Source of the DNA: an uncultured Verrucomicrobia subdivision 3 bacterium
GTDB lineage: Bacteria > Verrucomicrobiota > Verrucomicrobiia > Limisphaerales > UBA11358
Assembly: GCA_903944085.1 (NCBI GenBank)
Contig: CAJAQO010000241.1
Coordinates: forward strand, 1-33,473
Direction of reading: 5' to 3'
Length of the DNA: 33,473 nucleotides
The position numbers and the translations under genes are program-made. Positions 1 through 33,473 of the stretch are shown one piece after another (the first letter of the stretch is position 1; each line of letters starts with the position of its first letter). Below the pieces are notes generated by a model. It did not search any database. It worked only from the letters and a program-made list of their open reading frames with translations, and was not told the DNA's origin.

Positions 1-97
1 CGGAAAAAACCCTCGGCCAGCCGCACGTCCCCGAACATTTGACAATGCAGTAAAATCCGTCCGTCTTTTTCCGGGCGGCATGGATGCACGCCCTCTA

Positions 98-119
98 CGT
101 CAGGCAAAGATGCCTGACG
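98..119. repeat. Short perfect inverted repeat
   Basis: Nine-base arms CGTCAGGCA and TGCCTGACG are separated by AAGA, forming a potential hairpin. No gene is supported around it. It is the first of several palindromes in a gene-free tract, and its role is unknown. Confidence 0.6.
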
Positions 120-172
120 CTACGGAGCGCGCCCGTCCCGGTGGCCGTTTTCGCCGTCGCGCCGCTGCCCCT

Positions 173-321
173 GAAAATAGCCCAGCCATTCATGGCTGGG
201 GTGCTTGCGCACGGCCACCATCAAGTCCCATCCGGGACGAAAGAAATTTTCTGCCGTCCCTCGCGGGACTTTTTCATTTGGTTGACGCTTGACCCAGCCA
301 TAAATGGCTGGGCTATTCTCA
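173..321. repeat. Dispersed element with nested inverted repeats
   Basis: The ends are near-identical inverted arms. Each arm contains its own hairpin, CCCAGCCAT-N2-ATGGCTGGG, at 181-200 and again at 294-313. Inside lie two further short palindromes, GTCCCATCCGGGAC and GTCCCTCGCGGGAC. Palindrome-within-palindrome structure without a coding frame suggests a non-autonomous mobile or REP/MITE-like element. No transposase is present in the window. Target duplications were not recognised. Confidence 0.6.
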
Positions 322-609
322 AACATTTCACGCCACGCCCAGCAAACGCCCTTGGACCCAAGGTTTTCATGGCCGCAAATTCGCCCCGTTAGCAAGGCTG
401 GCCGTCGTGAAAATTCCCGCAGTTTCCGGGGAGTCGTTCGCGTCTTCGCCGTCTTGCGCGATACCAAATTGGCCGCAAGCCCCGCAAATTCACGAACCGG
501 GAGGATTATCCGGCGGTCTGGTAGCAGCCGAGGTGACGAGGCTCTGACTCATCTCGGATTTTGGACTGCGGATTGCGGAATTTGAATGAAGCCTCCTTCC
601 CATGGGCTC

Positions 610-711
610 GTAGCGCCGGCGTCCCGCCGGCGGGTTGGTCGGGCGTCTCGCCCGGTGATAGCACTGGCGGCGAGACGCCGCTTGAACCCGCAGGCTGGAA
701 GCCCGCGCCAC
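610..711. repeat. Dispersed palindromic repeat, GTAGCG family
   Basis: The element begins GTAGCGCCGGCGTCCCGCC and ends with GAACCCGCAGGCTGGAAGC followed by CCGCGCCAC, forming imperfect inverted arms around a GGCGAGACGCC core. The same layout recurs at 1421-1538 in this window, which supports a repeat family rather than chance. Non-coding. Confidence 0.6.
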
Positions 712-870
712 TATTGAGATGCGTGCCGACTCCTTTCGGGCCGGCGCTGACGAAGGATGGCGCGGATTTCATGGCGCGATGAAACGTGAAGACTTGTTTT
801 CCGCCGAATTTTTCCAATGGCGTCGCGCAGGGCAATCTGGTTGGCCACCTGCCCAACGCGCCCGGCGTTT

Positions 871-950
871 GGAGTGCGGCGACACGTCGCCGCTTTCCGA
901 CTGGGAGACATGTCTCCCAGTTACAAGGCGCGGACATGTCCGCGCACTCC
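871..950. repeat. Cluster of three perfect palindromes inside inverted ends
   Basis: Outer ends GGAGTGCG (871-878) and CGCACTCC (943-950) are inverted copies. Between them lie three palindromes: 876-893 (GCGGCGAC-AC-GTCGCCGC), 901-920 (CTGGGAGACATGTCTCCCAG) and 929-944 (CGCGGACATGTCCGCG). The whole unit can fold as a cruciform. It looks like a REP/MITE-like element. There is no coding evidence. Confidence 0.65.
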
Positions 951-1087
951 AAATGTCGGCGGGATTTCGGCGGGGTAATGCTTGAACGGCGCGTCCGATG
1001 GCTGGAAAAAATTTCCGGGCGGCAATAAATGCTGGGCAAAAAGTAGCTATTTGTGCCGGGTGGTGGCCAGTTTTCGTTCTTTTGTCG

Positions 1088-1390
1088 CAAAGAAGCATTG
1101 TTTTGTTTCATAGCAGCAGTGTTTTATTCCAAGCAAGCAGTGTTTGGCCTCAAACAGCGTTGTGATATGGCAGCACAGCAGTGTTTTGCTTCAAAGTAAC
1201 AGTGTTTTGTTCCATTCAAGCAGTGTTTTGCACAAGACACTATTGTGATCTGACGGCATAACAGTGTTTCGTTTCACCAGAGCAGAAGGTTGTTCCAAAC
1301 AAGCAGTATTTTGTTTCAATAAAGCAGTGTTTTGTCACAGACAAGCAGTGTTTCATGCCAAAGAAGCAGTTGTTTGTTCCAAAACAAGAG
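1088..1390. repeat. Degenerate ~21-bp tandem repeat array
   Basis: About fourteen imperfect units of roughly 21 bp share a core like AAGCAGTGTTTTGTTTCA. Because the period is a multiple of three, both strands give heptapeptide-like reading frames: plus-strand units resemble KQAVFCF and minus-strand units resemble ETKHCLF. The minus frame stops at 1240-1242 within the array, and no start or ribosome site is convincing. I therefore treat it as a non-coding repeat, with a small possibility of a decayed repeat protein. Confidence 0.7.
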
Positions 1391-1420
1391 GGTTTTGCCG
1401 GGGGCGGATGCACTGTTTTT

Positions 1421-1538
1421 GTAGCGCAGGCGTCCTGGCCTGCGGGTTCCCGCAGCGTCCCGCTGCGAGGACCGACGCGGGGTCTGGTTCGCGCGGCGAG
1501 ACGCCGCCCGAACCCGCAGGCGAGGACGCCTGCGCTAC
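1421..1538. repeat. Dispersed palindromic repeat, GTAGCG family (copy 2)
   Basis: The left arm GTAGCGCAGGCGTCCTGGCC and the right arm GGCGAGGACGCCTGCGCTAC are inverted copies with about one mismatch. They flank a CGGCGAGACGCCG core shared with the copy at 610-711. It sits at the end of the tandem array and before the first gene. Confidence 0.65.
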
Positions 1539-1709
1539 GACTTCGCCGGGCACCGGCAAGAACAGTGTCCAGAGGCACCCGTCGAGATGGCTTGTGAAAA
1601 GTTTCACAACGTTGGCATGGCCGATGCTGATTTATTTTCCGTGCCGCGATTGACCACGACCATCCGGTCGGTGCCAGTCGTCTTATTTCGGGGGAAACTA
1701 AAGTCGGTT

Positions 1710-2327
1710 ATGAAAAAATTAGTAAGGGTCGGGTTGGGCTTTGCCACCCTGCCCAAGGATCAGTTGAACAGCTACGTGATTCTGGGAATCGTGTGCCTGA
1801 CGAAACAGATTGCGCTGGTGCCCAACCTTCCCGTCACCATCGCCGCGCTCACCGCGCTGCAGGAAGTTTATCAGGCGGGCTTGACCGCGGCCGCCCTTGG
1901 CGGTCAGAAGGACACCGCCGCGCTGAAGGAAGCCCGCAACGAACTGGTCGCCGCCCTGCGCCAGATCGCCGCCTATATCCAAAGCTTGAACCTCACGGAA
2001 TCGCAGGTGCTGACCCTGGGCTTCGACGTGGTGGTTTGGAGCAACACCAAGATCACGCTGCTTGCGCCCACGGGGATCACGCTGGACAACTCCAGCTCCA
2101 CGCAATTGGGGGTTTATTTGTCGGCGGTGGCCGGGGCCAAGGCGTATCACGTGCAGTATTGCATCGGCACGGGCGCCTGGCTGGAGGCGGGCATCTGGCC
2201 GAACACCCGGGACATTTACCTGCTCAATCTTACCCCGGGCACGATCTATACCGTGCGCATCCGCGCCATTGGCGGTTCCACGCAATACGGTCCCTGGAGC
2301 GCGTCCATCTCGCTGATGTGCACTTGA
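1710..2327 (+). CDS. Small fibronectin type III domain protein
   Basis: A protein of 205 residues. The N-terminal half is helical and rich in Ala and Leu, about residues 30-95, with alternating hydrophobic positions that could form a helical bundle. The C-terminal half, about residues 115-205, is an FN3-type beta-sandwich, ending in the typical YTVRIRAIG and YGPWS strand signatures. There is no clear Sec signal. The reading frame is open upstream to 1587, but that extension runs through non-conserved sequence. The ATG at 1710 begins MKKLVRVG and has GGGGAAA about 13 bases upstream, so it is preferred. FN3 domains usually mediate extracellular binding. The actual ligand is unknown, and nothing nearby is co-directional. 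Confidence 0.75.
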   Translation: MKKLVRVGLGFATLPKDQLNSYVILGIVCLTKQIALVPNLPVTIAALTALQEVYQAGLTAAALGGQKDTAALKEARNELVAALRQIAAYIQSLNLTESQVLTLGFDVVVWSNTKITLLAPTGITLDNSSSTQLGVYLSAVAGAKAYHVQYCIGTGAWLEAGIWPNTRDIYLLNLTPGTIYTVRIRAIGGSTQYGPWSASISLMCT

Positions 2328-2742
2328 AGGCAAAAGCGGAAATCTGAAAAGCGGAAAGCGGAAACTCCAAGGCTGATAGCGCAAGGCTGCCGGCAAGCTT
2401 CGGCCCCATTTGCCACTGGATTAGTCCAGGCGCAAACCGGGCGATGGTCATGCGGTCAAGGCACACAAACTCGAAGTTTGTTTGACCGCCCATCGCCCGG
2501 CAAATGTTTCAGAAGCAAAATCCGAGCCGTTATTTTCCTGGTGGGACGGCGAGCTTATCTTAAATTCCGCAGTTGGGGAGCACGCCCGCCTCGGGCGTAG
2601 CCGGCGGCGCCCTCGCCGTCGGCGGTTGCGCATGACACTAACCTGGACGCTTGAAAATTTTCGGTGCGTCCGGGTTTTCCGCGAGGGCGCGGAAAACTGC
2701 GCCCGGGGCGGGCGCGCTCCCCTCTGGTTTCGGAATTCGGGC
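2328..2742. other. Intergenic tract with hairpins, no supported gene
   Basis: Between the convergent FN3 and MlaA-hydrolase genes I see no supportable coding region. The start carries short direct repeats of AGCGGAAA (2337-2366). Two clear palindromes are present: 2582-2598 (ACGCCCG-CCT-CGGGCGT) and 2674-2697 (ten-base arms GTTTTCCGCG/CGCGGAAAAC around AGGG). The second could serve as a bidirectional stop but lacks a T run. Confidence 0.5.
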
Positions 2743-4671
2743 TTATTTTTCTTTTACTTGCGGTGGCCGCATCGGAGTCAGCGCCGCGAGAATCGCCTTT
2801 TGCACGGTAGGATTGGATAGGTTGCCCAAGTGTCCACCCTGCGGAAAAACGGTCAACTTATCCGGCGTGAACGTGGCGTGGAGCCAGGTTAGATCTTCGT
2901 CCGTCAGGAGAATATCGTTTTGATTGACGATGACGCGCGTATCCGGGTTGGCGCGCAGGCCGGTCTCGTAAGTCCGCAAATCGCCGGCTTGCGCCAGCGC
3001 GGCGGCGGTCGGCGAGTTTAGTCCGTGAGCCGAATAGTAGGGAGTGGCAAACTGGTCAACATAATCCTGGTAGGAATAATTCAGGATTTCCTGATACACC
3101 GGATTGCGCCGCCAATTACTGAGCGGATGCTGCAAGACGCCCTGGTTGTTCCGCCGCTGGCTGCTGTAAATGATGTCGCGCAGGATCAACCGAAAATTCA
3201 GGCCGATGAGAAACTTGGATTCGATGGCGTCAAAGGGTAGCGACGTTTGCGGTGTGAGCGTGGACTGGCTCAAGGCGGCCACTTTCAGGAAAGTATTTTC
3301 CAGGTCGTCCGCGCGTTCTGCGGCCGGCCAATCCAGCGGCGCGCGGTAAAACTCATCCAGCTTGTTCATCCCATGCAGCAGGCGGACCGGCGTATTGATG
3401 GCGACATAGCGGTCGAATTTCAGCAGCGGCAGTTGATTAGTCGGCGCGGTGGCGGCGAGGTATAAAGTATTCAACGCACCCATGGAGTAACCCATCAACG
3501 CCTTGTTGCCCAAGCGGCCCGGATAGAGATGGTTCAAGCGCCGGTCAATTTCCGTGAGCGCCACGTGCAAGTCATGGCCATCCACCGGCAGATAGGCCGG
3601 CAGCGCGGCGGTGGAAGCGTGTTCCATGAACTCGGAATTGAACGGGCTGCTGACGACCACGGCGGAGAAGCCGTTTTTATAGACCAGCTCGGCGAGCGCC
3701 AGCGACGGCTGGGCCAGCCGGTGTCCGCCCAAACCGGGAACAATATAAACCACATTGGCCGATCCCGGCTGCAACCAATAAGTGAATTTCAAATCTTTGC
3801 CGGTCGCCGGAATCCGCGCCGACCGGGTCTGGCCGTGATTGGGAAATTCGGGATCTTTGTAAGTGAAGAAAACGGATTGGATGGTTTCCAGCGAGGCCGG
3901 GTCGGTTTCCCCTTTCACCTGAAAATTCGCGACGCGGTTCGCGCGGGCAAACGTCCAGGCATATTGCACTTCGGAATAAGGATCCATCTCGGCCTGGCTG
4001 AAGCGCACATATTCATTCACGGTGTCGGACAGGTTGTTATACATGTCCGCATAGGTGAAATAAGTATAAGGACCGAGATAGGTCAGCGGATCGTCCACCG
4101 CTAAATCATAAGGCGAAATATAGAGCAAGGGATTGGCGGCGGTGTCGGCGGCGAGGCCGATGGTATCGCGGTCATTGCTCGGCCCAAAAATTGGCAGCAT
4201 GATGAAAAACTGCGGCTGCCAGCCCCATTGGCCAAAGGTCTGGCCAAAATCCGCCTCGGATTTGGGGATGTTCCATTTCGTGCCCACGTCAAACAAGCCG
4301 GCGACCCCGGCGGTGGTGTTGACCGCAAACCGATAGGATTCATCGCGCGCGCCGCCCCACTTGCCTTGCAGCAGGTTGTTGATCAAGCGACCGGGGTAAG
4401 TCAGATTCTTGCCGAAGTTGCCAATGCTGGTGCGCACCGGTTTTACGATCACGAACCGGTAAACGCGGCTGGTTGGTTTCACCACATCCGTCATCAGCCC
4501 TTTGTTGAAGCCCCACATCACCCGGTTGAACGGTTCGATGGGATCGGGCACCGATTGGGGGAGAACCACGGTTTCCGCTGCGAGGGGCTGGCTGACACCA
4601 ACAGCCGGCTGCTGTCCACCGGCGATCAGTGCGCCGCAGAACGACAGGGCGACGAGTGTCTTAATTTTCAA
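2743..4671 (-). CDS. MlaA/VacJ-like domain fused to alpha/beta-hydrolase
   Basis: About 642 residues from a TTG start at 4671, which places a Sec signal (KIKTLVALSFCGALIAG) at the N-terminus. An in-frame ATG at 4779 would add 36 residues before that signal and is less likely. Residues ~43-230 match MlaA/VacJ, the outer-membrane component of the lipid-asymmetry pathway, with the DPIEPFNRVMW opening and the NLLQGKWG and ADFGQTFG blocks. The usual lipobox is not evident. Residues ~290-640 form an alpha/beta-hydrolase: PGLGG oxyanion loop, nucleophile Ser396 in GYSMG, probable Asp586 (NQNDIL) and His614 (GGHLG). The MlaA part suggests envelope phospholipid handling, and the fused domain suggests lipase or esterase chemistry on the same substrates. 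That coupling is inference. A palindrome at 4957-4974 lies upstream. Confidence 0.85.
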   Translation of the reverse strand: MKIKTLVALSFCGALIAGGQQPAVGVSQPLAAETVVLPQSVPDPIEPFNRVMWGFNKGLMTDVVKPTSRVYRFVIVKPVRTSIGNFGKNLTYPGRLINNLLQGKWGGARDESYRFAVNTTAGVAGLFDVGTKWNIPKSEADFGQTFGQWGWQPQFFIMLPIFGPSNDRDTIGLAADTAANPLLYISPYDLAVDDPLTYLGPYTYFTYADMYNNLSDTVNEYVRFSQAEMDPYSEVQYAWTFARANRVANFQVKGETDPASLETIQSVFFTYKDPEFPNHGQTRSARIPATGKDLKFTYWLQPGSANVVYIVPGLGGHRLAQPSLALAELVYKNGFSAVVVSSPFNSEFMEHASTAALPAYLPVDGHDLHVALTEIDRRLNHLYPGRLGNKALMGYSMGALNTLYLAATAPTNQLPLLKFDRYVAINTPVRLLHGMNKLDEFYRAPLDWPAAERADDLENTFLKVAALSQSTLTPQTSLPFDAIESKFLIGLNFRLILRDIIYSSQRRNNQGVLQHPLSNWRRNPVYQEILNYSYQDYVDQFATPYYSAHGLNSPTAAALAQAGDLRTYETGLRANPDTRVIVNQNDILLTDEDLTWLHATFTPDKLTVFPQGGHLGNLSNPTVQKAILAALTPMRPPQVKEK

Positions 4672-5048
4672 GCCGCCCGCCTTTTTGCGTTTAACGTGAA
4701 CAACCTTTGCAGTTTGATGGCCGAGGCTGACAGCGCCGGCTGGTCTCGCGAACCCATGGGTTTCAAGGGAACCTCGCAAAGCTTTGCGGCCAAGCCGCCA
4801 TCACGCACTTGGATTTGAATGATGTTGCCGGGGTCTTCCACCCAGCGGATGCGGATTCCGGCGGGATTGGGCGGCGGTTGAGTCTCGGTTGACCGTAACC
4901 TGCGGACGAATCGTGTTCTCATGGAGTGAGCTAAACATAAAATGCCCGGGCTCACCATGGGGTGTTCACCCCATATGTGTTTTCAAGGTGCTGCCTCCGC
5001 AATTAGGCCGAGCCGAATCAGGGGTTCAGATTTTTTCTTTGAAACTGT
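4672..5048. other. Upstream region of the MlaA-hydrolase gene
   Basis: No gene is supported here. The tract holds the 18-bp palindrome at 4957-4974 and presumably the promoter of the minus-strand gene that starts near 4671. A short minus-strand frame (4668-4958) overlaps the likely leader and has no recognisable domain. Confidence 0.4.
4957..4974. promoter_or_regulatory. Perfect 18-bp palindrome ATGGGGTG-TT-CACCCCAT
   Basis: This is a perfect two-fold symmetric site about 180-290 bp upstream of the MlaA-hydrolase start. Related sequences occur at 5450-5464 and 13318-13341, also upstream of minus-strand gene starts. It could be an operator for a dimeric regulator or a dispersed palindromic repeat. 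The symmetry is seen; the function is not. Confidence 0.4.
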
Positions 5049-5414
5049 TTATTGTAATAGGCGGGGCACGGTTTTGCCCAGTTGGTTTGCGGGCGGGAAA
5101 ATGGAGTCGCAATAGTTCAGCAACCCCAGTCCGCCACGCCGGCTTGGTTGCCAGGCGGTTTTCAAAAAAACACCTCGCCGCTGGCAAATCGCCAGGAACC
5201 TGAAAATCACCAATGATTCACCGCGGCCGTTACCGGTTTTCTTGATGATCCAAGTCGCCGGGATGTTCGCTATGGTCCACCCCATTGGGATGTTCATCAC
5301 CGTCACGATCCGGCCGATGGTCCCGAACATCCGCATGATCCTGACCGCGCCAAAAAACGCACCCGGTGGATGCTGCAAGGTCATGCTGCATGCCAGGAGC
5401 AGAATAATTTTCAT
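5049..5414 (-). CDS. Doubtful small secreted protein
   Basis: A 121-residue frame beginning MKIILLLACSMTLQ, which resembles a short signal peptide. GGGAGGG lies about seven bases before the ATG, one of the better ribosome sites in the window. The rest is rich in Ile, Met and Gly (GRIVTVMNIPMGW) and matches no family I recognise. Other frames through the same stretch are also open, so coding is not proven. The true product may be shorter or the gene may be decayed. A degenerate copy of the GGGGTG palindrome lies about 35 bp upstream of the start. Confidence 0.25.
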   Translation of the reverse strand: MKIILLLACSMTLQHPPGAFFGAVRIMRMFGTIGRIVTVMNIPMGWTIANIPATWIIKKTGNGRGESLVIFRFLAICQRRGVFLKTAWQPSRRGGLGLLNYCDSIFPPANQLGKTVPRLLQ

Positions 5415-5447
5415 ACCGCAAACCCTCCCACTTGGTCAGCGCCGCCG

Positions 5448-5466
5448 CTATGGGGTGTTACCCTGC
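5448..5466. promoter_or_regulatory. Degenerate copy of the GGGGTG palindrome
   Basis: CTATGGGGTGTTACCCTGC keeps the left half of the palindrome seen at 4957-4974, but its right half is imperfect. It lies just upstream of the ribosome site of the minus-strand frame starting at 5414. Confidence 0.3.
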
Positions 5467-5549
5467 CGGCAATTTACCACCAAGGTTTCTCCCGGCGCAG
5501 GCAAGGAACGGCCTAGTCGCCGTCAAATCCGGCCGGCGGTAATCTTATT

Positions 5550-5855
5550 CCAAGAAACCGGTGTCAGCTTTCACCGGGAAACACAACCTGATGAAACTTA
5601 CAATACTGTTCGGCGAAGAAAGTCGCTTTGACGCGCCGCTCCAGCGGCGAATCCGGGCCCGGGCGGCTTCAAATTCCGGTTTGAAGTCCCAGCCGTGGTC
5701 GCGCACCACCTCCTTCCGGTCACCCCTTCGTCAATTCATGGGCCAGCGGCGGCAGGCGATAAAGATCCCCATCGGGTTTCAAGGCGAAACCGGGTTTCCC
5801 TTTGGCGTGAAAACAGACGAATAAGAAATTCCATCACCAACAGCGTGGCCTAAGG
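5550..5855 (-). pseudogene. Possible decayed coding remnant
   Basis: On the minus strand, one frame reads FALKPDGDLYRLPPLAHELT and ends at a TGA near 5728. Immediately after, the neighbouring frame continues with DRKEVVRDHGWDFKPEFEAA and closes in a stop near 5550. Both halves have coding-like composition, so a frameshifted gene remnant is plausible. I do not recognise the family. The rest of 5415-5991 shows no supported gene. Confidence 0.25.
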
Positions 5856-5991
5856 TGGCTGGCCGGCCATTGCAGTTCCGTATTCGACCTCGTGCGAAAA
5901 ATTGCATTTCCACAAAACGAAAAAACGCCGGGGCAACCGCCGGGCGGAACTTAACCAGCAGGTGTTTAAGCCGGAACCATTCCCCGGCAGA

Positions 5992-6276
5992 TTAATGCCC
6001 CTTCGGCTTGGCTGCCGGCGGATGATTTTCTGAATTTTCCTTCACCACCGCGATCATCTCCACCATGCCCTCCTTGATCTCGTTGACCTGGGGATGCACT
6101 TCCTTGATCAAGTCGTGTTCGATCTTCGATAATTTTTCGATGCGTTTGCCTTGCTCGCGAAGCTGGGCCAGCAGGGCATTTTGTTTGGTGGAAAGCCGGT
6201 GCATCCACCAGAAGCAAACGCCCCAGCAAATCGTGCCTGCCACCGTCATCCAGAAGGCGAAGTTGTTTTCATTCAT
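5992..6276 (-). CDS. Small membrane-anchored coiled-coil protein
   Basis: 94 residues. One hydrophobic segment (about residues 7-26, FWMTVAGTICWGVCFWW) is followed by a charged, heptad-rich helix (residues ~30-82, with LLAQLREQGKRIEKL) and a short Pro/Ala/Lys tail. This is the layout of a single-pass membrane protein with a cytoplasmic or periplasmic coiled coil. No catalytic residues or named family are recognised. It is transcribed in the same direction as the kai operon and lies 141 bp after its last gene. It could be read through from the operon or be independent; no ribosome site is obvious. Confidence 0.7.
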   Translation of the reverse strand: MNENNFAFWMTVAGTICWGVCFWWMHRLSTKQNALLAQLREQGKRIEKLSKIEHDLIKEVHPQVNEIKEGMVEMIAVVKENSENHPPAAKPKGH

Positions 6277-6311
6277 AAATAATTTGGCGGAAATGCAAGC
6301 GGGGTTGGAGC

Positions 6312-6327
6312 GCGGGCTTCAGCCCGC
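6312..6327. repeat. Perfect hairpin GCGGGCTTCAGCCCGC
   Basis: A 16-bp palindrome lies in the gap after the last kai-operon gene. It resembles the AGCCCGCGC arms of the dispersed repeats elsewhere in the window. It could act as a weak transcription stop for the minus strand but has no T run. Confidence 0.4.
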
Positions 6328-6417
6328 TTCGACTTCCGAATACAATGGCGTTTAAACAATGCCGGGCTGGTTCAGTTCGTGCGGCGACCCGGCGTGAATG
6401 CCGCGCTCCGATCCCGG

Positions 6418-7095
6418 CTAAACAATGGTCAACTGCACGCTGCTCTCAATGATGCCGGCGCTGATGGCGTAGCGGGTGAGGCCGGCGGTGTCGTGGATGT
6501 CGAGCTTCTGCATGAGATGCTCGCGATGTTTCTCGACCGTCTTGATGCCGATGCCGAGTGCCGCCGCCGTTTCCTTGTTCGCCTTGCCTTCGGCGATCAG
6601 TTGCAGGACTTCCATTTCGCGCGAAGTCAACTGCGCCACTTTCGAGTCCAGCTTGCCCGCATGGCCGGACAACAGCGGATTGAGCCGGCTAAAATGTTTG
6701 GTTATCGCGGGGCTGAAAAATGTTTTGCCGGCCTGGACTTCCCGGACGGCCCGGCACACGTCGTGGGCCGAGGTTTGCTTGAGCAGAAAACCCACCGCGC
6801 CAGAGTCGGTCGCATTTTTGACATATGCATCATCGCTGTGCGCGGAGAGCATGAGCACTTTCGTGGCGGGAAGGATTTTAAGCAACTGGCGGGTGGCCTC
6901 CAGGCCATTGAGCTGGGGCATGGCGATATCCATCAACACCACGGCGGGCCGGAGCTTTTTGGCCAGCGCCACCGCCTGCCGTCCATCCTGCGCTTCGCCG
7001 ACCACCTCGATGTCAGCTTCGAGTTCCAGCATTTTACGAAACCCCTCGCGCACGATCATATGGTCTTCGGCCAGGAGCACGGTGATTTTTTTCAT
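6418..7095 (-). CDS. NarL/LuxR-type response regulator
   Basis: 225 residues. The receiver domain occupies residues ~4-120, with acidic pair Glu10/Asp11, phosphoacceptor Asp56 (VVLMDIAMP), Ser84 and Lys106. A LuxR-type helix-turn-helix follows at ~150-213 (LTSREMEVLQLIAEG, NKETAAALG, KTVEKHREHLMQKL). Such regulators take phosphate from HisKA_3 kinases and bind DNA as dimers. Two HisKA_3 kinases lie in the same operon, making them the natural partners. It is the last gene of the kai operon, and its ATG overlaps the stop of the preceding gene (ATGA, 7092-7095), implying translational coupling. It is therefore the likely transcriptional output of the module. Target promoters are not known. Confidence 0.93.
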   Translation of the reverse strand: MKKITVLLAEDHMIVREGFRKMLELEADIEVVGEAQDGRQAVALAKKLRPAVVLMDIAMPQLNGLEATRQLLKILPATKVLMLSAHSDDAYVKNATDSGAVGFLLKQTSAHDVCRAVREVQAGKTFFSPAITKHFSRLNPLLSGHAGKLDSKVAQLTSREMEVLQLIAEGKANKETAAALGIGIKTVEKHREHLMQKLDIHDTAGLTRYAISAGIIESSVQLTIV

Positions 7096-7613
7096 AGATT
7101 TATGGCGGCGAGTTTGGTGGTTGCAGGCGGCGCCGGAACCGACGCCGTTTCTTTTGCGACAAAGTGATAGGCCGGTTCAAACGTCATTTTCCGGTCGCCG
7201 GCCGTGAACCACAGCTTGAGCTTGCCGCGATGGGTGTCCGTCGGCGTGGCCGTCGCGGCAATGGTCCGACACTTGCCGCCGGTGCCGCTGGTGGTGGCGG
7301 TGCCGGTGATGGCGGCGACTTTTCCCTGGCTGACGTCGGCCAAAGACTTGTCGGAAACGATGATGGCCAGCCGACCCTTTTCGTTTTTCAAAAAATAGGG
7401 AAAAATCTTGATCTGGTAGTCACCGGTGAAAACGCCATTCGCGCGCTGGAGCGCACCGATGATCAGCGTGGCTTTGCCCGCCGCCACCGGCATGGAACTG
7501 GGATCAATCAGGAGAATACGATAGGTTGCCGCCGAGCTGGCTGCCACCGGTGCGGCCTGCGCCAGGCCACCCACGGCGGCGAGCAGCGCCAGCAGAAAAA
7601 AAACTTGGTTCAT
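7092..7613 (-). CDS. Secreted protein of unknown function in kai operon
   Basis: 173 residues with a clear Sec signal peptide (MNQVFFLLALLAAVGGLAQA, cleavage near AQA-AP). The mature part is beta-rich, with Gly/Thr-rich stretches (VAAITGTATTSGTGGKC) and a lone Cys. No catalytic motif or named domain is recognised. It is sandwiched between a PAS-HisKA_3 kinase (19 bp upstream) and the LuxR regulator (4-bp overlap downstream). It is thus translated with the signalling genes and may act as a periplasmic or secreted accessory. Its composition is bacterial-typical and there is no sign of truncation. Confidence 0.8.
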   Translation of the reverse strand: MNQVFFLLALLAAVGGLAQAAPVAASSAATYRILLIDPSSMPVAAGKATLIIGALQRANGVFTGDYQIKIFPYFLKNEKGRLAIIVSDKSLADVSQGKVAAITGTATTSGTGGKCRTIAATATPTDTHRGKLKLWFTAGDRKMTFEPAYHFVAKETASVPAPPATTKLAAINL

Positions 7614-7632
7614 AAAATTTCAGAATCCGGTG

Positions 7633-8868
7633 TTAGCGGACGGCCTTTGCGATCCCCCGGATTTTTCCAAACGGAATTTGGACCGTGATGCTCGTGCCTT
7701 GGCCCGGAGCGGATTTGACCTGCACGATGCCGCCCACAAAATTCGCCCGTTCGCGCATGTCGAGCAGGCCCAGCCGGCTTTTCTTTTTCCGGCTGGCGGG
7801 ATGATGTTCCGGGTCGAAACTGATGCCGTCATCATGGATCACGAGTTGCACCAGGCCGGCCGACTTCGTCAGATTCACTTTCACATGCCGGGCACGGGAG
7901 TGCAACGCCACATTTTCCAAGGCTTCTTGAAAAATCCGGTAGAGCGTCAACTCGATGTCTCCGGGCAGCCGCACCGGCAGTGACACGCAGACCAGTTTTA
8001 CGGAAACGCCGGTCCGTTTGGCAAACTCGATGCCGGCGTCGCGCAAGACGGCGACCAGGCCGAGTTGTTCCAAAACCCCGGGCCGCAGATTGCGCGAGAT
8101 GCGCTCCACTTCTTCGGCGGTCTGGCCGAGCAACTCGCGCAGTTTCAACGCCTCGCGTTTCAACCGTTGCTCGCGCGCGGGCAGTTGGTCCGCCAACGTC
8201 TGGCTGCGGACCAGAACGGCGCAGAGCAACTGGGTGATGTGGTCGTGCAATTCCAAGGCGACGCGTCCGCGCTCGGCTTCCTGCGCCTGCACGACGCGGT
8301 GCGTCAACGCCCGCAACTGTTCCTCGTTGCGCCGGCTTTCCGTCAGGTCGGTCACCACCATGCCGATGGTCAACTGGTCGGAACGGTTCCGCGCCAGTTC
8401 CTGGATGGAAATTTGCACGGGCAGTTGCGAGCCATCGCCGCAATGGAGCCGCATCTGGATTTTGGACCCGTCTTTGGCGGACCGCTTCATGAGTGGCCGG
8501 AGCACGGCCCGGTCGGTGGCGGATAAAAACCGGCGAAAGGAGCCGCCCGTCACTTGTTCCAGCGGGCATTTGACCATGCGGGCGAAGCGCTCGTTGGCAT
8601 AAAGGATCGTCTTGTTCACCGTCACCATCAACGCCCCTTCGTTCATGGATTCGATCAGCACGCGATAAGCGTGTTCGGCCCCGTCGAGCGTGAACACCTG
8701 CGAGCCTTCCTTGCCCGCGACCATCACCGAATCCACTTCGCCGCTGCGGATGGCGCGCACCGTTTCTTCCGCCACGGCCAGGCGCGCGGTTAAACCCTGA
8801 AACGCCGAAACGTTGAAACGCTGAAATTTCAGCTTTTCCGTTTTTGAGCTTTTCAGATTTGTTTTCAA
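7633..8868 (-). CDS. PAS-domain HisKA_3 sensor histidine kinase
   Basis: 411 residues, soluble, with no membrane segment. Residues ~24-60 carry the linker often found before PAS in such kinases (ETVRAIRSGEVDSVMV). A PAS domain spans ~62-178. The HisKA_3 dimerisation helix contains the phosphoacceptor His208 (ALELHDHITQ). The HATPase domain follows, with N-box Asn319, DDG at 346-348 and RLGLLDMRER at 365-374. The expected partner is the LuxR regulator two genes downstream. The first ~22 residues are encoded by a CTGAAA-rich low-complexity stretch, so the true start could be slightly later. KaiB ends 5 bp before the start, supporting one transcript. Confidence 0.93.
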   Translation of the reverse strand: MKTNLKSSKTEKLKFQRFNVSAFQGLTARLAVAEETVRAIRSGEVDSVMVAGKEGSQVFTLDGAEHAYRVLIESMNEGALMVTVNKTILYANERFARMVKCPLEQVTGGSFRRFLSATDRAVLRPLMKRSAKDGSKIQMRLHCGDGSQLPVQISIQELARNRSDQLTIGMVVTDLTESRRNEEQLRALTHRVVQAQEAERGRVALELHDHITQLLCAVLVRSQTLADQLPAREQRLKREALKLRELLGQTAEEVERISRNLRPGVLEQLGLVAVLRDAGIEFAKRTGVSVKLVCVSLPVRLPGDIELTLYRIFQEALENVALHSRARHVKVNLTKSAGLVQLVIHDDGISFDPEHHPASRKKKSRLGLLDMRERANFVGGIVQVKSAPGQGTSITVQIPFGKIRGIAKAVR

Positions 8869-8873
8869 AGTTT

Positions 8874-9236
8874 TTACGCGTTGATTTTAACTTTCCTGAC
8901 CAGGTCCAGCTCGACGAACAGGCCGGTGATGTTCGTCAGGTTGCCGATGAACCGGCGCAGCGGCGGTGGAAATTCGATGATGAGCGTCGGCGTGGCGACG
9001 ATCTGGTTGTCGCGCGCCAAAGCGGGCTGCTGATAGATGTCAATCACCTCCAGCTCGCACAGCTCTTGCAATTCGCTGGCGCACAGTTCGCGCACGCGCA
9101 GGATGGCCTGCCGCGAACGGGCCGTGGCTCCCGCCACGAACAGACGCAAGATGTGTTTGTCCGCCGGCTGGCCGGCCGCAGTTTTTTTCTTGGCCGGTGT
9201 CGCGCGGCGGATTTTTTTTGGTTGCTGAACTTTCAT
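8874..9236 (-). CDS. kaiB: KaiB-like protein (second copy)
   Basis: 120 residues. A lysine/alanine-rich N-terminal extension (~1-25) precedes a KaiB thioredoxin-like domain (~28-115): strand LRLFVAGAT, helix RSRQAILRVRELC, strand LEVIDIYQQP, then the conserved IVATPTLI and RRFIGNL blocks. In cyanobacteria KaiB is a fold-switching protein that binds the KaiC CI ring. Outside cyanobacteria, KaiB homologues often accompany KaiC in stress signalling. This copy differs strongly from its neighbour (9242-9571), from which it is separated by 5 bp, so the two probably do different jobs or form a heterocomplex. Rhythmic function is not shown. Confidence 0.92.
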   Translation of the reverse strand: MKVQQPKKIRRATPAKKKTAAGQPADKHILRLFVAGATARSRQAILRVRELCASELQELCELEVIDIYQQPALARDNQIVATPTLIIEFPPPLRRFIGNLTNITGLFVELDLVRKVKINA

Positions 9237-9241
9237 TCCGG

Positions 9242-9571
9242 TTAAACGGCTGGACGCAAATCCAAGCCGACGAGCAGGTGTTCGACATCGGAAAGGTTGC
9301 CGATGATGGTGCGCACCGGCTTCGGCAACTGGCGCACCACGGTGGGAATGGCCAGAATCTGGTCGCCTTTGGCCAGTTGCGGCTGCTTCAGCAAATCAAT
9401 CACCGTGATGCGATAAATGCCTTTGAGATGCGTTTCGCAAAACTGTTTCAGGTTCGCCAAGGCGGTTTGCGATTTGGGCGTGGAGTCCACCACATAAAGG
9501 CGCAGTTGCCAGAGCTTGGCGAGCGGGCGCAGCTTGGCGGCAGCACGGGGTTTTACGGTTTTTGTTTTCAC
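9242..9571 (-). CDS. kaiB: KaiB-like protein (first copy)
   Basis: 109 residues with the KaiB fold at ~20-105: QLRLYVVDST, KSQTALANLKQFCE, YRITVIDLLKQP, ILAIPTVVRQLP and RTIIGNLSD. The cis-Pro-containing AIPT motif matches the IPT/TPT pattern of the family. The ATG overlaps the KaiC stop (9568-9571), so synthesis is coupled to KaiC and a direct complex is likely. It has a shorter basic N-terminus than the second KaiB. The overall match is confident; whether it switches fold like cyanobacterial KaiB cannot be read from sequence. Confidence 0.93.
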   Translation of the reverse strand: MKTKTVKPRAAAKLRPLAKLWQLRLYVVDSTPKSQTALANLKQFCETHLKGIYRITVIDLLKQPQLAKGDQILAIPTVVRQLPKPVRTIIGNLSDVEHLLVGLDLRPAV

Positions 9572-11328
9572 GAATGCACCTTCCCATTTCGGGCGCGGCT
9601 GCGGGGATGAACGACGGTTTTGGCATCCGCCTGCCGCAAAATACCGGAAGCGGTCCGCTCGCTGGTGAGCATGAGCGTGCTGGTGCCGACCTGTTCGGCA
9701 ATGCGCCGCAGTTCCTGCGCCTCGGTTTCGTAATCGGCGCGCAGGCCGCTGATCTGCCGTTCGATGGCTTCGCGCTTGCGCTCCACTTCGCGCTTGAGCT
9801 GGGCGGCTTCCTGCTGGGCGGCCAGCACGGCGGCGTTTTCGAGGGCGCCTTGCGCGGCGCGGGCGGAACCGGTCAGCACGCCGCTCGGCCCGATGTAAGC
9901 GTCCACCAAATCAATTCCCCGGTCCGAAATCAAAAACTCGCGGATCTGGTTGGAGTGCGCCATGCCGCGCGCTTTGAGCACGTAAAGCACGCGATTGCGT
10001 TCGCCGTTGCCTTCGTAGTCTTGCAACAGCAACCACGAATCCATGAGCGAGGACATGGCGGCTTCGCTTTGCTGGAGCGCGTGGCCGCCCTGCGTCAGAC
10101 TGGTGAAGAGCGAGGTGATTTGCCCGGCTTTCAAATGGTCAATCAGCCGCGTGATCATGCCCTTGTTTTCAGAGTTCGTGCCGCAGTCCATCAGGCTCGT
10201 GATGGGATCAATGATGACCACGTGGGGTTTGAATGTAGTGATCTCCTTGAACATCGTGGCCAGATGCATTTCCAAACCGTAGAGCGAGGGCCGCGCCGAA
10301 TGAAACCGCAGCAGGCCGCGCTTGACGAGCGGCTCCAGTCGCAAGCCGATGGATTGCATGTTGCGGATAATTTGATCGGGCGATTCTTCAAATGAGAAAA
10401 ACAGCACGCGCTCGCCGCGCCGCGCGGCGGCCTGGGCAAAGTTGGCGGAAACAATGGTCTTGCCGGTGCCGGGCGTGCCCGTGAGCAAAATGCTGCTGCC
10501 GCGAAAAAATCCTTTGCCGCCGAGCATCGCATCGAGCCGGGGAATGCCGGTGGCAATCCGTTCGCCTGACACCTTGTGATTCAGCGCCAGCGAAGTGATC
10601 GGCAGCACGCTGATGCCTTCGTCGCCGATCAGAAAAGGAAATTCGTTGGTGCCGTGCAGCGCGCCGCGATACTTCACCACGCGCAAATGCCGCGTCGCAA
10701 TCTGGTCGTTGACGCGATGATCGAGCAGGATGACACAGTCGGAAACGTATTCTTCCAGCCCGTGCCGCGTCAGCGATTCGCGTCCGCGCTCGGCGGTGAT
10801 GACGGCGGTGACGCCCTTGTCCTTGAGCCAGCGGAAGAGCCGGCGCAGTTCGCTGCGCAAGATGGCTTCATTCGGCAGGCTCGCAAACAGCACTTCCAAC
10901 GTGTCGAGCACCACGCGCTTGGCGCCGATGGAATCAATCGCGTGGCCGAGCCGGACGAACAAACCTTCCAGATCATACTCACCGCTTTCCTGAACTTCGC
11001 TGCGCTCGATGTGGACGTAATCAATGACGATTTTTTTGCGCCGCACCAAACCCGCGAGATCAAAGCCGAGCGACGCCACGTTGGCCGTCAGTTCTTTTTC
11101 GGTTTCTTCAAACGCCATCAACACGCCCGGCTCGTCAAACTGCACGGCACCGCGCACGAGAAATTCCGCCGCCAGCAAAGTCTTGCCGCAGCCCGCGCCG
11201 CCGCAGACCAGCGTCGGCCGGCCGCGCGGCAACCCGCCGCCGGTGATTTCATCAAGCCCTTGAATGCCCGTGGGGCACTTGGGCAAAAGCGTTTTCGGCG
11301 CGCTGGATTGAAATCCGTTTTTTTTCAT
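9568..11328 (-). CDS. kaiC: KaiC-like double RecA-fold ATPase
   Basis: 586 residues with two KaiC/RecA domains. CI (~15-245) has Walker A GGAGCGKT at 43-50, Glu74/Glu75 and Walker B VVLD at 139-142. CII (~255-480) has Walker A GTPGTGKT at 284-291, Glu314/Glu315 and VVIID at 370-374. The segment AAMSSLMDSWLLLQ aligns without gaps to the cyanobacterial phosphosite segment, placing Ser426-Ser427 where Ser431-Thr432 occur. So autophosphorylation is possible. After CII comes a coiled coil (~500-545, Ala/Glu/Arg-rich) and a basic tail, longer than the cyanobacterial KaiC tail that KaiA grips. The hexameric ring ATPase role is family knowledge. It lies 31 bp after the HisKA_3 kinase gene and is coupled to kaiB. 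Confidence 0.96.
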   Translation of the reverse strand: MKKNGFQSSAPKTLLPKCPTGIQGLDEITGGGLPRGRPTLVCGGAGCGKTLLAAEFLVRGAVQFDEPGVLMAFEETEKELTANVASLGFDLAGLVRRKKIVIDYVHIERSEVQESGEYDLEGLFVRLGHAIDSIGAKRVVLDTLEVLFASLPNEAILRSELRRLFRWLKDKGVTAVITAERGRESLTRHGLEEYVSDCVILLDHRVNDQIATRHLRVVKYRGALHGTNEFPFLIGDEGISVLPITSLALNHKVSGERIATGIPRLDAMLGGKGFFRGSSILLTGTPGTGKTIVSANFAQAAARRGERVLFFSFEESPDQIIRNMQSIGLRLEPLVKRGLLRFHSARPSLYGLEMHLATMFKEITTFKPHVVIIDPITSLMDCGTNSENKGMITRLIDHLKAGQITSLFTSLTQGGHALQQSEAAMSSLMDSWLLLQDYEGNGERNRVLYVLKARGMAHSNQIREFLISDRGIDLVDAYIGPSGVLTGSARAAQGALENAAVLAAQQEAAQLKREVERKREAIERQISGLRADYETEAQELRRIAEQVGTSTLMLTSERTASGILRQADAKTVVHPRSRARNGKVHS

Positions 11329-11359
11329 TCAAATAAATTCGGCTGAACAAGATGTTGCT

Positions 11360-12526
11360 TCACGGACATTCCAGCGGAGTTTCTTTGGTGGATTTTTTCG
11401 GCGCGTCTTTGAGCGCTTTGCCAAAGGGAATTTCCACCTGGATGGTGGTGCCTTGGCCCGGCGCGGCCTCGACACAAAACGTGCCGCCGACCATCTCCAC
11501 GCGTTCCCGCATGCCGAGCAGGCCGAGCCGTTGCCGGCCTTTGGCATTCAGCACGCGTTCCATCTGGAACGATTTGCCGTTGTCTTTGATGTGCATGGCA
11601 ATGCCGTCCGCTTGTTTCAAAATGCTGACTTCCACGCGGCTGGCTTTCGCATGGCGGGAAACATTGTTCAACGATTCCTGCGCGACGCGATACAGCACCG
11701 TGCGCTTGGCGATGTCCAGTTGTTCCACGCCGGCAAAGGCCTTCAATTCGACGTGGAGATGTGTCCGCTTGGAAAACGTTTTCACAAACGAATGCAGCGC
11801 GGGAATCAAGCCCAGATCATCCAGCACCGCCGGGCGCAATTCGCGCGCGAACCGGTGCACGATGTCCACGGATTTTTCCACCAGCCGCTGCGTGCGGGCG
11901 ATGTTGCGGTCGAGGCTCTGGGTGTTGAGCGCGGCCTCTTTTTTCAAGGCCGCCAGCCGGACATTGATGCCAGTCAGCGTCTGGGCGATGACATCGTGCA
12001 ATTCGCGGCTGATCTCCTTGCGCTCTTCTTCCTGCGCCAAAAGGATCTGACGGGACAGTTGCCGCAACTGTTCCTGCATGACTTCCGAATGTTCCAGCAG
12101 CTTGCTATAATGGTGCTCGCTTTTTTTGAGCGCCGCTTCCGCCGTCTTGCGCTGGGTGATTTCCAAACTTAATTCCAGATTGGACGCCGCCAGTTCCACG
12201 GTGCGCTGGCTCAACATCTCGACGATTTGATTCAAATGGACGGCGGCTTCGTGCGCGCTGCGCTGGGTCTTCTCAATCGGCAGAATCGCCTCGGTAAAAA
12301 AAGTTCCGGCCTGCTTGATGAGCGCGGCGCGTTTGCCAGCCGGATGTCCGGGCAAAACCTGTGTGACCAGGATTTGCTCATGGAGCTTGGCCAAATCCAA
12401 CGTCTGCAAGCCGGCGGCCAGCGCCTGCTGGCCCATGCCGCGCGCCGGTTGCAGGCGTGCTCGCAGTCCTTGCTTGAGGTAGGCCAGCAATGCCGCCTGA
12501 TAGCGCCGGGAAAATTTATTTTTCAT
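11360..12526 (-). CDS. HisKA_3 histidine kinase with RsbU_N/KaiA-like N-terminus
   Basis: 388 residues, soluble. Residues ~5-90 form a helical domain with the pattern of the RsbU N-terminal family (RRYQAALLAYLKQG, MGQQALAAGLQTLDLAKLHE). This family shares its fold with the KaiA C-terminal domain. A coiled-coil linker (~92-165) leads to HisKA_3 with His177 (SRELHDVIAQTL). The HATPase domain has N-box NN at 287-288, DNG at 315-317 and RLGLLGMRER at 333-342. The kinase would phosphorylate a NarL-type receiver, such as the one ending this operon. The KaiA-like domain beside KaiC suggests KaiC sensing (inference). Its ATG overlaps the stop of the pseudokinase gene (ATGA, 12523-12526). Confidence 0.92.
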   Translation of the reverse strand: MKNKFSRRYQAALLAYLKQGLRARLQPARGMGQQALAAGLQTLDLAKLHEQILVTQVLPGHPAGKRAALIKQAGTFFTEAILPIEKTQRSAHEAAVHLNQIVEMLSQRTVELAASNLELSLEITQRKTAEAALKKSEHHYSKLLEHSEVMQEQLRQLSRQILLAQEEERKEISRELHDVIAQTLTGINVRLAALKKEAALNTQSLDRNIARTQRLVEKSVDIVHRFARELRPAVLDDLGLIPALHSFVKTFSKRTHLHVELKAFAGVEQLDIAKRTVLYRVAQESLNNVSRHAKASRVEVSILKQADGIAMHIKDNGKSFQMERVLNAKGRQRLGLLGMRERVEMVGGTFCVEAAPGQGTTIQVEIPFGKALKDAPKKSTKETPLECP

Positions 12527-13221
12527 AGGCGGCGGTATTCGCGCGCCACGCGTCGAAACGATTTGGCGGATTTCGTCACCAGCTTTTCCGTGCTGGCGAT
12601 TTCATGCTTAAGACCTGCGTGGTTGATGCGCGCTTCCTGTTTCAGGGAGAGCAGCCGCACATTGATGCCCAGCAGCGTCTGGGCAATTTCATCCTGAAGC
12701 TCGCGGCTGATGGTTTTGCGATCCGCCTCCTGCGCCGCCAGCACACGGTGCGTCAACTGACGCAATCGTCGTTGCAGTTCGAGCGATTCTTCCAGACATT
12801 TTTTATGGTGCAGTCCGCTATTTTCAGCGGCGTTCTGCATGACCTTGCGTTGAACGACGCCGCGTTGCAGTTGGCGTTTGGTGGCGGCGAGTTCCTTGGT
12901 GCGCTGGCCCAAGGTTGCTTTAAGCCGGCGCAACGGCATCTCCGGCTGACGGAGGTGGCGGCACATTTCCTCAACAGGTGTGTTCGCTTCGATAAAAAAA
13001 TCATTCGCCCGCTTGAGGACGCCCTTTTTGCCTTTGGATAAATCCAGGGTCACGAGCGCCCGCTCATGAATCCGCGCCAGCGCCAGCGTCTCCACGCCGA
13101 GGGCGGCCGCCTGCCGTCCCAAGCCCAGTGCCGGCAGCAAATTCGCGCGCGGGCCCGGCTGCAGGTGCGTGCGCAATGCCGTCAAGTAGCGCTGGGACAG
13201 GCGGATTACTTTTTGCTTCAT
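12523..13221 (-). CDS. Catalytically dead kinase-like protein: RsbU_N/KaiA-like plus HisKA_3
   Basis: 232 residues from ATG 13221 (MKQKVIRLSQRYLTAL). The frame is open to 13389, but the upstream part contains an intergenic palindrome and is not conserved-looking. Residues ~8-90 repeat the RsbU_N/KaiA-like helical domain of the next protein. Then come a linker and a HisKA_3 segment in which the expected ELHD reads ELQD: Gln176, codon CAG at 12694-12696. The protein stops right after the dimerisation helices (VAREYRRL), with no ATPase domain. It therefore cannot be a kinase, but it could form heterodimers with the adjacent kinase and modulate it. It is the first gene of the operon and is coupled to that kinase. 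Decay after duplication is the alternative. Confidence 0.85.
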   Translation of the reverse strand: MKQKVIRLSQRYLTALRTHLQPGPRANLLPALGLGRQAAALGVETLALARIHERALVTLDLSKGKKGVLKRANDFFIEANTPVEEMCRHLRQPEMPLRRLKATLGQRTKELAATKRQLQRGVVQRKVMQNAAENSGLHHKKCLEESLELQRRLRQLTHRVLAAQEADRKTISRELQDEIAQTLLGINVRLLSLKQEARINHAGLKHEIASTEKLVTKSAKSFRRVAREYRRL

Positions 13222-13520
13222 GTTGTCATGCGGTGGCAGCCGAGCGGCACAGAAAGCTTTATCGCTCGCCGGCAGGCCGCTGATTGACGGCAAGCATCGG
13301 ATGATTTTCTCAATTTGGCTATGGGGTGAACACCCTATAGCAATCAGCTGCGGCACCGGGTAGTGTGCCTTGCAAATTTTCCCGGACACCGCAAAAGAGG
13401 TTCAACCGCACTTCGGCGCGGCATCCAGCCGAGATTCTGCAATTTGGCCCCGGGGTTTTACGGGAAATTTTAGCGGCCCGAAATCTTGAGTGAAATCGGA
13501 GGTTTTTTTACTTCGGCTGA
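13222..13520. other. Leader region of the kai operon
   Basis: A 299-bp gap between the anti-sigma gene and the first kai-operon gene, both minus strand. It holds the palindrome at 13318-13341. I see no convincing -35/-10 pair and no hairpin with a T run, so whether the sigma/anti-sigma transcript reads into the kai operon is unresolved. Confidence 0.4.
13318..13341. promoter_or_regulatory. 24-bp near-perfect palindrome upstream of kai operon
   Basis: GCTATGGGGTGAA followed by CACCCTATAGC is symmetric except for one G/T pair and the centre. It lies ~97 bp before the ATG at 13221. It shares its GGGGTG-N2-CACCC core with the sites at 4957-4974 and 5448-5466. Either an operator or a dispersed palindromic repeat. 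Confidence 0.4.
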
Positions 13521-14123
13521 TTAGTCCATCGCAAACATGACGAGCGGATCGTCTGCCGTGAGCACGGCCAGCAAAGTGCAGCCATGCTCGGAGTAATTCA
13601 CCTCGTGGTGCGAGCCTTTGTCGGCGTGATGAAAATCACCTGCCACGAGCCGCCGGTTCCCGACCACGAGTTCGCCGCTCAAGATGTAAAAATCTTCCGG
13701 GCCGGCGTTCACATGGGCCGGATACTGCACGCCGGCCCCAATTTTACCCAGCAATACCGCGTAACCTCGTTCTTTTTCAAACGAAAGCAATTTGATGAAG
13801 GCGCCAGGAAGCGGCAGCGCTTTCCAGCCGGATTCACTGGCGGCTTCATGAAAACGCAAGCCCGTCAGCGCGGCCGCAACTGGAGCCGATGGAACTTCCT
13901 TTGCTGCCGCGATGCGCTCAAAAATTTTCGTTTTGAGTTGCGGCGGGATGGTCGCTGGCGGGACCGACTTGGCGACCAGCCCGGCTGTGCGCTGCAATTT
14001 GAAAAACAGATCGCAGAGTTCTCCGTCTTCGCGAAGCTGGGATTCAAACGCACTTTGTTCATCCGGCGTCAACGCACCGAGCACATAAAGGCTGGCTTGA
14101 GCTTGAAGTTGTTCGGAAATCAT
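13521..14123 (-). CDS. Cupin-domain anti-sigma factor (ChrR-like)
   Basis: 200 residues. The N-terminal ~70 residues are helical (QASLYVLGALTPDEQSAFES), typical of the sigma-binding domain. The zinc-binding HxxxCxxC of classical ZAS anti-sigma factors is absent. Residues ~100-195 are a ChrR-type cupin with likely metal ligands His137 and Glu143 (YPAHVNAGPEDFYILSGE) and a downstream His-rich GDFHH/GSHHEV segment. In ChrR the cupin senses singlet oxygen or peroxides and releases the sigma factor. A similar role is inferred. The gene overlaps the sigma gene by 4 bp (14120-14123), the standard arrangement for co-regulated pairs. Confidence 0.88.
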   Translation of the reverse strand: MISEQLQAQASLYVLGALTPDEQSAFESQLREDGELCDLFFKLQRTAGLVAKSVPPATIPPQLKTKIFERIAAAKEVPSAPVAAALTGLRFHEAASESGWKALPLPGAFIKLLSFEKERGYAVLLGKIGAGVQYPAHVNAGPEDFYILSGELVVGNRRLVAGDFHHADKGSHHEVNYSEHGCTLLAVLTADDPLVMFAMD

Positions 14124-14794
14124 ACGTAAGCCTCCAAGCCATCGCGCAGCTTCAACATGCCGCGGCGGATGCGCGCCTTTACGGTGCCCAGCGGCTGGCT
14201 GAGCGTGTCGGCAATTTCGTGATGCGAGAGCCCGCCGAAAAAAGCCATTTCAATGGCCTGTTTCTGGTCTTCCGGCAGCGTCCCCAGCGCGACGCGAACC
14301 GCTTCCAGTTCATCGGTGGCCAGCGGAGGTTTCGCAACGAATGCTTCGACGTGCGGTTCGGCCGCCTCGCCGTCATTCGTTTCCACCAGCACCTGGAACC
14401 GGCGTTGACGCGAACGCAGCCGATCAATGCAGCGGTTCCGCACAATGCTCATGGACCAGTTGAAGGCCAGACCCATTTCCGGGTCGAACGACGGCGCTTT
14501 GCTCCAAATCTGCATAAAAACATCTTGAATGACTTCCTCCGCGTCGTGCGCGTTATTGAGCATTCGCGAGGCGAACGCGAACAAGCTCGCCGCCGTCTGG
14601 TCATAAAACTCGGATAACGCCGCACTGTCCCGCGCCGCGATTCGGCGCAGCAAGTCCGCCTGCTGCGTTTCAATTGACAGGTTGTCGAGCACGATTTTTT
14701 GCGTGCCGCCGGCACTGCACAGTGGCGGACTGCCCATTGCCAAAATGCAGAGCTGCTGTCCCGCTTCCAACAACAAACTTAATTTCTCTACCAA
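14120..14794 (-). CDS. ECF-type RNA polymerase sigma factor
   Basis: Up to 224 residues. The first ~40 are poorly conserved, so the start may be internal (for example Met20 at 14737). Region 2 (~58-130) contains SEFYDQTAASLFAFASRML, DAEEVIQDVFMQIW and FNWSMSIVRNRCIDRLR. Region 4 (~165-218) contains LGTLPEDQKQAIEMAFFGG, SHHEIADTL and GTVKARIRRGMLKLR. It recruits RNA polymerase to stress promoters and is held by the adjacent cupin anti-sigma factor. It lies upstream of the kai operon on the same strand, separated from it by 299 bp. Autoregulation is common in this group, but no promoter was identified. Confidence 0.93.
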   Translation of the reverse strand: MVEKLSLLLEAGQQLCILAMGSPPLCSAGGTQKIVLDNLSIETQQADLLRRIAARDSAALSEFYDQTAASLFAFASRMLNNAHDAEEVIQDVFMQIWSKAPSFDPEMGLAFNWSMSIVRNRCIDRLRSRQRRFQVLVETNDGEAAEPHVEAFVAKPPLATDELEAVRVALGTLPEDQKQAIEMAFFGGLSHHEIADTLSQPLGTVKARIRRGMLKLRDGLEAYV

Positions 14795-15038
14795 TATGAA
14801 CTAATACGTCGCATAGATACAACCAGATGCCTTGCCGTCACAGCCAATTATTACCGTTCAGCTTTCCCCGATCCCAGCCAGCCCTGCGGCTGAGGCGCTG
14901 GCGCACGGAGCCCACGGCTGCATTGGAAAGCAGGCGATCAGGAATGATCTGAGGCTGATGACTGAAGTTCGCCGCACCTTTCAACCGAATCAGACGAAGG
15001 AACGGCGAAGCAGTTCCTGATCGCATTCCAGCTCGCCA

Positions 15039-17075
15039 CTACTCTTGTCGTTGCGGTTTTATGCTCCCCGGGTTTTCCGGCATCCAAACTTGCATCGGAC
15101 AAGTCCCGCGATTGGCGTTCGCATAATAGGGCGTGGCGGTGACGTTGAACGACTCGGAATTCACCTGGTCTTTGCCGGTGCGGAAAACTCCCGTCGCCAT
15201 TCCGCGGAGAATGGTAACTCCGCCCAGGAGATTGCTCCGGTATTCCGGCGTGAATTCGGTTCCCGGCGGAAGGATCAGGTTTTGAACCGCAGCTCCGTTG
15301 TCAGCGCCTTCAAAGCAATAAACCATCGGGCCGCGCATCAAAGCGATCCGGCCGTTGTCGGCCGCGACCTGCGCATTGGCGGTGACGCGTTGCACCGGCA
15401 TGTCCAAAGTCAGTTGCACGACATCGCCGGATTGCCAGCGACGATGCAGCGTGGCGTAGCCATGAACGAGCTCAACCAGCGCCACCGGTTTCCCGTTTAT
15501 TTTCAAGTGGGCGGCACCGTTCAGCGGACGGTTGCTGGCTTGATACAAATCATCCGGAGACGTCGGGCCTTGACACCAGCCGGGAATGCGAAGATGCAAA
15601 TCAAATTCACCGGCCTTGGCCGACTCAATGGTTATTTTCACATCGCCATTCCACGGATAATCCGTCGTTTGTTTCAACCGCACGGTTTGCCCCGCGAATT
15701 GAATCTTCGCTTGGCTTCCGACGAACAGGTTCACATAAATGCCCGTCTTATCCTGCGCGTAAATATAGCCGGGCAGCGCGCCCATCAGTTTCAGAAACAT
15801 CGGCGGACAGCACGGACAACCATTCCAAGCCCAGCGGGAATTGCCGTTCGCCGCTTGCAACGGATTAACGTAAGTGTAGGAATTTCCCGCCAGCGAAACA
15901 CCCGCGAGCGCTCCGTTGTAAAGTTCGCGTTCAAGCGCGTCCACATAGCGCGCGTCGCCCGTGAGCAAGTTTAAGTTGCGATCGAAAAACCCCGCGGCGA
16001 CGGCACCGCAAGTTTCGAGGTAGCCGTCGTTTGGCAGGACATAATTATTTCCGAACGCTTCGCCTTCCGCCGTCGCGCCGATGCCGCCGGTGACATATGT
16101 TTTTTTGCCATTCATATTTTCCCACAGGCGAATCGCGGCGGCACGATAATCGTCGCGACCGTTGATCCCCGCGAGCGCGGTCACGCCGGCGGCCAACAGC
16201 GCCGCGCGAACGGCGTGGCCTTCGATGGTTTGCTGCTCAAAAACCGGCTGGTGATCCTGGTTATAAGCGCCGAAGGATTTTTGATCTTTGCGTTCATGCC
16301 CGCGTGCTTCCACCCAGTATTGAGCCAAATCCAAGTAGCGCTGTTCATCCACGGTGACTGGCATGGCGCGCTTCAGCTCGGAATGTTCGCGAAAAAAAAG
16401 ATACAAATTTCCGAACGCTTCCTCGACGATGGCGTGGTTGGGAATCAGTTCAAATTTCGGTGCCGGCCCGACTTGGTCGCATGTGTAGTTCGCCAGCTTG
16501 ACCGCAACTTTCAGCAAACTGGTTTTGCCGGTGGCCTGATAATAATGAACCGCCGCCTCGCACAGTGCGCCCACATTATACATTTCATGCTGATAGCCGT
16601 CATTGCCGCCGTTCAAGCCCCAGCGCTGGTCGGGATGTTGCAACTCCGTCCACGTGTTGAGATAACCATCCGGGTCTTTGTCCTGCGCCGCCGCAATGCG
16701 CGCAATGTAACCATCAATCCGTTTTTCCAATGCCGCGTCCGGCTGCGCCGCCAAAAAATCGGCGGCGCCACGGATCATCTCGTAAATCAATCCGTCATAC
16801 CACGGCGGACCTGCATGACCGTCCGTCTCGCCATCGCGGACGCGGTCAAAATTATTCAGCGCGCCGCCGCGATCTTTCTCAAATTTATCGAAGCAATCCG
16901 GGATCGTGACTTCCTGCCAAATTTTTCGCTTGGGTGACCAGAAGGAGTCGTCAATCGTCACCGCCTGAATCGGCACGGGCGTGAGTTGATTGGCGGACTG
17001 TGCTGGCGCTTGGATCAGGCTGCTTGATAAACAACACAATATTCCCAGGGTGAGATTGACGGAAAACAATTTCAT
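15039..17075 (-). CDS. GH127 beta-L-arabinofuranosidase-like glycosidase
   Basis: 678 residues from ATG 17075, which places a Sec signal (MKLFSVNLTLGILCCLSSS) at the N-terminus. The in-frame ATG at 17117 adds 14 residues and is less likely. The alpha/alpha-barrel of the DUF1680/GH127 family fills ~40-450, followed by beta-sandwich domains. The zinc/nucleophile set is present: Glu354 and Cys356 in YLETCGAV, and Cys422-Cys423 in NGCPCCPP. In the characterised bifidobacterial enzyme one of the paired Cys is the nucleophile. The substrate is probably beta-L-arabinofuranosides or related plant glycans. It lies 188 bp downstream of the fructokinase gene on the same strand, so it likely belongs to a plant-sugar cluster. 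Periplasmic location is expected. Confidence 0.92.
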   Translation of the reverse strand: MKLFSVNLTLGILCCLSSSLIQAPAQSANQLTPVPIQAVTIDDSFWSPKRKIWQEVTIPDCFDKFEKDRGGALNNFDRVRDGETDGHAGPPWYDGLIYEMIRGAADFLAAQPDAALEKRIDGYIARIAAAQDKDPDGYLNTWTELQHPDQRWGLNGGNDGYQHEMYNVGALCEAAVHYYQATGKTSLLKVAVKLANYTCDQVGPAPKFELIPNHAIVEEAFGNLYLFFREHSELKRAMPVTVDEQRYLDLAQYWVEARGHERKDQKSFGAYNQDHQPVFEQQTIEGHAVRAALLAAGVTALAGINGRDDYRAAAIRLWENMNGKKTYVTGGIGATAEGEAFGNNYVLPNDGYLETCGAVAAGFFDRNLNLLTGDARYVDALERELYNGALAGVSLAGNSYTYVNPLQAANGNSRWAWNGCPCCPPMFLKLMGALPGYIYAQDKTGIYVNLFVGSQAKIQFAGQTVRLKQTTDYPWNGDVKITIESAKAGEFDLHLRIPGWCQGPTSPDDLYQASNRPLNGAAHLKINGKPVALVELVHGYATLHRRWQSGDVVQLTLDMPVQRVTANAQVAADNGRIALMRGPMVYCFEGADNGAAVQNLILPPGTEFTPEYRSNLLGGVTILRGMATGVFRTGKDQVNSESFNVTATPYYANANRGTCPMQVWMPENPGSIKPQRQE

Positions 17076-17263
17076 AATGCGTAAGAAAATTTTGAAGCAT
17101 ACCAGTCGCCCCAGCAAGTTTTCCGTGCAAGAAACAACAAACGACTCCGCGCGCGCAGCGCCTTGGCGTGCGTTAACAATTTATGAGCGACAAATTGAAC
17201 AAGACGATTTACTGGCGCTGAACCGCAACTGGCAGGCGATCAAAATTCGCCCAGCCTTCGGCG

Positions 17264-18205
17264 TCAGGTCAATTTCGTTTCGGTCTGGACCATTGGTTTG
17301 GTTTTAGGCGATAAATCACGAGCGGCAAATCTTTCAATCAACTTTGCGGGCAAGTTCGGCGTGGCGCCGGCGCTGGAGCAGACGTGGCGGGCGATTTCAT
17401 CGGCGAGATAATTGATTTCGTCCAGCTTCATTTTTTGCAACAGCCCCATAACCAAAGTTGCCGTGAACGCATCGCCGGCACCGACGGTGTCAATAACTTC
17501 AGTCGGAACCGAAGGGCAGTCCGACCACTGGCCCCGGCGATACAACAAACTGCCGTCCGCACCGCGCGTCAGGGCGATCAAGTGCAGGTCGAATTGGTTC
17601 GCCAAGTTTTCAATTTGGTCGCGGGTCGAGCCGGATAAACCGAAAAAATTCGCCACCACCGGCAGTTCGCCGTCATTCAATTTCAGAACATTGGCGAGGC
17701 GCAGTGATTGCTCGATAAGTTCGCGGGAATAATATTTTTGCCGCAAATTAATGTCGAACACCCGCAATGATTCCGCTGGCGCGGCGGCGAGGAGCCGTTG
17801 GATCGAGGCGCGCGAAGTTTCGCAGCGTTGCGCCAGGCTGCCAAAGCAGACGGCATCGGCTTGGTGAACAGCCCGGAGCGCGGTCGGGGTTACGGCAATC
17901 CGGTCCCAGGCCACATTTTCTTGGATGTTATAGCTTGGAATGCCGTGCTCGGACAAGGTGACAGTCACCATTCCGGTGGGAACTTCGTCATCCACCTGCA
18001 CTGTGCCATTGGCGATTTGTTGCTCTTCAAATTGTCGGAGAATCTTTTGGCCAAAGTCATCCGTGCCCACGCGGGTCACGACAAACGCTTCCGCACCGAG
18101 CGCGTGGGCGTGATAACCGAAGTTGGCCGGCGCCCCGCCCAGTTTGGGGCCGGACGGCAGCAAGTCCCACAAGACTTCACCGATGCCGACAAGCTTGAAG
18201 CTCAT
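17264..18205 (-). CDS. PfkB-family carbohydrate kinase, probable fructokinase
   Basis: 313 residues, cytoplasmic. The N-terminal PfkB signature (GIGEVLWDLLPSGPKLGGAP) and substrate-loop NFGYH are present. The C-terminal signature DTVGAGDAFTA at 239-249 has the catalytic base Asp245. The sequence pattern is closest to bacterial fructokinases, which make fructose-6-phosphate from fructose and ATP. It sits between GH32 (115 bp upstream) and GH127 on one strand. It would phosphorylate the fructose released by GH32, a consistent pathway. No dedicated sugar transporter is in the window. The last ~20 residues (LSPKTKPMVQTETKLT) are a non-conserved tail. Confidence 0.92.
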   Translation of the reverse strand: MSFKLVGIGEVLWDLLPSGPKLGGAPANFGYHAHALGAEAFVVTRVGTDDFGQKILRQFEEQQIANGTVQVDDEVPTGMVTVTLSEHGIPSYNIQENVAWDRIAVTPTALRAVHQADAVCFGSLAQRCETSRASIQRLLAAAPAESLRVFDINLRQKYYSRELIEQSLRLANVLKLNDGELPVVANFFGLSGSTRDQIENLANQFDLHLIALTRGADGSLLYRRGQWSDCPSVPTEVIDTVGAGDAFTATLVMGLLQKMKLDEINYLADEIARHVCSSAGATPNLPAKLIERFAARDLSPKTKPMVQTETKLT

Positions 18206-18319
18206 ATTTGCTTTATTCGATTCCGAGTCGTTTCTGGATTTGTTCCAGCGGCACGCCTTTGGTTTCCAGCACCATGAATCTTACCCAAAAAAGTTGGAAC
18301 AACATCACAGGTCATTGGT

Positions 18320-20512
18320 CTATTTCCAAATGGATTTGAGCTGATAAATTTTCAACGCGTCGAATTTCGCGCTGCCGCCTTTCACTTGGACGCTCAGGTT
18401 TTGATCGGCGGCCTTTGGCAGAAACGGCAGCGGCACATAGGTCAAACCATCGCTGGCAAAAACTTCACTGGCGGTGCGGTCAACGTAAACAATCAGTCGC
18501 TGCCTGCCACCACGCAACGGCGCCGGCGCGCGGTGACCATTCACGATCAACTCCTGATGTGCGGCATCATAGCTGACGGAAAGCCCGCGCAGATTGAAAT
18601 CAACTTCGCCAGCGGCACCAGGTTCGAACTCCGCGCGCAATTCCAACCGTTCGCCCGACACCTTGGCGAGCGGATTGGGATCACCAGCGTTCAGCGAAAA
18701 TATTCCAAGCTCTTTGGTTCCGCTTCGCAGCTTCGCAAGTTCAGCCACCGGCAAACGAGCCAGGCGAACGCCTTCGGGCGTGGTCATCAACTTTAATTCC
18801 AATGGCACGGTCATGCATTGGTTGAATGGCATGCCCGGCGACGGCGCGCGCAGCCAGCCGATTTGAATCCTCCGGCCATCGCTGGCGGGAATGTCGCTGT
18901 AGGTTTGCGCGGCATAAAACGCGTCGCTGCGCACGCCGGGCAGCTTGGGAGTTTCAGCGATGAACTTTTCACCGTCAAAAGTTCCCAGTTTATATTCGCT
19001 GCTGGCCGCGGTCAGCACCCATTTTTTATTGGCCGGATTGCCGTCCACCGGCAGCTCAAAAAAGTCCGGGCACTCGAAGAAATCATCCGACTCGCTTGCG
19101 ACTTTCCAATCTTTTAGATTCGCCGAAGTCAGAAAATGAATCGTGTTGCGTTTATCTTTTTCGACCCACAGCACCATGACCCAATGTTTCGATGGCTCAT
19201 GCCAAAATACTTTGGGATCGCGATTGCCGCCGGTGATTTGCGGCACCACCGGATTGCCGGCATATTTGGTAAACGTCTTGCCCCCGTCGGTCGAGTAAGC
19301 CAGGCATTGTGAAAATTGGTCGCCGGCGGCGGTGTAAATCAGCACGATCGGCGGCTGTCCGTTCCTGCCAAAACCGCTTGTGTTGTGCCAATCCACCACG
19401 GCTGAACCGCTATATATCATGCCCAAGGCGTCCGGATACAGCGCCTCCGGTCGTTCCGTCCAATGGACCAAATCGCGACTGGCAGCGTGGCCCCAATGCA
19501 TGTTGTCCCAATTCCAACCGTAAGGATTGTGCTGGAAAAACAACTGGTATTCGCCTTGATAGAAAACCATGCCGTTGGGGTCGTTGTTCCAGCCCCGGCG
19601 CGGTGAAAAATGAAACTGCGGACGCAGCGCTTCGTGGTAAATATTTTGGCCATCCTTGATGACGTCGGCTTGTTCAATCTGTTTCAAGCCCAGCGAATAT
19701 TCAGGCAATTTGTCCGCCTGCAATACGACCGCTCGCCCGTGAAACGCGGAAACATCCATGAAGGCCCACCAGTCTGGCTTGGCATCGGCGAGTTCGATCT
19801 GAAACTCGCGTTCGTTTTTTCCGTCCACCATCAGCCGCAAGGTGCGTTTGGTCGCGCCATTTTTGACGGGCAGGTTGAAGTAGCGCTGCGCCACTTTCAG
19901 CGGAAGTTCGACATCGTTCTGAATCATCCCGGCCAAGTGGCGGTCGGTCTGGACGATTTGATCAATGCTGATGTGCCCCCAGCCGCCGGTCGCCTGATCC
20001 ACAATTTCGAGGACGACGCTTTTACCCTCCAATGCTTGGACGTCCCAACCTTGCCAGTCCAAATGCTCGCTGCCACCCGGCTGGGTGTTCAATCCCGTGG
20101 CCGTCCGAACCACCTTGCCATCACAAAGCAGATTCATGCAGGTTTTTCCGGCAAACCCGCCGCCGCCGATCAGGAAATGAATATATTTGCGCGCCACCTT
20201 GAATGATGGCGAGGTCAGGGTGCCGATGCTGCCGTCGCCGCCATGATACGAACTGGCAAATCCGTCGCCCAGAAACCCATCCACCGCCATTTGATGCGGC
20301 AAGGTTCCGTGCGCCGGCGCCGCGCCGAAGGCGTCGCCAGTGACTTTCCAATCGCCATAATTTGTTCCTTCAAAATCCTCGATCATCATGTCCTGACGAT
20401 TGGAAGTCGAAGCAGTTTCACACTGGCCGTTTGCCACCCAAGCCAAGCCAGCCAGAACACAGACCAACCGATTAAGGCTTTGGGCTGCGGCATTACAATC
20501 CATAAATTTCAT
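18320..20512 (-). CDS. GH32 fructan hydrolase (levanase/invertase type)
   Basis: 730 residues from ATG 20512, giving a Sec-like leader (RLVCVLAGLAWVANG). The reading frame runs open to 20665, but that part overlaps a decayed GH32 fragment in another frame. Residues ~40-280 are an extra N-terminal beta-rich region with LDWQGWDV and QIVQTD strands. The five-bladed propeller has nucleophile Asp311 in WNNDPNG, transition-state Asp432 in NRDPK and acid/base Glu480 in FECPDFFEL. The C-terminal sandwich ends LKIYQLKSIWK. It cleaves beta-fructosides (levan, inulin or sucrose; specificity not readable). The product fructose fits the fructokinase downstream. Secretion to the periplasm or surface is expected. 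Confidence 0.94.
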   Translation of the reverse strand: MKFMDCNAAAQSLNRLVCVLAGLAWVANGQCETASTSNRQDMMIEDFEGTNYGDWKVTGDAFGAAPAHGTLPHQMAVDGFLGDGFASSYHGGDGSIGTLTSPSFKVARKYIHFLIGGGGFAGKTCMNLLCDGKVVRTATGLNTQPGGSEHLDWQGWDVQALEGKSVVLEIVDQATGGWGHISIDQIVQTDRHLAGMIQNDVELPLKVAQRYFNLPVKNGATKRTLRLMVDGKNEREFQIELADAKPDWWAFMDVSAFHGRAVVLQADKLPEYSLGLKQIEQADVIKDGQNIYHEALRPQFHFSPRRGWNNDPNGMVFYQGEYQLFFQHNPYGWNWDNMHWGHAASRDLVHWTERPEALYPDALGMIYSGSAVVDWHNTSGFGRNGQPPIVLIYTAAGDQFSQCLAYSTDGGKTFTKYAGNPVVPQITGGNRDPKVFWHEPSKHWVMVLWVEKDKRNTIHFLTSANLKDWKVASESDDFFECPDFFELPVDGNPANKKWVLTAASSEYKLGTFDGEKFIAETPKLPGVRSDAFYAAQTYSDIPASDGRRIQIGWLRAPSPGMPFNQCMTVPLELKLMTTPEGVRLARLPVAELAKLRSGTKELGIFSLNAGDPNPLAKVSGERLELRAEFEPGAAGEVDFNLRGLSVSYDAAHQELIVNGHRAPAPLRGGRQRLIVYVDRTASEVFASDGLTYVPLPFLPKAADQNLSVQVKGGSAKFDALKIYQLKSIWK

Positions 20513-20535
20513 TTGTTTTAAAACTTCTCGCATCG

Positions 20536-20823
20536 TCACCAACACAATTGCCGCTGGGTCACTGAGCCGGGCCAAACCGACCTGGGTTTGGCCACCGCCA
20601 GCGAATTGATTATCGCCGAACCGCTCTGGCAAGTCACTGAAATCAGCTTGTAGGCGGTCGGGCAACTCGCCGGGAACACCAGCTAAAGCTGGCCGTGATT
20701 GCCGGAAATTTCAATGGGGTTGATATCCGTGAGAATTCGCAATTGCACCACATCGTTAACCAGCGGCAAGGATGGTGCCACCGGTGTCCAGGAAGTGACA
20801 ATCTTCCGCGCGGCTCCGGTTTT
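20536..20823 (-). pseudogene. Decayed GH32 C-terminal fragment
   Basis: The frame reads VVQLRILTDINPIEISGNHG, then an amber TAG at 20683-20685. In the same frame it continues LISVTCQSGSAIINSLAV and PRSVWP before a TGA at 20536. This matches the C-terminal beta-sandwich of GH32 (pattern LRILVDRTSxEIFGNDG, then GGSAxIxSLxVYELKSxW) and parallels the end of the intact gene just downstream. The first ~400 residues are missing: upstream, at about 20870-20935, lies a dispersed palindromic repeat. It is best explained as a tandem GH32 copy whose 5' part was lost. The resemblance is my own motif reading. Confidence 0.6.
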
Positions 20824-20869
20824 GCCGCCAGAAGTTATTTTTTCTTAAGTGTCGCACTCGTCTTGACTT

Positions 20870-20926
20870 CGCGAGGTGGCGGCAGGCAGCTTGCCCGCCG
20901 TAGCGCCAGGCTTCCAGTCCGGCGGA
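20870..20926. repeat. Imperfect palindromic repeat upstream of GH32 fragment
   Basis: GCGGCAGGCAGCTTGCCCGCC followed by GTAGCGCCAGGCTTCCAGTCC resembles the GTAGCG and GGCTGGAAGCC segments of the repeat at 610-711. It lies at the truncated side of the GH32 remnant and between it and the aldo/keto reductase. It may mark the point of rearrangement. Confidence 0.45.
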
Positions 20927-20991
20927 AAGAACCGTGGAGATTAACAATCGCGTGGCAGCGCAAGCCCATCCATCAGCGCGTGCCGCGCGGT

Positions 20992-21990
20992 TCAAGCCAT
21001 CCCGCTGAAACGCGAATGTCCGTCCAAGTAAGCCCAATGCCGGTAGGGCTCGTATTGTTTTTTGTCCGCACAGCGTTTTTCCAGCGCGGCCATTTCATCG
21101 GGTGAGTAAGGCTTGAAATTGGCCGCCACGGTGGCGTTCTGCTGCAGCCACGCCAGGGAATCAATGCCCGAAATCAGCGTGGCGATGGGCAGGCTCAACG
21201 TGTAGCGCAGCGCTTCGGCGGCGGCGACCACGCCGTCTTTCACCGAGCCGGCGTTGCCGCCCAGAGTTTTCATCGCCAGCGGGGCGATGCCTTGCTTGTG
21301 CAATTCCGGCAGCACCAGTTTCTGAAAACCCTCGGCGTGCGCGTCAAACACGGACAGCGGCATTTGCACGGTGTCGAATGGATATTTGTGCGCCAGCACC
21401 CGCAGATGCGACTGGGGATCGAGATGCCCGGTGAAACCGCAATAGCGGATCTTGCCCTGTTTGCGAGCCTGTTCAACAGCCTCAATCGCTCCGCCTGGCT
21501 GAAATATCGCGTCGGCTTCCGCCGCCGAACCGACTTGATGGATCTGCCATAGGTCAAGATGATCCGTCTTGAGCCGCGTCAGGGATTGATCCAGCATCGC
21601 CAGTGCTTTTTCCTTGCTCTGCTGGCCGGGCAGGTGAGTGCAAACCTTGGTCATCAGAAAAACCTGGTCGCGTTTGCCGGCCAAAGCTTGGCCCAGCCAC
21701 TCCTCGCCGCGACCGTCATGATACTCCCAGCAGTTGTCGAAAAAAGTCACGCCATAATCAATGGCCTGATGGGCGATGCGCGTGGCGTCGGCGACGGTTT
21801 TCGCCAGGGCCAGCGTGTGTCCGCCGAGGCCGAGCGACGAAACCATTTCGTCATGGCGTCCGAGTTTGCGCTTGGGGACGTGAATGGTCAACGCGTCCGC
21901 GAGCGAAGCCCGGCTCACAGCCATTCCCGCCCCGGCGATTCCCACCGTTTTCAAAAAGGTCCGTCGGTTGTGGCCGGAAGGATTTTTCAT
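20992..21990 (-). CDS. Tat-exported aldo/keto reductase
   Basis: 332 residues. The N-terminus has a twin-arginine signal (NRRTFLKTVGIAGAGMAVS, residues 8-26). The aldo/keto reductase barrel follows with the catalytic tetrad Asp85, Tyr90, Lys115 and His151 (FFDNCWEYHDG, LMTKVC, WQIHQV). It probably reduces sugar carbonyls or aldehydes with NADPH; the substrate is unknown. A cofactor-loaded enzyme would explain Tat rather than Sec export, as seen in other Verrucomicrobiota and Planctomycetes reductases. It is upstream of and co-oriented with the GH32 cluster, but 480 bp separate them. No strong ribosome site is visible before the ATG. Confidence 0.93.
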   Translation of the reverse strand: MKNPSGHNRRTFLKTVGIAGAGMAVSRASLADALTIHVPKRKLGRHDEMVSSLGLGGHTLALAKTVADATRIAHQAIDYGVTFFDNCWEYHDGRGEEWLGQALAGKRDQVFLMTKVCTHLPGQQSKEKALAMLDQSLTRLKTDHLDLWQIHQVGSAAEADAIFQPGGAIEAVEQARKQGKIRYCGFTGHLDPQSHLRVLAHKYPFDTVQMPLSVFDAHAEGFQKLVLPELHKQGIAPLAMKTLGGNAGSVKDGVVAAAEALRYTLSLPIATLISGIDSLAWLQQNATVAANFKPYSPDEMAALEKRCADKKQYEPYRHWAYLDGHSRFSGMA

Positions 21991-22301
21991 GGCTCGATTC
22001 TGGATTTTGCCGCGTCAAAAGAAAGAGAATTTTTTTCGGCGACAACGAAGCGCCGCGGCGGCACCGAGCCAAGCGGAAGTTTCCAAAATGCAAACGGCAG
22101 CGGAGTTTTTTGGCATACGCGAAAACTGCTTGCCGTGCCGTTGGCCCAAGACATAATAGTCGCCCGATGAGATCAGGCGACTCCCGGCGCGTCGCCGATG
22201 GCGCAGCGTGTCGCCGGTAGTTCCGGCCGGTTTGAGTTTCGGCACCCATGCCGGCGGCGAACCGTTTTGCGAATGACCATAGCCTGATCACCATTGGTTT
22301 T
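21991..22301. other. Divergent intergenic region, no gene seen
   Basis: This separates the minus-strand aldo/keto reductase from the plus-strand tRNA. It should contain both promoters, but I see no convincing elements, repeats or coding frames. Confidence 0.4.
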
Positions 22302-22376
22302 GCCAGTTTAGCTCAGCGGTAGAGCAACGCTTTTGTAAAGCGAAGGTCGTCGGTTCAATCCCGACAACTGGCTCCA
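22302..22376 (+). tRNA. tRNA-Thr (anticodon TGT)
   Basis: A 75-nt cloverleaf. The acceptor stem GCCAGTT pairs with AACTGGC. The D-arm is GCTC-AGCGGTA-GAGC. The anticodon loop TTTGTAA is closed by CGCT/AGCG, giving anticodon TGT at 22334-22336. The T-arm is GTCGG-TTCAATC-CCGAC, and the encoded CCA ends at 22376. Base pair 27-43 is an A/A mismatch. The anticodon reads ACA (and, with modification, other ACN) threonine codons. Confidence 0.96.
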
Positions 22377-22743
22377 CTTTTCCCGCTTCCAAAACCTCAG
22401 CACGCACCATGCGAACGCCCGTTTGTGCGGGCCTGGTGGCTGGGCGCGTCGCCACTGAATTGTTTGCGACAACGGTTTGATTTTTTCGCGGAATTTCTTC
22501 AGGATCATTTCCCTGCGAACGCGACGGAAGTTGGAATTAGTCAGCGGCGCAGCAAAACCTCGTTTCACTTTACCGCCGACGCCCAGTTGCGCCGCGGCGG
22601 CGCGGTTGCCGTTGGCGTCATCCCGGCCGGCTTCCGTAAAACCAAATCGGCGGTTCGCCCGGGAATTTCGCCTAGACAGAAATTGTCAGTTGACGGACAA
22701 AATCGGTGTGCCACAGTAAATTTACTTGGGTGAGAAATATTTT
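22377..22743. other. Intergenic region after tRNA, no gene seen
   Basis: GC-rich tract of about 370 bp with no convincing coding frame. Its end holds the leader of the receiver-PAS gene, with GGTGAG and GGGAG ribosome-site-like sequences before two alternative ATGs. Confidence 0.4.
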
Positions 22744-22758
22744 ATGGGAGATCAGTCC

Positions 22759-23745
22759 ATGCAATTGTTGATCGTGGAAGATTCCGCCGCCGACGCGACG
22801 TTGTTGCTGGCGGAATTGGAGCGCAAAGGCATTGCCCCGGCGTATCGGCGGGTGGAGTCGAAACCGGATTTTCTGGCCGCCTTGAAGCACTCCGCGTGGG
22901 ATGCCGTCATTTCAGATTATGTGCTGCCGCAGTTCAGCGGCCCGGAGGCGCTGCGTTTGCTGCGGCAGCAAGGATTGGACACGCCGTTCATCATGGTCTC
23001 CGGCATTTATGGCGAGGAGGCGGCGGTGGCGATGATGAAGGCCGGGGCGAATGACTATCTCATGAAAGGAAATCTGGCCCGGCTGTCACCCACCTTGGAA
23101 CGCGAGGTGGAGGCGGCGCGGGATCGTCACCGGCGCAAACGCGCGGAAGGCGCGATGCAGTTTCTCGCCGCCATCATCGAGTCCAGCGTGGACGCCATTT
23201 ACGGCAAGAATCTCGACAGCGTGATCGTGAGTTGGAACCCGGCGGCGGAACGGTTGTTTGGTTACAGCGCGGAAGAAATCATCGGCCGTTCCACCGGGCT
23301 GCTGTTTCCGCAGCACCGGCGCGAGGAGATGCTTGAAATTCTGGCGGGCGTCCGCCGGGGCGACATTGTTGGCGTTCAGGAAACCGAACGGCTGCACAAG
23401 AGTGGACGAATCATCCCGGTGTCCGTGACCGTTTCGCCGATCAAAAACGGGGCGGGCGAAATCATCGGCGCCTCCTCGATTGCCCGCGACATCAGCCGGC
23501 AAAAGCAGGCGGAATTTGAGCGGCAGCAATTGATCCAAAGTCTCATGAACGCGTCGAAACAGGTGCGGACGCTGACCGGATTGCTGCCCATTTGTGCCAC
23601 CTGCAAACGCATCCGCGACGACAAGGGCTATTGGCAGCAGGTGGAAACGTATCTGGCGAAACATTCCGAAATCACTTTTTCCCACAGCATTTGTCCCGCG
23701 TGTGCGGAAGATTATGAGCGCCAGTTTGAATTCAAAGGCCCATAG
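22759..23745 (+). CDS. Receiver-PAS protein with C-terminal CxxC/CPxC motif
   Basis: 328 residues from ATG 22759, which has GGGAG (22746-22750) eight bases upstream. ATG 22744 with its own GGTGAG is a close alternative. The receiver domain (1-120) has the acidic pair Glu7/Asp8 and phosphoacceptor Asp53 (VISDYVLPQ). A PAS domain follows at ~135-255 (IIESSVDAIYGKNLD, RLFGYSAEE, ARDISRQ). The C-terminus has LPICATCKRIRDDKGYW and SICPACAEDY (Cys279, 282, 312, 315), a short conserved module seen at the end of many receiver/PAS proteins and a likely metal site. There is no kinase or DNA-binding domain, so it acts as a signalling intermediate. First gene of the second signalling block. Confidence 0.9.
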   Translation: MQLLIVEDSAADATLLLAELERKGIAPAYRRVESKPDFLAALKHSAWDAVISDYVLPQFSGPEALRLLRQQGLDTPFIMVSGIYGEEAAVAMMKAGANDYLMKGNLARLSPTLEREVEAARDRHRRKRAEGAMQFLAAIIESSVDAIYGKNLDSVIVSWNPAAERLFGYSAEEIIGRSTGLLFPQHRREEMLEILAGVRRGDIVGVQETERLHKSGRIIPVSVTVSPIKNGAGEIIGASSIARDISRQKQAEFERQQLIQSLMNASKQVRTLTGLLPICATCKRIRDDKGYWQQVETYLAKHSEITFSHSICPACAEDYERQFEFKGP

Positions 23746-23928
23746 CTTGGCGGCTTCGGCTCGAATTTTTTTCCAAAAAATGGAAGACCCTTCGGGCGGA
23801 TGCTGGGAACGATTAGGTGAAGCTTTCGGTCTGTTTGGCCAGCGGATTGGGGCGGCGCGAGTCACTCATAGTCTGTTGCTGGCCATATTAATATTGCATG
23901 ATTATTATAAATAAAACGACTTCTGCCT

Positions 23929-24633
23929 GTGCAAAAAGTTGACGTCAAAAAAGCATTTGGAATCTCCGTCCGCGCCTGGAGAAAGCGGAAAGGATTTTCC
24001 CAGGAAGTATTGGCTGAACGTTCGGATTTGCATCGAACCTACATTTCGGATGTGGAGCGCGGGGCGCGCAATCTGTCCTTGGAAAGCATTACCCGGCTGG
24101 CGCGTGCGCTCGAGATTTCGACGGCGGCTCTGTTTCCGGCAGAGTTGCCGAGCGGCGAGGTGGGCCCCATCGCGGAGCACGGTTACGGCCAGGAGTTCGT
24201 GGACATTCTTTTGGTGGAGGATAATCCCGACGATGTGGCCCTGACTTTGCACGCCTTCAAGCAGGCGCGTTTTGCCAACCGCGTGCAGGTGGTGACGGAC
24301 GGGGAGGAAGCGTTGGATTTTGTTTTTTGCCGGGGAAAATATGCGGCTCACCAGCCGGCGGAACGGCCGCAGGTGGTGCTGTTGGATTTGAATCTGCCCA
24401 AAGTAAGCGGGATGGAAGTCTTGCGCCGGATCAAGACGGACGAGCGGACACGGCACATTCCGGTCGTCGTGCTGACCATTTCGCAGATGTTCAAAGACTT
24501 CACGGAATGCGAGCGGCTTGGCGCGGAAACTTACATTATCAAGCCGCTGAACTTTCAGCGGTTGAGCCAGGTCACGCCGCGCTTGAAATTTGATTGGGCG
24601 CTGCTCAAGGCGGCACCATCGGAATTGCAGTAA
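23929..24633 (+). CDS. XRE-type HTH fused to response receiver
   Basis: 234 residues from GTG 23929. Residues ~8-68 are an XRE/Cro helix-turn-helix (RKRKGFSQEVLAERSDLHRT, YISDVERGARNLSLESITRL). Residues ~90-228 are a receiver of the Rcp1 type, with acidic pair Glu97/Asp98, Asp153 (VVLLDLNLPKVSG) and a conserved Lys in YIIKP. The N-terminal DNA-binding placement is unusual, since most regulators have the receiver first. The AT-rich tract before it (TATTAATATTGC, ATTATTATAAAT) probably contains its promoter. The HK gene follows after 61 bp, making it the likely partner. Confidence 0.9.
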   Translation: MQKVDVKKAFGISVRAWRKRKGFSQEVLAERSDLHRTYISDVERGARNLSLESITRLARALEISTAALFPAELPSGEVGPIAEHGYGQEFVDILLVEDNPDDVALTLHAFKQARFANRVQVVTDGEEALDFVFCRGKYAAHQPAERPQVVLLDLNLPKVSGMEVLRRIKTDERTRHIPVVVLTISQMFKDFTECERLGAETYIIKPLNFQRLSQVTPRLKFDWALLKAAPSELQ

Positions 24634-24694
24634 GCCGGGCGGAAGTTTCACCGCCGGTGGCCGGTGCGGGTGGTGCCGTTGAATCATCAGGTGT

Positions 24695-26566
24695 ATGCAG
24701 GCCGAGCAACAATTAAAAGCCTCGCTCAAAGAAATTAACGACCTCAAGGCCGCGCTGGATGAACACGCCATTGTGGCCATCACCGATCCGCAGGGCAAAA
24801 TCAGCTACGTCAACGAAAAATTTTGCATCATCTCCAAATACGCGCGCGAGGAACTGCTCGGCCAAGACCATCGCCTCATTAATTCCGGCCATCACTCCAA
24901 GGAATTCATGCGCGAGCTTTGGACCACGATTGCGCGCGGCCAAGTTTGGAAAGGCGAAATTAAAAACCGGGCCAAGGATGGATCATTGTATTGGGTGGAC
25001 ACCACCATTGTGCCGTTTCTCAATGAGGACGGCAAGCCGCGCCAGTATGTGGCCATCCGCGCCGACATCACCGAACGCAAACGAGCCGAAGAGGCGTTTC
25101 GCGAAAGCGAGGCATTGTTCTCCAAAGCGTTCCGGCTAAGTCCGGATTGCCTGGTCATTTCACGTCTGTCGGACCGCACCGTCATCCGGGCCAACGATGC
25201 GCTCTGCCGGCTATGGAGCAGCCGGCCCGAAGAGGTGGTCGGCAAACCCAGCCGGGAATATGCGAGCTGGTTGAAAGAGGAAGACCAGCAGGAGTTTCTG
25301 CGCAATTTACACGCCCGTGGGGAATGTTTGAACTATGAAACCACCGTCCGCATGGCGGACGGGCGGCTGCTGGATTTCAACATCTCTTCCCGCATGATCT
25401 TCTTCAACGAAGAAGCCTGCGTTTTGAGCGTGATGCGGGACGTCACCGAGCACAAACGTGCCGAGGCTGCCGCCGCGCAACTGGCGGCCATCGTGCAATC
25501 CTCGGACGACGCGATCATTGGCAAGAATCTGGACGGCGTCATCACGAGCTGGAACGCCGGGGCGGAAAAAATCTTTGGCTACGCGGCACCTGAGATCGTT
25601 GGCCAGTCAATCCGGCAACTGATCCCGCCGGATCGCCAGCAGGAAGAGGTGAAGATTCTCGAATGCATCAAGCGCGGCGACAGCATCCGGCATTTCGACA
25701 CCATCCGGTTGCGCAAAGACGGCAGCGCCATTGACATCTCCATCACCACGTCCGCCATCAAAGATCCGGCGGGAAAAATCATCGGGGCTTCGAAAGTGGC
25801 GCGCGACATCACCGAGCGCAAGGCGGCGGAGGCAAAAATTCGCCAACTGAATGTCGAGCTGGAACAGCGCGTCCTGGAACGCACCGCCGAGCTGGAATCC
25901 TTTTCATATTCCGTGTCGCACGATCTGCGGGCGCCGGTGCGCGCCATCGGCGGTTTTGCCCGCATATTGCAGGAGGACCATGCGGCGGCGCTGGCTCCGG
26001 AAGCGCAGCGCCTGCTGGGTCGCATCCACGACAATGCGCAGAAGATGGGCCAGTTGATTGACGGCCTGCTGGCGTTTTCCCGGCTGGGCCGCCAGCCGCT
26101 CAACAAGCAGCCGGTGATGGTTTCGGCGCTGGTGCATCGCGCGCTGGAGGAACTGCAGCCGGAACACGCCGGCCGCCGCATAAAAATTTCCGTCACCGAA
26201 CTGCCCGATTGCCAGGCCGACCCGACCTTGTTGCAGCAGGTTTACACCAACCTGCTTTCCAATGCGTTCAAATATTCGCGCGACCGCAATCCGGCGATCA
26301 TTGAAATCGGTTCGCGTGACGAAAAAGGGAGACGCGTTTATTTCGTGAAGGACAACGGCGCGGGCTTTGAGATGGATTATGCCCACAAACTGTTTGGCGT
26401 GTTCCAGCGCCTGCACCGCGCGGACCAGTTTGAAGGCACCGGCGTGGGGCTGGCGATTGTCCAGCGCATCATTCATCGGCATGGCGGACAGATTTGGGCG
26501 GACGCCGCGCCGGGCAAGGGCGCGATGTTTTCCTTCACCTTGGAACCAAAAAATGTTTATGGCTGA
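24695..26566 (+). CDS. Triple-PAS HisKA sensor histidine kinase
   Basis: 623 residues, soluble. PAS domains at ~15-130, ~138-255 and ~260-378, each ending in a DITERK-like or DVTEHK PAC motif. A coiled-coil linker (NVELEQRVLERTAEL) leads to HisKA with His409 (SYSVSHDLRAPVRAIGG). HATPase follows with Asn523 (LLSNAFKYS), DNGAGF at 553-558 and GTGVGLAIV at 581-589. The kinase core resembles the bacteriophytochrome-type group that pairs with small Rcp1-like receivers, exactly the type of gene that overlaps its 3' end. The input signals of the PAS domains are not predictable. Confidence 0.95.
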   Translation: MQAEQQLKASLKEINDLKAALDEHAIVAITDPQGKISYVNEKFCIISKYAREELLGQDHRLINSGHHSKEFMRELWTTIARGQVWKGEIKNRAKDGSLYWVDTTIVPFLNEDGKPRQYVAIRADITERKRAEEAFRESEALFSKAFRLSPDCLVISRLSDRTVIRANDALCRLWSSRPEEVVGKPSREYASWLKEEDQQEFLRNLHARGECLNYETTVRMADGRLLDFNISSRMIFFNEEACVLSVMRDVTEHKRAEAAAAQLAAIVQSSDDAIIGKNLDGVITSWNAGAEKIFGYAAPEIVGQSIRQLIPPDRQQEEVKILECIKRGDSIRHFDTIRLRKDGSAIDISITTSAIKDPAGKIIGASKVARDITERKAAEAKIRQLNVELEQRVLERTAELESFSYSVSHDLRAPVRAIGGFARILQEDHAAALAPEAQRLLGRIHDNAQKMGQLIDGLLAFSRLGRQPLNKQPVMVSALVHRALEELQPEHAGRRIKISVTELPDCQADPTLLQQVYTNLLSNAFKYSRDRNPAIIEIGSRDEKGRRVYFVKDNGAGFEMDYAHKLFGVFQRLHRADQFEGTGVGLAIVQRIIHRHGGQIWADAAPGKGAMFSFTLEPKNVYG

Positions 26567-27002
26567 AGCGCTCGCCGAAGTTTTGCTGGTGGAAGACAGC
26601 CCGGATGACGCGGCTTTTTTTGTCCGCGCCTTCGAGCAAACCGGGCTGGCGGCGCGGCTGCGGGTGCTGCCGGACGGCGCGGAAGCGCTGGCGTTTGTTT
26701 TTGGCACCGGCCGTTTTGCCGCGCTCCAGCCGGCAGCCAATCCCCGGCTGATCGTGTTGGATTTGAAATTGCCGAAAGTGAACGGGCTGGAAGTGCTGCG
26801 GCGGTTGAAGGCTGATCCGCGCACGCGCCGCATTCCCGTCGTGATCTGGAGTTCGTCGCAGGAGGCGCGCGATCTCGCCGAAAGCTGCGCCATGGGGGTC
26901 AACAGTTACGTCGTCAAGCCCATGGCCTTCGATGAATTCGGCCGGTCGGTCCAAATGCTTTGCCAATACTGGTTGCAGTTCAATCAAGCTCCCGAGCAAT
27001 GA
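26559..27002 (+). CDS. Rcp1-like single-domain response regulator
   Basis: 147 residues with only a receiver domain: acidic pair Glu12/Asp13 (VEDSPDDAAFF), Asp68 (IVLDLKLPKVNG), a Ser-rich switch segment (VIWSSSQ) and Lys in SYVVKPM. The start ATG lies 8 bp inside the kinase gene in another frame, so the two are translationally coupled and probably form a cognate pair. Without an output domain, it must work by phosphotransfer or protein binding. The next gene, a hybrid kinase, begins 3 bp after its stop. An ATG at 26553 is an alternative start. Confidence 0.94.
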   Translation: MAEALAEVLLVEDSPDDAAFFVRAFEQTGLAARLRVLPDGAEALAFVFGTGRFAALQPAANPRLIVLDLKLPKVNGLEVLRRLKADPRTRRIPVVIWSSSQEARDLAESCAMGVNSYVVKPMAFDEFGRSVQMLCQYWLQFNQAPEQ

Positions 27003-27005
27003 CGC

Positions 27006-28931
27006 ATGGCTACGCCCTTGAACATCCTGATTGTGGAAGATTCGCCGGACGATGCGGAATTGATGCTGTTGCAATTGCGGCGTGACGGCTTTGCGCCCAC
27101 TTGGCGGCGAGTGGAAACGGAAACGGATTTTCTCGCGGAACTGAAAAAACTGCCGGACATCGTCCTCTCGGATTATGCGCTGCCGCAGTTCAACGGCCTG
27201 CGGGCGGCGCAACTCACGGCGGCGAGTGGGCTGAACATTCCTTTCATTCTGATTTCGGGAACGGTGGGTGAAGATGCTGCAGTCGAGGCGATGAAATGCG
27301 GCGCGACGGATTACCTGTTGAAAGACCGCGTGGCGCGGCTGGGCAATGCGGTCACCCGCGCCCTCGAACAAAAACGGCTCCGCGATGAGCGGTTGCGAAC
27401 CGAGGAGGAGTTGCGCTGGAAAACCACGCTGCTGGAGGCGCAGTTGGAATCTTCGCTCGACGGCATTCTCGTGGTGGACCGCCTGGGGCGGAAAGTCCTT
27501 CAAAACCGGCGCATGGATGAGATGTGGAAAATTCCCCGGCCCGGCGGCAAAAACTCGGTGGATGTCGCGCAAGCCGTGTTCGATCCCGACCGTGAAAAAC
27601 ACCCCCATCAGTTCATTGAGAAAGTGGCTTATCTGCAAGCTCACCCGGACGAGGCCGGCCATGACGTGATTGAATTGGTGGATGGCACCGTCATGGACCG
27701 CTATTCCGCGCCCGTCCGCGACGCGGCGGGAAAATATTACGGCCGGATCTGGTCGTTCCGCGACATCACCGAGCGCCGCAAACTGGAGGCGCAATTCCGG
27801 CAGGCGCAGAAAATGGAATCCATCGGTCAGCTCGCCGGCGGCATCGCGCATGATTTCAACAACATTCTCGCCGCCATCCTGGGCAATCTTTATCTCGCCC
27901 GCTTGGACGCCGCCGAGCATCCCGAAATCATCGAGCATCTCGACAACATTTCACAGGCCTCCAAACGGGCGACCGACCTCGTCAACCAAATCCTCACTTT
28001 CAGCCGCCAGAATAAACACGAGCGCGAAACCGTCAAATTGAACCACCTTGTGCTGGAAGCGCTCAAGCTGTTGCGCGCCAGCGTGCCGGCCACCATCAAG
28101 ATCCAAACCGACTTGACGGAAACTCCCACCGTGCTCGCCAATGCGACCGCCATTCACCAAGTCATTATGAATCTCGGCACCAACGCCTGGCACGCCATGC
28201 GCGACAAGCCCGGCACGTTGAAAGTCGAAATGGGCGTGATGGAAGTGGATGTGGATTTCGCCCAGTCTCATCCCGATCTGCACTTGGGCCACTACGTCCG
28301 GCTCTCGGTCAGCGACACGGGCCACGGCATGGATGCCGCCACGATGGAGCGCATTTTCGATCCGTTCTTCACCACCAAATCCGTGGGCGAAGGCACCGGT
28401 CTTGGCCTGGCCGTGGTGCTCGGCATCATGCAAAGTCACGACGGCGCCATCACCGTGTATAGCCAGCCGGGCGAAGGCACCCGGTTCAATCTGTATTTCC
28501 CCGTTTATGAAAGCGCCGTGGTGGCGCAAGAAATCATTTCCCAGCCCATTCCGCGCGGCGGCGGCGAACAGATTTTATTCGTGGACGACGAAATTGCGTT
28601 GGCCAGCCTGGGCAAAAAAATGCTCGAACGGCTGGGTTACACCGTGACCATGAAAACCAGCGCGCAAGAGGCCATCGCCGCCGTGCGCGGGCAATTGTTT
28701 GATCTGGTCATCACCGATTTGACCATGCCCGTGATGGATGGCGTGCGGCTGGGCAACCAGTTACTGCAAATTCAGCCGCTTCTGGCGATCATTCTGACCA
28801 CCGGCTACAGCGGCGTGATGACCGCCGAGAAAGTGCGGGAACTTGGGTTTCGCGATTTGTTGACCAAGCCCAGCACCGCCCGCGCGCTGGGCGAAGCCGT
28901 GCATCGGGCGCTGCATCCGACGGCGAGCTAA
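27006..28931 (+). CDS. Hybrid histidine kinase: receiver-PAS-HisKA-HATPase-receiver
   Basis: 641 residues. The N-terminal receiver (1-120) has Asp56 (VLSDYALPQFNG), similar in sequence to the receiver at 22759. A PAS-like domain (~140-258) ends RDITERRK. HisKA carries His282 (QLAGGIAHDFNNILAAI). The HATPase motifs are LGTNAWHAM (N-box), DTGHGM and GTGLGLAVV. The second receiver (~520-641) has Asp571 (VITDLTMPVMDG) and Lys in LLTKPS. The internal receiver permits a phosphorelay. The final gene of the plus-strand signalling block; no DNA-binding domain. It likely integrates input from the upstream receiver proteins. Confidence 0.95.
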   Translation: MATPLNILIVEDSPDDAELMLLQLRRDGFAPTWRRVETETDFLAELKKLPDIVLSDYALPQFNGLRAAQLTAASGLNIPFILISGTVGEDAAVEAMKCGATDYLLKDRVARLGNAVTRALEQKRLRDERLRTEEELRWKTTLLEAQLESSLDGILVVDRLGRKVLQNRRMDEMWKIPRPGGKNSVDVAQAVFDPDREKHPHQFIEKVAYLQAHPDEAGHDVIELVDGTVMDRYSAPVRDAAGKYYGRIWSFRDITERRKLEAQFRQAQKMESIGQLAGGIAHDFNNILAAILGNLYLARLDAAEHPEIIEHLDNISQASKRATDLVNQILTFSRQNKHERETVKLNHLVLEALKLLRASVPATIKIQTDLTETPTVLANATAIHQVIMNLGTNAWHAMRDKPGTLKVEMGVMEVDVDFAQSHPDLHLGHYVRLSVSDTGHGMDAATMERIFDPFFTTKSVGEGTGLGLAVVLGIMQSHDGAITVYSQPGEGTRFNLYFPVYESAVVAQEIISQPIPRGGGEQILFVDDEIALASLGKKMLERLGYTVTMKTSAQEAIAAVRGQLFDLVITDLTMPVMDGVRLGNQLLQIQPLLAIILTTGYSGVMTAEKVRELGFRDLLTKPSTARALGEAVHRALHPTAS

Positions 28932-29010
28932 AACGGAAGGCGTGATCTGCGGATGCCACCGGAATTTCAATTCTCCGGCCAAACTCAAAAGCGCGTGGTG
29001 GCGAAACTTT

Positions 29011-29619
29011 TCAATTCTTATCCGCGTTGTGCGGATGCGTGAACTTGAGTTTGACGGTGTCCGCCAGCTTGCTGAAGAAGCCTTTTTTCTTTTTCTCCTG
29101 CAAGACTTCGATGCGTTCGCATTTGTGGCTGCACACGCGGCAGAGGTAAAGCGGCTGGCCACCCTGGCGTTTCATGACATGCACGCAGGCGTTGCACATC
29201 ACCTCGGCGCAGTGCGTGCATTTGAAGGTGATCTTCCGTTCGGGATGGCGGGCGCAAAAGAGTTCGTCACCTTCCTGAATGACCTTGGGCGGCGGCAGCT
29301 CCACCTTGATTTCGGGAATGGCAATCGTGGCGTCGGTGGATTCGACCAGCAATTCCACGTCGCCCAGCCGCAATTCCTGGCCGGGCCGGAGCCAGGCTTC
29401 TTTGACCGGTTCGCCGTTGAGAAAAGTGCCGTTGGTGGATTCGCAGTCGCGCAGGTAAACGCCGTCGTGGGTGAGCGACAGTTCACAGTGCAGCGAGGAA
29501 ACCGAGCGGTGATTCAGATGCTGCTCGCAGTCGGGATCGCGCCCGACGTGGTTGACGCCCAAATGCAGCTCCAGCGCCTGGATGCCCAATCCTTCAGTTT
29601 TGATAAGCAGTCTGGCCAT
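29011..29619 (-). CDS. FHA-domain protein with B-box-like zinc finger
   Basis: 202 residues. The FHA domain (~5-95) has the phosphothreonine-binding signature: GRDPDCEQHL, SVSSLHCELS and STNGTFLNGEPV. A Cys/His-rich domain follows at ~120-168 (FCARHP, FKCTHCAEVMCNACV, YLCRVCSHKCE), consistent with a B-box-like zinc-binding module. The C-terminus is Lys-rich (EKKKKGFFSKLADTVKLKF). FHA domains bind phosphothreonine proteins, usually the targets of Ser/Thr kinases. None is in this window, so the partner is unknown. Transcribed opposite to the signalling block; no clear operon partner. Confidence 0.9.
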   Translation of the reverse strand: MARLLIKTEGLGIQALELHLGVNHVGRDPDCEQHLNHRSVSSLHCELSLTHDGVYLRDCESTNGTFLNGEPVKEAWLRPGQELRLGDVELLVESTDATIAIPEIKVELPPPKVIQEGDELFCARHPERKITFKCTHCAEVMCNACVHVMKRQGGQPLYLCRVCSHKCERIEVLQEKKKKGFFSKLADTVKLKFTHPHNADKN

Positions 29620-29711
29620 AACAATCCCTGATTTTTGTTTGAACTAAACTGCGCCGTGGGCCGAACAATGTCGAGATGAAAAATGCGCGAGTGCCATCGG
29701 CGACTGGTGGT

Positions 29712-30074
29712 TCACGTCAGCGGATTTTGGGCGAAGGCAAATTCCGCGACGATTCTGCCACCGACGAGATGCTCCCGAATGATGCGCTCCAAAACTTCCG
29801 GCGTGCAACTGTGATACCACACGCCTTCGGGATAAACGACGGCGATGGGGCCGCGCACGCAGACGCGCAGGCAACTGGCTTTCGTGCGATAGACCAGCGG
29901 TTCCGGCCCGACGAGGTGAAGTTCTTTCAGCCGCGCCTTCAGAAATTCCCACGCGGCCAGGGATTTTTCGCGCGGGCAGCATTTCGGCTCGTCCGGGGCC
30001 ACGCACAGGAAAATGTGGCGGCGGAATTTTTCGAGGCCGAGCGTTTCCACGGCCGTTTGCAATTCAGTTTTCAT
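29712..30074 (-). CDS. Thioredoxin-like [2Fe-2S] ferredoxin
   Basis: 120 residues. The Cys pattern matches the thioredoxin-fold 2Fe-2S ferredoxins: Cys24 ([14 protein letters not shown]), Cys32/33, Cys68 and Cys72 ([15 protein letters not shown]), with the [13 protein letters not shown] segment typical of the family. It is an electron carrier, but its redox partners are not encoded nearby. It lies 16 bp after the EamA transporter gene on the same strand and may share a transcript with it. Confidence 0.9.
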
Positions 30075-30090
30075 GGAATGACGAGGATTA

Positions 30091-31008
30091 TTATCGGAAA
30101 CAGGTCAGGCCAATCACGCCGCTGACGGCCACGAGCGCGCCGATCAGCGAGCGCAGGCCGATTTTTTCGCCGTCCACGATGCGCGTCATCGGCAGCAGCA
30201 CGACGGGCGTGGTGGCGATGATGGCGGTGACGATACCCGCGCTGGTGGTGGCCAGCGCCCATTGCATCGTGGTCACGCCGAGCGTCTGGCCGGCAAGGGC
30301 GTTGGCCAGCACCCACGGCCAGATGCGCCGCCATTTGTCGCGCGAGACCTGCAAGGTTTTTTTCTCAAACATCGGACCGTGCGCCTGGGCGGAACGCCAT
30401 TTCACGGCGAGCAAAATAATCGTCGGCACCAGAATGCCGCCCAGCACGCGCTGGTAGCCGGTGGTGCCGGCGTCCGGATAAACGCCCGCCGCGTGCGCTA
30501 CGGCAAAGGCTTTGCGGATGAACACCGCGCCGAGCGCACCGCCGACAGAGCTGAACACGCAGGCGACGATGCCGAGGTTCAGTTCCCGCCGCGGAATTTT
30601 CAGATGATCGCCGGGCGCGAGCGCAATGGCCACGCCGATCAAAATCACCGCCACGCAAAAAATTTCCGGCAGATTTAATTTGGTGCCGAGCCACAGCCAT
30701 TCGATGAGCGCGGCGAACGGCGCGGTGAGGCATTGGCACAACAGCACGGTGCGTCGGCTGCCCAGCCGGGGCAGCGCCTGAAAATAGGCGGAGTCGCCGA
30801 GCCCGATGCCAAATAGCCCGCTCAACATGAACCATTCCGGCGCGCCGGCAAAACCGGTGCCGACGGTGTTCGCCCAGATCGTCAGGAAAATGGTGGCGAG
30901 CGCGATGCGCCAGAAATTGGCCTCCGCGCCGCCAATCTGTTTGGCCGTGCGGTAGCCGCAAACGGCGGAAGTGGCGAACAGCAGCGTGGTGAGCAGCGCC
31001 GCGAGCAT
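30091..31008 (-). CDS. EamA/DMT-family membrane transporter
   Basis: 305 residues with about ten hydrophobic segments arranged as two EamA repeats, separated by a charged loop ([13 protein letters not shown]) and a second cytoplasmic stretch ([18 protein letters not shown]). The DMT family exports or imports small metabolites; the substrate cannot be deduced. The start codon overlaps the stop of the upstream wHTH gene by one base (TGATG, 31006-31010), so the two are coupled and the wHTH protein may regulate it. Confidence 0.9.
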
Positions 31009-31337
31009 CAGAGTTGCTCGTAATGCTCGTCGGCCGCGGCATCCGCGCGCTCGGCATCCACCTGCACGCCGCTTTCCCGCAGAAGTTTTTCAATGTCCGG
31101 AGCAATCCAGCGCCCTTTGTGGCCTTTTTTGGGTGGCGGCTTGATGCGGTAGCGACCCAGCTCATCGCCTTCAAGAATGTGACGTTCTTTCATGCGGTGG
31201 AGAATTGGCTTGGCCCAGTTGTTGTCCTCCGCATAACGCTTTTTGCCGCCGGCACGCCGGCAGATTTCCTTGGCATTGACCCAGTCTTCGCCAAAGGTCT
31301 TGAGGTATTCAAAAATTTCGCGCTCGTCCGCGTCCAT
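31008..31337 (-). CDS. Small winged-helix-like protein
   Basis: 109 residues from ATG 31337 (MDADEREIFEYLKTFGEDWV); the frame is open to 31475 but the extension is unconvincing. The body has the pattern of a winged helix (WVNAKEICRRA, KPILHRMKERHILE, GRYRI) followed by Lys/Gly-rich basic sequence and an acidic tail. It is probably a DNA-binding or protein-interaction module; no exact family is recognised. One-base overlap with the downstream EamA transporter suggests co-regulation. Confidence 0.75.
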   Translation of the reverse strand: MDADEREIFEYLKTFGEDWVNAKEICRRAGGKKRYAEDNNWAKPILHRMKERHILEGDELGRYRIKPPPKKGHKGRWIAPDIEKLLRESGVQVDAERADAAADEHYEQL

Positions 31338-31473
31338 GCCGGTAACTTGCCCCAAATTTGCCCGCGCGTCGAGTTTTAGCTCGGGGAACGCGGCCTTCGC
31401 GTGTTTATTCGTTGGCGCACAACTTTGAAATTCTTGATGTGCCACCGGCGGCTGATAGCCTGCTCCGGAAAGC

Positions 31474-32025
31474 ATGAACCAAGAATCTCACTGGCACCGG
31501 GAGACCGCGCACAAGCTTGCGCGGATGGCGCTGTTCAGTTTCCTGCTGACCTTCATTCTGGCGCGCGTCTTTGTGTTTTTGATCATGTCAAAGGCGATGC
31601 CCAATCTGTATTTTTTCGTCGGCGGCACGCACGTGCATCATCTGAATTATGGCATTTTCCTTTTATCCGCCGTGGCTGGCTACAGCGTGTTCCGACGTCC
31701 GTCCGGGCGCGCGGCGGAAATTACTGCCCTGATGTATGGCGTGGCGATGGGCCTGACCTTCGACGAGTTTGGCATGTGGCTGCATTTGGGCGGAAGCTAC
31801 TGGCAACGGGCGAGCGTGGACGCCGTGATCGTCATTTCCGCGCTGTTCGGCCTGGTGGCATTCGTGCGCAAACTGAAACGGTTTGAAAAACACCACTTCT
31901 GGGCTTTCCTAATTTTAACGATCGTTGTGGTGGGCTTTGCTGCCGTCATCTACCTCGCCGGCTTGCGGCTGGGCGACATGGTTGGTCAACCGCTCCACGA
32001 ATTGGAATCCAATTCCTCGCCGTGA
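31474..32025 (+). CDS. Integral membrane protein with HVHH motif
   Basis: 183 residues with about five transmembrane helices (FSFLLTFILARVFVFLIM, GIFLLSAVAGYSVF, VIVISALFGLVAFV, FLILTIVVVGFAAVIYL). A conserved GTHVHHLNYG segment after the first helix and TFDEFGMWLHLG between helices put His, Asp and Glu residues near the membrane surface, suggestive of a metal site. I recognise the pattern as a widespread uncharacterised bacterial membrane family. Divergent from the wHTH/EamA pair, and convergent with scpB. Confidence 0.82.
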   Translation: MNQESHWHRETAHKLARMALFSFLLTFILARVFVFLIMSKAMPNLYFFVGGTHVHHLNYGIFLLSAVAGYSVFRRPSGRAAEITALMYGVAMGLTFDEFGMWLHLGGSYWQRASVDAVIVISALFGLVAFVRKLKRFEKHHFWAFLILTIVVVGFAAVIYLAGLRLGDMVGQPLHELESNSSP

Positions 32026-32028
32026 ATC

Positions 32029-32757
32029 TCAGGCCAGCGGCGCCTCACCAGCCGGCGTAGTTTCCGGTGGCGCATTGCTGACCGGCGCGGCTGCCGGCGG
32101 CACGGCGACGGTTTCGTTCAATTGAAGCTGTTCCGGCGGCACCGTGGCCAGGCCGGCATCCGCTGTGACCGGCGCGGGGGGACGCTCCACGGGAATGCGG
32201 CGGAGTTCATCCGCGGCCGGCAAATCTTCCAGGCCGCGCAGGCCGAAGTATTCCAGAAACATCGGCGTGGTGTTGTAAAGCGCCGGCCGGCCGACGACTT
32301 CCGCCCGACCGCTCTGCTCCACCAGGCCGCGCTCCAAAAGCGTCTGCATGGTGCCATCCACATTGACGCCGCGCACCTGCTCGACTTCCGCGCGCGTGAC
32401 CGGCTGGCGATACGCGATGATGGCCAGCGTTTCCAGCGCCGCCTGCGAGAGTCGCGATGGCCGCGCTTTCACGCCGACCAGCGCCTTGAGCCACGGCGAA
32501 AATTCCGGCTGCGTGACGAACTGCCACGCGCCCGCAACGCACGCCAGCCGGTAGCTGCGCGCGGCGGCGGCGTGTTCGCGCGCGAGTTCTTCCAGCGCGG
32601 CGGTGATGTCGTCGTCCTTCGTTTTCTTGAATGGCTTGGCAGCCTCATCCGCGTCGTCCACCGTGCCGGCGTTGGCCAGCACATCACGAAGCTCTTTCAC
32701 GCTCATCGGTTTTTGGGCGGAGAACAGCAGGGCTTCGAGAATGAATTTCAGTTCCAT
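32029..32757 (-). CDS. scpB: SMC complex kleisin-partner ScpB
   Basis: 242 residues. Two winged-helix domains: ~1-95 (MELKFILEALLFSAQKPMSV, with an Asp/Lys-rich insert KPFKKTKDDDITAAL) and ~100-180 (LSQAALETLAIIAYRQPVTR, VNVDGTMQTLLERGLVE, YNTTPMFLEYFGL). These are the family hallmarks. The C-terminal ~55 residues are Pro/Ala-rich and non-conserved. ScpB binds ScpA and SMC in chromosome segregation. It follows scpA with an 8-bp gap, the standard operon. Confidence 0.96.
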   Translation of the reverse strand: MELKFILEALLFSAQKPMSVKELRDVLANAGTVDDADEAAKPFKKTKDDDITAALEELAREHAAAARSYRLACVAGAWQFVTQPEFSPWLKALVGVKARPSRLSQAALETLAIIAYRQPVTRAEVEQVRGVNVDGTMQTLLERGLVEQSGRAEVVGRPALYNTTPMFLEYFGLRGLEDLPAADELRRIPVERPPAPVTADAGLATVPPEQLQLNETVAVPPAAAPVSNAPPETTPAGEAPLA

Positions 32758-32765
32758 CTTAAAAA

Positions 32766-33473
32766 TTATTTCGTTTGTTGTTCCGCATCGCCTTGTTCGT
32801 CCTCATCGCCGTCATCCTCGTCATCCTCATCCTCGTCCTCGTCTTCATCATCAAACTCATCCTCGGTCTCTTCCGCCTCGGTGTCGGCGGCAGTGGCGTC
32901 AACAGCCGGTCCCGTTTCGGGGGCGGGTGTTTCGGTGGCAGCGATCACATTGGCTTCGGGCGTGGCAGCAGGAATTTCTGCCGGCACTGCGGGGGCCACC
33001 GCCTTGCTGATTTCAATTTCTGCGAACGGCTCCGGCTGGATGCAGGCGAGTTGCTTGAGACGGATCAGTTCCAGCAGCGCGAGAAACGTGCAGATCACTT
33101 CGGCGCGGTTCGCGGCGCTTTCAAAGAGCTCGGAAAATTTCACGGAACCGCGCGCGGCAAGAATTTTGAGGACAAGCTCGATTTTTTCGCTGACCGTCCA
33201 TTTGTCCTCAAAAATTTCGCGCGTGCCGGCGTTTTTTTCCTGAAAGCGCTTGAGGACGGAATTGACGGCGTTCAGCAAATCAAAGATGCCGACCTCTGAT
33301 TTCGCCGGCGCCGCCTCGGCGGCAAATTCAATTTTCCCCGGCAGGCGCGGGAAGACATTTTCCTGGCGTTCCTCGAATTTTTGCAACTGCGCGGCGGCGT
33401 CCTTGAATTTTTTATATTCGACGAGCTGGCGGATGAGTTCCCAGCGCGGGTCTTCGCCTTCGTCCTCGGCTTC
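32766..33473 (-). CDS. scpA: Kleisin ScpA, 5' part missing at window edge
   Basis: The frame is open to the window end, so the N-terminal SMC-binding part is cut off. The visible region starts DEGEDPRWELIRQLVEYKKF and continues with the variable linker and the C-terminal winged helix (WTVSEKIELVLKILAARGSV, KFSELFESA, FLALLELIRLKQL). After it comes an unusual ~70-residue tail, Pro/Ala-rich then almost wholly Asp/Glu (DDEDEDEDEDDEDDGDEDE), which ordinary ScpA lacks. ScpA bridges SMC heads with ScpB. The tail is encoded by CTC/ATC-type triplet repeats. Confidence 0.92.
   Translation of the reverse strand, partial: EAEDEGEDPRWELIRQLVEYKKFKDAAAQLQKFEERQENVFPRLPGKIEFAAEAAPAKSEVGIFDLLNAVNSVLKRFQEKNAGTREIFEDKWTVSEKIELVLKILAARGSVKFSELFESAANRAEVICTFLALLELIRLKQLACIQPEPFAEIEISKAVAPAVPAEIPAATPEANVIAATETPAPETGPAVDATAADTEAEETEDEFDDEDEDEDEDDEDDGDEDEQGDAEQQTK
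32806..32882. repeat. Asp/Glu-coding triplet repeat in scpA
   Basis: On the plus strand, runs of TCATCCTCG and TCCTCGTC form an imperfect trinucleotide repeat, giving the poly-acidic ScpA tail on the minus strand. Such tracts are prone to slippage, so tail length may vary among strains. Confidence 0.6.

Follow-up and report, generated by a model that had tools for sequence, protein, structure and literature searches.

A KaiBC operon carrying an RsbU_N-type histidine kinase and its ATPase-less twin in a Verrucomicrobiota bacterium

The operon and its KaiC

A kaiBC operon in which the two proteins encoded upstream of KaiC begin with a KaiA-like helical domain raises the question of whether this domain serves to read the state of KaiC. 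The operon lies at 6418-13221 of the window, by which we mean the whole 33,473-nucleotide stretch of DNA that was analyzed, and it comprises eight co-directional minus-strand genes:

12523..13221, minus strand: pHK1, 232 aa; RsbU_N-type domain, helical linker, and HisKA_3 (DHp), no HATPase_c (Pfam)
11360..12526, minus strand: HK2, 388 aa; RsbU_N-type domain, HisKA_3 with ELHD, and HATPase_c (Pfam, alignments, model)
9568..11328, minus strand: KaiC; two Walker A ATPase domains, Ser426-Ser427, and a C-terminal coiled-coil extension, Rhodobacter type by sequence
9242..9571, minus strand: KaiB copy a (PF07689, 81.9 bits)
8874..9236, minus strand: KaiB copy b (PF07689, 69.5 bits)
7633..8868, minus strand: PAS-HisKA_3-HATPase_c histidine kinase (Pfam), the conserved downstream partner of window-type KaiC
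7092..7613, minus strand: protein without a Pfam match; hydrophobic N-terminus, judged by eye
6418..7095, minus strand: NarL/LuxR-type response regulator; Response_reg and GerE (Pfam)

From pHK1 to the regulator, the intergenic gaps measure -4, 31, -4, 5, 5, 19, and -4 bases, which bears out the first-pass annotation of an eight-gene co-directional operon with overlaps or short gaps, including the coupling of the two upstream proteins with KaiC. Its description as KaiA-less also held, as no PF07688 (KaiA) match was found in the window's assembly at E≤1; the control matched 5 of 14 genomes, above the cut-off in 1. A SasA-type KaiB-like N-terminal domain was likewise sought with PF07689, which at E≤1 matched both KaiB proteins but not the HisKA_3 proteins pHK1, HK2, and the PAS kinase. 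HK2 and the PAS kinase probably converge on the regulator, to which both would transfer phosphate. The 7092..7613 product is probably exported, as predicted from its N-terminus. A relative of this protein sits between the PAS kinase and the regulator in two other loci (L074 and L091).

KaiC aligns with R. sphaeroides KaiC (8DBA) at 634 bits and up to residue 546, whereas the KaiC chains of other proteins reach ≤368 bits and their best stretches stop by residue 490. Ser426-Ser427 align with the SSLMD pair of 8DBA, which is EE in the 8FWI chain. With both a Ser-Ser site and a coiled-coil C-terminal extension, KaiC belongs by sequence to the Rhodobacter type (KaiC2), which is KaiA-independent. 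Its tail showed no difference by neighbouring kinase type among the compared loci, a comparison in which rows of ≤400 aa were dropped and the 23 loci without a same-slot kinase were chosen by eye, with L087 and L098 of this no-kinase group having a related kinase in the opposite orientation. According to PMC10076222, the R. sphaeroides KaiBC hourglass is similarly KaiA-less, with Ser-Ser sites and a long coiled-coil KaiC tail, while the window differs from it, as described there, in that its operon includes a PAS kinase, a NarL-type regulator, and KaiB in two copies. Neighbourhoods of kaiC containing signalling genes have been described previously (PMC3164672), and RsbU does not occur in that text.

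The N-terminal domain of HK2 and pHK1

By profile comparison, the N-terminal domain of both upstream proteins is a four-helix one homologous to that of RsbU, spanning about residues 1-98 in HK2. A profile built from 51 relatives (two proteins of <210 aa were left out) matched four B. subtilis RsbU chains in the PDB (1W53, 2J6Y, 2J70, and 2J6Z) with E values of 1.3e-4 to 3.6e-4. These were its only PDB matches with E<0.01, the next having an E value of 0.097. The PF08673 (RsbU_N) scores of the window proteins themselves fall under the Pfam cut-off of 25.5 bits (21.7 for HK2, 14.5 for pHK1, and 23.7 for HK2 residues 1-100). Since 46 of the 51 aligned N-domains match this family at E≤1 (best 7.4e-12), the RsbU_N call is nonetheless well above chance, and the domain assignment of the first-pass annotation is upheld for both proteins. 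H49 and F76 are invariant in the aligned N-domains, the alignment including two rows (L021 and L024) that lack the first helix due to a start site chosen by script. A PDB search with the single HK2 sequence returned kinase parts and chance matches, with neither RsbU nor KaiA among them, and an alignment profile was needed to recover RsbU. The same profile found no KaiA chain in the PDB at E≤10, and PF07688 was absent from the 15 families matched by the 51 N-domains at E≤1.

A resemblance to the KaiA C-terminal domain is suggested at the level of predicted structure, where KaiA chains are among the best neighbours of a confident N-domain model (pLDDT 93.6). Seven KaiA chains aligned in VIA-align with Z scores of 8.2-9.0 (rmsd 2.7-3.6, 89-93 residues), which is weak for a helical bundle: bundles scoring <13 carry a warning, and the same search returned a designed bundle at 9.0, a stressosome sensor at 8.2, and corrinoid proteins at 8.1 and 7.7. 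Foldseek yielded no match for the model at E≤0.001, the best being RsbR at 0.74, with KaiA at 2.6 and 2.8. In the full HK2 model, a single unbroken helix is predicted from residue 63 to 198, running into the DHp, in a model with a pTM of 0.43 whose pLDDT drops to 62 near residue 198.

Kinases of this kind have precedents. RsbU-type histidine kinases, a linker mechanism, and a proposed exchangeability of input domains were already reported in PMC12143880 (eLife 2025); like HK2, those kinases, the example of which is named NreB, have an RsbU N-domain, a coiled-coil linker, and a histidine kinase. They were described next to rsbT/stressosome genes in some Proteobacteria, whereas here the kinase is accompanied by an ATPase-less twin, and kaiBC lies nearby in a minority of loci. 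In Synechocystis KaiA3 (PMC11372060), too, a four-helix domain of the KaiA/RsbU type is linked to a two-component part. KaiA3 carries a receiver rather than a kinase and interacts with KaiC3, however, and the window domain resembles RsbU in sequence rather than KaiA.

Homology to RsbU_N suggests that the domain might be the docking site of an RsbT-like switch kinase freed from a stressosome, which would make HK2 a stress branch converging upon the clock's regulator. Reports that rsbRSTX modules are followed by RsbU_N signalling proteins in some Proteobacteria (PMC9237108 and PMC12143880) are consistent with this idea. We nevertheless consider it unlikely, as no stand-alone RsbT-like kinase was evident in the window's genome, where the shortest open frame among 14 HATPase_c_2 matches (E≤1e-6) encodes 218 aa. 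A regular-expression look around four STAS loci found no RsbT-like proteins and was too crude to count. On contig C121, the gene next to the STAS gene encodes a protein with receiver, SpoIIE phosphatase, and HATPase_c_2 domains, and we rejected this candidate as a partner-switch module rather than RsbT.

The ATPase-less twin and the kinase slot across genomes

HK2 has the phospho-accepting DHp histidine (H177, invariant in 33 aligned sequences) and the HATPase_c domain expected of a HisKA_3 kinase. pHK1 has neither; Gln occupies the phospho-histidine position (RELQD vs RELHD in HK2). The protein earlier termed a "pseudokinase", pHK1, is an ATPase-less twin of HK2 rather than a degenerate full-length kinase. 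The H-box residue was compared in 18 twins with lengths of 200-269 aa: eight have His, nine (counting that of the window) have Gln, and one has Lys; twins outside this size range were dropped, including those of L018 and L043. Outside the window, the fetched loci contain 38 RsbU_N kinases, 16 of which are directly preceded by a twin with the same domain. This pattern, together with the role of the RsbU N-domain as a dimeriser (PMC12143880), suggests that the domain might serve solely for HK2 homodimerization or heterodimerization with pHK1 and have no outside ligand. The remaining 22 of 38 kinases have no intact twin directly before them, however, and the invariant H49 and F76 would be left unexplained, so we regard a purely dimerizing role as doubtful.

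The surroundings of the kinases and of KaiC are modular. Six of the 40 loci fetched for HK2-family kinases have a close KaiC (85-88% identity) nearby; the remaining 34 do not, and 33 of them have the regulator directly after the kinase. We also assembled 73 distinct KaiC-anchored loci (KaiC ≥75% identical, window not counted; six duplicate KaiC loci were dropped from the survey of neighbours within 6 kb), and all related loci were mapped with the window's own genes only. The PAS kinase is downstream at full length in 54 of the 55 loci with ≥4 kb of downstream sequence and split in the 55th (L082), while 17 of the 51 loci that extend ≥4 kb upstream have an HK2-family kinase there in the same orientation, which carries the RsbU_N domain in 4 of the 17. 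Beside nearly identical KaiC, this same slot holds a PAS domain in 10/10 scanned same-family kinases lacking the RsbU_N domain (four duplicates dropped). An RsbU_N kinase and KaiC share a strand and lie within 6 kb of each other in the window and nine loci (L009, L016, L018, L021, L026, L055, L061, L091, and L094). In a tree of the catalytic region (69 rows, segments of ≤190 residues dropped), KaiC-linked and unlinked kinases are intermixed, as are RsbU_N and other kinases; with a bootstrap that had not converged and 28 of 66 inner branches open, it is only a hint of repeated input-domain exchange.

Co-occurrence was examined in 384 genomes of the class, 38 of which encode the RsbU_N-kinase domain. 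These domain genomes are enriched in KaiC (E≤1e-100; 14/38 vs 30/346 others, p 1.2e-5), KaiB (16/38 vs 32/346, p 9e-7), and close KaiC (7/38 vs 5/346, p 3e-5), and a family kinase is present in 12/12 class genomes having a KaiC ≥75% identical vs 62/384 overall (Fisher p 1.2e-10), all p values ignoring relatedness. HK2 itself may therefore be a clock kinase. We dropped the KaiC enrichment as proof of a coupling between the domain and KaiC, because same-family kinases without the domain co-occur equally, both with KaiC at E≤1e-100 (9/24 genomes) and with close KaiC (5/24). Sequence comparison thus indicates that the HK2 kinase family is clearly tied to window-type KaiC, equally with or without the RsbU_N domain. 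HK2-family kinases might accordingly form a second clock output, with KaiC or KaiB acting upon the kinase core or linker whatever the input domain, and the finding of PAS and RsbU_N versions beside KaiC fits such a role. We judge it improbable, given that 39 of the 62 family-kinase genomes have no KaiC at E≤1e-100.

The first-pass annotation had proposed a potential KaiC-reading domain sitting directly on a kinase, so that a single chain would stand in for both KaiA and SasA. For a domain that would bind KaiC or KaiB-KaiC and report clock state into the kinase, one can cite the same-strand proximity, the KaiA chains among the structural neighbours, the enrichment of KaiC in domain genomes, the 12/12 tie of the kinase family, and the equivalence of RsbU's RsbT site to KaiA's KaiC site (PMC11372060). 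Yet 22 of the 38 domain genomes lack both KaiB (E≤1e-5) and KaiC (E≤1e-100), and 17 of these 22 have no KaiC-like match even at E≤1e-10, although single absences are weak because most class genomes are drafts. One such KaiB- and KaiC-lacking genome harbors the closest relative of HK2 found (79% identical, L008/G341). The PAS kinases in the same slot, the equal co-occurrence of domain-less kinases, the KaiA-independent coiled-coil KaiC with its unspecialised tail, and a profile that finds RsbU and no KaiA all argue against KaiC reading as well. We consider this reading very unlikely, and the replacement of KaiA and SasA is not supported on the same grounds.

Two probable signalling blocks in one operon

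The arrangement is probably best understood as a KaiBC hourglass cassette joined to an RsbU_N kinase pair, both feeding one NarL-type regulator. There would be two separable signalling blocks in one transcription unit with, most likely, one response regulator. The first would be a KaiA-independent KaiBC hourglass composed of the R. sphaeroides-type KaiC, two KaiB proteins, and the PAS histidine kinase, which probably carries the hourglass output. The second would be a pHK1-HK2-regulator two-component module, which stands without KaiBC in most sampled loci; in the window, HK2 and the regulator are separated by the Kai cassette. The RsbU_N domain would be an exchangeable, probably dimeric input domain with its fourth helix predicted to be unbroken into the DHp helix. 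Because of this continuity, partner binding or a changed pairing with pHK1 would set kinase activity via the linker, as has been suggested for RsbU and for kinases of the RsbU type. Lacking an ATPase domain, pHK1 would be a regulatory or decoy subunit paired with HK2, and what ties the kinase family to KaiC would be the shared regulator or the kinase core rather than the RsbU_N domain. It is highly improbable, in our estimation, that within the kaiBC-operon subset RsbU_N was recruited to sense KaiC or the KaiB-KaiC state as an independently re-invented KaiA-fold reader joined to the kinase, with pHK1 as a competing subunit.

The presence of a KaiA/RsbU-fold domain beside kaiBC is not in itself evidence that the domain reads a clock. 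When genomes are compared, a conserved cassette of KaiBC and PAS kinase can be told apart from a kinase slot whose input domains are exchangeable, and the recurrent ATPase-less twin, which has lost its histidine in many sampled loci, is the least ordinary part of the system. Nearly the same KaiC accompanied by RsbU_N or PAS kinases of a single family also constitutes a natural set of operons usable for tests of KaiC coupling.

Architecture and N-domains of the KaiBC operon

The window is a single contig from a 5.79-Mb draft genome that comprises 335 contigs. The first-pass annotation described an eight-gene KaiBC operon, which was confirmed by eight co-directional minus-strand genes running from 13221 to 6418, with neighbors overlapping or at most 31 bases apart, and by their Pfam domains:

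pHK1, minus strand: HisKA_3 only
HK2, minus strand: HisKA_3 and HATPase_c
KaiC, minus strand: KaiC family, matched twice
Two KaiB proteins, minus strand: KaiB in each
PAS kinase, minus strand: PAS-HisKA_3-HATPase_c
7092-7613, minus strand: 173-aa protein, no Pfam match
Regulator, minus strand: receiver and LuxR helix-turn-helix

KaiA gave no match at E<=1 anywhere in this assembly. Relatives of the 173-aa protein are likewise flanked by the PAS kinase and regulator genes in two related loci, L074 (from 11062) and L091 (from 12791). Directly upstream of pHK1, across a gap of 299 bases, is a minus-strand pair (13521-14794) in which an ECF sigma factor gene (14120-14794) overlaps that of a ChrR-cupin protein (13521-14123). 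Elsewhere, a 678-aa protein (2743-4779, minus strand) combines an MlaA lipoprotein domain with a region that matches alpha/beta-hydrolase weakly (23.1 bits against a cut-off of 25.8), and reading by eye placed a plus-strand gene cluster encoding receiver, PAS, and hybrid kinase proteins at 22726-28931, one of which (23929-24633) joins an N-terminal helix-turn-helix to a receiver.

The Pfam RsbU_N model scored 21.7 bits on HK2 and 14.5 bits on pHK1, both below its cut-off of 25.5. We rely upon an alignment of 51 N-domains (2 from the window and 49 from fetched loci), of which 46 matched RsbU_N at E<=1 and whose profile retrieved from the PDB only four B. subtilis RsbU N-domain sequences below E 0.01. 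KaiA was found neither among the Pfam matches of the 51 N-domains nor among the PDB matches of their profile. At the level of sequence, this alignment settles the homology to RsbU_N. AlphaFold2 predicted a four-helix N-domain (pLDDT 93.6), for which Foldseek returned nothing at E<=0.001. After VIA-align re-scoring of 355 of Foldseek's 358 best chains, seven KaiA chains reached Z 8.2-9.0 and RsbU 5.9-6.0, but the agreement of these model-based scores with a fold shared by KaiA and RsbU is short of proof, because a designed bundle (9.0), a stressosome sensor (8.2), and corrinoid proteins (8.1 and 7.7) score alike. The earlier assignment of the domain to RsbU_N, with a probable KaiA-like fold, is supported. 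In the full HK2 model (pTM 0.43), the fourth helix of the domain and the first DHp helix are predicted to form one helix (residues 63-198), with pLDDT of 90-97 at residues 91-160 and down to 62 near 198.

pHK1 consists of the N-domain, linker, and DHp without an ATPase domain. Such a twin immediately precedes 16 of the 38 RsbU_N kinases in the fetched loci. Across 18 twins (pHK1 among them), the phospho-acceptor residue is His in 8, Gln in 9, and Lys in 1. Thus, the protein earlier termed a "pseudokinase" is one of a recurring set of kinase partners that lack the ATPase domain. We infer that pHK1 and HK2 may heterodimerize.

KaiC and its association with the kinase family

The nearest named relatives of the window KaiC come from Verrucomicrobia subdivision 3 MAGs (<=95% identity in the best segment), which makes a host from this subdivision probable. 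Among solved structures, the window KaiC is closest to R. sphaeroides KaiC (8DBA), which scores 634 bits and aligns to residue 546, with KaiC chains of other proteins reaching at most 368 bits in best stretches that end by residue 490. Ser426-Ser427 aligns with the serine pair of SSLMD in 8DBA, where the 8FWI chain reads EE; we take this pair to be Ser413-Ser414 of PMC10076222. According to that paper, R. sphaeroides KaiC autophosphorylates independently of KaiA and its C-terminal extension forms a coiled coil. The KaiC tail shows no apparent adaptation to the RsbU_N domain, because the coiled-coil segment matches the window's with an identity of 0.77 where the locus has an RsbU_N kinase (n=7), 0.75 where it has a domain-less family kinase (n=19), and 0.74 where that strand has no family kinase (n=23).

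We surveyed 384 genomes of the class (domain E<=1e-5, KaiC E<=1e-100, KaiB E<=1e-5) and found the domain in 38, KaiC in 44, and KaiB in 48. Among the 38 domain genomes, 14 have KaiC, 16 have KaiB, and 22 have neither. In 17 of these 22 there is no KaiC-like match even at E<=1e-10, while five (G015, G024, G042, G093, and G152) have one of 28-30% identity, plus a 125-residue stretch of 57% identity in G093. G231, a single contig of 99% completeness, carries the domain and lacks both KaiC and KaiB. The nearest relative of HK2 that was found (L008, 79% identical) follows a pHK1 and precedes a regulator without kaiBC, and its draft genome, G341, has neither a KaiC match (E<=1e-10) nor KaiB. In a further single-contig genome (G137, locus L038), an RsbU_N kinase, regulator, KaiB, and PAS kinase are consecutive, with no KaiC match at E<=1e-10.

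Uncorrected for relatedness, domain genomes are enriched for KaiC (14/38 vs 30/346, p 1.2e-5), KaiB (16/38 vs 32/346, p 9e-7), and KaiC at least 75% identical to the window's (7/38 vs 5/346, p 3e-5), and an HK2-family kinase occurs in 12/12 genomes with such a close KaiC vs 62/384 overall (p 1.2e-10). Therefore, the HK2 family and this kind of KaiC are tied. The 12/12 co-occurrence would also favor the kinase core of the family being a second clock output, which we consider unlikely. As a control, 24 genomes have a family kinase (>=250 bits to HK2) without the domain; KaiC is present in 9 of them vs 14/38 with the domain, and close KaiC in 5 vs 7/38 (both p 1.0, uncorrected for relatedness). 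This control says that the RsbU_N domain is not what ties the kinase family to KaiC. The first-pass proposal that the domain reads KaiC, replacing KaiA and SasA in one chain, is not supported and has a low probability, given the domain genomes in which neither KaiB nor KaiC was matched, the domain-less control, and the unadapted KaiC tail.

Probable input exchange and a proposed common regulator

Viewed from KaiC, 73 distinct loci besides the window encode a KaiC at least 75% identical. A PAS kinase lies downstream in 54 of the 55 with >=4 kb downstream and is split in the other (L082), while 17 of the 51 with >=4 kb upstream have a same-strand HK2-family kinase no more than 6 kb upstream. Four of these 17 carry RsbU_N (L055, L061, L091, and L117), and all ten scanned KaiC-adjacent family kinases lacking it have PAS domains, including that of L044, which is from the window's genus, with a KaiC 88% identical and a pHK1 remnant upstream. 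Among 18 more distant KaiC loci, RsbU_N was not found (0/15 with >=4 kb upstream) and a PAS-kinase-like match was downstream in 13/16. Between the kinases and KaiC, L055 and L061 also have tandem short regulators matching residues 1-130 of the window's regulator (three copies at 7741-9000 and two at 8130-9000, respectively). L078, whose record title of Akkermansia muciniphila may be wrong, has a KaiBC-PAS kinase cassette with a KaiC 87% identical.

PMC12143880 reports RsbU N-domains on histidine kinases, proposes that RsbU-type input domains and coiled-coil linkers are exchangeable, and proposes that RsbU is activated by a bound partner; the RsbU_N/PAS exchange seen here fits the exchangeable-input proposal as given there. 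No stand-alone RsbT-like protein is evident in the window's genome. Within the portions of the open-licence literature available, we found no description of RsbU_N kinases in kaiBC operons, nor does RsbU appear in those of the evolution-of-KaiA paper (PMC8113500). The operon combines parts that are already known.

In 33/34 loci outside kaiBC operons, the gene right after the family kinase is the regulator; in the window, the Kai cassette separates the two. The simplest account would have two kinases converging upon one NarL-type regulator, with the conserved clock output passing through the PAS kinase and HK2 providing either another input or a second output. Overall, the operon is probably best explained as a KaiBC hourglass joined to an RsbU_N kinase pair, whose input domain would be exchangeable and whose regulator would be common to both.
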